Shown one piece after another: positions 1 through 64,000 of a DNA stretch of 64,000 nucleotides. Within the stretch, counting starts at the first letter, position 1, and each line of letters begins with the position of its first letter. The stretch is from NCBI RefSeq assembly GCF_031191205.1, contig NZ_CP133470.1:1123501-1187500 (forward strand), written 5' to 3'. The DNA is from Haemophilus parainfluenzae ATCC 33392. GTDB lineage: Bacteria > Pseudomonadota > Gammaproteobacteria > Enterobacterales > Pasteurellaceae. Made by a program: the position numbers and the translations under genes. The notes below the pieces were generated by a model. It ran no database searches. It had not been told where the DNA came from and saw only the letters and a program-made list of their open reading frames with translations.

Positions 1-437
1 CTATTCCTGAAGCGGCTCAGCTTGTTATTCAGGCTGGAGCAATGGCAAAAGGTGGTGATGTTTTCATTTTAGATATGGGTGAACCAGTTAAAATAGTAGA
101 TTTAGCTAAAAACTTAGTTCAGTTATCAGGACTCTCAGTTAAGGATGAAAACAACCCGAAAGGTGATGTTGAGATTACTTATACTGGGTTGCGACCAGGA
201 GAGAAGTTGTATGAAGAATTGTTAATTGGTGGAGACAACGTTCGTAAAACAAGCCACCCCCGTATCATGACTGCTGAAGAGGTTTATTTACCGTTTGAGC
301 AATTATCTGAAGTATTGGCTGAATTAGAGAGTTCTTGCAGAGATGCCAATTATATGGCTATTCGTCAAACATTGCTAAATGCTCCTACAGGTTTTAACCC
401 GACTACAGAAATTGTAGATGTATTATATAAGGATTGA
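1..437 (+). CDS. Nucleotide-sugar dehydratase, WbpM/FlaA1/CapD family, C-terminal fragment
   Basis: The open frame continues to the window edge; it is already readable from base 3 (IPEAAQLVIQAGAMAKGG), so the ATG at 42 is internal and the start lies upstream of the window. The visible 145 or so residues are the C-terminal end of the polytopic membrane sugar 4,6-dehydratases (WbpM, FlaA1, CapD), recognisable from the conserved stretch GGDVFILDMGEPVKI and the later GLRPGEKLYEELL. Members of this family convert UDP-GlcNAc-type sugars into 4-keto-6-deoxy sugars for surface glycans. The stop lies just upstream of the next gene, an O-antigen ligase/polymerase, so it is probably the upstream partner in one LOS/O-antigen operon. 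The exact substrate cannot be told from the fragment. Confidence 0.85.
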   Translation, partial: IPEAAQLVIQAGAMAKGGDVFILDMGEPVKIVDLAKNLVQLSGLSVKDENNPKGDVEITYTGLRPGEKLYEELLIGGDNVRKTSHPRIMTAEEVYLPFEQLSEVLAELESSCRDANYMAIRQTLLNAPTGFNPTTEIVDVLYKD

Positions 438-442
438 GATTT

Positions 443-1690
443 ATGCATAATATAGGAGTTTTCCCTAAGTTATTTATTAATGCATCTATATTTTTATTTT
501 TTACTTTACTTTTGATATTCCCTAAAGGATATAACTACGGCTCGACTGCTTTATTAATTTTAAGTGTATTATTTTTGTGTTATTTACTCTATAAGAGAGC
601 AAGTTTCTCAGCAATAGTGAAGCAGAATAAAGCTATTTTTGTTGTGACTACTTTTTATTTTTTAGTTTCGCTTTTCTTTATTTTTTTTCATGGAGAAAAA
701 TTTAACTTAATTGATAATCCACTAAGAGCATTTTTATTTCTTTCTGTAATTATTTTTATCGCTTATAGTTCAGTTAAATTTGATATATTGCTCTATAGCA
801 TTCCTTTAGGTTCTTTTATTTCAGGTATTGTAGCACTCTATCAGTATTATATTTTAAACTTAGAAAGTGCTTTTTATAACCAAATGAAGATCCAGTCTGG
901 GGATATGGCGATGTCATTAGGCTTATTTAGTTTTGTTATTGCATTTCATTTATTAGATGTAAATAAATATAAGCAAAAACTGGTTGCGTTAGTAATCCTC
1001 TTTGGAATATTCGGAGTTTTAGCAAGTCTACTTTCTTTTGCTAGAGGAGGATGGATTGGAGTCCCAATTTTATTACTAATTCTTATTTTCTTATATAGAC
1101 ATTTATTATCTAAGAAACTTCTATTAGGTGGAATCACTTTTTTATGTATTATCTCAGTAGTATTAACAGTAAATAATAAATTTGTTAATCGCCTATCTGA
1201 AGCACAATATGAATTAAAATTATATTTATCTGGAGATAATAAGGTAAGTTCTATTGGAGAGCGCCTAGATATGTGGACGATTGGTTCAAAAGCTTTTTTA
1301 GAACACCCAATTTCTGGGTGGAGTTTAAAAGAATTAGATTATTATAAAAAAGATTTAGCTGATAAAGATGTTGTAACTAAGGCGTCAATCTCGTTTTTAC
1401 ATTTACATAATCAATTTATAGACGAATTAGCAAAGAAAGGGATATTGGGAGGAATTGCCATATTAAGTATTTTTATTGTCCCTTTACACTTATTCTACAG
1501 AAAAGTAGTGGGCCAGGGGAATAAAAGAATAAAATTTATTTCGATATTAGGTATTATTCATGTACTATCAACGATTATTTACTGCATGAGTCAGGCATTT
1601 CTTGCACATAATTCAGGAAATATCTTTTACTTCTTTGTTCTATTTCTATTTTATTCTTTCATGGTTAATGAAAGTACTAGATCTGAATAA
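443..1690 (+). CDS. O-antigen ligase/polymerase family membrane protein (WaaL/Wzy-like)
   Basis: About 415 residues with roughly ten to twelve hydrophobic helices. Two features are typical of the Wzy_C family: a SFARGGWIG stretch near the middle (about residue 200) and LHNQFIDELAKKGILGG in the last third, where a periplasmic loop histidine is expected. Such proteins either polymerise O-units or ligate glycan to lipid A-core in the inner membrane. A frame with a TTG start at 434 also exists, but ATG 443 has an AAGGA 9 bases upstream and fits better. The gene follows the sugar dehydratase within a few bases and precedes rfbB; this order, ending in pepB-ndk, is that of the hmg LOS locus of H. 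influenzae. Ligase versus polymerase is undecided. Confidence 0.75.
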   Translation: MHNIGVFPKLFINASIFLFFTLLLIFPKGYNYGSTALLILSVLFLCYLLYKRASFSAIVKQNKAIFVVTTFYFLVSLFFIFFHGEKFNLIDNPLRAFLFLSVIIFIAYSSVKFDILLYSIPLGSFISGIVALYQYYILNLESAFYNQMKIQSGDMAMSLGLFSFVIAFHLLDVNKYKQKLVALVILFGIFGVLASLLSFARGGWIGVPILLLILIFLYRHLLSKKLLLGGITFLCIISVVLTVNNKFVNRLSEAQYELKLYLSGDNKVSSIGERLDMWTIGSKAFLEHPISGWSLKELDYYKKDLADKDVVTKASISFLHLHNQFIDELAKKGILGGIAILSIFIVPLHLFYRKVVGQGNKRIKFISILGIIHVLSTIIYCMSQAFLAHNSGNIFYFFVLFLFYSFMVNESTRSE

Positions 1691-1705
1691 ATTCTACTTC
1701 CTTTT

Positions 1706-2719
1706 ATGAGCAAAAGAATTCTCATCACCGGTGGTTCCGGTTTCATCGGTTCCGCTCTTATTCGGTATATTATTAATCAGACTCAATATTCCGTTATCAA
1801 TATTGATAAGCTGACATATGCGGCAAATCAATCATCTTTGAAAGAGGTAGAAAATAATCCTCGCTATGCTTTTGAGCAAATTGATATTTGTGATCTTAAG
1901 GCTATAGGAAACATTTTTGAAAAATATCAGCCAGATGCGGTGATGCATTTGGCGGCAGAAAGTCATGTTGACCGTTCTATTACGGGAGCGGCTGATTTTA
2001 TTCAAACCAATATTGTTGGTACTTATACATTGTTAGAGGTTGTTAAGAATTATTGGCATACCTTAGACAAAGCTAAAAAAACGACCTTTCGATTCCATCA
2101 TATTTCTACAGATGAAGTGTATGGGGATTTATCCTTTTCTGAACCGGCCTTTACTGAACATTCCCCTTATCATCCGAGTAGCCCTTATTCAGCCTCAAAA
2201 GCGGCAAGTGACCATTTGGTGCACGCTTGGCATCGCACTTATGGTTTGCCGGTGATTATCACAAACAGTTCCAATAACTATGGGGCTTATCAACACGCTG
2301 AAAAGCTTATCCCTTTAATGATTTCAAATGCTGTGATGGGAAAGCCTTTGCCTATTTATGGTGATGGGCGGCAAATTCGTGATTGGTTATTTGTGGAAGA
2401 TCATGTTCAAGCCTTATATTTAGTTTTGACAAAAGGTCGAGTCGGGGAAAGTTATAATATTGGTGGAAATTGTGAAAAAACGAACCTTGAAGTAGTTAAA
2501 ATGATTTGTGAACTACTCGAAGAACTGGTGCCAAATAAGCCTAATCACATTAAGTATTACGAAGATTTAATTACTTTTGTAAAAGACCGACCAGGTCACG
2601 ATGTACGATATTCATTAGATTGTTCTAAAATTCATGCAGAATTAGGTTGGCAACCGCAAATAACCTTTGAACAAGGACTTCGTCAGACGGTAAAATGGTA
2701 CCTAGAGAATAATAGATAA
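1706..2719 (+). CDS. rfbB: dTDP-glucose 4,6-dehydratase
   Basis: 337 residues, the usual length for RfbB/RmlB/RffG. The N-terminus has the NAD-binding glycine motif [10 protein letters not shown] (about residues 8-17). Further in are the catalytic TDEVYGD (threonine, aspartate, glutamate) and YSASKAASD, which holds the tyrosine and lysine of the short-chain dehydrogenase dyad. The enzyme converts dTDP-glucose to dTDP-4-keto-6-deoxyglucose, the branch point for rhamnose, fucosamine and other LOS sugars. It lies 15 bases after the O-antigen ligase/polymerase gene and 18 bases before pepB, so it is probably the last gene of the glycan locus. No other rml genes are in the window. Confidence 0.92.
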
Positions 2720-2737
2720 ATAAAGGAGAAGAACCTC

Positions 2738-4039
2738 ATGCAAATTACATTATCAACTACTCCCTCTTCGGAGAGTTGGGGCAAAAATGCCATTTTAAGT
2801 TTTAATCAAGATCAAGCCGTTATTCATCTTAAAGATGATGAAAAATCGAACCTTGTTTTAGTCCAAAAAGCCGCACGTAAGTTACGTGGGCAAGGCATTA
2901 AAGACGTTGAACTTGTGGGGGATGCATGGGAATTAGAAAATTGCTGGGCATTTTATCAAGGTTTTTACTCGGCGAAGCAAGATTATTCTGTTGAATTTCC
3001 TCATTTAGATGATGAGCCACAAGATGAATTATTAGCTCGTATCGAGTGCGGTGATTTTGTGCGTGGCATTATTAATGAACCGGCACAAACCCTTACGCCG
3101 GTTAAATTAGCTGAACGCGCGGCTGAGTTTATTTCTAAACAAGCCGAAAGTTATGCCGATAAAAGTGCGGTCAGTTTTCAAATCATTTATGGTGAAGCAT
3201 TAAAAGAGCAGGGCTATCACGGGATCTTTACTGTGGGTCGAGGTTCTGTTAATCCACCAGCTATGTTGCAATTAGATTTTAACCCAACTAATGATCCAAA
3301 TGCGCCCGTATTAGCCTGTCTAGTGGGTAAAGGTATTACTTTTGACAGTGGTGGTTACAGCATCAAACCAAGTGATGGCATGAGCACTATGCGTACTGAT
3401 ATGGGCGGCGCTGCGTTATTAACAGGCGCGCTAGGATTTGCTATTGCACACGGTTTAAATCAACGTGTAAAACTCTATCTATGCTGTGCGGAAAACTTGG
3501 TGAGCGGTAATGCATTCAAATTGGGTGATATCATCACGTATAAAAATGGTGTAACCGCTGAAATTTTAAATACTGATGCGGAAGGGCGTTTAGTATTAGC
3601 AGACGGTTTAATTGAAGCTGATAGCCAAAATCCACAATTTATTGTCGATTGTGCAACCTTAACCGGTGCGGCGAAAGTCGCTGTCGGTAATGATTACCAC
3701 AGTGTACTTTCTATGGATGATGCGTTAGTAAATAGCTTATTTCAAGCCGCCAAAGAAGAAAATGAACCATTCTGGCGTTTACCTTTTGAAGCGTTTCATC
3801 GTAGCCAAATCACGTCTTCTTTTGCTGATATCGCAAATACAGGTACAGCACCAGTTGTGGCGGGGGCAAGTACTGCAACAGCATTTTTATCGTATTTTGT
3901 GAAGAACTATCAACAACGTTGGTTGCATATTGATTGTTCGGCCACTTATCGTAAATCAGGTAGTGATTTATGGGCGGTTGGTGCAACCGGAATTGGTGTG
4001 AAAACTTTAGCAAATTTATTAGTAACGAAAGCAAGTTAA
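2738..4039 (+). CDS. pepB: Aminopeptidase B (peptidase B, M17 family)
   Basis: 433 residues, close to E. coli PepB (427). The C-terminal half carries the leucyl-aminopeptidase signature NTDAEGRL, with the metal-binding Asp and Glu, and upstream [15 protein letters not shown] with the other metal ligands. This is a cytosolic di-metal exopeptidase that clips N-terminal residues from peptides. The start has a strong ribosome binding site (AAAGGAGAAG) 8-10 bases upstream. An uptake signal copy lies inside the gene at 3163-3171, the first one in the window. It is followed after 10 bases by ndk, the same pair seen in H. influenzae. Confidence 0.93.
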
Positions 4040-4049
4040 GTAGGATTTT

Positions 4050-4469
4050 ATGACAGAACGTACTTTTTCAATTATCAAACCCGATGCAGTAAAGCGTCAT
4101 TTAATTGGTGCTATTTTAGGACGTTTTGAATCACAGGGATTCCGTGTCGTTGCCCTTAAAATGGTGCAATTAACCAAAGAACAGGCGGAAGGTTTCTATG
4201 CAGAACATCAAGGTAAACCATTTTTTGACCCGTTGGTGGAGTATATGCTCTCTGGCCCGATAGTGGTTTCTGTATTGGAAAAAGAAAATGCCGTAAAAGA
4301 TTACCGCACTTTGATTGGTTCAACGAATCCAGCTGAGGCGGCAGAAGGTACTATCCGTAAAGACTTCGCGTTAAGCCAGCGTGAAAACTCTGTTCATGGT
4401 TCTGATAGCATTGAAAGCGCAAAACGAGAAATTGCTTATTTCTTCGTAGATTCAGAAATCCAACCGTAA
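4050..4469 (+). CDS. ndk: Nucleoside diphosphate kinase
   Basis: 139 residues, full length for the family. The active-site segment reads NSVHGSDS, whose histidine carries the phosphate between NTP donor and NDP acceptor; the start [12 protein letters not shown] is also canonical. The enzyme balances cytosolic NTP pools. It is closely spaced behind pepB and ends at a strong hairpin terminator shared with the convergent ABC transporter operon. Confidence 0.96.
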
Positions 4470-4482
4470 TTCATTTCTATAA

Positions 4483-4517
4483 AAAAGCACTTAGTGAATC
4501 GCTAAGTGCTTTTATTT
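4483..4517. terminator. Bidirectional Rho-independent terminator between ndk and the BtuD-like gene
   Basis: A 12-bp stem (AAAAGCACTTAG / CTAAGTGCTTTT) with a 7-base loop. It has T-rich DNA on the right and an A-run on the left, so it can stop transcription from both converging genes. Confidence 0.85.
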
Positions 4518-5249
4518 TTATTGCTTTTCAATTTTTGAGATAGTCTTTTCCAGAGGATCAATCTCAGCACGAATATGAAAGGCTTTCGCCAAATTTTCCG
4601 CATTTAATACGGCTTGCGTTTCACCGACTGCTAACAATTTGCCTTGTTCTAATAGAATAATTTCATCACAAAATTGATAAGCCAATGAAAGGTGATGAAT
4701 TGCGACGATGCATGTGTGTTGTGGTGTGAGTGATTTAAGCTGTTCCATCATATCAATTTGATAATAAGGGTCGAGTGGCGCAATCGGCTCATCGACCAAT
4801 AAAACGGGGGATTCTTTAATACTGCAACGAGCAAGTTGTACTCGTGCTTTTTCGCCTCCAGAAAGTTGTTGAAATGGCTTATCGAGTAAATGTGTTACCG
4901 CAAATTTTTCTGAAAACGCTTGAATTTTTGACCGCTCTTTTTCTTTTGGTAATGGAGCTGCCAAGCCTAATGCAATCACATCATAAACGGATAAATCCCA
5001 ATGAATTTGTGTATTCTGTGCGAGGTAAGCAATGTGTTGGCTTTTTTCAGTCGCGTTCATCTTACTTAATGGCTGAGCATCAAACCAGATTTCTCCTTGT
5101 TTGAGGGGCAAGATGCCCGCAATGGTTTTTAATAAGGTAGATTTCCCCGCACCATTGGCACCCATAATGCCAATCAATTTACCTGATGGAAGCGTACAGT
5201 TGATGTCATTTAAGCAATAGGATTGGGTGAGTTTTTCAATTCTAATCAT
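4518..5249 (-). CDS. ABC transporter ATP-binding protein, BtuD/FecE type
   Basis: 243 residues. Walker A is GANGAGKST, the signature is LSGGEKARVQLA, Walker B is VLLVDEPIAPLD, and a switch histidine lies in VAIHH. The closest families are ATPases of the vitamin B12, heme and siderophore importers (BtuD, FecE). It overlaps the end of the permease gene by 8 bases, so the two are translationally coupled. With the permease, the binding protein and the TonB-dependent receptor upstream it makes a full outer-to-inner membrane uptake route. The substrate is not proven; cobalamin is favoured because the set has the composition of Btu. Confidence 0.8.
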   Translation of the reverse strand: MIRIEKLTQSYCLNDINCTLPSGKLIGIMGANGAGKSTLLKTIAGILPLKQGEIWFDAQPLSKMNATEKSQHIAYLAQNTQIHWDLSVYDVIALGLAAPLPKEKERSKIQAFSEKFAVTHLLDKPFQQLSGGEKARVQLARCSIKESPVLLVDEPIAPLDPYYQIDMMEQLKSLTPQHTCIVAIHHLSLAYQFCDEIILLEQGKLLAVGETQAVLNAENLAKAFHIRAEIDPLEKTISKIEKQ

Positions 5250-6219
5250 AGATTTTTCTCTGTTGCGTTAATAACATCCAAATCAAGCAAGGGGCACCGA
5301 TAAGTGCGGTCAATGTGCCGATGTAAATATGTGAAAATAGTGGGATATATAAAATCGCCAAATCAGCCAATAAGAGCAGTAAAGCCCCAATTAACGCGCT
5401 GGTGAGATAAAGTTGTGATGGGCGAGCTTTCAGTAAAATACGGGCGAAGTGTGGCGCGATTAAGCCGATAAAGCCAATAGTGCCGGTTTGCGGAATGGTT
5501 GCCCCAACTAATAAAGCCACACCAAAGGTACTGATGAAAAAGCTACGTTTTGGATCCACGCCCATTGTGCTCGCTGTTTCTTCACCAAAGGTGAGTAAAT
5601 CTAAGTATCGGCGAGTGTGGTATAAACAGAAAATTCCCGCCAAAACAATCTGGAGTGAAATAAGCAGGGTATCTAATTTAGCCCACATTAATGAGCCTTG
5701 TAACCAACGATAAAGTTCAGCTAATGCCCATGGGCTTTCCGCGTTGGAAAGCAGTAATGCGATTGCTGATCCAAGCAACATATTGACCGCTAAACCACTT
5801 AGAATCATCATCGTAGTGCCGTAGTTTTGGGCGATCAAATACACGATTAAAAAGCTTAAAAGTGCACCAATCACACCACCGGCTAAGAGCAGTGAAAATG
5901 GCACGGAAAAATAATAAAGGATAAATACACTAGCCGCTGTGGCTCCAGAACTACTACCAAGTAAGCCAGGACTGGCTAATGGATTTTGGAAAATACCTTG
6001 CATCGCATTGCCCGCTATTGCTAGGCTAGCGCCCGTCAATAAAGCTAAACCAATGCGTGGAAAACGAATATCCCACAGTACCATCGAGCGCATATCCGTG
6101 AGCACACCATCCGCATTTTTGAGATGGGCAAAGTCGCCGAGCTGATGATAAATCGCAAAGCCGCTAATCAACAGCAACGCGAAGAAAAGTGCGGTATTTA
6201 ATTTTAGTGTTTTGGTCAA
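5242..6219 (-). CDS. ABC importer permease, FecCD/BtuC family
   Basis: 325 residues with about ten hydrophobic segments. It contains the family landmarks NPLASPGLLGSSSGA (residues about 81-95) and GTIGFIGLIAPHFAR, the latter belonging to the coupling-helix region that contacts the ATPase. BtuC-like permeases work as homodimers moving metal chelates or corrinoids from the binding protein. It starts downstream of the binding-protein gene after a gap of 227 bases that holds a palindromic repeat element, and runs into the ATPase gene. A weak internal promoter for this half of the operon cannot be ruled out. Confidence 0.82.
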   Translation of the reverse strand: MTKTLKLNTALFFALLLISGFAIYHQLGDFAHLKNADGVLTDMRSMVLWDIRFPRIGLALLTGASLAIAGNAMQGIFQNPLASPGLLGSSSGATAASVFILYYFSVPFSLLLAGGVIGALLSFLIVYLIAQNYGTTMMILSGLAVNMLLGSAIALLLSNAESPWALAELYRWLQGSLMWAKLDTLLISLQIVLAGIFCLYHTRRYLDLLTFGEETASTMGVDPKRSFFISTFGVALLVGATIPQTGTIGFIGLIAPHFARILLKARPSQLYLTSALIGALLLLLADLAILYIPLFSHIYIGTLTALIGAPCLIWMLLTQQRKIYD

Positions 6220-6270
6220 TGATCAATTTCCTATGTAATCCAAATATCATTTGTTAATTTGATTTTGTCG

Positions 6271-6435
6271 AATCTCCCCTAACCCCTCTTTGCTAAAGAG
6301 GGGGATTATAGTGTCGGGATTTATAATTCTGATGTTTTATTTTAATCATTTATACATAAAAATTGTAATTACATCACCCTAGGTTAATTTAATAATGAAA
6401 TCCCCCTCTTTAGCAAAGAGGGGTTAGGGGAGATT
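6271..6435. repeat. Palindromic repeat element, copy 1
   Basis: A 165-base element with two perfect 37-base inverted arms (6271-6307 and 6399-6435). Each arm is itself a hairpin (CCCCTCTTT GCT AAAGAGGGG) preceded by TCCCCTAA. The AT-rich interior has no reading frame of note. A related element lies at 17571-17768. It resembles a non-autonomous miniature element or REP-like repeat and sits between the binding-protein and permease genes of one operon, where its transcript would form strong stems. Confidence 0.8.
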
Positions 6436-6446
6436 TGTCAGCTACA

Positions 6447-7232
6447 TTATTTTAATTGTTGATAAATCTTCTCCGCCCCTTGCCACACGCCATGATCGAA
6501 GCAATAGGTATATTTCATTGGGATGCTGACAAGCGGTTGGTTTTTGAAGAAATCTTGCAACATAGGGTGGTGCAGTAATTCGGCTTGTGCATTGTAACCT
6601 TGTTTGTCAGTCAGAGAAATCAGTACATTTGGTTGGCTTAAAATCACTTTTTCTAACGAGAAATTTTGTGCGGTAAGTGGTGTTTTTAACGGTGTTAATC
6701 CGAGTAAACTTAACAGCACGGGATATTGCGGATAATAACTTTCTACCACACCAGTTTCTGACAAAATCAGTGTGTCAGTAAGCGGTCGATTTAAATGAAA
6801 GTTTTGCGATTTGAGTTTTGTCACTAAATCAGCCGCCTTTTGCTCATTACCCAGTTGTTTGCCTAATTCTAGAATCAGCGCAAATAATTCATCAGGCGTT
6901 TGTGGGCTGTCGTTAATGGGAATAATCTTCACACCGAGTTTTTTCAGCTCTGTGACTAATTGTGGATAAAAGGTTTCATTAATCAGAATAGTTTTATCCA
7001 AATAGGGCAATAATTCCGTTAATTGCGGTTCCAGAACAGGTTTATCGGTATTGATTTTGTCTAACATCATCAACGGTTTTTTCGAATAAGGTGACTGTGC
7101 GGCAATTTGCGATGATTCAGCCAGTTCAATAAGCAGCCTGTCACTGCAAAGTGTGAGCGAGACAAATTGTTCCGAAGCCTGAGCGGTAAACGGAAGGAAA
7201 AGTGCGGTTAAAATTAAGCGAGTTTTTTGCAT
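6447..7232 (-). CDS. Periplasmic substrate-binding protein, BtuF-like
   Basis: 261 residues starting with a signal peptide (MQKTRLILTALFLPFTAQA, cleavage likely before SEQF). The fold signals are those of the helical-backbone clamp proteins: VSLTLCSDRLLIELA near the N-terminus, then ELLPYLDKTILIN, and a second lobe from about residue 150. It is slightly short relative to siderophore-binding proteins and matches BtuF (266) in length. It would deliver its ligand to the permease encoded downstream. The gene lies 73 bases after the TonB-dependent receptor, with a terminator hairpin between them, so it may be transcribed partly by read-through. Confidence 0.72.
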   Translation of the reverse strand: MQKTRLILTALFLPFTAQASEQFVSLTLCSDRLLIELAESSQIAAQSPYSKKPLMMLDKINTDKPVLEPQLTELLPYLDKTILINETFYPQLVTELKKLGVKIIPINDSPQTPDELFALILELGKQLGNEQKAADLVTKLKSQNFHLNRPLTDTLILSETGVVESYYPQYPVLLSLLGLTPLKTPLTAQNFSLEKVILSQPNVLISLTDKQGYNAQAELLHHPMLQDFFKNQPLVSIPMKYTYCFDHGVWQGAEKIYQQLK

Positions 7233-7265
7233 ATGGATAATGATACGCTACGCCATCAAGAATGT

Positions 7266-7287
7266 AAAAAGGCGTGCTAAGCACGCC
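7266..7287 (-). terminator. Terminator after the TonB-dependent receptor gene
   Basis: On the minus strand GGCGTGC-TTA-GCACGCC is followed by TTTTTAC. The 7-bp GC-rich stem lies 18 bases after the receptor stop codon and upstream of the binding-protein gene, so the receptor is probably expressed above the ABC genes. Confidence 0.75.
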
Positions 7288-7305
7288 CTTATGAGTGGGT
7301 AATAA

Positions 7306-9228
7306 TTAGAACGATCCTTTCAACCCAACGTAAACATTACGTCCTTCTTGGCCGTAGCCCAGTACGTTTTCATATTTTTTATTGAATACGTTGTTAAGGT
7401 TAGCGTAAATTGTCAAGCTATCCGCCACTTTATAATTTACGCCTAAGTTTGCCAAGGTGTAAGATGGCAATTTCACTTTATGCGTGCTGTAAGTCGGTGA
7501 ATAGTAGGTATCCATGCGTTTGCCTGTGTAAGATACATTTACATCCGCACCCAATTTTTCAGTGATTTGGTATGCTAAGCCCGCGTTCGCTAAATGTTTT
7601 GGACGACGTGCTAATTCAGCGCCTTTACTATCTCGGGTTTGCGTGTAGGTGTAGTTCGCATAAGCAGTTAATGCATCGGTGATTTTACCGTTGTAAGTCA
7701 CTTCAACACCTTTCACTTTGCTCTTACCTTCAAGGTTTACGGCACGGCTTGCATAAGTGGTAAAGTTGATTACTTCACTGCTAATCGCGTTTTTCACGTT
7801 GCGAGCAAAATAAGTCACATCAAAGCTGTGGCGATTGTCATTAGTTTCAAATAAGAAGCCAACATCGCCACCTAAACTTTTCTCAGGTTGTAAATTTGGG
7901 TTGCCGATATAGCGCGCGTTGTAACCGTAATATTCAGTGATTGTCGGGTTTTGAATCGCTGAACCGAAACTTGCGTGTGCTTTCACGTTATTGTGTAAGC
8001 GGTAAGCGCCTGCAATGCGGCCTGTCCATGAATTTTCGTATTCAGAGCTATCAGTATAACGACCACTAATATTTAAGCTCTGATCTGCATCGTGCAATAA
8101 GCGATATTCTGCTGCTAAGCTTTTCTCAACAAGTTTCTTATTGCCTGCATTGTTGAAATAAGACGAGTTGAAATCTGTTTTTTGATAGTCAGTTAAGAAG
8201 CTTAAACCTTGTGTGAGACTGCCTTCACGATCGAAATTGACATCTAATTGATAGTTTGCGTTGAGTTTTTTCGCATCGTAAGCCGATGTGTAGCCAACGG
8301 TATCGCTGTCAGTTTTGAGATGGCTTACCCCAACTTTGTGTTTAAGCAATTCATCATCGTTACCTAAGAAACCACTTAATTTGAATAAGGTGTCACGTGT
8401 GCGAGTGTAGTGGCCTTTTTCATCCGTTGCGCTGTTATCAAAGTGAGCAGTTTGGCTGCTGTGAGAGGTTAAGAAATCGAAACCTTTTTGGTTATCGTCA
8501 TAGCCGAAACGAAGAGAAGCGTTATCACGATGGAATTTATCGCGTTCGCTTGAGCCACCGGTACTTACCGCTGTGCCATCTTGCGCAGTGTAGTTAAAGC
8601 GGTTTTTGCTGAGTGCTGAAATGCCTTTGGTGTGGTGACTGTCACCATGTAAAGCATAATAGAAATGGTTGTTTGAGCCTGAAAGGGTTAATGAACCATC
8701 TACCGTACGATTCGAGCCTGTGCCAAAATCGTAATCGACGTTGAAGGTTTTGCCTTTTTCTAAGCCTTTTTTCGTGGTGATATAAATTACACCACCCATT
8801 GCATCACTTCCCCAAAGGGCAGATTGCTCGCCGCGTAATACTTCGATGCGGTCGATATTGCTTAATGCTAAGCCACCGAAATCAAAGCCGTAACCAGAAA
8901 CAGGGTTCACTTTCACGCCATCAATAATCACAGCAGTGTGGTTTGCATCCGCACCACGTAAGAATACATTGGTTAGGGTGCCACGACCGCCCGACGCGCT
9001 CACGGCTAAACTTGGTACCGTTTTCAATACGTCACTGACATAAGTCGCACCACGTTGTGCAAAATCTTTTTCACTTAAAACAGTAACAGATGAGGCGGTT
9101 TGATGAAGGCTAGTTGGCGTGGCTGATGCAGAATAGACGTTAATCACATCTAATTTTGCCACGTCTTCAGCCGCAGCTAATGCTGGAATTGCTAATAAAA
9201 TCGCTGAAGTAATCACATTTTTTTTCAT
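7306..9228 (-). CDS. TonB-dependent outer-membrane receptor, BtuB-like
   Basis: 640 residues from ATG 9228, which follows AGGGA at good spacing and begins a signal peptide (MKKNVITSAILLAIPALAAA). The longer frame to 9294 has no signal peptide and is not favoured. Mature N-terminus: a TonB-box-like DVINVYSA, then a plug domain with the typical LRGADANHTAVIIDGVKVN and IDRIEVLRGEQSALWGSDAMGGVIYI. A 22-strand barrel follows and ends in the aromatic LKGSF. BtuB has the same size and plug pattern, but heme or siderophore transport is possible. The gene is followed by BtuF, BtuC and BtuD homologues, which supports cobalamin or another chelate as substrate. No cobalamin riboswitch is visible upstream. 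Confidence 0.8.
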   Translation of the reverse strand: MKKNVITSAILLAIPALAAAEDVAKLDVINVYSASATPTSLHQTASSVTVLSEKDFAQRGATYVSDVLKTVPSLAVSASGGRGTLTNVFLRGADANHTAVIIDGVKVNPVSGYGFDFGGLALSNIDRIEVLRGEQSALWGSDAMGGVIYITTKKGLEKGKTFNVDYDFGTGSNRTVDGSLTLSGSNNHFYYALHGDSHHTKGISALSKNRFNYTAQDGTAVSTGGSSERDKFHRDNASLRFGYDDNQKGFDFLTSHSSQTAHFDNSATDEKGHYTRTRDTLFKLSGFLGNDDELLKHKVGVSHLKTDSDTVGYTSAYDAKKLNANYQLDVNFDREGSLTQGLSFLTDYQKTDFNSSYFNNAGNKKLVEKSLAAEYRLLHDADQSLNISGRYTDSSEYENSWTGRIAGAYRLHNNVKAHASFGSAIQNPTITEYYGYNARYIGNPNLQPEKSLGGDVGFLFETNDNRHSFDVTYFARNVKNAISSEVINFTTYASRAVNLEGKSKVKGVEVTYNGKITDALTAYANYTYTQTRDSKGAELARRPKHLANAGLAYQITEKLGADVNVSYTGKRMDTYYSPTYSTHKVKLPSYTLANLGVNYKVADSLTIYANLNNVFNKKYENVLGYGQEGRNVYVGLKGSF

Positions 9229-9303
9229 TTTAAAATCCCTAGGATAAAAGTCTGTATAAAAGCGCCAGCAGTTTACACATTTGAGGCTTGGCAAGCAAAC
9301 CTA

Positions 9304-9328
9304 TCATGATGAAAATAACTCATCATGA
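9304..9328. promoter_or_regulatory. Perfect inverted repeat upstream of the TonB-dependent receptor
   Basis: TCATGATGA and TCATCATGA are exact complements separated by 7 bases. The site is 76 bases upstream of the receptor start and about 130 bases upstream of glyQ, a fitting position for a repressor operator. It does not match the Fur 7-1-7 consensus well. The regulator is unknown. Confidence 0.4.
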
Positions 9329-9455
9329 AAATGAATGAAATTTAAGAGAAATAAAAAATTTAAGGATTTTTCTGACCGCACTTTTTCGCCTTTATCCGCC
9401 TTATAGTTTCAAGTATAATGCCTGTATTTTTCATCACATTGTTATTAAAAAAATT

Positions 9456-10364
9456 ATGAGTACAAAATTCAACGTAAAAACATTCCAAGGCATGATTTTA
9501 GCCTTGCAAGAATATTGGGCAAATCAAGGCTGTACAGTTGTTCAACCATTTGATATGGAAGTGGGCGCAGGGACTTCTCACCCAATGACTGCATTACGCG
9601 CGTTAGGCCCAGAGCCGATGGCATTTGCTTATGTGCAACCTTCACGTCGTCCGACCGATGGTCGCTATGGCGAAAACCCGAACCGTTTACAACATTACTA
9701 TCAATTCCAAGTAGTGATTAAACCGTCTCCAGACAACATTCAAGAACTCTATTTAGGTTCCCTTGAAATGCTTGGTTTTGATCCAACACAAAACGACATC
9801 CGTTTCGTGGAAGATAACTGGGAAAACCCAACCTTAGGTGCTTGGGGTTTAGGCTGGGAAGTGTGGTTAAATGGTATGGAAGTGACCCAATTTACTTATT
9901 TCCAACAAGTAGGTGGCTTAGAATGTAAACCGGTAACCGGTGAAGTGACTTACGGTTTAGAGCGTTTAGCCATGTACATTCAAGGCGTAGATTCTGTGTA
10001 TGACTTAGTTTGGTCTGACGGCCCGCTTGGCAAAACCACTTACGGTGATGTGTTCCATCAAAACGAAGTTGAACAATCCACGTACAACTTTGAATATGCA
10101 GATACTGATTTCTTATTCTACTGCTTCGATCAATACGAAAAAGAAGCGAAAAGCTTATTGGAATTAGAGCGTCCGTTACCATTACCGGCTTACGAACGCA
10201 TTTTAAAAGCCGCACACAGCTTCAACTTGTTAGATGCACGTAAAGCGATTTCGGTCACAGAACGTCAACGCTATATTTTACGCATTCGTGCATTAACCAA
10301 AGGTGTGGCTGAAGCGTATTATGCGAGCCGTGAAGCCTTAGGTTTCCCTGGTTGTAAAAAATAA
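9456..10364 (+). CDS. glyQ: Glycyl-tRNA synthetase alpha subunit
   Basis: 302 residues, the standard length of the alpha chain of the bacterial alpha2-beta2 enzyme. The sequence is highly conserved from the start ([18 protein letters not shown]) and includes the class II aaRS segments [19 protein letters not shown] and [20 protein letters not shown]. The alpha subunit activates glycine and the beta subunit binds tRNA. Its partner glyS lies about 8 kb downstream (18365), so the usual glyQ-glyS neighbourhood is split here by the nitrobindin, glutaredoxin, autotransporter, phosphatase, DUF559 and OsmC genes. Confidence 0.97.
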
Positions 10365-10417
10365 AGCGAAAAACGACCGCACTTTAAGCATTAACACAAC
10401 GATATAAGGAGAAAATG

Positions 10418-11068
10418 ATGAAAGATTTTCAATACCCAGATGATATCTACACGGAAGCAGAAACTGATCCTAATACGCTCGCGAATTTAGGCCCATTGGC
10501 AAAATTAGCGGGTGTTTGGGAGGGTAAACGCGGTGTGGATATCAACCCGAAAGCAGAAGGGCCAGAAAAAGATCCTTATATCGAACGTTATGAAGCACAC
10601 CCAACTGATGCGCAAACTAATGGTCCGCAACTCTATTATGGATTACGTTATCACGCCCATATTGTACAACCGGGTGAAGTAGAAACGTTTCACGACCAAG
10701 TGGGTTATTGGTTATGGGAACCTGAAACAGGCAATATTTTATTAACAGGTAGCATTCCACGCGGCCAAACGTTTATTGCGGTCGGTAATGCACCAGCTGA
10801 TGCGAAAGAGTTCACTGTAAAAGCGGTACGCGGTTCATTAACAAACGGCATCATTTCTAATCCATTCTTAGAGCGTTCATTTACTACGGAAAATTTTGAA
10901 ATGACGGTGAAGTTCCATGATGATGGCACTTGGTCATACGATCAAACCACAACCTTGATTATTCCAAATTATGTTGCACCGTTTGAACATCGCGATCGTA
11001 ACCGTTTAACCAAAATTGCTGAGCCGAAATTAAATCCGACTGCGGCAGCAGAAAAAGAGGATGAATAA
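10418..11068 (+). CDS. Heme-binding beta-barrel (nitrobindin/THAP4-like, FABP fold) protein
   Basis: About 216 residues. The segments KLAGVWEGKRGVD, YYGLRYHAHIVQPGEVETFHDQVGYWLW and the late FEMTVKFHDDGTWSYDQTTTL fit the DUF1794/nitrobindin family, a ten-stranded barrel that binds ferric heme and can isomerise peroxynitrite. Two ATGs are in tandem; the second (10418) is 6 bases from AAGGAG and is the better start, the first (10415) only 3. The gene lies behind glyQ with an uptake signal in the gap, and its stop overlaps the start of the glutaredoxin-like gene (TAATG). Confidence 0.75.
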   Translation: MKDFQYPDDIYTEAETDPNTLANLGPLAKLAGVWEGKRGVDINPKAEGPEKDPYIERYEAHPTDAQTNGPQLYYGLRYHAHIVQPGEVETFHDQVGYWLWEPETGNILLTGSIPRGQTFIAVGNAPADAKEFTVKAVRGSLTNGIISNPFLERSFTTENFEMTVKFHDDGTWSYDQTTTLIIPNYVAPFEHRDRNRLTKIAEPKLNPTAAAEKEDE

Positions 11069-11328
11069 TGAAACCGATTCTTTATTATGCGGCAGATTGC
11101 CCGGATACTGCGCCATTTGTGGCGGAATTAAAACGCTTGGGTGTGGATTATGAGGCAGTGGAAGTATTATCTTCCATTCCGAATTTGAAACAATGGTTGC
11201 GCTTGCGTGATCGTCACGCCGCATTTGATGATGCAAAAGCACAAGGCTATGCGGGCTTCCCGGCATTATTGTTAGAGGACGATCGTGTTATTTTAGATGA
11301 ATCTAAATTAAAAAAAATCTTTATTTGA
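11068..11328 (+). CDS. Glutaredoxin-like small protein
   Basis: 86 residues with a thioredoxin-fold layout: an initial strand PILYYAADCPDTAPFVAEL, then a helix, EAVEVLSSIPNLKQWL, and the cis-proline strand GFPALLLEDDRVI. Only one cysteine is present, in CPDT, so it would act as a monothiol type if redox-active. It starts on the stop codon of the nitrobindin-like gene, suggesting a joint role with that heme protein, which is an inference from coupling only. Confidence 0.7.
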   Translation: MKPILYYAADCPDTAPFVAELKRLGVDYEAVEVLSSIPNLKQWLRLRDRHAAFDDAKAQGYAGFPALLLEDDRVILDESKLKKIFI

Positions 11329-11388
11329 TATTAAAATAATACCAAGTATAAGCGGTCTATACCATTTACTTTTATTTGAACCAATTTT

Positions 11389-14300
11389 ATGCAAAAAACA
11401 ACTTTCAAACCTAAGTTCATTGCTGCGTTTGTGGCGTTGAACCTAAGCCCAATGGTCTTCGCCGGACAAGTTTATTCCGGCGTGGATTATCAATATTTCC
11501 GTGATTTTGCTGAGAATAAAGGCAAATTTACTCCCGGTGCGCAAAATATTGCGGTAGTGAATAAAAAAGGCGAATCTATCGGCACTATGATGCAAAATGC
11601 GCCGATGATGGATTTTTCGGTGGTCAGTCGTAATGGTGTGGCGGCGCTTGTAGGCGATCAATATATCGTCAGTGTGGCGCATAACGTGGGCTATCGAAAT
11701 GTTGATTTTGGCATGGAAGGCAATAACCCCGATCAGCACCGATTCGGTTATAACATCGTTAAACGAAATAATTATAAAAACGACCGCACTCACCCTTACA
11801 TGACCGACTACCATAACCCTCGATTAGCCAAATTCGTCACAGAAGCTGCACCAATAGAAATGGTGTCAAATATGCAGGGTAGCACCTATGGAGATTTAGA
11901 AAAGTATCCAATGCGGGTGCGAATTGGTAGCGGCTGGCAATTTTTGCGTGATGATAATGACAATGGCAATCATATTGCCATGGCGTATAACTACCTCACC
12001 GCAGGCAATACCTTTATGCAAGGTTGGGCGAACAATGGTGAGGTCAGTTTAAGTGGTGATGTGCGTCATCCAAATCAATATGGCCCGTTACCGATTTCAG
12101 GTTCTAGCGGTGACAGTGGTTCACCGATGTTTATTTATGATAAAACGGCAGGAAAATGGCTGATAAACGGCGTATTGCGTAGTGGACACCCTTATCAAGG
12201 AAAAGAAAATACCTATCAAATTGCACGTAAGAATTATTTAGATGAGATCATTGCCGGTGATTTGATGACGGTTTTTGACTTTACATCAGCTTCTTATGAC
12301 TGGACAGCAGACGGCAACGGCAGCGGTAAATTAACCAAAGGTAGCAGAGTTGTCACAAACACACCGCTTGCCAATTACAGCCTGCCTTCTTCCGGCAGAG
12401 ATGAATTTTTTGGATATGGTGGCCCAAACCCTTATATGCCGGCACTTCATCACGGTAAGAATATTTACTTTGGGAATATGGAAAACGGCACGATAACCCT
12501 GAAAAATAATATCGATCAGGGTGCTGGTGGGCTGACCTTTGAAGGCGATTTTGTGGTACAGCCTAGCACCGATGAAACTTGGAAAGGCGCAGGTGTTTCA
12601 GTAAGTGAAGGCAGTACGGTGAGGTGGAAAGTCAAAAATCCGGCAGGCGATCGTTTGTCTAAAATTGGGCAAGGCACGTTATTGGTCAACGGTAAAGGCG
12701 AAAACCTTGGTGACATCAGCGTGGGAGACGGCGTTGTCGTTTTAAATCAACAAGCGGACGAGCAAGGCAAAAAACAAGCCTTTAATCAATTAGGTATTGT
12801 GAGCGGTCGTCCAACGGTGAAATTGGAAAGTGCCGACCAAGTTAATCCAAACAATATTTATTTCGGCTTCCGTGGCGGTCGTTTAGATCTTAACGGACAT
12901 TCACTTACCTTTAATCGCATTCAAAATACCGATGAAGGCGCACAAATTGTCAACCATAACAAAGACACGGCAGCAACCGTCACGCTTCTTGGCAATGCAC
13001 AAATTGATAATGAAAGCAAAATTAACCAATCCAAAGCGGCGGCATTTAACGGTTGGTTTGGTGAAACCAATACCGGGCTTCATAATGGTCGATTAGATGT
13101 GGTTTATCGACCTACGCACGCAGACAGCGTTTTTCTATTGTCAGGCGGAACCAACTTAAACGGCAATATTACGCAAGAAAACGGTACTTTGGTCTTTAGT
13201 GGTCGCCCAACGCCTCATGCCTATAACCACCAAAACCGACCGGCATTAATTGGCCGTCCGCAAGGGGAAGTAGTGATTGACGATGACTGGCTAAGTCGTA
13301 CCTTTAAAGCGGAAAAATTCATCATTAAGGGCGGAAGTGCGGTCGTTTCTAGAAACGTTTCTGTGATAAACGGCGATTGGCAATTAAGCAATAACGCTAA
13401 TGCCACATTAGGTGTTACCGATAAACAGGCGAATTTCATTTGTGCCCGTTCTGACTGGACGGGGTTAACCAAATGCGCTAACCAAACCTTATCTGATAAA
13501 GTCTTTGCGAGCATTGAACGCAGCAAAATCAATGGTAATTTTACCCTGAATGACAATGCCAAATTATCGGTGCTGGGACTTGCTGATGTTACGGGCAATG
13601 TGGCATTACAAGGGCAAAGCCAATATCGCTTAGCGCATAACGCCACTCAAACTGGCACACTTGTGCTGAATAACCAAACTGTGGCAACGGTTGAAAATGC
13701 TACGTTGGCGGGCGATGCGACGCTTTCTGATCAGGCAAAATTAAATTTCGTTAACGCCCGTTTTGATCATCAAATTCAAGGAAGTAAAGATACCTTGGTT
13801 TCCTTGTCAGACAATGCAAACTGGACGTTACCAAGCAGTACAACAATTGGCAATTTAACCCTTAATAACAGCCAAATTACGCTTAATCCGGATTTTGCGA
13901 CTCAAACGAATAATCAAACATTTAATCAACTCACCGTGCTAGGCGATTTAAGCGGAAACGGCACCTTTAATTACCGCACTTATTTGCAGGAAAACAAAGG
14001 CGATCATGTGGCAGTGCATGGTTTGGCAACAGGGAATTTTGTATTAAATGTACGCAATACCGGTGCTGAACCACAAACCTTGCAACAACTCAGCCTGCTG
14101 ACCCTTAAAAACACCGCTCAGACTGACAACGTCAATGTTGCTTTGGCGAATGGTACAGTGGATGTGGGAACCTATCGCTATGAGTTGAAAAATGACAATC
14201 ATGATTACCGCTTATACAACCCAAGAAAAGAACAAGAGCTTGTTGATCAAGCTCGTTTAGCAGAGGAAAAACGTAAAGCCGACGAAGCCGCACGTCTCGC

Positions 14301-15768
14301 TGAAGAAAAACGCAAAGCCGAAGAAGCTCAAATTGCAGAAGCTAAGGCAAAAGCTGAAGAATTACGTTTAGCAGAAGAGCAGCAAAAAGAAGAATTGCGT
14401 CTAGCCGAAGAAAAACGTAAAGCGGAAGAAGCTGCTCGTTTAGCGGAAGAAAAACGTAAAGCGGAAGAAGCTGCTCGTTTAGCGGAAGAAAAACGTAAAG
14501 CGGAAGAAGCTGCTTGTTTAGCGGAAGAAAAACGTAAAGCGGAAGAAGCTGCTCGTTTAGCGGAAGAAAAACGTAAGGCGGACGAAGCGATTCGTCTAGC
14601 CGAAGAAAAACGCAAAGCGGAAGAAGCGGCACGTTTAGCAGAGGAAAAACGTAAAGCGGAAGAAGCGGCACGTCTAGCCGAAGAAAAACGTAAAGTATAT
14701 GAAAAACGTAAAGCAGATGAAGTGGCACGTCTCGCTGAGGAAAAACGTAAAGCGGAAGAAGCGGCTCGTTTAGCGGAAGAAAAACGTAAAGCTGATGAAG
14801 CCGCTCGATTAGCAGAAGAAAAACGCAAGGCAGAAGAACAGGCTCGTTTAGATGCACAGCGTAAAGCGTTGGAACAAGAAAGTGCGGTCAAAAAACAAAA
14901 AGAATTGATTAGCCGTTATGCTAATAGCGCGTTATCCGAATTATCGGCGAGCGTGAATAGTGCGTTATTGGCACAAGATGAATTAAACAAACATTTAGTG
15001 TCAGAGAACAACACCAATGTTTGGGCAAATACGTTATATTCTTCCCGCCATTATGATGCTGATGAGTTCCGTGCGTATCAACAAAAAGCACGTTTGACAC
15101 AAGTTGGTGTGCAACATATTGATACGAATCACCGCTTAGGCTTGTTGTTCTCTCATTCTCGAGTAAGCAATGCTTTTGATGACAACATTAGTAGCAAAGG
15201 CCGCTTAAATATGCTGTCTGCTTTTGCTAAATATGATTTTGAAAATGGCTTAAACCTCTCTGCCGATGCAGGATATGGTTTAAGTGCGGGTGAAATTCGT
15301 GGTGAATCTCAAAATGTCAAAATAAAACGTCGCATCGCAACAATTGGCATGGGCTTGGGTTATCAACTGAATTTAGATAAACTGGCCATCCGACCACATG
15401 TTGGCATTCATCGTTATTATATTTCTGCCGATAGTTACACTTATGCCGGGGTTAATGTGCATTCTCCGAAAATGAGCTTTAATGCTTATCATGCCGGTGT
15501 AACTGTGGATTATGCCTTTATGCCGTGGGAAGGCGTTACTATCCGACCGGCATTGACGTTGAATTACGTCGATGCATCCGATTCCCAGGTGGCAGTGCAA
15601 GTTAATCAATCACAGTTAACACAACGTTTTGATCGTTACTGGCAACAGGAAATTGGGGTCACTACGGATTTTGCTAGTTGGCAGATTGCGACTTATGCAG
15701 GAAAAAGTCGTGGTAAACAACTAGATAAACAATATCATATTGGTTTGAAAGTGGGCTATCGTTGGTAA
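11389..15768 (+). CDS. hap: Hap-type serine-protease autotransporter (S6 family)
   Basis: 1459 residues. An N-terminal signal sequence ends near PMVFA. The S6 protease domain has the triad at the positions known for H. influenzae Hap: His98 in SVAHN, Asp140 in MTDYH and Ser243 in GDSGSP. A beta-helical passenger follows, with SGRPTPHAYNH and the paired-cysteine CARSDWTGLTKC. The C-terminal barrel begins around ISRYANSALSELSASVN and ends in VGYRW, both Hap-like rather than IgA1-protease-like. Hap mediates adherence, aggregation and self-cleavage on the cell surface. Residues 956-1152 are a charged coiled-coil block built on LAEEKRKAEEAAR units, replacing the shorter linker I know from Hap. An uptake signal is embedded at several places, so the allele can be exchanged by transformation. 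Confidence 0.85.
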   Translation: MQKTTFKPKFIAAFVALNLSPMVFAGQVYSGVDYQYFRDFAENKGKFTPGAQNIAVVNKKGESIGTMMQNAPMMDFSVVSRNGVAALVGDQYIVSVAHNVGYRNVDFGMEGNNPDQHRFGYNIVKRNNYKNDRTHPYMTDYHNPRLAKFVTEAAPIEMVSNMQGSTYGDLEKYPMRVRIGSGWQFLRDDNDNGNHIAMAYNYLTAGNTFMQGWANNGEVSLSGDVRHPNQYGPLPISGSSGDSGSPMFIYDKTAGKWLINGVLRSGHPYQGKENTYQIARKNYLDEIIAGDLMTVFDFTSASYDWTADGNGSGKLTKGSRVVTNTPLANYSLPSSGRDEFFGYGGPNPYMPALHHGKNIYFGNMENGTITLKNNIDQGAGGLTFEGDFVVQPSTDETWKGAGVSVSEGSTVRWKVKNPAGDRLSKIGQGTLLVNGKGENLGDISVGDGVVVLNQQADEQGKKQAFNQLGIVSGRPTVKLESADQVNPNNIYFGFRGGRLDLNGHSLTFNRIQNTDEGAQIVNHNKDTAATVTLLGNAQIDNESKINQSKAAAFNGWFGETNTGLHNGRLDVVYRPTHADSVFLLSGGTNLNGNITQENGTLVFSGRPTPHAYNHQNRPALIGRPQGEVVIDDDWLSRTFKAEKFIIKGGSAVVSRNVSVINGDWQLSNNANATLGVTDKQANFICARSDWTGLTKCANQTLSDKVFASIERSKINGNFTLNDNAKLSVLGLADVTGNVALQGQSQYRLAHNATQTGTLVLNNQTVATVENATLAGDATLSDQAKLNFVNARFDHQIQGSKDTLVSLSDNANWTLPSSTTIGNLTLNNSQITLNPDFATQTNNQTFNQLTVLGDLSGNGTFNYRTYLQENKGDHVAVHGLATGNFVLNVRNTGAEPQTLQQLSLLTLKNTAQTDNVNVALANGTVDVGTYRYELKNDNHDYRLYNPRKEQELVDQARLAEEKRKADEAARLAEEKRKAEEAQIAEAKAKAEELRLAEEQQKEELRLAEEKRKAEEAARLAEEKRKAEEAARLAEEKRKAEEAACLAEEKRKAEEAARLAEEKRKADEAIRLAEEKRKAEEAARLAEEKRKAEEAARLAEEKRKVYEKRKADEVARLAEEKRKAEEAARLAEEKRKADEAARLAEEKRKAEEQARLDAQRKALEQESAVKKQKELISRYANSALSELSASVNSALLAQDELNKHLVSENNTNVWANTLYSSRHYDADEFRAYQQKARLTQVGVQHIDTNHRLGLLFSHSRVSNAFDDNISSKGRLNMLSAFAKYDFENGLNLSADAGYGLSAGEIRGESQNVKIKRRIATIGMGLGYQLNLDKLAIRPHVGIHRYYISADSYTYAGVNVHSPKMSFNAYHAGVTVDYAFMPWEGVTIRPALTLNYVDASDSQVAVQVNQSQLTQRFDRYWQQEIGVTTDFASWQIATYAGKSRGKQLDKQYHIGLKVGYRW
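14254..14844 (+). repeat. In-frame 39-base tandem repeats in the autotransporter linker
   Basis: Thirteen LAEEKRK motifs, mostly in 13-residue (39-base) units, encode a long charged helix. Adjacent units around 14430-14590 are almost identical in DNA. One unit carries CGT to TGT, giving Cys1043 at 14515-14517. Another has a 6-residue insertion (VYEKRK, near 14694). Long open frames on the opposite strand here are by-products of the repeat. Confidence 0.9.
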
Positions 15769-15914
15769 CACGTTATAAATGAGGTAAATATAGGTATTCA
15801 TTTCATTAAATATGAATATTTTGAACTTATTTTTTGTGATAGTGTAGGAAACTACAAGCATCCATTCTGGTCTGAGGTATACAGGGTAGTCAGTTGAAAA
15901 AGGAGAAAAGTTAA

Positions 15915-17180
15915 ATGAAGAAAGTATCCCAAACTTTAACCACACTTTTACTCAGCTCAGTCGTTGTAAGCAGTGTATTCGCAACAGAAAATCGATCAAG
16001 CACACAGAATGAAGATTACGAGCTTGAGAAAGTCTTAATTTTCAGCCGCCATGGATTGCGTTCACCAGTGGAAAAAGATCCGCAAGAAATGGCGAAATAT
16101 TCCCCGTATGCGTGGGCAAAATGGAATGTGCCATCAGGCTATCTCACTGCAAAAGGGACGGTGCTAGAAACCTATTTCGGACAGTATTTAGGTCAATGGC
16201 TTGCGGATAAAAGGTTATTAACGACAGAACGTTGTGCATCGGGTGAAGGTATTTTTGCTTATGCGAATGCAGTACAACGCACAGTTGCAACGGGGCAAGC
16301 GATTGTGGCAGGTGCTTTTGCTGGATGTAATGTGCAATTACAACATCGTGGTGAAATTGGTTCAGAAAAAGATCCAATTTTTACGACAAAAGTCCACAAC
16401 CCAAGTAAAGCCTTAATCGAATCAGCAAAAAATAATGTAGATTTAACCGCTTTACAGAAAAAATTAGCGCCAAATTATGCACTGTTAAGTGAAATCATTG
16501 ATTACAAAAACTCACCAAATTGCTTACAAAAAGACGAATGTGATTTAGGTGGAAAAGTCGGTGAATACAGTATTAAAGACGGCAAATCGGTTAAAATTAC
16601 CGGTGCTATTAGCACAGGGAAGAAAATTGTCAGCGCATTATTGCTCGCCCATTATGTGGGCAAACCTGATGCAGAAATTGCCAACGGTCGTGTGGATAGC
16701 CAAGAAAAATGGCGTGCAATTAACGAAATTAAAAACGAATATTACCGCACTTTATTTAAAAACAACGAAGCGTTGGCACAAAATGTCTCGTATCCGTTGT
16801 TAGCATTTATTCAGCAAAAGCTAAATAGTGAAAACAAAATTAACTTATTGGTTGGACACGATTCTAATATCGTCGCTCTGCTTGCGGCACTAGGCGTTGA
16901 GCCTTATGAGTTGGATGACTCATTGGAAAATATTCCAATTGGCGGTAAGTTGCTATTTGAAGTATGGAAGCATAAACCGAGCGGTAAGCTCAAATTTAAA
17001 TTGGATTATGTTTATCAAACCACCGACCAGCTGATTAACATTACGCCACTAAGTTTAGCGACACCACCAAACCAAACAGCATTAACCCTTAAAGGCTGTG
17101 AAAAAGATGAACATGGTTTTTGTGATTATGAGCGGTTTCAACAAGTGTTGAGTGAGAGTATTGAGAACGGTAAGAAATAG
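15915..17180 (+). CDS. agp: Periplasmic glucose-1-phosphatase / histidine acid phosphatase
   Basis: 421 residues with a signal peptide ending near SSVFA. The phosphatase motif is FSRHGLRSPV, with the nucleophilic histidine (about residue 46), and the proton-donor motif is VGHDSNI near residue 315. Overall pattern and length follow E. coli Agp (413): for example the C-terminal segment before the final helix has LKGCEKDEHGFCDYERF with paired cysteines. Such enzymes release phosphate or glucose from sugar phosphates, or phytate, in the periplasm. A good SD (AAGGAGAAAAG) precedes ATG 15915. It may serve carbon scavenging beside the autotransporter; the pairing with hap is positional only. Confidence 0.87.
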   Translation: MKKVSQTLTTLLLSSVVVSSVFATENRSSTQNEDYELEKVLIFSRHGLRSPVEKDPQEMAKYSPYAWAKWNVPSGYLTAKGTVLETYFGQYLGQWLADKRLLTTERCASGEGIFAYANAVQRTVATGQAIVAGAFAGCNVQLQHRGEIGSEKDPIFTTKVHNPSKALIESAKNNVDLTALQKKLAPNYALLSEIIDYKNSPNCLQKDECDLGGKVGEYSIKDGKSVKITGAISTGKKIVSALLLAHYVGKPDAEIANGRVDSQEKWRAINEIKNEYYRTLFKNNEALAQNVSYPLLAFIQQKLNSENKINLLVGHDSNIVALLAALGVEPYELDDSLENIPIGGKLLFEVWKHKPSGKLKFKLDYVYQTTDQLINITPLSLATPPNQTALTLKGCEKDEHGFCDYERFQQVLSESIENGKK

Positions 17181-17185
17181 CGTTC

Positions 17186-17551
17186 ATGCAACCCTATGAA
17201 AAATACTTAAAAGAGAATTCACAGAAATTGCGAGTGGATCAAACGGATGTGGAAAGAAAGTTATGGCAACGCATCAATCGAGATCAATTATTAGGTTTTC
17301 GATTTAATCGACAAAAGCCACTTTTAAGTTATATCGTTGATTTTTATTGTGCGAAAGCAAGGTTGATTATCGAATTGGACGGTAGTCAGCACTATGAACC
17401 TGATTATCAGGAAAAAGACGCATTGCGAGATGCAGAATTAAATTCACTTGGTTTTACGGTGATGCGATTTAGCAATGATGAAGTAATGCGTGAAATTGAA
17501 GCAGTAGTCGAGCAGGTTTATTTGTTTTTAGAGAATGTAAGGGCTGATTGA
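17186..17551 (+). CDS. DUF559 / Vsr-like endonuclease-domain protein
   Basis: 121 residues with the DUF559 pattern: an N-terminal helix followed by DVERKLWQRINRDQLLGFRFNRQ, then YIVDFYCAKARLIIELDGSQH, where the aspartate, glutamate and aspartate form a restriction-endonuclease-like active site. Function is not established for this family. The gene starts 5 bases after agp and is followed 20 bases later by a palindromic repeat element. Because such nucleases are often seen near repeats, a role in handling that element is possible but unproved. Confidence 0.75.
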   Translation: MQPYEKYLKENSQKLRVDQTDVERKLWQRINRDQLLGFRFNRQKPLLSYIVDFYCAKARLIIELDGSQHYEPDYQEKDALRDAELNSLGFTVMRFSNDEVMREIEAVVEQVYLFLENVRAD

Positions 17552-17570
17552 GTATGAGCGTTAAGTAGCT

Positions 17571-17768
17571 CTGCCAAATCTCCCCTAACCCCTCTTTGCT
17601 AAAGAGGGGAATTCTTGAGTAAATTGATAGTATCGGGCTCATTTACATTTTAATTTTAATAGAGATTAAAATATCTACTTTAAAAAACGTTAAAGTAGAA
17701 CATATATATTTAATTTTCCAAAGATCCAATCCCCTCTTTAGCAAAGAGGGGGAGGGGAGATTTGGCAG
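17571..17768. repeat. Palindromic repeat element, copy 2
   Basis: About 198 bases with inverted ends CTGCCAAATCTCCCC and GGGGAGATTTGGCAG. As in copy 1, each arm contains CCCCTCTTT GCT AAAGAGGGG. The right arm differs from a perfect mirror by a small change (GGGGTTAGGGG to GGGGGAGGGG). The interior is AT-rich and only faintly related to that of copy 1 (both carry TCGGG near the left arm). It fills most of the gap between the DUF559 gene and the OsmC gene. Confidence 0.8.
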
Positions 17769-17847
17769 AAGTGAAAACGAAGAAAATAATCAAATAGGAC
17801 ATGAATTTCTTAATTTACATACGCTATAAGAGATAACGGAAAATATA

Positions 17848-18318
17848 ATGAAGCAACATACTTATCAAACTACCGTAGAATGGGTTGGAAATTCAGGGCG
17901 AGGCACTTCTTCTTATACCGCGTATGATCGGGATTTTATTGCTTCGGCACCGAATAAACCTAATATTTTAGGTTCTGCTGATCCAGCTTTTCGTGGTGAT
18001 AAAACACGTTGGAATCCAGAAGATATGTTATTAGCCTCCATTTCTGCCTGTCATAAATTATGGTATTTACATTTTTGTGCCGTTAATAACATTATTGTGC
18101 AAGAATACCGTGATGAAGCAATAGCGATTATGGATGAAGGCAGTTCTGGGCATGCAGGACGCTTTATTTCGGCAACATTAAAACCTCGTGTGAGAATTTC
18201 AAGCGAGTCGGATGCAGTTAAGGCATTGGCATTACATGAAAATGCGCATCGGGCATGTTTTATCGCAAATTCACTTAATTTCCCTGTGAAATGTGAAGCA
18301 CTGATTGAAAAAGATTAA
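17848..18318 (+). CDS. OsmC/Ohr family peroxiredoxin-like protein
   Basis: 156 residues. The N-terminal strand is HTYQTTVEWVGN; the helix with PEDMLLASISACHKLWYLHFC carries the first redox cysteine, and ENAHRACFIANSLNFPV the second. These two cysteines reduce organic hydroperoxides in the OsmC/Ohr family. The length is typical. It stands alone between a repeat element and glyS, with no visible OhrR-type regulator. Confidence 0.85.
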   Translation: MKQHTYQTTVEWVGNSGRGTSSYTAYDRDFIASAPNKPNILGSADPAFRGDKTRWNPEDMLLASISACHKLWYLHFCAVNNIIVQEYRDEAIAIMDEGSSGHAGRFISATLKPRVRISSESDAVKALALHENAHRACFIANSLNFPVKCEALIEKD

Positions 18319-18364
18319 ATTAAAATAAAATGGTGCCAAATCGCACCTTACCAGAGAAAACAAA

Positions 18365-20431
18365 ATGACAACCCAAAACTTCCTAGTAGAAATCGGCACA
18401 GAAGAGCTGCCACCAAAAGCTCTCAAAACATTAGCAACCTCTTTTGCGGATAACGTTGAGGCAGAATTAAACCAAGCCGGCTTAACCTTCGACAAAATCG
18501 AATGGTTTGCGGCACCGCGTCGTTTGGCGGTGAAAGTGTTGAACTTAGCCACACAACAGCCAAGCAAAGAAATCGAAAAACGTGGGCCAGCAGTATCAGC
18601 TGCGTTTGATGCGGAAGGTAAACCAACTAAAGCGGCAGAAGGCTGGGCGCGCGGTTGTGGTATTACCGTTGATCAAGCAGAGCGCATTGCAACTGATAAA
18701 GGCGAATGGCTTGTTCACCGTGCAAAAATTGAAGGTCAGCCGACCAAAAACTTGCTGAACGACATTGTGGCAAATGCGTTGGCGAAATTGCCAATTCCAA
18801 AACCAATGCGTTGGGCAGACAAAACCGTGCAATTTATTCGTCCGGTTCATACTGTGACTATGTTGTTAGGTGATGAGTTAATCGAAGGCGAAATTTTAGG
18901 TGTGGCAAGTGCTCGCACCATTCGCGGTCACCGTTTCTTAGGCGAGAAAGAATTTGAAATTCAACATGCAGACCAATATCCGCAATTATTGCGTGAAAAA
19001 GGTTCTGTAGTAGCAGATTTCAATGAGCGTAAAGCAGAAATTCTTGCAAAATCGCAAGCAAAAGCGACCGCACTTGGCGGCGTGGCGGACATTGAAGAAA
19101 GCCTGCTTGAAGAAGTCACTTCATTGGTGGAATATCCAAACGTATTAGCAGCAAAATTTGAAGAACGTTTCTTAGCCGTACCTGCGGAAGCCTTGGTTTA
19201 CACCATGAAAGGCGACCAAAAATATTTCCCGATTTATGACAAAGACGGCAAATTATTACCGCACTTTATTTTTGTATCGAACATCAACCCAGAAGATCCA
19301 ACAGCAATTATCGAAGGTAACGAAAAAGTGGTTCGCCCACGTTTAACCGATGCAGAATTCTTCTTCAAAACCGACTTAAAACAAAAACTGGTTGATCGTT
19401 TATCGCGTTTAGAAACTGTGTTGTTCCAACAACAACTTGGTACATTGAAAGATAAAACTGACCGCATTGAGAAACTTGCAGGCGAAATTGCAAAACAAAT
19501 CGGTGCAGACGAAGCAAAAGCAAAACGTGCAGGTTTACTGTCAAAATGTGACTTAATGACCAACATGGTGTTTGAATTTACTGATACGCAAGGCGTAATG
19601 GGTATGCACTATGCTCGTCATGATGGTGAAGACGAAGAAGTGGCAGTCGCATTAAACGAACAATATATGCCACGCTTTGCGGGTGATGAATTACCAAAAT
19701 CACTCGTTGCAAGTGCGGTCGCTTTAGCCGATAAATTTGACACTCTAACAGGTATCTTCGGTATCGGTCAAGCACCAAAAGGCAGCGCAGACCCATTTGC
19801 ATTGCGTCGTGCAGCATTAGGTGCATTACGTATTATTGTTGAGAAAAATTTACCTCTAGATTTAGAAGATTTAGTGAAAAAATCAGCCGCACTTTTCGCC
19901 GATAAACTTACGAATAAAAACGTGGTTGCTGATGTGGTGGACTTTATGCTCGGTCGTTTCCGTGCGTGGTATCAAGATGAAGGCATTGCGGTGGATGTGA
20001 TTCAAGCGGTATTGGCTCGTCGTCCAACTCGTCCGGCTGATTTTGATGCGCGCGTGCGTGCGGTTTCACATTTCCGTACTTTAGATTCAGCGGAAGCGTT
20101 AGCAGCAGCAAACAAACGTGTAAGCAATATCTTAGCGAAAGCGGATGCTGCAATTGGCGAGATCAATTTGACCGCTTGCGTAGAGCCTGCAGAAAAAGCC
20201 CTTGCTGAAGCGGTACTTGCATTACGTACTGAAGTACAACCACTTATTGCAAAAGGTGATTACACAGCAGTATTAGATAAATTAGCGAACTTACGTGCAC
20301 CGGTAGATAACTTCTTTGATAACGTGATGGTAAATGCTGAAGATCCAGCATTACGCCAAAACCGCTTAGCGATTTTAAACACGTTACAAGGCTTGTTCTT
20401 ACAAGTAGCAGATATTTCGCTATTGCAATAA
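18365..20431 (+). CDS. glyS: Glycyl-tRNA synthetase beta subunit
   Basis: 688 residues, full length for the tRNA-binding beta chain. The start [20 protein letters not shown] and the central HD-like region [32 protein letters not shown], with the C-terminal anticodon-binding domain, are characteristic. It works with GlyQ (9456). Two uptake signals are inside the gene. It ends at a 12-bp hairpin terminator. Confidence 0.97.
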
Positions 20432-20440
20432 TGAATCTAA

Positions 20441-20476
20441 AAAAGGATGGTCAATTTTCCAACGACTATCCTTTTG
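20441..20476 (+). terminator. Terminator of glyS
   Basis: AAAAGGATGGTC and GACTATCCTTTT form a 12-bp stem with one G-T pair and an 11-base loop; the right arm ends in TTTT. Confidence 0.75.
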
Positions 20477-20480
20477 TATA

Positions 20481-20509
20481 TAGACTTCAAATGATTATTT
20501 CTCTATAAT
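20481..20509 (+). promoter_or_regulatory. Promoter of tRNA-Ile2
   Basis: A -35 like TAGACT (20481-20486) and a perfect -10 TATAAT (20504-20509), 17 bases apart, lie just upstream of the tRNA at 20522. An uptake signal (ACCGCACTT, 20512-20520) sits between the -10 and the tRNA. Confidence 0.6.
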
Positions 20510-20521
20510 CAACCGCACTTT

Positions 20522-20598
20522 CCCCCCTTAGCTCAGTCGGTTAGAGCAGGCGACTCATAATCGCTTGGTCACTGGTTCAAGTCCGGTAGGGGGGACCA
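20522..20598 (+). tRNA. ileX: tRNA-Ile2 with CAU anticodon (lysidine type)
   Basis: A 77-base cloverleaf with encoded CCA. The acceptor stem CCCCCCT pairs with AGGGGGG; the D arm has GCTCAGTCGGTTAGAGC; the anticodon loop CTCATAA lies between GCGA and TCGC; and the T arm has GGTTCAAGTCC. The anticodon CAT could mean methionine, but the body (GCAGGCGACTCATAATCGCTTGGTC) is almost that of E. coli tRNA-Ile2, whose C34 is changed to lysidine by TilS so that it reads AUA. The first base pair is C1-G72, where the E. coli tRNA has G1-C72. Confidence 0.88.
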
Positions 20599-20606
20599 TT
20601 TATTGA

Positions 20607-20629
20607 GATCGCATTAAGCGGTCTTTTTT
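20607..20629 (+). terminator. Terminator after tRNA-Ile2
   Basis: GATCGC-ATTAA-GCGGTC (6-bp stem with one T-G pair) followed by TTTTTT, 8 bases after the CCA end. Confidence 0.7.
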
Positions 20630-20650
20630 ATTGCCTTTTTCTAATGTGTT

Positions 20651-21376
20651 TTAGGCGTTATATCCTTTCAACAATTCATCCCAATTTTCTTCATTGAATT
20701 GAATATTCATTCTGCCGACTTCTTTGACAAAAGAGCGGTGTAATCTTTCTAGGTTGCCTTGTTTCCAAGAATCTCCTGATTTTTGACCGCACTTATCGAA
20801 ATCAATGAGCCAACATTTTTGTTCAGTTTCGAGTTGTTGCACGAGAATATTATGAGCATTGAGATCCGTATGGCAAATTTGCAAATCATGCAACTTACGA
20901 ATTAATTTACCGATAGCTTGCCAGATGTCATTCGGTAGTTGTTGAATTTGTAAAAGTACGGTCAGATCTTGGGCATTTTCGATCTTTTCAATCAAGATAT
21001 CTGCTTGGTAACAAATCCCTAATTTGCCTTTTTTAACACGTGCAGCGATTGGTTTTGGTACAGCTACACCAGCTTGATGGAGTTGATTTAACAGCTGAAA
21101 TTCCGCCAAGCTGCGAGTTTCACTCAATGATTGAAAACGATAGCGATCTTTGTTGAATTTTCCCCATAAACCGCCTCGATAATAGTGACGAAGGGCAGTA
21201 TTTACCCCAAACAGATCTTTTGTGTTCAGGAAGTAGGTTGTGCCACGTCCTTTGGCTGAACCGGTAATACGTTGTTGTTTTTCCCAAAAAGCCGATTCAA
21301 AAAATGAAGCGGGTTCAGTTGGTTTTTCCGTGAGATTAAAAAGAAAGAATTGATTATCTTGTTGGAATTCAAGCAT
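20651..21376 (-). CDS. kdkA: 3-deoxy-D-manno-octulosonic acid (Kdo) kinase
   Basis: 241 residues, the length of H. influenzae KdkA. Kinase-like motifs: GSAKGRGTTYF (phosphate loop region), ICHTDLNAHNILV with the catalytic aspartate (about residue 166) and WLIDFDKC with the metal-binding aspartate. The enzyme adds a 4-phosphate to the single Kdo residue of lipid A at the inner membrane, a Haemophilus-type LOS trait. Neighbouring opsX adds the first heptose to the same acceptor. An uptake signal is inside the gene. Confidence 0.92.
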   Translation of the reverse strand: MLEFQQDNQFFLFNLTEKPTEPASFFESAFWEKQQRITGSAKGRGTTYFLNTKDLFGVNTALRHYYRGGLWGKFNKDRYRFQSLSETRSLAEFQLLNQLHQAGVAVPKPIAARVKKGKLGICYQADILIEKIENAQDLTVLLQIQQLPNDIWQAIGKLIRKLHDLQICHTDLNAHNILVQQLETEQKCWLIDFDKCGQKSGDSWKQGNLERLHRSFVKEVGRMNIQFNEENWDELLKGYNA

Positions 21377-21472
21377 TTTAGTTGAACCGAATAATAGAAA
21401 ATGCCCTCATTCTACTTTAAATACGCTGATTTTCTAGCATTACAAGCTTTTCATCTTATTTTATGTCAAAGT

Positions 21473-21488
21473 TGTGAAGCAGATCACA
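21473..21488. promoter_or_regulatory. CRP-N site (TGTGA-N6-TCACA)
   Basis: TGTGA-AGCAGA-TCACA matches the cAMP receptor protein consensus perfectly. It lies 97 bases upstream of kdkA (minus) and 188 bases upstream of the MORN-like gene (plus), in a 299-base gap that otherwise holds only AT-rich DNA. It carries TGTGA/TCACA, not the TGCGA/TCGCA of competence (CRP-S) sites. Confidence 0.65.
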
Positions 21489-21675
21489 TAAGTAGTGAGA
21501 TATCTGTATTTTGTTAATTCGTAAAATTTTTGCAGAATTTTACCCCTTGCAGTGTGATTTTATGTTATAAAATGAATAGAAGTGAAAAGCACTGTTTTAC
21601 ATATTTATTTTGTTAGGTTACACTTTTTCCAGAAATTATTTTGATGACTCTCTATTTAATATGAGGAAATTAGCT

Positions 21676-21984
21676 ATGAAAAAACCTCTATTTACTGTTT
21701 TAGCGCTTTTTTGTATTGGTTCTGCTACGGCGTATATTCGTTCAACAATAGAGAATCAGACTTTTCATCCTAACGGTAATATAAAATCGGAGGTGGTTGA
21801 AATAAATGGCGTCAAAACGACTAAATATTATGATGAATCAGGAACACTTATCTCGCAAGGCGAATTAAAAAATGGCGTAGAGCAAGGAATGTGGAAATAT
21901 TTTGATAAAGATGGTAACGTTATCTTTACTAAGCACTATGTGAAAGGGCATATTGTTGCGGAAGGATTAGGTCCTAAAAAGTAG
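21676..21984 (+). CDS. Small secreted MORN/YwqK-like repeat protein
   Basis: 102 residues from ATG 21676 (GAGGA 8 bases upstream); an earlier in-frame ATG at 21610 adds 22 residues without a signal peptide and is not favoured. The N-terminus MKKPLFTVLALFCIGSATAY is a signal or anchor. The rest has YwqK/MORN-type repeats: FHPNGNIKSEV, YYDESGTLISQGELKNGVEQG and YFDKDGNVIFTKHYVKG. The role is unknown; such repeats occur in envelope proteins and in some antitoxin annotations. A strong terminator follows. Confidence 0.65.
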   Translation: MKKPLFTVLALFCIGSATAYIRSTIENQTFHPNGNIKSEVVEINGVKTTKYYDESGTLISQGELKNGVEQGMWKYFDKDGNVIFTKHYVKGHIVAEGLGPKK

Positions 21985-21999
21985 CAATCTAGATAAATA

Positions 22000-22033
22000 A
22001 AAGGGCGAATTAAATAAATTCGCCCTTTGTTTT
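22000..22033 (+). terminator. Terminator after the MORN-like gene
   Basis: AAGGGCGAATT-AAATA-AATTCGCCCTT is an 11-bp perfect stem followed by TGTTTTC. Confidence 0.8.
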
Positions 22034-22085
22034 CATTAAATTATTTTGGGTTAATAGACGGAAATTAAATGCGCGAGGAATTCAA

Positions 22086-23141
22086 ATGTCCCATTCTCCA
22101 CTTTTTATTTCACCTCCTAAATCACTTTGTATTTTGCGTTTGTCTGCGGTGGGTGATGTTTGTCATGCACTTGCTGTGGTGCAGCATATTCAACGGTATT
22201 GGCCGCAAACCCAATTAACGTGGATTGTGGGTAAAACAGAAATGGGCCTGCTTTCTGGCATTGAAGGCGTGGAACTGATTCCTTACGATAAAAAGAGCGG
22301 TTGGAAAGGCGTGTGGAATTTATGGATGTTTTTGAAAAATAATAAATTTGATGCGCTTTTGAATATGCAGACGGCATTTCGTGCTTCTATTATCTCTCTT
22401 GGTATTCAAGCGAAATATAAAATTGGATTTGGCAAAAAACGTTCTAGAGAAGGGCAGTGGTTATTTGTGAATCGTCGAGTTCAAGATCCTGAAACGTCTC
22501 ATGTGCTAGATGGTTTCATGGCTTTTGCCGATTATCTAGGCGTGCCACCGGCGGAAATGCTTTCTTGGCAATTGGCGATCTCTGATGCAGATCGAGAATA
22601 CGCCAAACAGTTTATTGATCCTACACGTAAAAATCTGATTATTTCTCCTTGCTCCAGTAAAGCCGAGAAAGATTGGTTGGTTGAGCGTTATGCGGAAGTG
22701 GCAAATATTGCTCATCAACATAATGTGAATGTGATTTTTTGTAGCTCGCCAGCAAAACGCGAATTAGAAATGGTAAAAAAAATAACCGCACTTTGTGATT
22801 TTCAGCCGGTTGATGCTTCAGGAAAAACTAGTTTGAAACAACTTGCTGCATTAATTCATCAAGCAAATTTAGTGATCTCGCCCGATTCTGGGCCAGCTCA
22901 TATTGCGACCACGCAAGGAACACCGGTTATTGGATTGTATGCTTATCACAATCCATTGCGCACTGCGCCTTATCATAATCTGGATAATGTGGTGTCAGTA
23001 TATGAAGAAAATGTGCAGAAAGAACAAGGTAAGCCTTCAAGTGAATTGCCTTGGGTGACCAAATTAAAAGGCAAAAATTTAATGGCTGAAATTCAGGTAG
23101 AGCAAGTGGTGGCTCAGATGAGAGCGTTGAATTTATTTTAA
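22086..23141 (+). CDS. opsX: LOS heptosyltransferase I (OpsX type, GT9 family)
   Basis: 351 residues, as in H. influenzae OpsX. GT9 features: CILRLSAVGDVCHALAVV at the N-terminus, and VISPDSGPAHIATTQGTPVIGLY with PSSEL later, forming the ADP-heptose site. It transfers the first heptose to phosphorylated Kdo on lipid A. Haemophilus uses OpsX rather than WaaC because the acceptor is Kdo-phosphate made by KdkA, which lies just upstream on the other strand. An uptake signal is inside. Confidence 0.9.
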   Translation: MSHSPLFISPPKSLCILRLSAVGDVCHALAVVQHIQRYWPQTQLTWIVGKTEMGLLSGIEGVELIPYDKKSGWKGVWNLWMFLKNNKFDALLNMQTAFRASIISLGIQAKYKIGFGKKRSREGQWLFVNRRVQDPETSHVLDGFMAFADYLGVPPAEMLSWQLAISDADREYAKQFIDPTRKNLIISPCSSKAEKDWLVERYAEVANIAHQHNVNVIFCSSPAKRELEMVKKITALCDFQPVDASGKTSLKQLAALIHQANLVISPDSGPAHIATTQGTPVIGLYAYHNPLRTAPYHNLDNVVSVYEENVQKEQGKPSSELPWVTKLKGKNLMAEIQVEQVVAQMRALNLF

Positions 23142-23160
23142 GTGCGGTCAATTTTAGAGA

Positions 23161-23184
23161 TAAAAAAGCCCTCAAATGAGGGCT
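23161..23184 (-). terminator. Terminator of the AhpD-like gene
   Basis: On the minus strand AGCCCTCA-TT-TGAGGGCT is followed by TTTTTA; an 8-bp stem 27 bases after the AhpD-like stop codon. On the plus strand the run after the stem is AAAA, so it serves the minus gene mainly. Confidence 0.8.
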
Positions 23185-23210
23185 AAAAGAATCATAAAGT
23201 TCCTCGCGAA

Positions 23211-23555
23211 TTATTCGCCTTTTTGTGCGTTGTAAGCTTCTAATGCACGAAGAGAGTAAGTGTAAGCTGCACCCGCATTTAATGTGATAGACATTGCTAA
23301 TGCTGCTGCCACTTCTTCTTCAGTTGCACCTGCTTTCACCGCTTCATCAGCATGCACACCAATGCAGCTTTCACAACGAGTGGTTACTGCAACGGCTAAT
23401 GCAATTAATTCACGAGTTTTAGCATCTAATACGTTACCTTCTGCTGCAGCCGCACCTAATGCGCCGTAAGCTTGTAACATTTTAGGGTATTTTTTACCTA
23501 ATGCACCGAATGATTTTTTAACGTGTGCTACATCATTTTTCCAATCTGCAAACAT
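23211..23555 (-). CDS. AhpD-like carboxymuconolactone decarboxylase family protein
   Basis: 114 residues, all alpha. The motif ELIALAVAVTTRCESCIGVHADEAVKAG contains the CxxC of the AhpD alkylhydroperoxidase core, with the glutamate upstream and histidine downstream that act as proton relay. It probably reduces peroxides or handles lipoyl/thioredoxin-like electrons in the cytosol. It is divergent from an AraC-family gene 103 bases away, its likely regulator. Confidence 0.8.
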   Translation of the reverse strand: MFADWKNDVAHVKKSFGALGKKYPKMLQAYGALGAAAAEGNVLDAKTRELIALAVAVTTRCESCIGVHADEAVKAGATEEEVAAALAMSITLNAGAAYTYSLRALEAYNAQKGE

Positions 23556-23658
23556 TGTTTTTCTCCTTAAATTTAGTATAAATTTCTAGAGGAATTATAA
23601 GCAGATTAGCGTATGATACTTGTCAAATTGTCTTAACTTTTAGACGGAAAATCTCACG

Positions 23659-24549
23659 ATGGATTATTTAGATAAATTAACACAGCTGGCGCAAGTGCGC
23701 GGGGAAATTAATATTCGCTGCTTGTTTCAAGGGGATTGGCAAGTCGAACATCAGCCAGATGCGGCGGAATATCAAGGTTTATTTCATTTAATCGAGCAAG
23801 GTGAGTGCTGGATAACCTTGGCGGGAAAACAGTTTCATTTGAAGAAAGGCGACCTCTTTTTTCTCCCTCAAAATCGACCGCACTTTTTGGGCAGTTCTCA
23901 GCAAAAAAGAGAGAATAGCCTACAGAGAGAGCAATCAAATACACTTTTTAATGTCCATCAGATTGGAGCAGGTACGCCCGATCTGAAGATGTTTTGTGGG
24001 ACATTTTATTACCAAAAACCGTCATTATTAATTAATTCGTTACCAGATTATTTGCATCTTTCGCTACAAAATACACCTGTACAGCCTTTGGTTTCACTTT
24101 TTTTACAAGAAGCCGAGAAACCGGAGCAAGGCACAAAATCCGTGATAGACGCACTATCAAATGTGTTGTTTATTTATATTTTGCGTCATGCACAGCAAAT
24201 AGGTTTGCTTAATCAAGGCTTATTAGCTGCGTTGCAGGATAAAAGGCTGAATCAAGTCCTTGAAAAAATCTTGTTTTCATCTCAATTAGATTGGAATATT
24301 GAGCAATTAGCAGAGTTGGCTTCCATGTCGCGTGCGACCTTTATGAGGATCTTTCAACAGCAGCTCGGGATGCCGCCAGGAAAATTTCTCACACAAGTGC
24401 GGTTAGAAATGGCGGCTGTTTTATTGAAAAATACGCAAAAGACCATTTTAGCCATCGCTCTTGAAGTGGGGTATCAATCAGAAGCGCATTTTAGTAAGGC
24501 ATTTAAAGCAATTTATGGGCTTTCACCGAGTCAATTTCGCAAAATCTAG
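23659..24549 (+). CDS. AraC-family transcriptional regulator with N-terminal cupin domain
   Basis: 296 residues. An N-terminal cupin segment (CWITLAGKQFHLKKGDLFFLPQNRPHF) ends near residue 80. The C-terminal 100 residues have two helix-turn-helix units: LAELASMSRATFMRIFQQ and AIALEVGYQSEAHFSKAFKAIYGLSPSQFR. The cupin would bind a small ligand. The gene is divergent from the AhpD-like gene, so that gene is the most likely target. A 9-base uptake signal is inside the cupin coding part. Confidence 0.88.
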   Translation: MDYLDKLTQLAQVRGEINIRCLFQGDWQVEHQPDAAEYQGLFHLIEQGECWITLAGKQFHLKKGDLFFLPQNRPHFLGSSQQKRENSLQREQSNTLFNVHQIGAGTPDLKMFCGTFYYQKPSLLINSLPDYLHLSLQNTPVQPLVSLFLQEAEKPEQGTKSVIDALSNVLFIYILRHAQQIGLLNQGLLAALQDKRLNQVLEKILFSSQLDWNIEQLAELASMSRATFMRIFQQQLGMPPGKFLTQVRLEMAAVLLKNTQKTILAIALEVGYQSEAHFSKAFKAIYGLSPSQFRKI

Positions 24550-24626
24550 CCCATCGTTCAAAACTTACGCTATAATGACCGCACTTTAGGCGGCTCTGTC
24601 GCCTTTAATTTTTTTAAGGTATTGTT

Positions 24627-26471
24627 ATGTTTAATAAAATATTTTCATGGTTTGAAAACCGTTTAAATCCTTATCCGGAAAGCAATCCAACGACGCCTGA
24701 AAAAGGCTTGTTCCGTTTTATTTGGTCAAGCATTGATGGCATGAAAGGCTGGATCTTTTTACTTGCGGTATTGACGGTCGGTATTGGTGTAATGGAAGCC
24801 TTACTTTTCCAATTTATGGGGTTATTGGTGGACTGGCTAGGCGCTTATACACCAAGCACGCTTTGGCAAGAAAAAGGGCATTTGCTTGCTGGCATGGCAG
24901 CTTTGCTCATTTTCAGTATTGTATGGTTATTCGTAGGTGTGAATGTACGCTTACAAACGCTACAAGGGGTATTTCCAATGCGTTTGCGTTGGAATTTCCA
25001 CCGTTTGATGCTAGGACAAAGCTTAAGCTTCTATCAAGATGAATTTGCAGGTCGTGTATCGGCGAAAGTGATGCAAACTGCTCTTGCGGTGCGTGATACC
25101 GTCATGACCATTGCGGATATGTTGGTGTATGTTGCTGTATATTTTATTACTTCAGGCTTGGTACTTGCGGCTTTAGATACCTGGTTTTTAGTGCCGTTTT
25201 TCTTATGGATTGTGGCCTTTGTGACTATTTTACGTTTGCTTATTCCACTCTTAGCGAAAACAGCACAACGACAAGCCGATGCGCGCTCTCTCATGACGGG
25301 TCGTATTACGGATGCTTATTCAAATATTGCAACGGTTAAACTATTTTCACATGATGCGAGAGAAGCGAATTATGCAAAACGTTCCATGGAAGAATTTATG
25401 GTCACCGTGCATGCACAAATGCGTTTAGCGAGTTCATTAGACACCTTAACTTATGCAACCAATATCTTCTTAACGTTAAGCACTGCAATTTTAGGTGTGG
25501 TGTTATGGCAAAACGGTCAAGTAGGCGTGGGAGCAGTGGCGACTGCAACTGCGATGGCGTTACGTGTAAATGGTCTTTCCCGCTGGATTATGTGGGAATC
25601 GGCACGTTTATTTGAAAATATCGGGACGGTGAATGATGGTATGGCGACGTTGACCAAACCGCATACTATTGTTGATAAACCTGATTGTGTTCCACTAGAA
25701 GTGAAACAAGGCGAGATCAAATTTAATGATATTTCGTTTGCTTATGATCCGAATAAACCATTGCTTAACCATTTTAATCTCACCATCAAACCAGGCGAAA
25801 AAGTGGGCTTAATTGGGCGTTCTGGTGCGGGCAAATCAACCATTGTGAATTTGCTTCTACGTTTCTATGAAGCGCAAGAAGGTTCAATTACCATTGATGG
25901 TCAAAATATTTTAGATGTAAGCCAAGAAAGTCTTCGTAGTCAGATTGGTCTTGTAACACAAGATACTTCACTTTTACACCGTTCTGTCCGCGATAACATC
26001 ATTTATGGTCGCCCAACTGCGACAGAGGAAGAAATGATCAATGCGGCTAGACGTGCGGAAGCGGCAGATTTCATTCCTTATCTCAGCGATGCTCAAGGCA
26101 GAAAAGGCTATGATGCCCATGTTGGTGAACGTGGGGTGAAACTCTCGGGTGGACAACGCCAGCGTATTGCTATTGCGCGTGTTATGTTAAAAGATGCGCC
26201 AATTTTACTCTTGGATGAAGCGACCAGTGCGCTAGATTCAGAAGTAGAGGTGGCGATCCAAGAAAGTCTCGACAAAATGATGGAAAATAAAACGGTTATT
26301 GCCATAGCTCACCGTTTATCCACTATTGCAGCAATGGATCGTTTAATCGTATTAGATAAAGGGCAAATTGTCGAGCAAGGGACTCACGCAGAATTGCTCG
26401 AACAAAATGGACTTTATGCTCGCCTTTGGAAACACCAAAGTGGTGGCTTCTTGAGTGAGCATGTCGAGTAA
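24627..26471 (+). CDS. ABC exporter, fused membrane and ATPase domains (MdlB/MsbA-like)
   Basis: 614 residues. Residues 1-330 hold about six membrane helices of the type IV exporter fold. The ATPase has Walker A GRSGAGKST (about residue 395), signature LSGGQRQRIA, Walker B ILLLDEATSALD and H-loop IAHRLST. Such half-transporters form dimers and export lipids, drugs or peptides. No partner half is adjacent, so it is probably a homodimer. The substrate is unknown. Confidence 0.85.
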   Translation: MFNKIFSWFENRLNPYPESNPTTPEKGLFRFIWSSIDGMKGWIFLLAVLTVGIGVMEALLFQFMGLLVDWLGAYTPSTLWQEKGHLLAGMAALLIFSIVWLFVGVNVRLQTLQGVFPMRLRWNFHRLMLGQSLSFYQDEFAGRVSAKVMQTALAVRDTVMTIADMLVYVAVYFITSGLVLAALDTWFLVPFFLWIVAFVTILRLLIPLLAKTAQRQADARSLMTGRITDAYSNIATVKLFSHDAREANYAKRSMEEFMVTVHAQMRLASSLDTLTYATNIFLTLSTAILGVVLWQNGQVGVGAVATATAMALRVNGLSRWIMWESARLFENIGTVNDGMATLTKPHTIVDKPDCVPLEVKQGEIKFNDISFAYDPNKPLLNHFNLTIKPGEKVGLIGRSGAGKSTIVNLLLRFYEAQEGSITIDGQNILDVSQESLRSQIGLVTQDTSLLHRSVRDNIIYGRPTATEEEMINAARRAEAADFIPYLSDAQGRKGYDAHVGERGVKLSGGQRQRIAIARVMLKDAPILLLDEATSALDSEVEVAIQESLDKMMENKTVIAIAHRLSTIAAMDRLIVLDKGQIVEQGTHAELLEQNGLYARLWKHQSGGFLSEHVE

Positions 26472-26566
26472 AACACAGGAAAAAATGACCGCACTTTGTA
26501 AAGGTGTAAATCTTGAGAGAGTTTAGATAGCGATTGAACTTTTCTCATAATTAGTGCGAATTTCCT

Positions 26567-26595
26567 TTGACTATTTTATTGACAACAGGTAATAT
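26567..26595 (+). promoter_or_regulatory. Promoter of the yceD-rpmF-plsX-fab operon
   Basis: TTGACT (26567-26572), a 17-base spacer and TAATAT (26590-26595). Initiation about 7 bases later would start the transcript only a few bases before the yceD ATG at 26605, and there is no good Shine-Dalgarno before it. Confidence 0.5.
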
Positions 26596-26604
26596 TCGCA
26601 CCCT

Positions 26605-27129
26605 ATGCAAAAGGTAAAACTACCCCTAACCGTTGATCCAGTTAAAGACGCTCAACAAAGAATTGATTATGATGGTTATTATACCGCTAGTCAGTTAGTG
26701 CGTTTAGCTGAATCTACGGGGAAAGTGCTCAGCGATGCACAGGTAACATTATCGTTTTATATTGATCCACAAAAATTAGTGGTGATGAAAGGGCAAGTAC
26801 AAGTTGATGTTGAATTAGAGTGTCAACGTTGTGGCGAGCCATTCAAACAAACATTGGAATGTCATTTTATGTATAGTCCAGTGGCTAATTGGGATCAGGC
26901 TGATGACTTGCCGGAAATTTATGAGCCAATCGAATTTAATGAGTTTGGTGAAATAGATTTACTTGGTGCAGTGGAAGACGAACTTATTTTAGCTCTACCG
27001 CTTGTCCCAATGCATTCATCTGAACACTGTGAAGTGTCCGCGCACGAACAGGTTTTTGGCGAATTGCCTGAAGAATTGGCAAAAAAACCGAACCCGTTCG
27101 CTGTATTAGCTAATTTAAAGCAAAAGTAA
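26605..27129 (+). CDS. yceD: YceD (DUF177), 23S rRNA accumulation protein
   Basis: 174 residues with the same N-terminus as E. coli YceD (MQKVKLPLT), which confirms this ATG. The middle holds a CxxC-type segment ([18 protein letters not shown]), and the C-terminus reads VFGELPEEL then [11 protein letters not shown]. YceD is needed for normal 23S rRNA levels and is almost always upstream of rpmF, as here. A nearly leaderless transcript is suggested by the promoter position. Confidence 0.9.
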
Positions 27130-27151
27130 ATTAAATTTAGGAGTATAGCCA

Positions 27152-27322
27152 ATGGCTGTTCAACAAAACAAAAAATCTCGTTCACGTCGTGATATGCGTC
27201 GTTCACACGATGCATTAACTACTGCTGCAGTATCAGTGGATAAAGCAAGCGGTGAAACCCACTTACGCCACCACGTAACTGCTGATGGTTACTATCGTGG
27301 TCGCAAAGTGATCAATAAGTAA
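27152..27322 (+). CDS. rpmF: Ribosomal protein bL32
   Basis: 56 residues from ATG 27152, preceded by TTTAGGAG. The sequence begins [20 protein letters not shown] and ends [11 protein letters not shown], matching L32 at the usual length. It is a structural protein of the 50S subunit. It sits 22 bases after yceD and 21 bases before plsX, the conserved order linking ribosome and membrane-lipid synthesis. Confidence 0.96.
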
Positions 27323-27343
27323 TTTTACTTATAAGGTATTCAC

Positions 27344-28363
27344 TTGAACCGTCTAACCTTAGCGTTAGATGTGATGGGCGGGGACATTGGTCCCCGTATT
27401 ACTATCCCCGCATCTCTTTCGGCGTTGGAAGCAGATCCAATGCTCTCTTTAGTGCTGTTTGGCGATAGCCAACAAATTTCCCCCTTACTGGAAAATGCCC
27501 CTTCTTCCCTTTTAGAACGTATTCAAATTCATCATTGCACGAAGGCTATTGATAACAATCAAGGTATTTCTCATGCATTGCGTCATAGCAAAGGCACGTC
27601 GATGCGTTTAGCTATTGAAATGGTTCAGAAAGGAGAAGCGCAAGGTTGTGTCAGCGCAGGAAATACAGGGGCATTGATGGGATTGTCAAAGGTTCTCTTA
27701 CAGCCTTTAGAGGGAATTCAACGCCCGGCGTTGGTATCCTTATTACCGTCGATGACGGGCGATAAAACCGTGATGTTAGATTTAGGCGCAAACGTAGAAT
27801 GTTCTGCTCAAAATCTTTATGAATTTGCCGTCATGGGCTCGATCTTTGCCGAAAACCGATTGAACTTAGTTTATCCACGCATTGCCTTACTCAATATTGG
27901 TGTGGAAGAAATTAAAGGGAATCAATCCATCCGTGAAGCTGCGAATTTATTAGAAAAATCGACCGCACTTAATTATACCGGCTTTATTGAAGGTAACTTG
28001 TTATTAAATGGCGTGGCTGATGTAATCGTGAGTGATGGGTTTTCGGGAAATATTGCATTAAAAACCCTTGAAGGGGCAGCTAAGAATCTGTTATCTCTTC
28101 TGAAAGGAAAAGAAAAACAGCCTATTTTTAAATCATTTGCCAAATTTATTCTGCGTTTTTTCTTTAAGGATGCTTATCATCGCTTGAAACGCATTAACCC
28201 AGATGAATATAATGGGGCATCTTTACTCGGATTAACGGCTGTTGTGGTGAAAAGTCATGGCAGCGCAAATGTGGATGCATTTGCTCGTGCAATTGCGGAT
28301 GCCGCTTTGCAAGCGCGTTTGCAAATTCCACAAAAAATCTTGGCGGGTTTACAACGTTATTAA
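27344..28363 (+). CDS. plsX: Acyl-ACP:phosphate acyltransferase
   Basis: 339 residues starting at TTG 27344 (LTLALDVMGGDIGP follows directly; no ATG lies in a fitting place). The glycine-rich N-terminal segment and SAGNTGALMG, IDLGAN-like LDLGANVECS and SDGFSGNIALKTLEG are PlsX hallmarks. It makes acyl-phosphate for PlsY. The TTG start may hold expression below that of rpmF. It is followed after 15 bases by fabH. Confidence 0.93.
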   Translation: MNRLTLALDVMGGDIGPRITIPASLSALEADPMLSLVLFGDSQQISPLLENAPSSLLERIQIHHCTKAIDNNQGISHALRHSKGTSMRLAIEMVQKGEAQGCVSAGNTGALMGLSKVLLQPLEGIQRPALVSLLPSMTGDKTVMLDLGANVECSAQNLYEFAVMGSIFAENRLNLVYPRIALLNIGVEEIKGNQSIREAANLLEKSTALNYTGFIEGNLLLNGVADVIVSDGFSGNIALKTLEGAAKNLLSLLKGKEKQPIFKSFAKFILRFFFKDAYHRLKRINPDEYNGASLLGLTAVVVKSHGSANVDAFARAIADAALQARLQIPQKILAGLQRY

Positions 28364-28378
28364 TTAATAAGTTTTGAT

Positions 28379-29332
28379 ATGATGAATAGTAGAATTTTAT
28401 CCACCGGTAGCTATTTGCCGAGCCACATTCGTACCAATGCGGATTTGGAAAAAATGGTTGATACTTCAGATGAATGGATCGTGACGCGTTCGGGCATTCG
28501 TGAACGTCGTATTGCAGCAGCAGATGAAACTGTCGCAACAATGGGATGTGAAGCAGCCAAAAAAGCGCTTGAAATGGCCAATCTTGATCCTCAAGAAATT
28601 GAGTTGATCATCGTTGCAACAACCAGTGGTTCTCACGCTTATCCAAGTTCAGCTTGCCAAGTTCAAGGTTTATTAGGCATTGAAGATGCGATTTCTTTTG
28701 ACTTAGCAGCGGCTTGTACCGGTTTTGTTTATGCTTTAGGTGTAGCGGATAAATTTATTCGTTCAGGTAGCGTGAAAAAAGCCCTTGTCATTGGAGCAGA
28801 TCTTAACTCGCGTAAATTAGACGAAACTGATCGTAGTACTGTCGTGTTATTTGGTGATGGTGCGGGAGCAGTGATCTTAGAAGCGTCAGAGCAAGAAGGC
28901 ATTATTTCAACGCATTTACATGCATCGCCAGATAACAATGCGGCATTGCTACTTCCACAAGCTGAACGTGGCGTAGAGAAATCTGGCTATATTGAAATGC
29001 AAGGTAATGAAACCTTTAAATTAGCGGTGCGTGAGCTTTCTAATGTGGTGGAAGAAACCCTTTCTGCTAATAATCTCCAAAAAACAGATATCGACTGGCT
29101 TGTACCACATCAAGCGAATTTACGTATTATCACAGCGACAGCGAAAAAATTAGAGATGGATATGTCGCAAGTGGTGGTAACGCTTGATCGAACAGCCAAT
29201 ACCAGTGCGGCGACTGTACCAACGGCTTTAGATGAAGCGGTACGAGATGGCCGAATTCAACGTGGTCAATTGCTTCTACTCGAAGCTTTTGGCGGTGGTT
29301 GGACTTGGGGTTCAGCATTGGTGCGATTCTAA
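28379..29332 (+). CDS. fabH: 3-oxoacyl-ACP synthase III
   Basis: 317 residues (316 if the second ATG at 28382 is used). The catalytic cysteine lies in [13 protein letters not shown], the histidine in [11 protein letters not shown] and the asparagine in [13 protein letters not shown]. It condenses acetyl-CoA with malonyl-ACP to start fatty acids. It differs clearly from the DarB-like FabH homologue at 55793. Confidence 0.95.
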
Positions 29333-29362
29333 TTATTTTGTTAGAATCCCGACAGAATTTTA

Positions 29363-29390
29363 AAAGTGCGGTTAAATTTGACCGCACTTT
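29363..29390. repeat. Inverted pair of uptake signal sequences
   Basis: AAAGTGCGGT (29363-29372) and ACCGCACTTT (29381-29390) form a 10-bp stem with an 8-base loop between fabH and fabD. Inverted uptake-signal pairs are known to act as terminators in Haemophilus; no T-run longer than three follows, so it may only attenuate. Confidence 0.75.
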
Positions 29391-29424
29391 CAACATTTAA
29401 ACGATGAAGAAATAGGAAGAAAAC

Positions 29425-30363
29425 ATGAAAAAATTCGCAATGGTTTTTCCAGGACAAGGTTCTCAAGCTGTTGGCATGTTAGCTGATCTTGCTAACGAAT
29501 ATCCGGTAGTCACTGAGACGTTTAAACAAGCATCAGAAGCGCTTGGCTATGATTTATGGAACTTGGTTCAACAAGGTCCGGCAGAAGAATTAAATAAAAC
29601 TTGGCAAACTCAGCCTGCATTATTAGCGGCATCCGTTGCGATCTTCCGTGTATGGCAAGAAAAATACCCACAATTACAACCAAGTGTGATGGCTGGTCAC
29701 AGTTTAGGTGAATATTCAGCATTAGTCTGCGCAGGTGTCATTGATTTTAAAGATGCGATTAAATTAGTCGAATTACGCGGTAAATTAATGCAACAAGCAG
29801 TACCAGAAGGTACTGGTGCAATGTATGCGATTATTGGTTTAGACAATGAAGCGATTATCAATGCATGTAAACAAGCAGAGCAAGGTGAAGTGGTGTCTGC
29901 AGTAAACTTTAACTCACCAGGTCAAGTAGTCATTGCTGGAGCGAAAGAGGCAGTTGAACGTGCTGCTGCATTATGTAAAGAAGCGGGCGCAAAACGAGCT
30001 TTACCATTAGCGGTAAGTGTTCCTTCACATTGTGCATTAATGAAACCAGCTGCTGATCAATTAGCTGTAACACTTGAAGGGATTACGCTTAATGCGCCAG
30101 CAATACCAGTATTAAATAACGTAGACGTTAAAGCGGAAACAGAAAGTGCAGAAATTCGTACCGCACTTATTCGCCAATTATATAGCCCAGTTCGTTGGAC
30201 TGAAACCGTTGAGAAAATGGCACAAGATGGCGTAGAGGTTTTAGTTGAAATCGGCCCAGGTAAAGTATTAAACGGTTTAACAAAACGTATCGTAGCAGAA
30301 TTACAAGCAACATCAGTAAACGATGTGGCATCATTAGATGCCGTTGAAGCATTATTAGCATAA
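29425..30363 (+). CDS. fabD: Malonyl-CoA:ACP transacylase
   Basis: 312 residues. It contains GQGSQAVGML at the N-terminus, the nucleophile serine in GHSLGEYSAL (about residue 93), and the histidine in VPSHCALM. It loads malonyl groups onto ACP for fatty acid synthesis and presumably also for the polyene pathway. It precedes fabG by 13 bases. Confidence 0.96.
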   Translation: MKKFAMVFPGQGSQAVGMLADLANEYPVVTETFKQASEALGYDLWNLVQQGPAEELNKTWQTQPALLAASVAIFRVWQEKYPQLQPSVMAGHSLGEYSALVCAGVIDFKDAIKLVELRGKLMQQAVPEGTGAMYAIIGLDNEAIINACKQAEQGEVVSAVNFNSPGQVVIAGAKEAVERAAALCKEAGAKRALPLAVSVPSHCALMKPAADQLAVTLEGITLNAPAIPVLNNVDVKAETESAEIRTALIRQLYSPVRWTETVEKMAQDGVEVLVEIGPGKVLNGLTKRIVAELQATSVNDVASLDAVEALLA

Positions 30364-30376
30364 AAGGGGATTAAGA

Positions 30377-31105
30377 ATGCAAAATAAAATCGCATTAGTA
30401 ACAGGTGCAACACGTGGTATTGGTCGCGCAATTGCAGAAGAATTAGCATCAAAAGGTGCATTTGTAATTGGTACCGCAACCTCTGAAAAAGGTGCTGATA
30501 CCATTTCTGCTTACCTTGGTGATAAAGGTAAAGGTTTAGTATTAAATGTGGCAGACAAAGAAAGTATTGATGCCGTATTAGAACAAATTAAAGAGCAATT
30601 TGGTGATATTGATATTCTTGTGAATAACGCAGGTATCACACGCGATAACTTATTAATGCGTATGAAAGATGAAGAATGGTTCGATATTATGCAAACTAAC
30701 TTAACTTCTGTATTCCATCTTTCTAAAGCAATGTTACGCTCCATGATGAAAAAACGTTTCGGTCGTATTATTACTATTGGTTCAGTGGTGGGTTCAATGG
30801 GTAACCCGGGTCAATCTAACTATTGTGCAGCAAAAGCGGGTTTGATTGGCTTTTCTAAAGGTTTAGCGAAAGAAGTGGCATCACGTGGCATTACTGTAAA
30901 CGTGGTAGCACCTGGCTTTATCGCAACAGATATGACTGAAGTGCTTACTGAAGAACAAAAAGCAGGTATTCTTGGTAATGTACCGGCTGGCCGTTTAGGT
31001 GAACCAAAAGATATCGCAAAAGCGGTAGCGTTTTTAGCTTCTGATGATGCAGCTTATATTACGGGTACCACATTACATGTGAATGGCGGCTTATATATGA
31101 GCTAA
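30377..31105 (+). CDS. fabG: 3-oxoacyl-ACP reductase
   Basis: 242 residues. NADPH motif TGATRGIGRA, catalytic serine in TIGSVVGSMG, and YCAAKAG with Tyr and Lys. It reduces 3-oxoacyl-ACP in each elongation round. It is the last gene before the gap that holds a hairpin and the acpP promoter. Confidence 0.96.
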   Translation: MQNKIALVTGATRGIGRAIAEELASKGAFVIGTATSEKGADTISAYLGDKGKGLVLNVADKESIDAVLEQIKEQFGDIDILVNNAGITRDNLLMRMKDEEWFDIMQTNLTSVFHLSKAMLRSMMKKRFGRIITIGSVVGSMGNPGQSNYCAAKAGLIGFSKGLAKEVASRGITVNVVAPGFIATDMTEVLTEEQKAGILGNVPAGRLGEPKDIAKAVAFLASDDAAYITGTTLHVNGGLYMS

Positions 31106-31182
31106 CCCTTTAGGGCATATATATCGGGGATTTTGTCTATAAAATATAGCAAAGCAGTTTAGTTAATGATAAAATCCCAATC

Positions 31183-31230
31183 GCAATGTAACTTTTTCTC
31201 TGTATGTGTTTTTACATTGCCTATTTTTTT
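31183..31230 (+). terminator. Candidate terminator between fabG and acpP
   Basis: GCAATGTAA and TTACATTGC form a 9-bp stem with a 20-base loop, followed by CTATTTTTTT. The loop is long, so partial read-through is likely. Confidence 0.5.
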
Positions 31231-31254
31231 GTGGTGCGACCACCTAAGAAATAG

Positions 31255-31282
31255 TTGCAACTTTATCAAAAATGCATACACT
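31255..31282 (+). promoter_or_regulatory. Candidate acpP promoter
   Basis: TTGCAA (31255-31260), a 16-base spacer and TACACT (31277-31282), 42 bases before the acpP start. A separate promoter fits the high ACP demand. Confidence 0.45.
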
Positions 31283-31323
31283 AACCGCTCTTAAATGAGT
31301 TAAAACAACAATAGGAAAAACAA

Positions 31324-31554
31324 ATGAGTATTGAAGAACGCGTGAAAAAAATCATCGTTGAACAATTAGGTGTTAAAGAAGAAGACGTAAAACCAGAAGC
31401 TTCTTTCGTTGAAGATTTAGGTGCGGACTCTTTAGATACAGTTGAATTAGTAATGGCTTTAGAAGAAGAATTCGATATCGAAATTCCTGATGAAGAAGCT
31501 GAAAAAATCACAACTGTTCAATCTGCGATTGACTACGTTCAAAACAATCAGTAA
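31324..31554 (+). CDS. acpP: Acyl carrier protein
   Basis: 76 residues, acidic, with the phosphopantetheine serine in [18 protein letters not shown] (Ser37 region). It is the housekeeping ACP for fatty acids and is distinct from the three cluster ACPs (46290, 46545, 50941). SD AATAGGAA lies before the ATG. Confidence 0.97.
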
Positions 31555-31562
31555 TTTTTAAG

Positions 31563-31593
31563 TTGGGCGATCTTTTAGGTCGCCTAATTTTTT
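31563..31593 (+). terminator. Terminator of acpP
   Basis: The GGCGA / TCGCC core stem, extended by outer T-A and G-T pairs, is followed by a run of T's. Confidence 0.8.
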
Positions 31594-31725
31594 CTTTAAA
31601 TTTCTTTTTTAAATTCGTTATCTTTAAATAAAACAAGATATACCTCAATCTCTTAAATTTCTGACCGCACTTTTCTTTTTTTAATCTTTCTCAGATTTGC
31701 TTTTATTATCTAGCTCCCTTATTTT

Positions 31726-31739
31726 TTGATTTAAAACAA
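31726..31739. promoter_or_regulatory. FNR-like box upstream of dcuB
   Basis: TTGAT-TTAA-AACAA differs from TTGAT-N4-ATCAA by one base. TATTAT at 31759-31764 is a possible -10, which would put the box near -39 to -41, where FNR activates class II promoters. E. coli dcuB is FNR-dependent. Confidence 0.5.
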
Positions 31740-31834
31740 GGTTTGTCTTAAAATTACTTATTATGAGTTAATTTTGATGCTAGTATTTGGTCAAAATTTT
31801 TTCTAATTAACCATAAAATGATTCGGAGTATCTT

Positions 31835-33502
31835 ATGGATTTTCTAATGAACCTAGGTGAAGGTAGCCAGTTTGCTATTCAGCTTGCTATTGTTCTTATC
31901 TGTTTGTTTTACGGAGCAAAAAAAGGTGGTATCGCACTGGGTATGCTTGGTGGGGTAGGCTTAATTGTTCTTGTTTTCGGCTTTGGTATTGAACCAGGTA
32001 AGCCAGCTATCGATGTGATGTTAACCATCCTTGCGGTGGTGGTCACATCGGCAACATTACAAGCCAGTGGTGGTTTAGATGTCATGTTACAAATTGCGGA
32101 GAAAATGCTTCGTCGTAACCCGAAATATGTCAGTATTTTGGCTCCGTTTGTAACCTGTTTCTTAACCATTTTATGTGGTACAGGTCACGTGGTTTATACC
32201 ATGTTACCAATCATTTATGATATTGCGATCAAAAATGATATTCGTCCTGAACGTCCAATGGCTGCAAGTTCAATCGCTTCTCAAATGGGTATCATTGCAT
32301 CACCTGTTTCTGTGGCTGTAGTAACTTTAACCACATTCTTAGTGAATGCTAAAACACCATTAGCAGGTTTTGATGGTTATTTAGATTTATTAAAAATTAC
32401 CGTCCCTTCAACCCTTTGTGGTGTATTAGCTATCGGTATTTTCAGTTGGTTCCGCGGTAAAGATTTAGATAAAGACCCAGAATTCCAAGAGAAATTAAAA
32501 GATCCAGAATTCAAAAAATATGTTTATGGTGATAGTACATCATTATTAGACAAAAAATTGCCACAATCTAGCTGGAATGCGATGTGGATCTTCTTTGGTG
32601 CAATTTTAGTGGTAGCGGTATTAGGTTACTTTAAAGATTTACGCCCAGCCTTTGAAAAATCAGCACCAGCTCAAGTGGTTGAAATTGTTTCTGCCGATAA
32701 AGCAGTGAAATCTTTCAATGTTAAAGACGGTAAAATTGTTGCATTAGCAAAAGATGGTACATTAGTACTTGATGTTAAAGAGAGCAAGGCAAAAGCAAAA
32801 ACAGCCTACAATAACGTTGCAATTTATAACGATAAAGGCGAAGTCGCTCAAACAATTACCGCTCAAGATAACAATGTTGTCATCACTGCGGGTGATAAAA
32901 CTGAAACTATCGATAACGCTGCAATCGTATTAAAAGACACCGCGAAGAAAAAAGTGAATTTAAGTATGGTTCACGTTATTCAAATCTTCATGCTATTAGC
33001 GGGTGCATTAATTGTTATCTTTACGAAAACTGATGCAGGTAAAATCAGTAAAAATGAAATTTTCCGTTCAGGTATGATTGCGTTAGTGGCCGTATTCGGG
33101 ATTTCTTGGATGGCAGAAACTATGTTTACTGTTCACACACCAATGATGAAAGCAGCACTTGGAGATGTAGTAAAAGCGCATCCTTGGACTTACGCCGTGA
33201 TGTTGTTATTAATTTCTAAATTCGTAAACTCACAAGCGGCAGCATTAGTTGCATTCGTTCCACTTGCTTTAGGTATCGGAGTTGATCCAGCTGTTATCTT
33301 AGCCTTTGCTTCAGCTTGTTACGGTTACTACATTTTACCAACTTACCCAAGTGACCTTGCAGCAATCCAATTCGACCGTTCAGGTACAACACATATCGGT
33401 AAGTTTGTAATTAACCACAGCTTTATTTTACCAGGCTTAATCGGTGTAATCACTTCATGTATCTTTGGTTACATTTTCACAAGCTTGTTTGGTTATCTAT
33501 AA
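31835..33502 (+). CDS. dcuB: Anaerobic C4-dicarboxylate transporter DcuB with an extra domain
   Basis: 555 residues, against about 440 for E. coli DcuB. Residues 1-270 and 375-555 follow DcuB closely: [69 protein letters not shown]. Between DLRPAF (about 273) and [13 protein letters not shown] (about 376) lies an insert of about 100 residues, rich in Lys, Asp, Val and Thr in a beta-strand-like pattern (for instance [17 protein letters not shown]), without cysteine or hydrophobic helices. The carrier exchanges succinate for fumarate, malate or aspartate in anaerobic growth. Flanking reading is in frame throughout, so it is a true insert, not an error. SD CGGAG precedes ATG 31835. Confidence 0.88.
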
Positions 33503-33520
33503 TTAACTCACTGATAAAAG

Positions 33521-33550
33521 AAAAGGCTATTCGTTTGAATAGCCTTTTTT
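33521..33550. terminator. Bidirectional terminator between dcuB and apeR
   Basis: AAAAGGCTATTC-GTTT-GAATAGCCTTTT, then TT: a 12-bp stem with A's on the left and T's on the right. It ends dcuB and the convergent aryl polyene operon (apeR stop at 33552). Confidence 0.85.
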
Positions 33551-33551
33551 A

Positions 33552-34796
33552 TTACGCTTCCCAGCGTTTAAAAATAAGCGAGGTATTAACGCCCCCAAAA
33601 GCAAAGTTATTATTCATAACATAGTTTGTTTGAATTTGTCGGCCATCACCTTGAATGTAATCTAATTTACCACAACGTTCATCAATATTGTCTAGGTTAA
33701 TAGTTGGGGCAAACCAGCCATCACGCATCATTTCAATTGAGAACCATGACTCTAATGCACCACAAGCACCTAGGGTATGTCCTAAATAGCTTTTTTGTGA
33801 GCTAAGTGGTATTTTTCCAAACACAGCTTCCGTTGCGAGCGTTTCTGCGATGTCGCCTTGTTCAGTGGCCGTACCATGGCCATTTACATAACCTACTTGA
33901 TCTGGAGATAACTGTGCATCTTTTAAGGCTAACTCCATGCAGCGTTGCATAGTATCTTTTTGTGGACGAGTTACATGAGCACCATCACTATTGGCACCAT
34001 AGCCAACAATTTCTGCAATGATATTGGCACCACGAGAAAGCGCATGTTCCAGCTCTTCTAATACAAAAATGCCCGCACCTTCACCAATCACTAATCCATC
34101 ACGATCTTTATCATAAGGACGAGGTGTTTGTTTAGGGTGAGCATTGTTTCTACTTGCCGCATAAAGAGAGTCAAATACATAAACTTCAGATGGGCAAAAT
34201 TCTTCAGCACCGCCAGCAAGCATCATTGGGATTAAACCATGTTTAATTGATTCATAAGCATAGCCAATACCTTGGCTACCAGAAGAACAAGCACTAGAAG
34301 TCGGAATGATGCGGCCAGTTAGGCCAAAGAAAATGCCAATATTAGCTGCAGTGGTGTGAGGCATCATTCGTACATAGGTATTGGCATTAAATCCATCTGA
34401 TTTTCCGGTCATGAGAAGTTCTGCTGCATCTCTGACATCATTTGTTGAGCCAGTAGAAGAGCCACAGGCAACACCCATTGTTCCTTCTTTTAAATAAGGT
34501 AAAATGATCCCATTCTCATCTAATAGATTAGCACTTGCTAAGGCGAGTTCAGCGGCTTCAACAGCAAATTGAGAGACACGGCCTAAACTGCGAAGTTGTT
34601 TTCTATTCCAATGGGCAGGAGGGTTGTAATCATGGATTTCAGCACCGAGATTTGCACCTAACTCAGGATAACGTTCAGCCCATTCAGTTTTCGCTTGAAC
34701 TGCATTTTGTTTGCGTTGAAAGGCAGCTTTTACGTCTTCCCATGTTTTTCCAAAGGCAGTGACCGCACCAATACCTGTAATGACAACTCGTTTCAT
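33552..34796 (-). CDS. apeR: Aryl polyene beta-ketoacyl-ACP synthase ApeR
   Basis: 414 residues. Catalytic residues of a FabF-type condensing enzyme are all present: cysteine in TSSACSSGSQ, the first histidine in NGHGTATEQGD, and the second in KSYLGHTLGACGALE. It extends the polyene chain on the cluster ACPs. It is the last gene of the APE operon, 59 bases behind apeQ, and ends at the terminator shared with dcuB. Confidence 0.85.
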   Translation of the reverse strand: MKRVVITGIGAVTAFGKTWEDVKAAFQRKQNAVQAKTEWAERYPELGANLGAEIHDYNPPAHWNRKQLRSLGRVSQFAVEAAELALASANLLDENGIILPYLKEGTMGVACGSSTGSTNDVRDAAELLMTGKSDGFNANTYVRMMPHTTAANIGIFFGLTGRIIPTSSACSSGSQGIGYAYESIKHGLIPMMLAGGAEEFCPSEVYVFDSLYAASRNNAHPKQTPRPYDKDRDGLVIGEGAGIFVLEELEHALSRGANIIAEIVGYGANSDGAHVTRPQKDTMQRCMELALKDAQLSPDQVGYVNGHGTATEQGDIAETLATEAVFGKIPLSSQKSYLGHTLGACGALESWFSIEMMRDGWFAPTINLDNIDERCGKLDYIQGDGRQIQTNYVMNNNFAFGGVNTSLIFKRWEA

Positions 34797-34855
34797 TTTT
34801 TTATCTCAATTATTCATTATTAGACTAGTACAAACAATTTTGTACTGTAAATGTT

Positions 34856-35584
34856 TTAGCAAAGCCCGCCGTTTACGGCGATAACTTGGCGAGTAATATA
34901 AGCTGCTTTTTCGTCCATCAGAAAATCTACGGCATGCGCAACTTCTTCCGGGCTTCCCATTCTTGCCGCTGGAATCATTTTTAAAATTTCATCAATTGGA
35001 AGATTTTCATCTAAGATATCCGTATCAATAAGGCCTGGAGCCACACAGTTTACCGTGATCTTGCGTTTGGCGAGTTCGACGGCGAGTGCTTTTGCTGCAC
35101 CAATAATACCGGCTTTAGAGGCACTATAGTTGACTTGACCTCTATTGCCAATTAACCCTGATACAGATGTGATACAGACGATTCGCCCCGCTTTACGGCG
35201 TCGGATCATTGGCATCATAATGGGATGGAGAACATTATAAAATCCATCTAAATTCGTGCGTAAAACAACATCCCAATCTTCATCAGTTAGAGCAGGGAAT
35301 GCATTATCTCGTGTTAATCCGGCATTGAGCACAACGCCATAATAAGCACCATGAGATTCAACATCCGCAAGTAGTTTTTCAGCTGTTTCGTTTCGATGAC
35401 TAACATCAAATTGTAATACGCGAGCTTGACGACCTAATTCTCGAATTGATTGTGCGACCTCTTCAGCTTCTTCGATGCGACTGCGGCAATGAACCACAAT
35501 ATCAAAACCTGATTGTGCAAGGCGTAAGGCGATGGCTTTACCGATACCTCGGCTTGAGCCTGTAACTAAAATGGTTTCACTCAT
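34856..35584 (-). CDS. apeQ: Aryl polyene 3-ketoacyl-ACP reductase ApeQ
   Basis: 242 residues, a short-chain dehydrogenase like FabG: TGSSRGIGKA binds NADPH, and ITSVSGLIG plus NYSASKAG hold Ser, Tyr and Lys. It reduces the keto group made by ApeO/ApeR before dehydration. It starts 3 bases after the apeP stop. Confidence 0.87.
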   Translation of the reverse strand: MSETILVTGSSRGIGKAIALRLAQSGFDIVVHCRSRIEEAEEVAQSIRELGRQARVLQFDVSHRNETAEKLLADVESHGAYYGVVLNAGLTRDNAFPALTDEDWDVVLRTNLDGFYNVLHPIMMPMIRRRKAGRIVCITSVSGLIGNRGQVNYSASKAGIIGAAKALAVELAKRKITVNCVAPGLIDTDILDENLPIDEILKMIPAARMGSPEEVAHAVDFLMDEKAAYITRQVIAVNGGLC

Positions 35585-35587
35585 TTT

Positions 35588-36040
35588 TTATTCCTGTGAT
35601 ACTTGTGGTCTGAAAACGTTTAATGCACCTTCCACTAAAGGTTGCTGATTAGAAAGATCGATTAGCGTACAGTCAAAAACACCAAATCCTGTTGCGTCTT
35701 CAATAGAACGTTTAATTTGAATTTGTAATAAACTTCCGACTGAGATATCTTGGCGATGTAATGTCAGTTTTCTTGAGCCGATCCAATAGCCTAATCCAAT
35801 AGGTTGACCCGCTTTTACACATTTACATCCCGCCCATGCTGCTACGCCTTGAGCTAAGATTTCAGCGCCCATATAAGTAGCCAATTTACCGTCTTTTAAG
35901 AGCAGGCAATCTGGTTTTACGGTCATCTCCGCGATCAAATAATCTTCGCCAAATTCAGTAATTTTATCTAGCATGACCATTTCCCCACTATGAGGGATTA
36001 ATGGTGAGATATCAGTAATAGGACAGGTTAAATCAATCAT
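35588..36040 (-). CDS. apeP: Aryl polyene 3-hydroxyacyl-ACP dehydratase ApeP
   Basis: 150 residues with a single hotdog fold: PHSGEMVMLDKI near residue 16, then YMGAEILAQGVAAWAG in the central helix. It removes water so that conjugated double bonds stay in the chain, with a second dehydratase domain at the end of the 44608 gene. It overlaps apeO by 8 bases. Confidence 0.82.
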   Translation of the reverse strand: MIDLTCPITDISPLIPHSGEMVMLDKITEFGEDYLIAEMTVKPDCLLLKDGKLATYMGAEILAQGVAAWAGCKCVKAGQPIGLGYWIGSRKLTLHRQDISVGSLLQIQIKRSIEDATGFGVFDCTLIDLSNQQPLVEGALNVFRPQVSQE

Positions 36041-37253
36041 TCACTTCCCCTAAAATAAGTACTGAATTATTCCCACCAAAAGCGAAAGAGCTACTTGCAC
36101 CAATGCGTCTGTCGGATTTCCAATGACTCATGTGATCAGTAATGGCAATCGGTGGCATTTTTTCATCGGTTTGTTCATCCCATAATTGTGCAGGGAGTTT
36201 ACCTGTTGGGTTAAAAGTGCGGTCAATAATCCCCCATAAAATAGCGGCCTCAACAGCACCCGCAGCACCTAGAGTGTGTCCTGTATAAGGTTTTGTTGTT
36301 GTACAAGGCGTATTGTGACCAAAAATATGGTGAATGGCTAAGGCTTCCATCTGATCATTATGAATGGTGCCTGTGCCATGCAAATTAACCCAATTGATGG
36401 CTTCTGGTGCAAGTTTTGCCAAGTTTAATGCGTTTTGGAAAGCTTTAATCGCACCTTCACCTTCGGGATGTGGTGAGGACATATGATAAGCATCACTGCT
36501 GGCGCCATAGCCTAATAGCGCAATATTATGATCATCTAATTTTTCTTTACTCATCACGAATACAGCGGAACCTTCACCTAGATTGATACCTTGGCGATTA
36601 GCAGAAAAAGGATTAGTTTGTTCAGCAGATAAAACGGAGAGAGAGTTAAAACCAACTAAGGTTAATAGCGATAAAGTATCGACGCCGCCGCAAATTACCG
36701 CATCGCATAAATTCGCATTCAATAAGCGAGCTGCACTAATTAATGCCTTCGCACCTGATGTACAAGCAGTTGAAATGCCATAGATAAGATTGGTTAAGCC
36801 ATATTGATGGGCAATAAAATCAGCCGGAGCAGAAAAATATTGTTGTTGTTGATTAAATTCAGCACCGGACCAATCTTCATGTTCTGCGGCATATTTAAAT
36901 ACAGGTAAATTTTCATCTACACCCGTGGTAGATGTGCCGATAACTACTGCAATACGGTGACGACCAAAACGTGAGATAGCTTGCTGAATCGTTGGTTCAA
37001 TTTGTTCTAAGCTGTGCCAGAGTAATTGATTGTTTCGGCTGTGATGTTTTTGGGGTAAATCAGCTGGAAATGCACGCAAGGGTGTGTTGACTTCACCCAG
37101 CGTATTATATTTACCCTGTAAGCCATTTTCTTGGAAATGCTTGTTAGAAAAAGTCAGTGGCGAGTCACTACCTTCTAATAAAGTTTGAATATGTTGAGAT
37201 AGACTATCGCCAATACTACTCAAAATGCCTGGTTGAGAAAGAAATAATTGCAC
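36033..37253 (-). CDS. apeO: Aryl polyene beta-ketoacyl-ACP synthase ApeO
   Basis: 406 residues. Catalytic segments: STACTSGAKALISA (Cys), NLHGTGTIHND (His), KPYTGHTLGAAGAVEAA (His). In E. coli ApeO pairs with the chain-length factor ApeC, whose homologue is here at 47566. It starts 8 bases after apeN. An uptake signal is embedded. Confidence 0.85.
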   Translation of the reverse strand: MQLFLSQPGILSSIGDSLSQHIQTLLEGSDSPLTFSNKHFQENGLQGKYNTLGEVNTPLRAFPADLPQKHHSRNNQLLWHSLEQIEPTIQQAISRFGRHRIAVVIGTSTTGVDENLPVFKYAAEHEDWSGAEFNQQQQYFSAPADFIAHQYGLTNLIYGISTACTSGAKALISAARLLNANLCDAVICGGVDTLSLLTLVGFNSLSVLSAEQTNPFSANRQGINLGEGSAVFVMSKEKLDDHNIALLGYGASSDAYHMSSPHPEGEGAIKAFQNALNLAKLAPEAINWVNLHGTGTIHNDQMEALAIHHIFGHNTPCTTTKPYTGHTLGAAGAVEAAILWGIIDRTFNPTGKLPAQLWDEQTDEKMPPIAITDHMSHWKSDRRIGASSSFAFGGNNSVLILGEVND

Positions 37254-37261
37254 AGAGATTC

Positions 37262-37762
37262 CTAATTGTTAAGTTCTTCAATTTGCCAACGACTGCCATC
37301 TGCTAGCTGAATAAAATATTGATTTGATTGTTTGTGAACGTTCCATAAAAAACGACCATTTTGCTGGTAAATCGCCGTGTTTTGTTGATGCGATACATCC
37401 ACATTTATTAATATTAAGTGTTTTGCATCGGGTTGTTGTTCTGTAAATGCAGTTGCCAGTGCTAAGAACAAACCTTGTGCTTGTTTATTTGGCATCACAA
37501 AGCCGTCATTTTTCCAGCCTTGTTTCGTTAATAATAATCGAGCAATAGGTGAGCCTAGCGGATCGGTTTGAACCCATCGCCATTGTTCAGGCTGGAACTG
37601 AACAGTCAGCAAGCTTGTTTGTTTAACTTGTTGTTCTGCAAGTTGCTCTACTTTAAAGGTTCGGCTATCTGTTTTTACTTCCGGTAATGCTTCAATATTA
37701 GGTAAAGTTGAGCAAGCTGTTAGTAATGTTAATGCCCATAATAAAAGGTATTTTTTTATCAT
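37262..37762 (-). CDS. apeN: APE-cluster lipoprotein ApeN (DUF3261)
   Basis: 166 residues with a lipoprotein signal (MIKKYLLLWALTLLTACSTL; Cys17 lipidated). The body (EQWRWVQTDPLGSPIARLLL) fits DUF3261, the envelope lipoprotein present in APE clusters next to the LolA-like and MMPL proteins, probably helping move the pigment to the outer membrane. An uptake signal lies upstream. Confidence 0.78.
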   Translation of the reverse strand: MIKKYLLLWALTLLTACSTLPNIEALPEVKTDSRTFKVEQLAEQQVKQTSLLTVQFQPEQWRWVQTDPLGSPIARLLLTKQGWKNDGFVMPNKQAQGLFLALATAFTEQQPDAKHLILINVDVSHQQNTAIYQQNGRFLWNVHKQSNQYFIQLADGSRWQIEELNN

Positions 37763-37788
37763 AAAGTGCGGTCATTTTTATGCATTTT

Positions 37789-40065
37789 TTAGCGCATGAG
37801 TTTTAATGTGGTTAAAAGACTTATTATAACACCAATACTGACACTTATACCAAATGTCGCAACTGCTGGTGTGGAGCTAATGGCGAGCAGTAAAAATGAG
37901 ATTAATGTGGTACAAGCGGCCAATGTCAGTGTAATGCGTTTATGAGATGGCTCTTCATGTACGGTTTTCATATAAACGGCATAGTCAATACCAATGGCCG
38001 AAACCAGTAATAATCCAAACATTGAAAATAAACCAATAGGCAGGCCTATCCAACCAAAAATAGCGATCGTTCCTAAGATTGAGATACAAGGAATGAATAA
38101 GATTCGAATACTTGTTTTGGTTTCAAATACTTTCCATAAAAGCAATCCAGCAATAACAAAAGAAATAATTTTTAGCCAGGCAGCTTGCTCTTTTGCTTCT
38201 TTAAAAGCTTGATTTAAATAAGCTCGTTTATCTTGCCAGAAAATATCTCGATTATTTGCCAATGCTTGCATTGTTGCACTATCCGCTTGAGATATTTTTA
38301 TGATACTTGCCACCTGGTTAGGGGCTAGTTCACCTAAATAAAGCATCTTCCACGCTTGTCCAAGTTGCGTATTAAGCGCTTCAGATAACGTCAAGGGTTT
38401 ACCTTGAGAAAGTGCGGTCAAATTTTGCTGAATTTTTTCATTTGGCACGCCAATATCATTTAATACCGCATAATCATCAGCATAAATATGTTGAAGGTGT
38501 TCTGCGAATTGTTTCTGTTCTGCGAGGGGCAAAATCCACTGGCTTAATGATTTAAATGTGATGTTACGTTGAGCTAATTGCTTGCTTAACTTCGCATCTT
38601 TTTCAAGTAGTAACGCCTCATTTTCAGCCGTCAATAAAAAATATTGGCTTCCTAAATCAACCCCAGTGAGCTCACCGATAGTTTTGGCTTCATTTAACAT
38701 GGATTGAGGCATGGAGACCCATTGTCGGATATCGTCATACCATGAGGATTTAATCCCGCCTCCTAAAACTAAAAGAGAGATAATAAGGAATGTACCTTTA
38801 TTAAAGCGTTTGTTTGCAAAGGTATTTAATCCTTTTTGTATGAGATTAAATGTTCTTCTTTCGGGTAATAGTGTGGTTGGCTGATACCGATAAAATAAAT
38901 AGGGTAAGAATAACTGGGTCGCAAGTAATGCAGTAATCAAGGATACAGCCGAAAAAAGAGCAGTTTGCTGCAAGATAGGCAGATGGGTAAAGGCAAGTAG
39001 TCCATACCCAAGTAAGGTAACTAACAAGCTGATGAAAAACGTAAAACGCAATTTTTGCATCGCAAGAAGGGGCAACCATTTTCGGTCAAAAAGGGATCCT
39101 GCAAGCCAGTGAAGAGGAAAGTCAATTAATACACCGACGAGACTGGTCCCAATAACAAGGGTGAGAATATGAATTTGACCAAATCCCCACACCGTTGCTA
39201 CAACACCTGAAAGCATCCCAATTAGAATAGGCAAAAATAACCATAAAATACGAGGAGTGCGAAAGACAATCAGTAATAATAATAACGTTAAGCTCACGCC
39301 GAGTACGCTCATTAATGTACTTTCTTTTTCGGCTTTTTGTTTTGCATCAGCGGCAAACAATGCACTACCCGTAATTTTAAATTGGGCACCTGATCGAGTG
39401 AGATATTGGCGATTTTCTGTCAGAAGTGCGGTTAAATTTTCTGATGGATTGATGAAATCATTTTGTTGCAGTTCAGCACGTAATAAAACCCAAGTCATAT
39501 TATCTTGGTTGACCGTGAGCATGCCATTTTCGGCGTGCCATTGCACATTACCTTGTTGTGTTTGCTGTGCAAAACGTCCAAAACCAAGCCAATCTTGTTC
39601 TAGTGAAAGTAAATTATTTCGCTTAAATGGGTTGACGATGTCCTCCGCATATTGCTGAAAATAGCCTTTAGGATCGTTAATCAACTGTTCACGAACAGTT
39701 TGTGGCAAAGTAGCAAATGCGACAAGCTGAATATCTTGTTGTAGCGCTGTAAGATTAGGCTGAATGCGATCGGTAATATGAGAGAAAAGTTTACTGTTAC
39801 GCCATGTTTGCGCAATATGGTCAGTCAGCTGAAAAGCCTGTTTTTCATCAGCATGTCCGATAAGTGCAATAATTTGGCTATTTAACTGTTTTTCTTGCTG
39901 TTGATCAGCGAGAACTTGAACATCCACCCATTCTTGTTGAGAGGGGAGTAATGTGTGTAAATCTGTTTGTAGCCAATTTCCTTGTTTGACAAAATAGCCA
40001 AACAAGAGGGAAACAAACAAGATAAATACAGCATATAACAAGGAAAGTGCGGTTGTTTTTTTCAT
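37789..40065 (-). CDS. apeM: MMPL/RND-type exporter ApeM
   Basis: 758 residues with about 11-12 membrane helices in two halves, each preceded by a large periplasmic loop. GIDYAVYMKTVHE marks the MMPL-type second-half helix. It likely extracts the finished aryl polyene lipid from the inner membrane. It has three uptake signals, and the gene starts 13 bases after apeL. Confidence 0.87.
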   Translation of the reverse strand: MKKTTALSLLYAVFILFVSLLFGYFVKQGNWLQTDLHTLLPSQQEWVDVQVLADQQQEKQLNSQIIALIGHADEKQAFQLTDHIAQTWRNSKLFSHITDRIQPNLTALQQDIQLVAFATLPQTVREQLINDPKGYFQQYAEDIVNPFKRNNLLSLEQDWLGFGRFAQQTQQGNVQWHAENGMLTVNQDNMTWVLLRAELQQNDFINPSENLTALLTENRQYLTRSGAQFKITGSALFAADAKQKAEKESTLMSVLGVSLTLLLLLIVFRTPRILWLFLPILIGMLSGVVATVWGFGQIHILTLVIGTSLVGVLIDFPLHWLAGSLFDRKWLPLLAMQKLRFTFFISLLVTLLGYGLLAFTHLPILQQTALFSAVSLITALLATQLFLPYLFYRYQPTTLLPERRTFNLIQKGLNTFANKRFNKGTFLIISLLVLGGGIKSSWYDDIRQWVSMPQSMLNEAKTIGELTGVDLGSQYFLLTAENEALLLEKDAKLSKQLAQRNITFKSLSQWILPLAEQKQFAEHLQHIYADDYAVLNDIGVPNEKIQQNLTALSQGKPLTLSEALNTQLGQAWKMLYLGELAPNQVASIIKISQADSATMQALANNRDIFWQDKRAYLNQAFKEAKEQAAWLKIISFVIAGLLLWKVFETKTSIRILFIPCISILGTIAIFGWIGLPIGLFSMFGLLLVSAIGIDYAVYMKTVHEEPSHKRITLTLAACTTLISFLLLAISSTPAVATFGISVSIGVIISLLTTLKLMR

Positions 40066-40078
40066 CTTTTACAATCGT

Positions 40079-40663
40079 TTATTCCAGCGCTGAACGGGCA
40101 AACTGACTTAATGACTGATTAAGCTGGATTTGTTTAAATTCAATTTGTGTGCGATCGCCTTGTTTTTCATTTAAGGTTAATTTTTTCACAGTTTGATCGC
40201 CTGAAATATCAATAGTTGTGAAGATTTGCTGCATTAATAATGAATTAGGCGTTAAGGTCAGTTGCCATTGGTTAGCGTTACCGGATAATGCAAAATCAAA
40301 CTGAGATTTGAGCCCATCAATATTGCCGGATAACAACCCTAAAAAAAGACCAATTTGCTCGTTTTGCCCAACATTACCGCTATTCACCCACTGAGTTCCA
40401 TTCCATTGTTGAATCCCGTTAGGCGTGACTCTTAAGCTGTTATTAAACGGTTTTTTAAGCTGCCATAATAGCCCTTTTTGAGCTAACAAAGCGAATTGAC
40501 CTTGCATTTCAATTGGCTTGTTTAATGCCTTTAAATAGCGATGTTGGATAAAGTTTCCTTGAACACTTTGAGGTTGCTGAAGTTGTTTAACTAAATCAGC
40601 TTCAGAAAAAGCGAAGCTTACGCTGCTTAGGAACAAACCTAAGATGAAGATCATCAATCGCAT
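40079..40663 (-). CDS. apeL: LolA-like carrier protein ApeL
   Basis: 194 residues with a signal peptide (MRLMIFILGLFLSSVSFAFS). The mature part (LQQPQSVQGNFIQHRYLKAL, GLLWQLKKPF) resembles LolA, the periplasmic lipoprotein chaperone. Together with ApeM and ApeN it forms a presumed Lol-like export route for the pigment lipid. Confidence 0.82.
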   Translation of the reverse strand: MRLMIFILGLFLSSVSFAFSEADLVKQLQQPQSVQGNFIQHRYLKALNKPIEMQGQFALLAQKGLLWQLKKPFNNSLRVTPNGIQQWNGTQWVNSGNVGQNEQIGLFLGLLSGNIDGLKSQFDFALSGNANQWQLTLTPNSLLMQQIFTTIDISGDQTVKKLTLNEKQGDRTQIEFKQIQLNQSLSQFARSALE

Positions 40664-40665
40664 TA

Positions 40666-41109
40666 TTATTCCCCTTCAGATACAAAAGTAGGATGAGTTT
40701 TGACCGCACTTTGCCAACATGGTGGTGTTTGTAATTGCATTTCGCGTGTTTGCATACTAACGGCTACTTGGGTGGTACTTGCCGTGGTTAATTTTTGATT
40801 GGTTTTAGCATCAAAAATAACATAATCAATGCGCAAACAAGTTTCATATTCGACTACTTTTAATTCAATTCGGATTTTTTGACGAAATAATGCTGGGTTA
40901 ACATATTTAATATTAAGTTGAACGATTGGCCAACCAAACCCTTGTTTTTTCATAACATCATAGGTATAGCCAATTTCCTCTAGGAATTGACAGCGTGCCA
41001 TCTCAAGGTATTTGACGTAATGCCCATGCCACATAATATCCATCGAGTCGACATCAAAGAATTGCACTTCGAATTCAGAATTATGACGGCAAAAAACATG
41101 TTTTTTCAT
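40666..41109 (-). CDS. apeK: Hotdog thioesterase ApeK
   Basis: 147 residues of the 4HBT type: FEVQFFDVDSMDIMWHGHYVKYLEMARCQFLE contains the catalytic aspartate region. Its role is probably to release or proofread aryl polyene acyl chains. It overlaps the acyltransferase gene by 4 bases (ATGA). Confidence 0.82.
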   Translation of the reverse strand: MKKHVFCRHNSEFEVQFFDVDSMDIMWHGHYVKYLEMARCQFLEEIGYTYDVMKKQGFGWPIVQLNIKYVNPALFRQKIRIELKVVEYETCLRIDYVIFDAKTNQKLTTASTTQVAVSMQTREMQLQTPPCWQSAVKTHPTFVSEGE

Positions 41110-42044
41110 TTTTTATCATTCCAAAAGTTATAAAAGTTAAACCAAAGTAGAGGATTTTCTGCACATTCTTTGGCAAGTAAGTCTGCATATTGTTGCATGA
41201 CTTGTTTAATATTTTCTTCTCGCGCTTTGCCACGCCCGCTAATTGGGGGAGAAAAACGGCGCAATTTCATTCGATATTGTCCTTTTTCTTTAAGGCAAAA
41301 AATTGTATTTAAAGGTGCTTTTAAAATACTTGCAAATAGCCACGCACCTTGAGGGAATTCAGCATAATGGCCAAGGAAGTTGACTGATTGTGTTTTATCG
41401 CCACGGATAGGTACGCGATCAGCCGCAATCGCAATCCATTCACCTTGCTCTAAGCGTTGAGAAAGCTCTAACATTTTTTGCGCATCTAAATCTTCAACTT
41501 GAATAAGGGGTAAGGCATCTGCACCGGCTTCAACTAATGCTTTATTAAAAGCTTCAGCATTTTTGCTATGTACTAATACATTCAAATGAAAGTTTTTGTG
41601 TTGTCCGCTATCGACTAATGCTCGACAAATCTCGATGTTACCAAAATGCGAGCAAACAAGAATCTGACCTCGTCCACCTTGATCTACATCGCCATATAAA
41701 TTATCAGCATCATCGACAATTAAATCCGTGTAATGGATTTTCCGCTGCCAAACCGCAAAATTGTCGCAAATGATTTCACCAAAAAAGAGAAACTGACGAA
41801 ATACAGAAAATGAGGGTAAATGACAATGTGGAAACTGTTGTTTGAGACGGTGTTGGTAAGTTTTAATATTATTTCGCGCTTCTTTTGCCGTGAGATAAAA
41901 ATAACAAACCACCACAAATGTGGCGATTTTAATTAACCATAATGGGCAATATTTCACGATTAATCGCGTGATATTTAAGAAGAACGCATTCCCTCGCTCA
42001 GATTGTTTCGCCCAATGTTGGCTATTCTCAGTTGATTGATTCAT
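41106..42044 (-). CDS. apeJ: APE-cluster acyltransferase (LpxL-like; C-terminal half of ApeJ)
   Basis: 312 residues with an N-terminal membrane helix and the lipid A acyltransferase motif VCSHFGNIEICR (H-x4-E). In E. coli APE clusters, ApeJ joins a glycosyltransferase and this acyltransferase in one protein; here they are two genes sharing ATGA. It likely transfers the polyene acyl group to the glycolipid anchor. Confidence 0.75.
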   Translation of the reverse strand: MNQSTENSQHWAKQSERGNAFFLNITRLIVKYCPLWLIKIATFVVVCYFYLTAKEARNNIKTYQHRLKQQFPHCHLPSFSVFRQFLFFGEIICDNFAVWQRKIHYTDLIVDDADNLYGDVDQGGRGQILVCSHFGNIEICRALVDSGQHKNFHLNVLVHSKNAEAFNKALVEAGADALPLIQVEDLDAQKMLELSQRLEQGEWIAIAADRVPIRGDKTQSVNFLGHYAEFPQGAWLFASILKAPLNTIFCLKEKGQYRMKLRRFSPPISGRGKAREENIKQVMQQYADLLAKECAENPLLWFNFYNFWNDKK

Positions 42045-42769
42045 AGCGGCTTTCCGGTTAATAAGCGTTTTAACATCCCAAAAAATAAATACATGTGCAT
42101 TTTACTGATTAACACATTGTCTTTCCAAGCATTGAAATGTGAGACACCATTTTTATCGTAGGAAACGGGGGAGTCAACCCAAATTAATGGTATTTGGTAC
42201 CAGTGAGCCTTGATGAGAATTTCGATATCAAAATCCATGCGGTTTCCGACATGTTCATTATCGAGAATTTCAATGGTGCGATTTAATGGATACAAGCGAA
42301 AGCCACACATGCCATCTTTAATATCGAGAGAAAGCGTGTGAATGGCATTCCAAAAATCTGTAATTTTTCTCCCATAAAGTCGGGATTTAGGCGCATCATC
42401 ACCATAGATGGGTTTACCACAAATAAGTGCGGTCGGATTTTCAAGCATTTTTTGTTGCATTGAAAGGGCATCAATCAGATTGTGTTGGCCATCTGCATCC
42501 ACTTGCAAGGCATGTGTAAATCCTTGCTCAAATGCTAATCTAAAACCTACTTTCATCGCGCCACCTTTACCTTGATTTTGTGGGCAATAATGAATATGTA
42601 GGTTGTCTTTTTCTGAAAGAGAAGCTAATGATTTTTTATGCTGTTCAGATGATCCATCATCAACCACTAATACAGGTAAATTTAGCTTGTGTAATTGGTT
42701 AATTACATTGCCAATTTTGTCAGAATGATTGTAGTGCGGGATAATCGCAATAAGTTTCGGTTCCATCAT
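42041..42769 (-). CDS. APE-cluster glycosyltransferase family 2 (N-terminal half of ApeJ)
   Basis: 242 residues, GT2: nucleotide-sugar strand IIPHYNHSDKIGNVINQL, VVDDGSSEQHKK, and acceptor/metal motif QVDADGQHN. It is cytosolic, without membrane helices. It is coupled by a 4-base overlap to the acyltransferase, with which it forms the equivalent of ApeJ. Confidence 0.78.
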   Translation of the reverse strand: MMEPKLIAIIPHYNHSDKIGNVINQLHKLNLPVLVVDDGSSEQHKKSLASLSEKDNLHIHYCPQNQGKGGAMKVGFRLAFEQGFTHALQVDADGQHNLIDALSMQQKMLENPTALICGKPIYGDDAPKSRLYGRKITDFWNAIHTLSLDIKDGMCGFRLYPLNRTIEILDNEHVGNRMDFDIEILIKAHWYQIPLIWVDSPVSYDKNGVSHFNAWKDNVLISKMHMYLFFGMLKRLLTGKPL

Positions 42770-42775
42770 AGCAAG

Positions 42776-44083
42776 TTAAAATTGTTCTTCTTTTTCATGT
42801 AAAAATATGGCATCAAAATCTGCTCGACTAATCTTGAATTGGCTATTACGTGGCAATTTGTTAGTAAATCGCCAAAAGCGTGGTAAGCCTGAATGTTCCT
42901 GGGTTTTACTTAAATGGAGCCGGAGTTGTTTTAATAATTCAGCCCGTCCTTTTTGTAGATAAAAGGAAATGCCTTCTTCCTTCAATTCAACCCAAGCAGC
43001 AGGGCGTAAATGATTAGGGTGTTGTGCAACATAGCAATCTCGAATATAAGGGTGTTTCAGTAGGTCTTGTTCAATTCGAACTAGAGAAATACGCTTATCG
43101 CCAAATTTAACGATGCGATCAATGCGTCCTAATAAGTTAAATTGATTACCGATGATTTCAACACCATCTGCTGTTTGCTCACGCTGTTCAAGCCAAGGTG
43201 ATTCAACCCATAACGCATTTTCTTCATTTACCCCGATTTTAGTTACGGGTGTAGGGGTCCAAAGCCCGGCTTGTTCACGAAACGCAATGACGCCCGTTTC
43301 TGTACTACCATAGCCTTCAATGGTTTTAGTTTTAAGCTTGGCGCGCATGGCTGTTGCGGTTTCTTCTGGCAGCATCCCACCTGAAGATAGAATGCCTAAA
43401 ATACGACATTGATGAAGTTGAGGTTCATCTAAATTTAAATGGGTCAGTAATGCAGGGCTACTAACCCAAATAGACTGTTTCGCAATAAGGCTTTCTGCAA
43501 TCATATATTCTGGATAAGGGAGCTGTTTGCGGCCAATTGACCAGCCCATTGTCAGCGGTAACATGACTCGATAGGATAGACCATAGTGGTGCTGTGCAGA
43601 AACGCTTGAGACAATATGGATGCCATTTCCTTCCGGGAAAGGAAGTGACTGACTGATTGCTTCAGATTCTTGCCACATTTTTTCAGCTGTTTTCACCATG
43701 ATTTTAGGTTGTCCACTACTTCCTGATGTTTTTAGCCAAATTTCAGTTTGACAATGTTTATCAATGAAGAAATCTTTTTTATCAACAACTTGTGAAATGC
43801 CGTAAGTGTTGAATTTATTGTCATCAAATAACATATCAGCATTATCACGAATCCATTCTTGATTTTCATCGAGAAGATTAGGTGGAAGCAAAATTCGGGT
43901 TTTAGCATCAAAACAGGCAAGCATTGCACAGGCATAGTTTGCGGCATCCTCAAACCAAAATGCTGCACTTTGAATATTATCTTGTTGGAGTTGTTGGCTG
44001 ATTTGTTGACAACGATAAGTAAAATCTTGCCAGCGCCATTCTGGATTTAATGCAATAAGTGAGTTAGGTTGATGTTTATTCAT
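42776..44083 (-). CDS. apeH: Acyl/aryl-ACP adenylating ligase ApeH
   Basis: 435 residues of the AMP-binding superfamily. It has the phosphate loop WLKTSGSSGQPK and EGYGSTETGV, and a lysine-bearing tail (RNSQFKISRADFD). In APE clusters ApeH activates 4-hydroxybenzoate-type starter for the ACP. A related ligase, fused to a dehydratase, lies at 44608. It overlaps apeG by 8 bases. Confidence 0.82.
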   Translation of the reverse strand: MNKHQPNSLIALNPEWRWQDFTYRCQQISQQLQQDNIQSAAFWFEDAANYACAMLACFDAKTRILLPPNLLDENQEWIRDNADMLFDDNKFNTYGISQVVDKKDFFIDKHCQTEIWLKTSGSSGQPKIMVKTAEKMWQESEAISQSLPFPEGNGIHIVSSVSAQHHYGLSYRVMLPLTMGWSIGRKQLPYPEYMIAESLIAKQSIWVSSPALLTHLNLDEPQLHQCRILGILSSGGMLPEETATAMRAKLKTKTIEGYGSTETGVIAFREQAGLWTPTPVTKIGVNEENALWVESPWLEQREQTADGVEIIGNQFNLLGRIDRIVKFGDKRISLVRIEQDLLKHPYIRDCYVAQHPNHLRPAAWVELKEEGISFYLQKGRAELLKQLRLHLSKTQEHSGLPRFWRFTNKLPRNSQFKISRADFDAIFLHEKEEQF

Positions 44084-44633
44084 AGTGATTCCGTTTTACG
44101 CGTTGACGAATGAGCCATTCAATACTCATAACTAGGCCCATAATAATGTAAGAAATAACCCCAGTATAAATTGCCCAATATTCTAATAAGTTAAATGCAA
44201 TAAAGAGCGTTGAAAGCAAAATATTTAAACAAAATACACTGCACCAGACTTGGGTTACTCGGCGAGTATATTGAATAGCTTGAGTATTGAGATTAGGCGT
44301 TTGTAAACGAGCTAATCTTTCAACCAATGATTGAGATTGGAATAGACTTCCGCCAAATAACACCAACATAATGCCATTCATTAAAATAGGGTACCAATAC
44401 ATCATATCGAGTGAGCGTTGCCACCCCACAAGGAATAATAGGATAGCCATGCTTAATGCAAAAATTCTTTGCCCCTTATGCGGGTGTATTAGGCTTTTAA
44501 TCAACCATAATAAACTCATCACATAAGGTAACGTATGCAAGAGTTGGTCTGCTTGAAAGAAAAGCCAAATAATCGGATAAGCTATGGCTGTTAGCGCAAG
44601 CAATATATTAACAATCAGTAGGATGATCTTCAT
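44076..44633 (-). CDS. apeG: APE-cluster membrane protein ApeG (COG4648)
   Basis: 185 residues with about five hydrophobic helices (first: ILLIVNILLALTAIAYPIIW). The family, COG4648, is found almost only beside aryl polyene genes; its role is unknown. It starts 26 bases inside the end of the ligase-dehydratase gene and runs into apeH. Confidence 0.78.
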   Translation of the reverse strand: MKIILLIVNILLALTAIAYPIIWLFFQADQLLHTLPYVMSLLWLIKSLIHPHKGQRIFALSMAILLFLVGWQRSLDMMYWYPILMNGIMLVLFGGSLFQSQSLVERLARLQTPNLNTQAIQYTRRVTQVWCSVFCLNILLSTLFIAFNLLEYWAIYTGVISYIIMGLVMSIEWLIRQRVKRNHYE

Positions 44634-46290
44634 GCTCTATGATGGCTAATCCAGTACAGCAAGTTTCATTATTGGCAAGTAATTGAAATGCCATTCTATT
44701 TTTTGATGAATCCCATTTTAATTGAATATCAAAGCGATCATTCGGCCGTAAGAATGTTTGATACTTCAGCTTATCGAATGAACGAATAATGACTTCTTTA
44801 CCAAAAAATGCCTTTATTTTTTCCGAAATCCATTGTAATTCAATGACGCCAGGGACTAATGGAAATTCAGCGAAGTGATCTTTTAGATACACTAAATCAA
44901 GTGGCACAATACCGGTTGAGATTTGTGAATTTTCATTTTTGCTTTGTTCAAGCCAAATCGCATCCTTACAGGTTTCTAAACAAGTGCGGTTAAATTCCAG
45001 CTTATTTATTTTTGACTGACTATTACGTGGTAATTGATAAGTAAATCGCCAGAAACGAGGGATGGCTGCTTTTTCTTGAGAATGCTCTAAGAAAAGTTTT
45101 AGCTTATGAATAAGCGCTCTTCGACCTTTCTCTCTAAAAAATTGAATACCTTGTTCAGTTAAACCAATCCAGGCGGCAAGACGAGATTTCTCAGGATGTT
45201 GAGCAATATAACAATCTTCAATAAATTCGTGTTTATTCAATGCCGTTTCTACGCCTAATAAGGAAATTCTTTTATCTCCTATTTTGACGATGCGATCTGC
45301 TCGTCCTAATAAACGGAAACCGTTTTCTTCAAACTCAACCACATCTGCGGTTTGCTCACGCTTAGCAAGCCAAACCCCTTCAATCCATAACTCGCCTTGC
45401 TCATTGCTGCCAAGTTGGCTATTAGGTAATTGTCGCCAAAGGGAAATATCATCCCGAATAGCAATTGGACCCGTCTCCGTGCTGCCATAAATTTCGATAA
45501 CAGGATGATGAATTTTGGCTCTAATTTGCTCAGATAGCTCTTCAGCTAGAGCACCACCAGAAGAAATAATCCCCACAATATTTTCAGAAATTTTCATTTG
45601 TTGCCAATCTATGCCTGAAAGCATTGCTGGGCTGCTCACAATTACAGCTGATTGTGATTGATTCGCTTCTTGCATGACACATTCTGGATAGAAAAGTTGT
45701 TTTCGACCAATTTGCCAGCCGTTAACCAGTGACATCATAATATGTACGGTTAAGCCGTAAATATGCTGAATGCTTACAGTGCTAATTGCCGTAATGTTAT
45801 TTCCGGCAGGGAATGGTAAACCTTTGGCTAATACTTCTCCGCCTAACCACATTTGTTCTGCTGTTTTAATGATGGTTTTGGCTTCACCTGTGCTACCTGA
45901 GGTTTTCAACCAGATTTCACTTTGGTTACTAAAGTCAAAGAGCGGTCGATTTTTAGCAACATTTTCCCAATCTTGTGTGATGCCAAATTGAGAGATTTGC
46001 TCGCATTTTTCGAGTTCAATATCACGATCAGTAAGCCAAAGTTCAGAATTCTCATTTGCCCACTGAATACTTTCTTCAGTGAAATTAGGTGGGAAAAGAA
46101 CACGAACATTAGCATGCCAAGCACCTAGCAGTAGGCATGCCAATGTTGCACCATCTTCTAGCCATATCGTAACGGATCGAAGTTGACGCTGTTGCAATTC
46201 AGCTGAAATTTGAAACGCTCGGCACTCAAAATCAGCATAGAGCCAACTTGGGTGCTGAGCAATAAGAGAAGTCGGTAAGTAAGGTGTCAT
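44608..46290 (-). CDS. Fused adenylating ligase + hotdog dehydratase (ApeH-ApeI type)
   Basis: 560 residues. Residues 1 to about 440 are a second adenylating enzyme (WLKTSGSTGEAK; EIYGSTETGP). The last 110 hold a FabA/FabZ-like hotdog domain (LKDHFAEFPLVPGVIELQWIS), equivalent to ApeI, which is otherwise missing. In the E. coli cluster these are separate genes. So the cell has two ligase domains and two dehydratases. It is placed between apeF and apeG, sharing TAATG with apeF. Confidence 0.82.
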   Translation of the reverse strand: MTPYLPTSLIAQHPSWLYADFECRAFQISAELQQRQLRSVTIWLEDGATLACLLLGAWHANVRVLFPPNFTEESIQWANENSELWLTDRDIELEKCEQISQFGITQDWENVAKNRPLFDFSNQSEIWLKTSGSTGEAKTIIKTAEQMWLGGEVLAKGLPFPAGNNITAISTVSIQHIYGLTVHIMMSLVNGWQIGRKQLFYPECVMQEANQSQSAVIVSSPAMLSGIDWQQMKISENIVGIISSGGALAEELSEQIRAKIHHPVIEIYGSTETGPIAIRDDISLWRQLPNSQLGSNEQGELWIEGVWLAKREQTADVVEFEENGFRLLGRADRIVKIGDKRISLLGVETALNKHEFIEDCYIAQHPEKSRLAAWIGLTEQGIQFFREKGRRALIHKLKLFLEHSQEKAAIPRFWRFTYQLPRNSQSKINKLEFNRTCLETCKDAIWLEQSKNENSQISTGIVPLDLVYLKDHFAEFPLVPGVIELQWISEKIKAFFGKEVIIRSFDKLKYQTFLRPNDRFDIQLKWDSSKNRMAFQLLANNETCCTGLAIIEHEDHPTDC

Positions 46291-46541
46291 TATTGTGCGT
46301 TTTGACTAAGTTTTAGAACCGCCTGAACCACGTCATCTACAGTACGCACATTGCGGAAATCTTCCGCTTGAAGTTTATGCCCTGTTTTACGTTTAATATG
46401 ATCGATTAAGTCGATAGCATCAATACTATCGATCTCTAAATCTTCATAAAGATTCGTTTCCGGCTTAATTCTTTCTGGTTCAATCTCAAATAAAGATTCC
46501 AGAGCTTCCGTTAATAAATCTCTGATTTCCTGTTCAGTCAT
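46290..46541 (-). CDS. apeF: Aryl polyene acyl carrier protein ApeF
   Basis: 83 residues; the phosphopantetheine serine is in EIDSIDAIDLIDHIK. It is one of a tandem ACP pair carrying starter or growing polyene. The stop overlaps the start of the ligase-dehydratase gene (TAATG). Confidence 0.87.
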   Translation of the reverse strand: MTEQEIRDLLTEALESLFEIEPERIKPETNLYEDLEIDSIDAIDLIDHIKRKTGHKLQAEDFRNVRTVDDVVQAVLKLSQNAQ

Positions 46542-46544
46542 GAA

Positions 46545-46808
46545 TTATGCCTCACCTTTTTGTGTACGAATAAAGTGAGCAAGTGTTGCTACGCTTTCAA
46601 AGTGATCTCTTAATTGAGTTTGTTCACCATCTAATTGTAGACCAAATGTTTTTTGAACAGCTAAGCCTAATTCTAAGGCATCAACTGAATCTAAACCTAG
46701 CCCTTCAGATGAAAAAAGAGGCATGTCAGTTTCAATATCGTCGATACTGATGTCTTCTAATGCCAGGCTATCAATGATAAGTTGTTTTAATTGTTGTTCA
46801 AGTTGCAT
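46545..46808 (-). CDS. apeE: Aryl polyene acyl carrier protein ApeE
   Basis: 87 residues; phosphopantetheine site GLGLDSVDALELGLAV. It shares the 4-base TAATG junction with apeD and lies 3 bases before apeF. Confidence 0.87.
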   Translation of the reverse strand: MQLEQQLKQLIIDSLALEDISIDDIETDMPLFSSEGLGLDSVDALELGLAVQKTFGLQLDGEQTQLRDHFESVATLAHFIRTQKGEA

Positions 46809-47587
46809 TATTGCGATCCTTTTTGTGAGGTTTGAGAATTAAAATAATCTTCTAAATATTTCGTTAAACGACGAGATGCCATCGGGATAGATTGATTTTC
46901 TATCCATTCTTGTGGATCGATATCATCGCCAACGAACAATTCATAATGAATTTGTTTGTCTGGTATTTTATACCATGGATGACCTTTTTTTAGGCTTAAT
47001 GGATTCATCCTGATCGTGACAGGGGTAATGACTTTTGCACTACGTAAACCAATTGAAACAGCACCGCGATTTAATTTGATGATGCCATCCCAGCCAGTTC
47101 TTGTTCCTTCTGGAAACAATAAGAGACTCTCTTGTTGCAATACACGCTCACAATGATCCAAGAGTTCTAGAGACTCGGTATTGGGGATAAAACCACAAGC
47201 GAGAATTTGATTCCTCATCGTGGGATTGTGTAAAAGATCTTTTTTCACAATACAGTTAAGTGAAGGCGCTTTACTGAGAATCAGTACTACATCAAGTAGA
47301 GATGGGTGATTGACCACAACTAATTGACCTGGACGTCCCAATTTTTCAAACCCTTGATAAGTCACTTTTAAAGCACCCGCACAAGACAGGTAACGAATAA
47401 AATAATACCAAATTCCGCCAACAAAACGACGAACTTTTAACTGGGTAGATAAATTAGCGTGCTTTCCTTTTTGGGCAAAAGGAAGTAAAACGAGTTGTAA
47501 TAGTGTGCCTGCCACAGCCCAAAATAAAAAGGCAATGGCGGTAGCCAGCCAACGTTTAAGAAAATCTAATTTTTCTGCCATAGCCAA
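46808..47587 (-). CDS. apeD: Lysophospholipid (1-acylglycerol-3-phosphate) acyltransferase ApeD
   Basis: 259 residues of the PlsC family: VVNHPSLLDVVLI (H-x4-D) and LLFPEGTRTGWDG, with an N-terminal membrane helix. It could attach the polyene acyl group to a lipid. It overlaps the chain-length-factor gene by 22 bases, which indicates translational coupling. Confidence 0.8.
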   Translation of the reverse strand: MAMAEKLDFLKRWLATAIAFLFWAVAGTLLQLVLLPFAQKGKHANLSTQLKVRRFVGGIWYYFIRYLSCAGALKVTYQGFEKLGRPGQLVVVNHPSLLDVVLILSKAPSLNCIVKKDLLHNPTMRNQILACGFIPNTESLELLDHCERVLQQESLLLFPEGTRTGWDGIIKLNRGAVSIGLRSAKVITPVTIRMNPLSLKKGHPWYKIPDKQIHYELFVGDDIDPQEWIENQSIPMASRRLTKYLEDYFNSQTSQKGSQ

Positions 47588-48303
47588 GTTCCATTTGAAC
47601 TACTCGGTGTGTGCCAAGTGCGACTTTCAAGATATTGGTGAGAAACCCAAGTTAGTGCATTATCGGTAACATCATGATTAAAAGGGGAATCTGTAAGCGT
47701 TAATTGATATTGCTCTCCTTGAGTGACGATTAAAGCCAAAGCATAACCTAAAGGTGTACGAATGACAGGTTGAGCATTATATTTTGCTTCAAGCGGCGAT
47801 TCAGCAATAACAACAAGCACTTTTTCATGCCCTTCATTAAGCAATAATGTCGCTTCTAATAGTGCGGTTTCAAGGTTGTCCACTCGAGCCATAATCGAAG
47901 TGGTTTCTGATTTAACTTGACGTAATTCAGACCATTGTCCAATTAATGCATTATGAACTGAGAGACTAAAAGAGGTGGGAGAAACCTCCCCCTCTTTTAA
48001 TAAGGAATGCCACAACGCAAAATTACGATTCATTTCACTGTTTGATGAGGCATAAACCACAGGCATATCTGCATTTTCTCCTACCAAATCCCACGCAGCC
48101 TCAAAAAAAAGACGGGCTGAGTCACTTAAACGACGGCGTTTTAGCGGGGGTAAAAAGGATAATTTAGGTGCAAAGTCTTCAAATGTTTCACATTGATTTC
48201 GCAAATAAGCATAGCCTTGTTTCCAATCATCTGCGGTTAGCGATTTATTGCAAACAATATTCCACCCTTGAAGTGAGAAAGAGAAATTACAGATTTCAGT
48301 CAT
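47566..48303 (-). CDS. apeC: Chain-length-factor-like beta-ketoacyl synthase ApeC
   Basis: 245 residues, shorter than a full ketosynthase and lacking the catalytic cysteine. SLSVHNALIGQWSEL fits the PF13723 chain-length-factor type. In E. coli its homologue pairs with ApeO to limit chain length. It starts 16 bases after the lipoprotein gene at 48320, so that lipoprotein may head this operon. Confidence 0.8.
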   Translation of the reverse strand: MTEICNFSFSLQGWNIVCNKSLTADDWKQGYAYLRNQCETFEDFAPKLSFLPPLKRRRLSDSARLFFEAAWDLVGENADMPVVYASSNSEMNRNFALWHSLLKEGEVSPTSFSLSVHNALIGQWSELRQVKSETTSIMARVDNLETALLEATLLLNEGHEKVLVVIAESPLEAKYNAQPVIRTPLGYALALIVTQGEQYQLTLTDSPFNHDVTDNALTWVSHQYLESRTWHTPSSSNGTWLWQKN

Positions 48304-48319
48304 GTTATATGGTTAAAAA

Positions 48320-48739
48320 TTAATTGTTTTTGAATAATTCATTAATCATTAAATCTGTTTGGCCTTGTAAACCAACTTGTTTTACACGATCGGCTTCGTC
48401 ACCGCGATGTTTATAAGAAACAGATCCAAGAGAAAGTTTATTTGAATCTCTTAAATCTAATCTTGCTCTTGCAATAATTTTAGAGTTACCTTTTACGCTG
48501 AAGTGTAAAATATGGCTACAGCCCTCATCTTTTTTAACAAGTCTTGCTGTGATACGTTTTTGTTTTAAGCTTTTTGTTAAAGCCTCAACAATTTCATCTG
48601 GTGCTTTGCGAATAGAACCTTTTAAACATACTTCTTTAATATTTTTGCTTTCCACAGGTTTTACATCGTTGACACCTGAAGAACATGCGGAAAGAACAAA
48701 TGAGCTAAATAAAAGTGAGGAAAGTAATAATTTCTTCAT
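48320..48739 (-). CDS. Lipoprotein of unknown function (possibly Sbal_3080 family)
   Basis: 139 residues; the signal MKKLLLSSLLFSSFVLSAC ends in a lipobox (LSAC, Cys19). The mature part is basic with two cysteines (VCLKG, EGCSHIL). It has the general look of Sbal_3080-type lipoproteins, but I am not sure. It lies directly before apeC in the same direction. Confidence 0.55.
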   Translation of the reverse strand: MKKLLLSSLLFSSFVLSACSSGVNDVKPVESKNIKEVCLKGSIRKAPDEIVEALTKSLKQKRITARLVKKDEGCSHILHFSVKGNSKIIARARLDLRDSNKLSLGSVSYKHRGDEADRVKQVGLQGQTDLMINELFKNN

Positions 48740-48903
48740 AAAATTGAAACCTTATTAATATTATAAATTATAATTTAAAGGTGAGATTTTACACTACTTC
48801 TATTCACAATAAAATAGTCACAGGACTGTTAAAATCTGGTATATTGTTTACCTCTATGTAATAAGAGAAATTATTTATTTCATTCAAATCACAAGGAGTC
48901 AAA

Positions 48904-49329
48904 ATGAAATTAGTATCTAAATTGAGTATTGTTGCTGCGGCTATGCTTATGGCTGCTTGTGCGCCAAGAGATACAACGCATTACTATTCTATCCAGGATG
49001 CGTTAAATTCCCCTGAAGCAAAAGAAATCGTTGATCCATCGGTTAAGCTTTACTTTGGTAAATCTGCACCTGGTAAAGTAGTGAAAGCTGGTGTGGTGAG
49101 CAATAAGAAAACAAATGCGGCAAATAAAACAGATGAAAAATCTTGTCAGTGGGCGTTCCTTTCTACAGTGAAACAATTCCAAGATAGAGCAAAATCACAA
49201 GGTGCGAGCAAAGTCGGTAATATCGTCAGCTATTACAAAAAGAACACTTTCCAAAGTACAACGCAATATGAATGCCATGCGGGTAACTTAATGAGTGGTG
49301 TGGCATTAAAAGGCGATATTGTTAAGTAA
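48904..49329 (+). CDS. Lipoprotein of unknown function (annotated 'excinuclease-like' in Haemophilus)
   Basis: 141 residues. Signal sequence with lipobox MAAC (Cys19). The mature part has HYYSIQDALNSPEAKEIVDPSVKLYFGK and a cysteine pair. Similar small proteins are sometimes labelled excinuclease subunits, a label unlikely to be meaningful. It is the only plus-strand gene within the aryl polyene region, divergent from the lipoprotein at 48320. Confidence 0.6.
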   Translation: MKLVSKLSIVAAAMLMAACAPRDTTHYYSIQDALNSPEAKEIVDPSVKLYFGKSAPGKVVKAGVVSNKKTNAANKTDEKSCQWAFLSTVKQFQDRAKSQGASKVGNIVSYYKKNTFQSTTQYECHAGNLMSGVALKGDIVK

Positions 49330-49338
49330 TTTTCTACC

Positions 49339-49379
49339 AAATAACACCTTAATTTATATAAATTAAGGTGTTATTTTTT
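49339..49379. terminator. Long bidirectional terminator separating the two APE units
   Basis: A perfect 17-bp stem (49339-49355 with 49360-49376) and 4-base loop, with T-run on the right. It overlaps the stop codon of the 195-aa gene on the minus strand (49371) and lies just after the plus-strand lipoprotein, so it ends both. Confidence 0.85.
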
Positions 49380-49958
49380 GATTTGCGAGAGAAAGTCTAA
49401 GTTTTTAGACATTGAATTCTCAAGAGATAAGAGATTAAACTCTATTTCTGCATCTTCCTTATTTTTAGAAATAAGCCAAAATACGGCCCCTTCAGTTTGC
49501 TCAGAATGTTCACTTTTTTCTAGCGTCCAACCGATTAAGGCGGATGATATTTCATCATTTTCAAGATCCAATAAGGCGAGTTTTAGTGGTTGCCAAATGG
49601 TTTGGTGGTTAATCGCTAAAAATACGGAGTTGGCAGAGGTTTGCAAGGTTTGAGTGAGTTGAAATGTCGCCGCGTTATTAATATTCGCCATAAAATCTAA
49701 AGGACTAGGCACATTTTGTTCCATCAGTTGATGAAACATTTTATCGAACTTGCTCGGCGAATTAAAAAACGATCCTAAGTAAATTCCTGTATTTTCATTA
49801 ATATAGGGTTTTAATGGTATCGCACCAAGTAAAGCGAGTTGAGTGAAACGGCTCAAACGACGAGCCTCGAGACCTTGTTCTTTGAGTCTCAGACGTAACG
49901 TTTTATCATCTACGCCATTGGCGATGAACTGATTAGTTTGTTTTATATAAAATGTCAT
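49371..49958 (-). CDS. Small ketosynthase-like (chain-length-factor-like) protein
   Basis: 195 residues. DFMANINNAATFQLTQ resembles the PF13723 pattern of ApeC, and no catalytic cysteine is present. It probably pairs with the ketosynthase just upstream (49955), with which it overlaps by ATGA. A second chain-length factor would let the right operon make a chain of its own. Last gene of that operon. Confidence 0.6.
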   Translation of the reverse strand: MTFYIKQTNQFIANGVDDKTLRLRLKEQGLEARRLSRFTQLALLGAIPLKPYINENTGIYLGSFFNSPSKFDKMFHQLMEQNVPSPLDFMANINNAATFQLTQTLQTSANSVFLAINHQTIWQPLKLALLDLENDEISSALIGWTLEKSEHSEQTEGAVFWLISKNKEDAEIEFNLLSLENSMSKNLDFLSQIKK

Positions 49959-50941
49959 TCACCCACCTTTAAAATCCATGCAATATTGCTACCGCCAAAA
50001 CCTAGAAAATAATTTAAAAAGTGACCGCACTTCACATTAGTTTTTTGTAAGTGTTCGATTAAAAATGCGGTTTCTAATGCACCACTAGCACCAAGTGTAT
50101 GTCCCATATAGGGTTTAACTAAAATGGTTTCGGTATTCGGGAAGCGTTCCTGTAAAACAGATTGTTCCATCTCATCGCTATTTCCCCCCACGCCATGCAC
50201 TTTAATGCCTTGAATGTTTTCTATTTTTAGATTTGTTTTCGCTAAACAGTTGGTGAGTAATTGACGTAATGCTGCTTCGCTACTGTTGGTCAGGTTTTCA
50301 TTATCTGTGATCGTTGTTATCCCCAATATTTCACATGGGAATGACTCGTTTTTTTCTGTTGAGAATGCGACACACCCAACGCCTTCGCCTAATACAATGC
50401 CCGTAGGATTGATGAAAGGCTGGTATTCATTGGCTTGTGATAATAGGTTCATGGATTGGAAATGTTCAAAAGTAAGACGATTAAACATCTCAAAACCAAT
50501 GACCAAAGCCTTTTTATACATCCCAGCTTTCAGCATTTTGTATGCATAACCAATGGCTTGTGCTGAAGAGGTACAAGACGTGGCAAAACTAAATACTTCT
50601 GTCTGATAGCAATTTCCTAAATCTTCGGCGATGGCAGTAAGGTTATATTCTTTCGGTAATGCTTGATGATGAGCTACGCGCATTTCACAATCACTGATCA
50701 TATAAGCGGTAGAACCAAGTAGAATAGGAATATTTTTTAGCTCAGATTTATCCCAACCAGCACGTCGCAAAGTGCGGTCAATTTCGAGGTCAATATAGTG
50801 ATAGAGTCGTTCTAGTGACAACAGCGGTTCCTTAAATGCGTTGAAATAAGGAAAACTAAGCGGTTGGCCTAGCATATTAGAGGTTCTTAATCCGAGCTTT
50901 TCTGCAAATCGAGCAGAAACAGCGTTGATATAAACGTTCAT
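49955..50941 (-). CDS. Beta-ketoacyl-ACP synthase (second cluster ketosynthase)
   Basis: 328 residues, about 80 shorter than ApeO/ApeR but with all three catalytic elements: FATSCTSSAQAIGYAY (Cys), IKVHGVGGNSDE (His) and KPYMGHTLGASGALETA (His). It shares TAATG with the ACP gene. Probably the condensing partner of the 195-aa protein. Confidence 0.75.
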   Translation of the reverse strand: MNVYINAVSARFAEKLGLRTSNMLGQPLSFPYFNAFKEPLLSLERLYHYIDLEIDRTLRRAGWDKSELKNIPILLGSTAYMISDCEMRVAHHQALPKEYNLTAIAEDLGNCYQTEVFSFATSCTSSAQAIGYAYKMLKAGMYKKALVIGFEMFNRLTFEHFQSMNLLSQANEYQPFINPTGIVLGEGVGCVAFSTEKNESFPCEILGITTITDNENLTNSSEAALRQLLTNCLAKTNLKIENIQGIKVHGVGGNSDEMEQSVLQERFPNTETILVKPYMGHTLGASGALETAFLIEHLQKTNVKCGHFLNYFLGFGGSNIAWILKVGE

Positions 50942-51231
50942 TAGATTTTACTATGCTGTTCGCGGATAAATGCTGCAAGATCACGTACGTTCATCATATG
51001 TTTACGCACCATGCGATCACCCTGTAAACGTACACCAAAATGAGCCTGTAGTGCTACCACAACTTGCAACGCATCTAATGAATCTAATTGAATACGGCTT
51101 TGGTCTCCAAATAGCCATTCATCATCACTAATTTCGGCAGGATCAAATTCATCTTTTTCTGTTTCTTGCACGATGAGTTTTTTGAGTTCCAGCTCAAGTG
51201 CCGGTGCTTCCAGTGTAAAAGTATAAGCCAT
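50941..51231 (-). CDS. Acyl carrier protein (DarC-like position)
   Basis: 96 residues; phosphopantetheine serine in RIQLDSLDALQVVVALQ. It is longer than AcpP by about 20 residues at the N-terminus. Third cluster ACP; dialkylresorcinol operons also have one (DarC). Shared TAATG junctions on both sides. Confidence 0.8.
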   Translation of the reverse strand: MAYTFTLEAPALELELKKLIVQETEKDEFDPAEISDDEWLFGDQSRIQLDSLDALQVVVALQAHFGVRLQGDRMVRKHMMNVRDLAAFIREQHSKI

Positions 51232-52472
51232 TAGAATCTCGCTTGTTTAGTTAATTGTCGTTGATAAATGAAAGTCGCTAAAAGTAATGTGATTGCCCCA
51301 AATCCACTTAATAAATAGAGTGGTTGTTGTATTTGGTTAAGGTGATAGTGATTTAATAATAAATTTTGGAAACCACTTAATGCCCAGCCCATAGGCGAAA
51401 ATTGTGAAATAGTTTGCATGATTTCTGGCATTACATAAACAGGCACCATAATACCACCAGTGGCTGCCATGATAATGATGCCGCCTCCGCCTAACACGAC
51501 CGCATGTTCCGTTGTTCTCGCTACCACGCTAATTAACAAACCATAGCCAAGTGCAGCAAGGCTTACTGCACTGGATAATACGATGTAAGGTAACCAACTT
51601 CCTGAAAGCGTAAATGCGGGCATATCAAGTGCAGGGAGGACAAAATAACCCAGCGCGACCATGCCGACAAATTGTAATTGGTTAATCAAAAAATAAGGAA
51701 TTAATTTGGCAATAATCAAACTCAATGCAGAAGCCCGCGCCATGCGTAAACGAGTTAGCGTATTGGTCTGACGTTCCATTGCCATCACGTTAGATAGAGG
51801 AATCATAATAAAGAACATGCCAAAAATCAGCCAAGCCGGTACACTATGTTGTACGGAGCTTGGTTTGCTCACTTCCTTACCATGACGATTGACATAAATT
51901 TCTTGCCACAAATCTTTCGCGAGATAATCATTAATTTGAGCAAATTTGCTATCTAACTCTTTATTGATTTTATTCTGAATGTCTTTGATTGGTTTGCGTT
52001 TATTATTTTCTAACGTGATGTGATTATCAGCTAAATAGTCATTTAAACGCAGTTGAGAGTAATGTTTTTGCAATACACCTTTCACACCTAGTAGCCAACT
52101 GCGATCTACGCTAGGATTCAACCAAAGTTGTAAAGCCTGTTCTTCTGAAAGTGCGGTCTGTTTTTGATTAGGATTTAAAATTAGCAAGTCAAATTTACCC
52201 GCTTGTAAATCCGCTTGATATTGAGCTAATTCAGACAACGGAGCTTGTTTAACCGCAAGATTTTCCTTCTTGAGTTGAGTGAGGAAATCATCATTTAGCT
52301 GATTTTTTTCACTTAATAGCACAATCTCTGAACGATTACTTAATGCATTGTCGTTACTCAATGCTGCCGACATAATCAACATAAACAAAATCGGCATAAT
52401 GAATAATACAGCAACACCATGTAGATCGCGGCTTAATAGGCGCATTTCTTTAAAAATTGATGCAATTAACAT
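51231..52472 (-). CDS. ABC-2 type exporter permease
   Basis: 413 residues: one N-terminal helix, a large extracytoplasmic domain (about residues 50-190), then about five helices. The ABC-2 membrane part contains MIPLSNVMAMERQTNTLTRLRMARAS. It works with the ATPase upstream (52466), which it overlaps by 7 bases. The cargo may be the acyl or pigment product. Confidence 0.8.
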   Translation of the reverse strand: MLIASIFKEMRLLSRDLHGVAVLFIMPILFMLIMSAALSNDNALSNRSEIVLLSEKNQLNDDFLTQLKKENLAVKQAPLSELAQYQADLQAGKFDLLILNPNQKQTALSEEQALQLWLNPSVDRSWLLGVKGVLQKHYSQLRLNDYLADNHITLENNKRKPIKDIQNKINKELDSKFAQINDYLAKDLWQEIYVNRHGKEVSKPSSVQHSVPAWLIFGMFFIMIPLSNVMAMERQTNTLTRLRMARASALSLIIAKLIPYFLINQLQFVGMVALGYFVLPALDMPAFTLSGSWLPYIVLSSAVSLAALGYGLLISVVARTTEHAVVLGGGGIIIMAATGGIMVPVYVMPEIMQTISQFSPMGWALSGFQNLLLNHYHLNQIQQPLYLLSGFGAITLLLATFIYQRQLTKQARF

Positions 52473-53188
52473 GTTTTTCCCGCCTGATTTAAAAAATCTA
52501 AATAAAAACGTTCCAAACTTTGTCCTTCTTCTAAAATGCCTTGCACAGTGCCTTGATAAATGAGATTACCTTCATTTAACAGCACTAATTTGTCACATAA
52601 TTGCTCAATTTCTTGCAAATAATGAGAGGTATAAATCACCGTCACACCTTGCTGTTTCAACGCCGCTACGCTATCTAAAATAAATTGACGGGACTGAGGG
52701 TCAATACCCACCGTTATCTCATCTAGAAAAATCACTTTCGGACGGTTAATTAAGCCAATAGCAAAATTAAGACGTCGTTTTAATCCGCCGGATAAATGTT
52801 TCGCGAGCTTATTTTTATGAGAGGTTAAATCAACTTTAGCGAGTAGTTCTAATAAATAACCTTTATCTCGAACGTCATACAATGACGCAAAAAATTTCAG
52901 ATTCTCCCAAACCGTGAGCAAGGGATAAAATGCAAAATCTTGTGGTACTAACGAAATCTGATGGCGCTGTTTTTTACTTAATTTTGCAAAAGGTACACCA
53001 TCAAAATAAATTTCGCCTTGTTGCACAGATTGTAAGCCAGCAAGTAGAGACATTAAGGTCGTTTTACCTGCACCATTCGGACCTAAAAGTCCAATCGTGG
53101 AGGCTGATTCAATATCAAAATTGACCGCACTTAATGCATTTTTTTCTGAATTTGAATAATTATGCGAAATGTTATTTATTTCTATCAT
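52466..53188 (-). CDS. ABC-2 exporter ATP-binding protein
   Basis: 240 residues. Walker A GPNGAGKTT, signature LSGGLKRRLN, Walker B VIFLDEITVGID, H-loop YTSHY. The glutamate after Walker B is present but the usual PTVG(L)D is ITVGID. It forms the exporter with the permease and lies 8 bases after the HEPN gene. Confidence 0.87.
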   Translation of the reverse strand: MIEINNISHNYSNSEKNALSAVNFDIESASTIGLLGPNGAGKTTLMSLLAGLQSVQQGEIYFDGVPFAKLSKKQRHQISLVPQDFAFYPLLTVWENLKFFASLYDVRDKGYLLELLAKVDLTSHKNKLAKHLSGGLKRRLNFAIGLINRPKVIFLDEITVGIDPQSRQFILDSVAALKQQGVTVIYTSHYLQEIEQLCDKLVLLNEGNLIYQGTVQGILEEGQSLERFYLDFLNQAGKTC

Positions 53189-53196
53189 GAAATTAT

Positions 53197-54393
53197 TTAA
53201 TCTATTGTTTTTATATCAGAGATGTATTTTATAATATTATTAATTTCTTTTATTTTTTCTATTATTTCTGTCTCGTCTATTTCGTTGATCCCAGATTGAT
53301 GTATTAAATTGTTCCTAAATCCGCATATGTCTTTTAATTTCTCTATGATATTTATTGGTAATATGTGTTCGTTTTTATATAAATATAGAATATTAACCAT
53401 TAATGGCTTATTTAGGTTTTTGGGAGGGTTTTCCGAATTTAGTGCGATTATATCTTGAACATGAATTTTTAATATATTATACAATTCGATGAATTTATAT
53501 GCATTATTCCCAATGAAAGATGTAATGTTTTCAGATATTTCATCCCTATCTTTATCCTCTACATTTATTTCATTTATTGATTGAAGGGCGGACTCCAATA
53601 TTTTACATATTTCATTAGATAATTTTTCTAGCATTTTATAGTTGTCTTTAGTAAATTTTTTACTATGTGCAATCATGCATCTAAGTTCATATAATTTTTC
53701 CCATTTCGTTTTTAGTAAATTTGAGTCACAATTTAGTCGTTTGGAAAAAAAACGCTCCCAATTGCTATAAGGTAACTTAGATTTTAGGTTATCAAGTAAT
53801 TTTTCATCATTTGGTGATGCATCTTTAATTAATTTAATTAACTGGGATGTATCTGTTTTTGAGATATTTTTAAACAGGAAATCAGATAGTTTTATGAAGT
53901 CAACTTCATACAGAAAGTTAATTTCTCCTTTTTGGTCTCTTATTGAATGAAGAACTTCTTTTGGAGTTGATTCATCTTTCCATTCATATCCAACACTAAT
54001 GGTCATAAACTTATAAATTAGTTTTCTCATTAGCATTTCAGTCCGATATACTATACTATAACCTTTTTGACAATAATATTCACTTATAGCGTCTCCGAGC
54101 TCTACTACATCTTTATTGCTTATTTTAAAGCATATGTTTCTAATTTCTTTTAACAAACGCTCAAACTCATTTTCATCCTCAATTTTTGTTAGCTCTATAT
54201 TCAAATTATAGTAATCTGAGTTATTAGGTAATTTCCCATTTTTTAGTGTGTATTTGAAAGTTTTATCTTGAAACTTTATTTTATTTCCTTCTATTTTTAT
54301 ATCATTGTGTATTGATAATAAATTTTTAAACTGTTTAGGTGAACTACATAAATTTTTTTCAGATTCAAATGCAATTAAATATTCCGTGTTCAT
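53197..54393 (-). CDS. Double-HEPN-domain protein, candidate ribonuclease (defence-type cargo)
   Basis: 398 residues, alpha-rich and visibly more AT-rich than its neighbours. Two R-x4-H motifs are present: R238-CMIA-H243 in LYELRCMIAHSKKF, and R360-NNLI-H365 in DICGFRNNLIHQSG. These match the metal-independent HEPN ribonuclease active site. The N-terminal segment YRTEMLMRKLIYKFM resembles that upstream of HEPN domains in Swt1-type proteins. HEPN RNases act in abortive infection and toxin systems. No antitoxin or partner is adjacent. The SD (AAGGAA) overlaps the stop of the BtrH gene, so it is co-translated with the pigment operon. It has no uptake signal. Confidence 0.7.
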   Translation of the reverse strand: MNTEYLIAFESEKNLCSSPKQFKNLLSIHNDIKIEGNKIKFQDKTFKYTLKNGKLPNNSDYYNLNIELTKIEDENEFERLLKEIRNICFKISNKDVVELGDAISEYYCQKGYSIVYRTEMLMRKLIYKFMTISVGYEWKDESTPKEVLHSIRDQKGEINFLYEVDFIKLSDFLFKNISKTDTSQLIKLIKDASPNDEKLLDNLKSKLPYSNWERFFSKRLNCDSNLLKTKWEKLYELRCMIAHSKKFTKDNYKMLEKLSNEICKILESALQSINEINVEDKDRDEISENITSFIGNNAYKFIELYNILKIHVQDIIALNSENPPKNLNKPLMVNILYLYKNEHILPINIIEKLKDICGFRNNLIHQSGINEIDETEIIEKIKEINNIIKYISDIKTID

Positions 54394-54403
54394 AAAATGT
54401 TCC

Positions 54404-55387
54404 TTATGATAAAATTCTAAAAAGTTTATATTCTAAACTTGCGATATCCCGCAAATATTCCGCTATGATATGATACCCTTCGATTGTAGGCTTCTTACAT
54501 TGTTTCACGCATAATCCTGCAAATTGACGCCACATATCGCCAATTTCCGTCATTTGTTCAGAAGCCTGTTTGTATTTTGGCTCTTGACAGATATCAGCGG
54601 CTTGTTCAAGGAAATAGGCGTATAAATAACGGAAGCCAGCACCGCCAGTGCCGATTTCTTCTTGCATACGCACGATGTGACCCAGATATAAGCGTTTGTA
54701 TTTGTCTGAAGGGTGATTCGCTAGCTTTTCAATTTGTTTTGCAACAGTACGAATGCCTTTTACACCGACGAAAAAGAGTGGTGCTAACATTTGCTTCGCA
54801 TTTTTTCGAATAGCTTTACGGGTAATACTTGGTAAATCAATCTTCGTTAAGTCAGGTTGGCTTTCAAAGTAATACATCAACCCTTTTGGTGCTAGTACGC
54901 CTTTTACAAAACGCGCGCGTTGTAAATCTTCAGCCGCACAACGCTGTACCGTTTCAAAAACGGGATCGCTAATTAAGTAGTCATTTTGCTCTTTGCCGTA
55001 CACAATTAAATTGTGAGCATTAAAATGGAAACGCATTTCTGGTGGGAAATAAGGCAACCAGAAAACAGAGGTTTGTAAACCAACTAATTTATTTTCAGCT
55101 AATGCGAGATTGAGTGCATCTTGTCCAGCTTGTGGTGCACGAAATTTTTGTATTTTTAACCGCACTTTTAAACGTTTTGCCACATTTTTAATGATAGATT
55201 TTGGGGGCATGCGGTAGGATATAAGTGGCATTCCATTAACTTTGACTAATGGAATATAAACAAAGGTCAACGCTGAGGCTAAGCCGAAAACCATCGCTTC
55301 GTTAAAATCGACACCTTGTGCTTTCAACATAGTGGACATGACACCACTTTCGCAGTGAGCCGTGTGCTGATGCTGGAAATTGTTCAT
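54404..55387 (-). CDS. BtrH-type acyltransferase (BtrH_N domain)
   Basis: 327 residues. The N-terminal 150 residues match the papain-like BtrH fold: HTAHCESGVMSTMLK contains Cys12 as likely nucleophile, and HFNAHNLIVYGKEQNDYLISDP has His125 and Asp141. BtrH of butirosin moves an acyl group from an ACP to an acceptor amine. Here it may move a chain from an ACP onto a resorcinol or sugar. It lies 26 bases after a 129-aa gene. No membrane helix. Confidence 0.7.
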   Translation of the reverse strand: MNNFQHQHTAHCESGVMSTMLKAQGVDFNEAMVFGLASALTFVYIPLVKVNGMPLISYRMPPKSIIKNVAKRLKVRLKIQKFRAPQAGQDALNLALAENKLVGLQTSVFWLPYFPPEMRFHFNAHNLIVYGKEQNDYLISDPVFETVQRCAAEDLQRARFVKGVLAPKGLMYYFESQPDLTKIDLPSITRKAIRKNAKQMLAPLFFVGVKGIRTVAKQIEKLANHPSDKYKRLYLGHIVRMQEEIGTGGAGFRYLYAYFLEQAADICQEPKYKQASEQMTEIGDMWRQFAGLCVKQCKKPTIEGYHIIAEYLRDIASLEYKLFRILS

Positions 55388-55413
55388 AAGAATTAATATA
55401 TCACTGTTATTTT

Positions 55414-55803
55414 TTAGATCGTTTTTAATGTTGAAGTTGATACACCAAATGCTTCTGCATATTTGGCTAATACATTATCCGAGAGTTTATCAAAGATGCT
55501 CGGTTTAAAATGTCGCTTAATTTGCCACTGCCAAAACCCTGTGGTTTGAGCGAGCGTTTGAAGATCGAAACGATAACGGTACATATAATAAAAGAGCGGT
55601 GATTTTTCACCGCGTTTTACCGCATCTAAGGCTTCATTGGTCAGTTGATTAAATTCTTCAACGGCTTGTTCTGTAACAAATGCTTCCGTATCCCAACCGG
55701 TCGTGGTGCCAGTTTTATAATGACCATTTTGAGTGGCATAAATGACTTTTTTTTGCCCTCGAAAAATTTTACTGTCATCCTGTGGGATTTCATTAATGTC
55801 CAT
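55414..55803 (-). CDS. 129-aa protein of unknown function in the DAR operon
   Basis: I do not recognise it. It is 129 residues, mixed, with a tyrosine-rich middle (SPLFYYMYRYRFDLQTLAQ) and a C-terminus NVLAKYAEAFGVSTSTLKTI that looks like the end of a small helical, XRE-like bundle. It overlaps the end of the DarB-like gene by 11 bases, so it is coupled to it. Confidence 0.6.
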   Translation of the reverse strand: MDINEIPQDDSKIFRGQKKVIYATQNGHYKTGTTTGWDTEAFVTEQAVEEFNQLTNEALDAVKRGEKSPLFYYMYRYRFDLQTLAQTTGFWQWQIKRHFKPSIFDKLSDNVLAKYAEAFGVSTSTLKTI

Positions 55804-56953
55804 TCACGACCTCAAGTAGCATAAAACAAGAGGAGAAACGACCGCTCTCTGGAATATAGCACAATACTTTTTGCCCATTTTTGAGTGGGAATTTCTCTAG
55901 AAACTCTTGTAAAATGATATAAATCGATGCCGAGCCTGTATTTCCTTTGCTTTCAAGATTTGTGAACCATTTTTCTTGTGGAATCTCGAAATTAATATTT
56001 TTCAGACCATCTAATAATTTATCTCGGAAAAAGCCTGAGGAATAATGAGGTAAGAAATAATCAATCTCGTCCGCTTTTAAATCATATTTATCAATTAAGC
56101 GTAAGAGCGCATTCTCAACTGTGCAACGCACAATATTTTCATTGAGTAATTTGACATCTTGTTTGACGGCCATCAGGCTGCGCGCTTCACGCTCTTCTTT
56201 AGTGACGTTTTTCCAACTCACAAATTGTTCATCGCGAATTTCTGCGCCCGCATACATACAAACAGGCATTTCGTTGGCGTAAGAAATAAGATCAATCCAG
56301 TGGATCTTGAAGCTGAGACCATGTTGGTTGGGTTGATTACTTAATTGTACAGCGCCAGCACCGTCAGAAAGCATCCAACGTAGGAAATCCTTTTCAAAAC
56401 CGATTTCCGGTTTAGCTTCATCTAACAGTCTTTGTTCAATTTCGGCTTGAAAATGTTCACCACGCATGATGGCAGATGCCGCTTCAGATGCCACGGCAAT
56501 TGAACTTTGATGTTCACCAGTTCGCACTGCATTATAAGCATGCTTCATTGCAGCCATACCAGCTACACAAACGCCCGCGGTTGTTAGCACTTCATAAGGT
56601 GGGGCATTAGGAATTAAACCATGTACCATGACACCTTGCCCCGGCATCATTTGATCGGGATAAGAGGTACCGCATGCCAAGCAACTCACCTCATTGACAT
56701 TCATCCCTTGGCGAATTAAATCATTAATGGCTTCTACTGCAAGCTCAGTGCTAGTATGTGTCGTTTCTCGGGTTTTCGGATTAATTGCATAATGACGCGT
56801 TTTTATCGCATTCGAACGTAAGATCATTTTACGTACACGGGATGGTGTATTACCAATCATACCGAGTACTTCTTCCATTTGATCATTTGTTACAGGTTCA
56901 TTTGGTAAAAATGCAGCAACTCGATTAATATAAACATCATGTAGTGAAGTCAA
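55793..56953 (-). CDS. darB: DarB-like ketosynthase III (dialkylresorcinol condensation)
   Basis: 386 residues, longer than FabH. Catalytic Cys129 (TTAGVCVAGMAAMK), His (DYFLPHYSSGFF, about residue 304) and Asn (ESKGNTGSAS, about 335). The family condenses two fatty-acid-derived precursors head to head into cyclohexanedione or resorcinol. It starts 2 bases after the DarA-like gene. Substrate not proven. Confidence 0.65.
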   Translation of the reverse strand: MTSLHDVYINRVAAFLPNEPVTNDQMEEVLGMIGNTPSRVRKMILRSNAIKTRHYAINPKTRETTHTSTELAVEAINDLIRQGMNVNEVSCLACGTSYPDQMMPGQGVMVHGLIPNAPPYEVLTTAGVCVAGMAAMKHAYNAVRTGEHQSSIAVASEAASAIMRGEHFQAEIEQRLLDEAKPEIGFEKDFLRWMLSDGAGAVQLSNQPNQHGLSFKIHWIDLISYANEMPVCMYAGAEIRDEQFVSWKNVTKEEREARSLMAVKQDVKLLNENIVRCTVENALLRLIDKYDLKADEIDYFLPHYSSGFFRDKLLDGLKNINFEIPQEKWFTNLESKGNTGSASIYIILQEFLEKFPLKNGQKVLCYIPESGRFSSCFMLLEVVNGH

Positions 56954-56955
56954 AA

Positions 56956-57876
56956 TTATTCCCCTGATGGTTCAGCAAAATAGCGCTTTTGGCGCGCCAG
57001 TTTTTCTTTTAATAATGGTTTTAATAAGCGTTTTACCACGGCTGAAAGTGGTACAACAGTGAGAATTAGTATAATCAAAAATACGATATAAAAATAGAGT
57101 ACGGCTTGACGAAAAGCAGGTGAAATTTGACCGCACTTTAACAGCAATCTTCCCCAGATGTAGAAACTCCGATGACCGACTTTTTCGCTCATCATTAATT
57201 TTTCATCAATTTTGACGGCGCCCATGTTTTGGAAAAGTGATTTATCTAAAGGGTGATTTTCGTTCAGAATTTGTACTAAACGGCATCCAAAACGTTGCAT
57301 ATCTTGCATATCTGCATCACTAATTCCTGCGCTTGGTAGCCATGAAAAATAACGTTTTTTTCCACTGAACATCCATGCTGGGGTCGTAATAAAACTTGCC
57401 CAAGCATTGGATTGATCCGTTTTAACCACATTGCCAATTAAATTAGCATCAAGTGCGGTCAGCATTTTTTTCATTTTTTCTTGTGCCATCAACCACATAT
57501 TACGGCAGCCAATCAGTGTAATGACAGGCGTGTTTTTTAAGATTTTAGCTTGTTCAGATTGCAAAAATGCAGTGATAGGTTGTGAAGGCGATAGAAACCA
57601 TACGCTGTAAGCGATGATGACTAAATCGTATTTTTCACGTTGTAATATTGGCTTTTCAATCGGCGCTGGTTTGAGATGAACCGATTCTGGAAACTGATTA
57701 AAAAAGGGAATGAATTTCCAAGGGAAAGAATAGGGTTGAATCGGTTTAATTTGGGCAACTTCAATGGCAATATTTTCTTGTTGCCTTAATGGTTCAAGAA
57801 AATGTTGAGTCAGTTCATTTAACTGCCCCGTTTGTGAATAAGAAATAACCAAAATGTGTTTTTGCGATTGAGACAT
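56956..57876 (-). CDS. darA: DarA-like dialkylresorcinol enzyme (flavodoxin-fold)
   Basis: 306 residues. The start HILVISYSQTGQLNELTQHFLEPL is a flavodoxin-like FMN strand-loop, then LVIIAYSVWFLSPSQPI. A membrane helix near 260-285 (AVLYFYIVFLIILILTVVP) ends the chain, so it is membrane-anchored. Similar proteins next to DarB are called dialkylresorcinol condensing/aromatising enzymes. First gene of the right operon; a USS is inside. Confidence 0.6.
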   Translation of the reverse strand: MSQSQKHILVISYSQTGQLNELTQHFLEPLRQQENIAIEVAQIKPIQPYSFPWKFIPFFNQFPESVHLKPAPIEKPILQREKYDLVIIAYSVWFLSPSQPITAFLQSEQAKILKNTPVITLIGCRNMWLMAQEKMKKMLTALDANLIGNVVKTDQSNAWASFITTPAWMFSGKKRYFSWLPSAGISDADMQDMQRFGCRLVQILNENHPLDKSLFQNMGAVKIDEKLMMSEKVGHRSFYIWGRLLLKCGQISPAFRQAVLYFYIVFLIILILTVVPLSAVVKRLLKPLLKEKLARQKRYFAEPSGE

Positions 57877-58234
57877 AATTAAATGTAGAATGTAATTTAA
57901 TGTGACATTATATATTATTTAATGTTTGATTTATAGCCTATTCAATGTCTCTATCCTGTACTGTTTCAGATGAAAAACTAAGTATTAAACTTAACCGTAA
58001 GGGGAAAGATTGTTTTAGGAACGGAGGATTAGGTTCAACATAAAAATCCCTCCAAAACTGACCGCACTTTTATTCTTCTTAAAATAAATTCCTGCTAAAG
58101 GTTGAAACATAGGGGGATTTATTGCGATAATTCCCATTATTTTTTGGGTGATCTTTCGGGCTGCCATTTTTTCAGGTAGCCAGTTTTTATTAGGAAAGAT
58201 TAATTTGAACACTATTTAAGTTAGAAGAATAACA
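57877..58234. other. Gap between the DAR-APE promoter and aroK
   Basis: 358 bases without a convincing gene. It contains the promoter region of the right operon (minus-strand -10 TATAAT at 57907-57912, no good -35), a 13-base interrupted palindrome TAATGT-G-ACATTA at 57898-57910 overlapping it, and an uptake signal near 58062. A minus-strand frame of 65 residues (58015-58212) has no start signal or family match and is not called. Confidence 0.5.
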
Positions 58235-58777
58235 ATGGCTGAAAAACGTAATATTTTTTTAGTAGGACCGATGGGCGCAGGTAAAAGCACCATTGGCCGT
58301 CAGCTTGCGCAACAACTGAATATGGACTTTGTTGATTCAGATGCAGTAATTGAGGAACGTGCGGGCGCAGACATTAGCTGGATTTTTGATTTAGAAGGCG
58401 AAGAAGGTTTTCGTAAGCGTGAAGAGCGCATTATCAATGAATTAACCCAATTACAAGGCGTTGTGCTTTCTACTGGTGGTGGAGCAGTGATGTCAAAAGA
58501 GAATCGTAATTATCTTTCTGCTCGTGGCATTGTAATTTATTTAGAAACCTCAGTAGATAAACAATATCAACGTACGCAACGTGATAAAAAACGTCCTTTA
58601 TTACAAGGGACAGATGATCCACGCCAAGTGTTGGAAGATTTAGCCAAAGTACGCAATCCGTTATACGAAGAAATTGCTGATATCACCTTACCAACAGATG
58701 AGCAAAATGCCAAAGTAATGGTTAATCAAATTGTTGATTTAATTGATAATCTAAACGGCTTAAACAGTTCACTTTAA
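58235..58777 (+). CDS. aroK: Shikimate kinase I
   Basis: 180 residues. Walker [10 protein letters not shown], substrate motif [19 protein letters not shown], and STGGGAVM. It phosphorylates shikimate in the chorismate pathway. It precedes aroB by 9 bases and dam by about 1.1 kb, the order seen in H. influenzae. Chorismate from this pathway could also feed the aryl starter of the pigment, a possible link to the neighbouring cluster. Confidence 0.95.
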
Positions 58778-58786
58778 GGATTTAAA

Positions 58787-59875
58787 ATGTTGTGCGTAAA
58801 TGTTGAATTAAAAGAACGTCGTTATCCTATTTATATTGGCGAAGGGTTACTTAAAGATGAAACCTGTTATCCGCTGAAAAAAGGGGATAAGGTGATGATC
58901 GTGACTAATCCAACCGTCGCACAATATTATCTTGAGCCTGTTACAGAAACGTTAGAAAAAATAGGTTGTCAGGTTGAATCGGTATTATTGCCTGATGGCG
59001 AAAAATATAAAACGTTAGAGTCTTTAAACCTCATTTTTACCGCACTTTTAAAGCATAATCATGGGCGAGATACCACCATTATTGCATTAGGTGGTGGTGT
59101 GATTGGTGATGTGGCAGGTTTTGCAGCAGCAAGTTATCAGCGTGGTGTGCGTTTTATTCAAATTCCTACCACATTATTAGCCCAAGTGGATTCTTCTGTT
59201 GGTGGCAAAACTGCCGTTAATCATGAGTTAGGCAAAAATATGATTGGGGCGTTTTATCAACCTTCTACGGTGATCATTGATACCCTTACACTCAATACTT
59301 TGCCAAAACGTGAAGTGAATGCGGGACTGGCGGAAGTCATTAAATATGGGGCTATTTTAGATTATGCCTTTTTTGAATGGCTTGAAGCACATATTGATGA
59401 ATTAGTCGCGTTAAATCAACATTCACTGCAGCATTGTATTGCGCGTTGCTGCCAAATCAAATCCGATGTTGTCGCGCGCGATGAAACTGAAAAAGGTGAT
59501 CGTGCATTATTAAATCTCGGTCATACTTTTGGTCATGCAATTGAAACACATTTAGGCTACGGAAACTGGTTACACGGTGAAGCCGTTGCGGCTGGAAGTA
59601 TGATGGCAGCGGTATTATCTGAACAATTAGGCGATCTTTCTTTTGAAGATGTTGCACGTTTAGAAAAACTCTTAGCGCGCGCTAATTTACCGACCGTCTC
59701 GCCTGATACCATGCAGCCAGAAGATTATTTACCGCATATGATGCGAGATAAAAAAGTACTGGCGGGCAAGTTGCGTCTTGTGTTGCTAAAAGCCCTTGGT
59801 CAAGCCTATGTGGCGACTGATACTGACAAATCTCTTGTGCTAAACGCGATTGAGCGTTGCACACAACATGACTAA
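58787..59875 (+). CDS. aroB: 3-dehydroquinate synthase
   Basis: 362 residues. NAD motif [21 protein letters not shown], metal-binding LAEVIKYG, and [11 protein letters not shown]. It forms the ring of dehydroquinate in the shikimate pathway. The stop overlaps the dam start (ATGACTAA). An uptake signal is inside. Confidence 0.96.
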
Positions 59876-60743
59876 CAGTCATTGCTCCATGTTGCGTCCG
59901 AAAAATAATAAAACGAAACCCCGAATTAAACACCGCCCGTTTTTAAAATGGGCGGGCGGTAAATTTCGTTTAACGGACGATCTCAACCGAGTCTTTCCTA
60001 AAAGAAAACAGTGTTTGATCGAACCTTTTGTTGGTGCGGGTGCTGTTTTTCTTAATTCTCATTTTGAGCGTTATATTTTGGCAGATGTTAATCCTGATTT
60101 GATTAACTTGTTTAATATCGTCAAGGAAAATGTAGATGCCTATATTGAGGCTTGTAAGCCAATTTTCTTCGCCGAAAATGCCAATACAGCCGACTATTAT
60201 TACGCCCAGCGTGATGCCTTTAATCAATCAAGCGATCCTTTCGAGCGCTCGGTGTTGTTTCTTTATTTGAACCGTTTTGGTTTTAATGGATTGTGCCGTT
60301 ATAACAGTAAAAATGAATTCAATGTGCCATTTGGCGCTTATAAAACCCATTATTTCCCTGAAGATGAATTGCGCTATTTCGCCCATAAAGCACAAAGTGC
60401 GGTCTTTTTATGCGCTGATTTTCAACAGACCTTTGAATTAGCGGATAAACACAGCGTGATCTATTGTGATCCGCCTTATGCACCGATTCCGCAAGATACC
60501 AATTTTACTGGATATGCAGGGAATGCTTTTGGCCTTGAACATCAAAAGAATTTAGCAGAATGCGCCAAAAAAGCACAAAAAGAAAAGCAAATTTCTGTCG
60601 TGATTTCTAATCACGATACGAAATTTACGCGTGAGATTTATAAAGGGGCAAAATTCAAACGCGTTAAAGTACAGCGCTCGATTAGCCAATCTTCAGAAAA
60701 ACGAGTTAAAGTAAAAGAATTAATCGCCATCTTTAAAGGTTAG
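59868..60743 (+). CDS. dam: DNA adenine methyltransferase Dam
   Basis: 291 residues from ATG 59868, which overlaps the aroB stop; a TTG start at 59850 is possible but weaker. Motif I-like [19 protein letters not shown] and the catalytic DPPY ([10 protein letters not shown]) fit the GATC-specific family. It methylates adenine in GATC for mismatch repair and gene control. One uptake signal is inside. Confidence 0.9.
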
Positions 60744-60744
60744 T

Positions 60745-61065
60745 TTAGCTGGTTAGTTCGGGATTGATTTTAATCTCAAAGCCTTTTACTTCGGGATAAG
60801 TCGGTTGAATTGTGGCGAGTAATTCGCTTTGGCGAAATAAAATCCCTTGGCGAACGACCGCACTTTTGACTTCGATAAAGAGTTTCCCATTTGTGATGGA
60901 GCCTAAACGAAAAAGTCCTTTAAATTCTTGAGGAAAAAGGCGGCTGATGTTTTGGTTCAGTTCGTTCAACATTAACCCTTTCTGCATGATTTTGGCAAAT
61001 TGTGATCCTTCTAGCACATCAATAATATTCATGGCTTTTTGATAACGCTCATGCTTGTTTTCCAC
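60745..61065 (-). CDS. DciA-like DUF721 family protein
   Basis: 106 residues, typical DUF721/DciA length, with LNELNQNISRLFPQEFKGLFRLG then GKLFIEVKSAVVRQGILFRQSELL. DciA-type proteins help load the DnaB helicase in bacteria without DnaC. It is divergent from secM, and converges with dam with only 1 base between. Confidence 0.65.
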   Translation of the reverse strand: MENKHERYQKAMNIIDVLEGSQFAKIMQKGLMLNELNQNISRLFPQEFKGLFRLGSITNGKLFIEVKSAVVRQGILFRQSELLATIQPTYPEVKGFEIKINPELTS

Positions 61066-61137
61066 AAAAATACCCCAATAATGACTTTACGTTGAATTTC
61101 CGATACAATACACACAAATTTTGTCAGAGACAATAAG

Positions 61138-61455
61138 ATGATGAAATCAAACAAAGGTAAAACAAATTTCTGGTCGCAGTTGCTGTTAAGCATGATTGCG
61201 ATTTTTGCTGTACCTGTTGCTCAGGGATTGGAGGCACAGCCTTCATCAAATATGAGTGGCGAGAATTACCAAACATCATCTGAACAACATATGTTGATTG
61301 CGGTGCGTGAAATTCGTCAAGCATTGCAGGTTCAACCTCAACCAACAAATCACAAAACCCATTCCAATCAAAAACACGAAAAAATTCAACCGCACTTTAT
61401 CGCGGCAGAGTTTCCTGTTTTTGCCCCTATTCGTGCCGGTCCAGCCATCATTTAA
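61138..61455 (+). CDS. secM: SecM, secretion monitor / translational regulator of secA
   Basis: 105 residues with a signal sequence (SQLLLSMIAIFAVPVAQGLEA). The extreme C-terminus is a stalling peptide, FAPIRAGP followed by AII. I-R-A-G-P is the arrest core of E. coli SecM; Pasteurellaceae SecM uses a short form of the HAPIRGSP type. Ribosomes paused at the final proline should keep the downstream secA start open when secretion is slow. A USS (61389-61397) is 50 bases upstream of the arrest codons. The second ATG of the MM start could also be used. Confidence 0.9.
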   Translation: MMKSNKGKTNFWSQLLLSMIAIFAVPVAQGLEAQPSSNMSGENYQTSSEQHMLIAVREIRQALQVQPQPTNHKTHSNQKHEKIQPHFIAAEFPVFAPIRAGPAII

Positions 61456-61456
61456 T

Positions 61457-61525
61457 TTTCTTTTATCTTTGAACGAACCGATTTTTTAATCGGATGATCC
61501 TTTTTATTTTTATTTGAAAGAGAAA
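61457..61525 (+). promoter_or_regulatory. SecM-controlled leader before secA
   Basis: Just past the secM stop, TTTCTTTT (61457-61464) can pair with AAGAGAAA (61518-61525), which includes the secA ribosome binding site. A second hairpin, CCGATT-TTTT-AATCGG (61478-61493), lies in between. The left strand begins about 13 bases after the arrest proline codon, so a paused ribosome would cover it. Fold by eye only. Confidence 0.5.
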
Positions 61526-61527
61526 TT

Positions 61528-64000
61528 ATGAGTTTTTTAACAAAAATTTTTGGCAGCCGTAACGAACGTATTTTACGCAGATTAAGAAAACAAGTGGCGA
61601 AAATCAACAAAATGGAGCCAGCTTTTGAAGCATTAAGTGATGATGAATTAAGAGCAAAAACAGAAGAATTCCGTAGCCGTTTAGCTAACGGTGAAACCCT
61701 ACAACAACTTTTACCAGAAGCGTTTGCTACCGTGCGTGAAGCAGGTAAGCGTGTGCTTGGTATGCGTCATTTCGATGTACAATTAATCGGTGGTATGGTG
61801 CTCACTAATCGTTGTATCGCAGAGATGCGTACTGGTGAAGGTAAAACCTTAACCGCAACCTTGCCTTGCTATTTGATGGCTTTGGAAGGTAAAGGCGTGC
61901 ACGTTGTGACAGTGAATGATTACTTAGCACGTCGTGATGCGGAAACTAACCGCCCATTATTTGAATTCTTGGGGATGACTGTTGGGGTGAATATCCCTGG
62001 TTTACCGCCTGAAGCAAAACGTGAAGCTTATGCGGCAGATATTACATACGCGACAAACAGCGAGCTAGGTTTTGATTACCTTCGTGATAACTTAGCGCAT
62101 TCCAAAGAAGAGCGTTTCCAACGTCATTTAGGCTATGCGTTAGTGGATGAAGTGGACTCAATTTTAATCGATGAAGCGCGTACGCCATTGATTATTTCAG
62201 GTCAAGCGGAAGACAGTTCTGAGCTTTATATTGCGGTAAATAAATTAATTCCGAATTTAATTAAGCAAGAAAAAGAAGATACGGAAGAATATACCGGTGA
62301 AGGCGATTACACCTTAGATCTTAAAACTAAACAGGCGTATTTGACTGAGCGAGGTCAAGAAAAAGTAGAGAATTGGTTAATCGAACAAGGTTTAATGCCT
62401 GAAGGTGATTCACTTTATTCACCTGCACGCATTGTATTATTACACCATGTTATGGCAGCATTACGTGCAAACACCTTATTTGAGCGTGATGTAGACTATA
62501 TCGTGAAAGATGGCGAAATCGTGATCGTCGATGAGCATACTGGTCGTACTATGGCGGGTCGTCGTTGGTCTGATGGTTTACACCAAGCGATCGAAGCGAA
62601 AGAAGGCGTAGAAATTAAGAGTGAAAACCAAACTGTTGCGTCGATTTCTTACCAAAACTACTTCCGTCTTTATGACAAATTAGCGGGTATGACTGGTACA
62701 GCAGATACCGAAGCCTTTGAATTCCAACAAATTTATGGTTTAGAAACTGTTGTTATCCCAACCAACCGTCCAATGATTCGTGATGATCGTACGGACGTCA
62801 TGTTTGAGAATGAAGAATACAAATTCAATGCGATTATTGAGGATATCAAAGACTGTGTCGCACGTAATCAACCGGTTCTTGTTGGTACTGTATCTGTTGA
62901 AAAATCTGAAATGCTTTCTAAAGCGTTAGATAAAGCGGGTATCAAACACAACGTATTGAATGCAAAATTCCACGCACAAGAAGCGGAAATTGTTGCTGAA
63001 GCGGGGGCACCAGGTGCTGTAACCATTGCAACCAATATGGCCGGTCGTGGTACCGATATTATCCTGGGCGGTAACTGGAAAGCAAAAGCTGCAAAATTAA
63101 AGAACCCAACTCCAGAGCAAATTGAGGCACTTAAAGCTGAGTGGGAGAAAAATCACGAGATCGTGATGCAAGCCGGTGGTTTACACATTATCGGGACAGA
63201 GCGTCATGAATCACGTCGTATTGATAACCAGTTGCGTGGTCGTTCAGGTCGTCAAGGTGACCCAGGTTCTTCACGTTTCTACCTTTCTTTAGAAGATGGC
63301 TTAATGCGTATTTATCTAAATGAAGGTAAATTAAATATGATGCGTAAAGCCTTCACTCAACCAGGCGAAGCGATGGAGTCTAAGCTTCTTGCTAAAGTGA
63401 TCGCGTCGGCACAAGCGAAAGTGGAAGCTTTCCATTTTGATGGTCGTAAAAACTTGCTTGAATATGATGATGTGGCTAACGACCAACGTCATGCGATTTA
63501 CGAACAACGTAATTACTTGCTCGATAACGATGATATTTCAGAGACTATCAAAGCTATCCGAAGCGATGTATTTAACGATGTGATTGACCAATATATTCCA
63601 CCACAATCATTGGAAGAACAATGGGATATTAAAGGCTTAGAAGAGCGTTTAGCACAAGAGTTTGGTCTTGAGTTACCAATTGAACATTGGTTGGAAGAAA
63701 ATAACAATCTTCATGAAGAAAACTTGCGTGAGCGCATTATTCAAGAAGCCGAAGATGAATACAAAGCGAAAGAAGCGCTTGCGGGTGAAGAAACCATGCG
63801 TCATTTCGAAAAAGGTGTGATGTTACAAACTCTTGATGAGCTTTGGAAAGAGCACTTGGCGGCAATGGACTATTTACGTCAAGGTATCCATTTACGTGGT
63901 TATGCGCAAAAAGATCCAAAACAAGAGTACAAAAAAGAATCTTTCCGTATGTTTACTGAAATGTTGGATTCTTTAAAACATCATGTGATTACGACACTTA
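61528..64000 (+). CDS. secA: Protein translocase ATPase SecA, N-terminal part (runs off the window)
   Basis: The frame opens at ATG 61528 ([18 protein letters not shown]) and has no stop before the window edge (824 codons seen of about 900). Motor elements: [11 protein letters not shown] (Walker A), [15 protein letters not shown] (DEAD-like), GTDIILGG, and [11 protein letters not shown]. It drives preproteins through SecYEG and is regulated through secM. The missing C-terminus lies beyond the window. Confidence 0.96.

Follow-up and report, generated by a model that had tools for sequence, protein, structure and literature searches.

The window, a stretch of 64,000 nucleotides from Haemophilus parainfluenzae ATCC 33392, holds a minus-strand run of ten genes (49371-57876) beside an aryl-polyene cluster, raising the question of what these genes make together and whether all of them belong to the same pathway. 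We believe that the run is probably an arcuflavin-type dar operon of the Pasteurellaceae, which is paired with the adjacent aryl-polyene cluster and carries a foreign HEPN-type gene as cargo. Every gene that had been listed in an earlier note on this DNA was found on the minus strand where it had been placed; that list was incomplete, as it left out a DarG-family gene (55414-55803) and a gene of 398 aa (53197-54393). It was also proposed that the genes are translationally coupled. This holds at most joints, with overlaps of 4 nt between darJ and darK, 1 nt between darC and darJ as well as between darI and darC, 7 nt between darF and darI, and 11 nt between darB and the gene in the darD slot, and with spacings of 2 nt between darA and darB and 26 nt between the DarG-family and BtrH genes. 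It does not hold for the BtrH and ABC ATPase genes, which are 1.2 kb apart because the 398-aa gene lies between them; in insert-free relatives (e.g. loci L111, L112, L113 and L116) the same two genes overlap by ATGA. An Rfam scan of positions 33000-59000 returned zero families at the gathering score, and a promoter scan did no better than shuffles (36 vs 35.6).

The darB gene (55793-56953, TTG start) codes for a cyclising ketosynthase of 386 aa. In a profile search the protein scored 582 bits against NF005293, "StlD/DarB family" (cut-off 450), which keeps it inside the DarB family as had been suggested. Its best solved relative is StlD (5gk0, E 6e-121), and in 90 alignment rows C129 and H303 are invariant and N338 is present in 99%. 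The adjoining darA gene (56956-57876) encodes a flavodoxin-like protein of 306 aa, a candidate DAR aromatase. The earlier assignment of this protein to DarA rests on the names of its relatives and on its position beside darB, since a curated DarA model was absent from the search set; no curated model matched, and NCBIfam gave nothing beyond a weak flavodoxin match (FMN_red, below cut-off). Among the best 120 of 1594 relatives, several are named dialkylresorcinol condensing enzyme and others only hypothetical protein; the former come from Haemophilus, Aggregatibacter and Avibacterium, and the nearest of them is 97% identical. Residues S14, Q15, G17 and Q18 are invariant in 90 alignment rows. 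The DarG-family protein (129 aa), in the slot of Azoarcus darD, scored 185 bits against NF053536 (cut-off 70).

Downstream lie the genes for an ABC exporter, with the ATPase DarF (52466-53188, 240 aa, ABC_tran E 7.7e-30) and the ABC-2 permease DarI (51231-52472, 413 aa, ABC2_membrane_3 E 1.1e-29). These are followed by darC (50941-51231), coding for an acyl carrier protein of 96 aa that matches PP-binding over the cut-off and in which D50, S51 and L52 are invariant in 63 alignment rows. The 328-aa ketosynthase DarJ (49955-50941) matches the N and C ketoacyl-synt models over their cut-offs, and its complete C-H-H triad, C123, H249 and H281, is invariant in 72 alignment rows, in agreement with the ketosynthase that had been described. 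The ketosynthase-like protein without a catalytic cysteine was also recovered as DarK (49371-49958), an N-terminal KS-like fragment of 195 aa with zero cysteines; its Ketoacyl-synt_2 match is below the cut-off (E 0.0016), and the best hit of a PDB sequence search was unusable (E 0.74).

Bacterial genomes have defence and toxin-antitoxin hotspots, in which variable, interchangeable cargo sits between conserved genes. The slots considered here differ in that they are joints inside co-oriented biosynthetic operons, and while the resorcinol-polyene gene set is known from other bacteria, this insert pattern is the newer part of our results. Inserts longer than 400 bp were found at the joints of 27 of the 34 other Pasteurellaceae dar loci; they are frequently TA- or defence-like and GC-poor. 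Outside the Pasteurellaceae only 5 of 395 dar joints held inserts. The view of dar as a unique insertion hotspot was rejected, as the his operon control in the same genomes was higher (96 of 202 joints with inserts of more than 400 bp); the atp operon had none. In the APE clusters 39 of 453 gaps exceeded 400 bp, 28 of them at two joints (LpxAT-4HBT, 13; MMPL-orf166, 15) with recurring families that are probably native polyene genes and were left out of the cargo count. Representatives of 29 of the 36 dar cargo clusters were scanned with Pfam.

We tentatively propose, with some reserve, that non-essential operons of the Pasteurellaceae such as dar and his are standing slots, in which foreign genes or gene pairs, often of defence or TA type, are inserted at joints in the direction of the operon, ride on its transcription and are exchanged among strains by natural transformation through conserved flanks rich in uptake signals; the HEPN-type gene would be one such passenger. 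It may instead be, although we hold this to be somewhat doubtful, that the dar inserts came by horizontal transfer and are simply tolerated, the operon being non-essential, and that defence or TA functions are not favoured among them. This would fit the even more insert-rich his joints, in which mixed families including GNAT, redoxin and metabolic domains were found (25 of 47 families listed), as well as the 10 of 29 dar cargo representatives without a Pfam match. Against it, 14 of the 29 representatives matched nuclease, HEPN, TIR, AAA_21, PIN, TacAT, Schlafen or Shedu type families, as a raw share, and 62 of 73 insert ORFs point in the operon direction. We also searched 53 dar inserts for duplicated remnants of the ends of the flanking genes; at E 1e-3 there were none, and so no insertion mechanism was recovered. 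Since the Pfam-less cargo shares joints with Shedu, Schlafen, TIR, PIN and TacAT type genes of other Pasteurellaceae species, the dar joints look promising for finding new defence genes. Among the literature matches listed, from a collection in which subscription journals are mostly not covered, no paper was by its title or abstract opening about dar clusters of Pasteurellaceae or operon cargo.

The neighbouring aryl-polyene cluster (33552-48303, minus strand, by Pfam) contains a KS, a KR, ApeP- and ApeI-like dehydratases, two AMP ligases, two ACPs and a KS-like partner, together with LolA, MMPL, glycosyl- and acyltransferases. Two of its proteins match the 6qsp ketosynthase complex (36033-37253 to 6qsp_A, E 1.8e-89; 47566-48303 to 6qsp_B, E 1.2e-22), and the whole resembles known aryl-polyene clusters such as that of Frischella perrara (PMC10104596); here dar genes are attached, whereas the word resorcinol is absent from the main text of that report. 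Aryl-polyene clusters of Aggregatibacter have already been named in a survey (PMC11278768). The earlier note had suggested looking for the same gene set in other genomes, and DarB was found in 35 of 140 Pasteurellaceae genomes, so that the dar cluster is no rarity among them. A polyene acyltransferase marker was present in 34 of the 35 dar-positive and 16 of the 105 dar-negative genomes (Fisher p 4e-19, with related genomes treated as independent).

In Azoarcus BH72 the order is darA-B-D-E-F-I-C-J-K, and a PHD/PilT pair separates darF from darI (PMC3949708 Table 1). Nine of the ten genes in the window match this printed order (darA, darB, a hypothetical, BtrH-like, ATPase, permease, ACP, KS, a hypothetical), as judged by order and family names alone; both genomes also have polyene genes and a TA-like or HEPN-type insert inside the operon. 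The two differ in that the polyene genes adjoin dar here and lie elsewhere in the Azoarcus genome, and in that the insert is HEPN-type at the darE-darF joint here and PHD/PilT at darF-darI there. The Azoarcus product, arcuflavin, is a polyene-dialkylresorcinol hybrid, and free DAR was not detected in extracts (PMC3949708). The flexirubin clusters of Chitinophaga and Flavobacterium are reported to share DarA, DarB and a polyene pathway, flexirubin being a polyene-DAR ester (PMC3992019). In contrast to these Bacteroidetes clusters, a Pfam scan found no aromatic ammonia-lyase among 20 neighbouring proteins in the window, and the DarG-family protein did not reach the flexirubin-specific model NF053545 (139 vs 170 bits). 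Because nine genes follow the Azoarcus order and arcuflavin is a hybrid, the product is likely a flexirubin-like hybrid of an already known kind, in which a yellow polyene pigment is joined to a DAR. Of the earlier proposal of a flexirubin-like product, the pairing of dialkylresorcinol and aryl-polyene pathways is supported; the nearest described product is arcuflavin and not Bacteroidetes flexirubin.

From gene identities and order, active-site conservation and the polyene linkage, which are observed directly, we infer each chemical step that follows, the ester step being the most conjectural. DarB would condense two acyl units that derive from fatty acids into a cyclohexanedione, which DarA would oxidise to a 2,5-dialkylresorcinol. 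As darB and darA of Chitinophaga, expressed heterologously, were reported to give a DAR (PMC3992019), darC, E, F, I, J and K are left for other steps. A dedicated acyl chain may be provided or extended by DarC, DarJ and DarK, with DarK as a putative cysteine-less partner of DarJ, much like the KS and KS-like pair in the polyene cluster. The acyl group that DarE would then receive from an ACP via Cys12/His125/Asp141 is most likely the aryl-polyene; the enzyme would esterify it to a resorcinol hydroxyl, and DarF/DarI may carry the pigment toward the envelope.

DarE (54404-55387, 327 aa; NCBIfam name DarH) is a BtrH-type acyltransferase with BtrH_N and DUF4872 domains that scored 509 bits against NF053550 (cut-off 300). 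The triad that had been proposed for it is conserved, with Cys12 in 99% and His125 and Asp141 in 100% of 93 alignment rows; a PDB sequence search gave no usable solved relative. Its family and triad fit a candidate ester-forming enzyme. Outside the Pasteurellaceae DarE follows dar and not the polyene genes: in 21 DarB-positive genomes, several of them fragmented, the ApeP-like dehydratase model, which may miss divergent clusters, had matches in 10 of the 16 that carry DarE and in 3 of the 5 that lack it (3 of 3 once two genomes with DarB below the cut-off are left out), giving no association. This lends some weight to the idea that the dialkylresorcinol of this operon is exported alone, either free or with some other modification, with DarE using another acceptor or charging DarC and the polyene anchored by its own acyltransferases. 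The polyene cluster does own acyltransferases and dar its exporter, and Pseudomonas chlororaphis is a known source of a free dialkylresorcinol (PMC6403133). We consider this unlikely, however, given the dar-polyene linkage inside the Pasteurellaceae and the Azoarcus precedent, in which the same gene order gives the hybrid. On the hybrid reading, Pasteurellaceae with a dar cluster, some of them near H. parainfluenzae and Aggregatibacter, should produce a polyene-dialkylresorcinol hybrid, a class so far described from Azoarcus and Bacteroidetes, with DarE put forward as the enzyme that may form the ester.

We take the HEPN-type gene in the darE-darF joint (53197-54393) to be foreign cargo and no part of the dar pathway, because its G+C deviates (0.257 vs 0.357-0.409 for dar genes), it was found in 1 of 140 Pasteurellaceae genomes at E 1e-8, its flanking genes overlap in insert-free relatives, and its named relatives include proteins from Aeromonas, Pseudomonas, Bacillus and Kosakonia. 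That it is a working part of the pathway, for instance a regulator of the operon mRNA, is very improbable: it lies on the operon strand, with gaps of 8 and 10 bases to the genes on either side and no terminator-like sites at its edges, but at E 1e-8 it is missing from the 139 other Pasteurellaceae genomes searched, as well as from the inserts at the 34 other dar loci, its G+C is strongly deviant, and the joint elsewhere holds other, unrelated genes. No PADLOC model matched the protein, and the best hit of its profile in the PDB was unusable (E 0.12). Judged by family only, the gene probably codes for an RNase-type protein that serves in defence or as a toxin. It scored 26.9 bits against HEPN_Swt1 (PF18731), just under the cut-off of 27.5, and several of its homologues carry PF18731. 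R238 and H243 are invariant in 35 alignment rows and the consensus has a second stretch, FRNxxVH; the two stretches fit the RX4H motif of HEPN proteins.

The ten genes of the dar operon, as delimited by gene calls and profile searches of the window, lie at 49371-57876, all on the minus strand. In transcription order they are darA, darB, a 129-aa DarG-family gene (darD), the BtrH-type gene darE, a 398-aa gene (53197-54393), genes for an ABC ATPase (darF) and an ABC-2 permease (darI), the ACP gene darC, the 328-aa ketosynthase gene darJ and darK, encoding a 195-aa ketosynthase-like fragment. The genes named in the earlier note were thus present, but the 398-aa gene had been omitted from its list. 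The curated DarB model was exceeded by a wide margin, as had been expected of a DarB-like gene, and so were the curated DarG-family model by darD and the DarH model by darE. The proposed DarA-like gene was borne out only in part, as several of its nearest relatives are named dialkylresorcinol condensing enzyme but no curated NCBIfam model matched in the profile search. The top relative with that name (97% identical) comes from a record labelled Haemophilus parainfluenzae; among the best 120 of 1594 matches most DarA relatives had no name and some were "hypothetical". Alignments showed conservation of C129/H303/N338 in DarB (90 rows), C123/H249/H281 in DarJ (72 rows), S51 in DarC (63 rows) and, as the earlier note had read for BtrH, C12/H125/D141 in DarE (93 rows). 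DarK, described there as a ketosynthase-like protein lacking the catalytic cysteine, has no cysteine at all.

On the same strand, Pfam places an aryl-polyene cluster at 33552-48303, with ApeP-like and ApeI-like dehydratases, two AMP ligases, two ACPs, LolA, MMPL, and glycosyl- and acyltransferases. In a search of solved structures its ketosynthase (36033-37253) and its short ketosynthase-like protein (47566-48303) matched chains A (E 1.8e-89) and B (E 1.2e-22) of one complex, 6qsp, which we take to be the ApeO:ApeC pair of Xenorhabdus. DarJ also matched 6qsp chain A (E 9.7e-13), and with DarK it appears to form a further pair of this kind that has diverged; we infer the pairing, since no solved chain matched DarK below E 0.7 in the sequence search and its Pfam match lies under the cut-off. 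Two further polyene-cluster proteins, of 166 aa (37262-37762) and 185 aa (44076-44633), have no Pfam match and occur at their joints in at least 22 of 33 polyene loci.

In the gene list published for Azoarcus BH72, the dar order is darA, darB, darD (hypothetical), darE (BtrH-like), darF (ATPase), darG and darH with PHD and PilT domains, darI (permease), darC (ACP), darJ (KS) and darK (hypothetical) (Schoner et al. 2014, PMC3949708). As listed there, the order is identical to that of the window apart from the inserts: Azoarcus has the PHD/PilT pair, which the window lacks, whereas the window has the 398-aa gene between darE and darF. The gene set is therefore already known, as that paper presents it, and a polyene-dialkylresorcinol hybrid in Proteobacteria is likewise no new idea. 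Heterologous darB and darA of Chitinophaga are described as yielding a dialkylresorcinol (PMC3992019). The window's pathway is a further copy of a known kind, its ester step being predicted only. Among bee-gut relatives, dar genes were seen in two Gilliamella records and Frischella japonica; the word "resorcinol" is absent from the main text of the Frischella perrara polyene paper (PMC10104596).

The search for the same genes elsewhere, suggested by the earlier note, found DarB over its cut-off in 35 of 140 Pasteurellaceae genomes, and in 2 of 11 of the window's own genus. A polyene marker, the acyltransferase at 41106-42044 (E 1e-40), was found in 50 of the 140: 34 of 35 dar-positive against 16 of 105 dar-negative genomes (Fisher p 4e-19, related genomes counted as independent), one of these 16 matches being merely 33% identical. 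In L118, a locus of the window's genus (genome G079), the operon is split: a distance of about 39 kb separates darA, darB and darD from darE, and darE lies on the opposite strand. In L126 (genome G093) the same three genes are still beside part of a polyene cluster, and neither darE nor the polyene acyltransferase was found in that genome; the locus is perhaps a decaying cluster.

It had been proposed that DarE attaches the polyene to the dialkylresorcinol. Among 369 genomes drawn across the class, DarB was found at E 1e-100 or better in 23, 21 of them outside Pasteurellaceae (19 over the cut-off). Of these 21, DarE was over its cut-off in 16 and the ApeP-like model matched in 13; in 17 controls taken from the 346 genomes without DarB, neither was found, apart from one DarE match under the cut-off (G152, 103 bits). 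ApeP-like was matched in 10 of the 16 genomes that have DarE and in 3 of the 5 that lack it, which is no association (21 genomes, Fisher p 1); dropping the two genomes with DarB below cut-off gives 10 of 16 and 3 of 3. DarE goes with DarB and not with ApeP-like, and therefore belongs to dar. That it might also handle the polyene is neither shown nor excluded by these sequence data.

The 398-aa protein had a Swt1-like HEPN match just below the Pfam cut-off, and no PADLOC model matched it. Of its 76 matches in a large protein set, those that carry a name come from Aeromonas, Pseudomonas, Kosakonia and Bacillus, among others; the R238...H243 pair is invariant (35 rows), and the consensus has a second FRNxxVH stretch. 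With a GC of 0.257 the gene falls below the dar genes (0.357-0.409); it was present in 1 of 140 Pasteurellaceae genomes (E 1e-8). In four loci without an insert there (L111, L112, L113 and L116) darE and darF overlap by ATGA; in the window the 398-aa gene fills this joint, 8 and 10 bases from its neighbours.

The insert is one case of a habit that the data show to be more widespread in Pasteurellaceae: foreign genes are carried at the joints of operons. Of the 34 other dar loci of the family, 27 had joints longer than 400 bp (51 of 239 measured joints in all), joints of related species not being independent events. The long joints were darD-darE (22 of 31), darE-darF (18 of 31), darF-darI (5 of 29), darA-darB (4 of 33) and darI-darC (2 of 27), with none at darB-darD (0/34), darC-darJ (0/27) or darJ-darK (0/27). 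L114, L118 and L126, in which darE was absent from the fetched stretch, were counted just where measurable, and the darD-darE gap of L130 is 977 or 2210 bp, both over 400 bp, because darD matched twice. Dar loci outside the family had 5 of 395 such joints (61 of the best 80 of 304 DarE-type stretches in the GTDB contig collection), two being 7-kb distances in Neisseria loci, and the atp operon had none in 272 (34 genomes). That dar is a special insertion site is ruled out by the his operon, where 96 of 202 measured joints exceeded 400 bp (32 Pasteurellaceae genomes, loci L178-L209), including hisB-hisH in 30 of 31, with hisA and hisF overlapping in 32 of 32. No hisF was found in the window genome at E 1e-60, against 32 of 35 dar-positive genomes with one, and the strain may need histidine.

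Mechanical picking at joints over 250 bp and at the window's gave 73 cargo ORFs with a minimum length of 100 aa; 62 lie on the operon strand. The ORFs group into 36 clusters (at least 85 aa). The Pfam scan took in 29, leaving out five opposite-strand-only clusters and two others. Fourteen of the 29 fell in nuclease-, toxin-antitoxin- or defence-type families: HEPN_Swt1 and TIR_2 (both under their cut-offs), SduA_C, two AAA_21, DUF4276 (beside AAA_21), two PIN, GNAT (beside TacA1), TacA1, YhcG, SLFN_AlbA_2, PhdYeFM and GIY-YIG. Single clusters matched RhuM, an IS200-like transposase, AAA (weakly), DUF1643 and ankyrin, and 10 had no Pfam match. Across the 29 clusters PADLOC gave matches to 232 models, many of these models being generic ATPases, with the matching members not told apart. 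The his cargo, of which 55 of 66 clusters were scanned and 25 of 47 families listed, was more mixed and shares two clusters with dar, of RhuM and YhcG types.

Mean GC was 0.328 in the 52 dar inserts longer than 250 bp, against 0.429 in 239 dar gene copies. Two 9-mers, presumably uptake signals, occurred 6 times in 59 kb of inserts against 156 times in 202 kb of dar genes, low GC alone reducing the chance of such a 9-mer. Together, the low GC and few 9-mers point to a probable recent arrival from outside Pasteurellaceae. Any cause of the joint habit, dependence on transformation or benefit would be a matter of inference, and no description of it was found in listings of the open-licence literature. 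One cluster recurs at darE-darF in eight loci (L123, L130, L134, L137, L139-L141 and L143); its L123 representative matches Y1_Tnp (IS200-like), and inverted GTAGGGGCGGGTCCTGTGCCCGCCCG-type repeats flank seven of the eight (not L123), as in REP-associated transposases.
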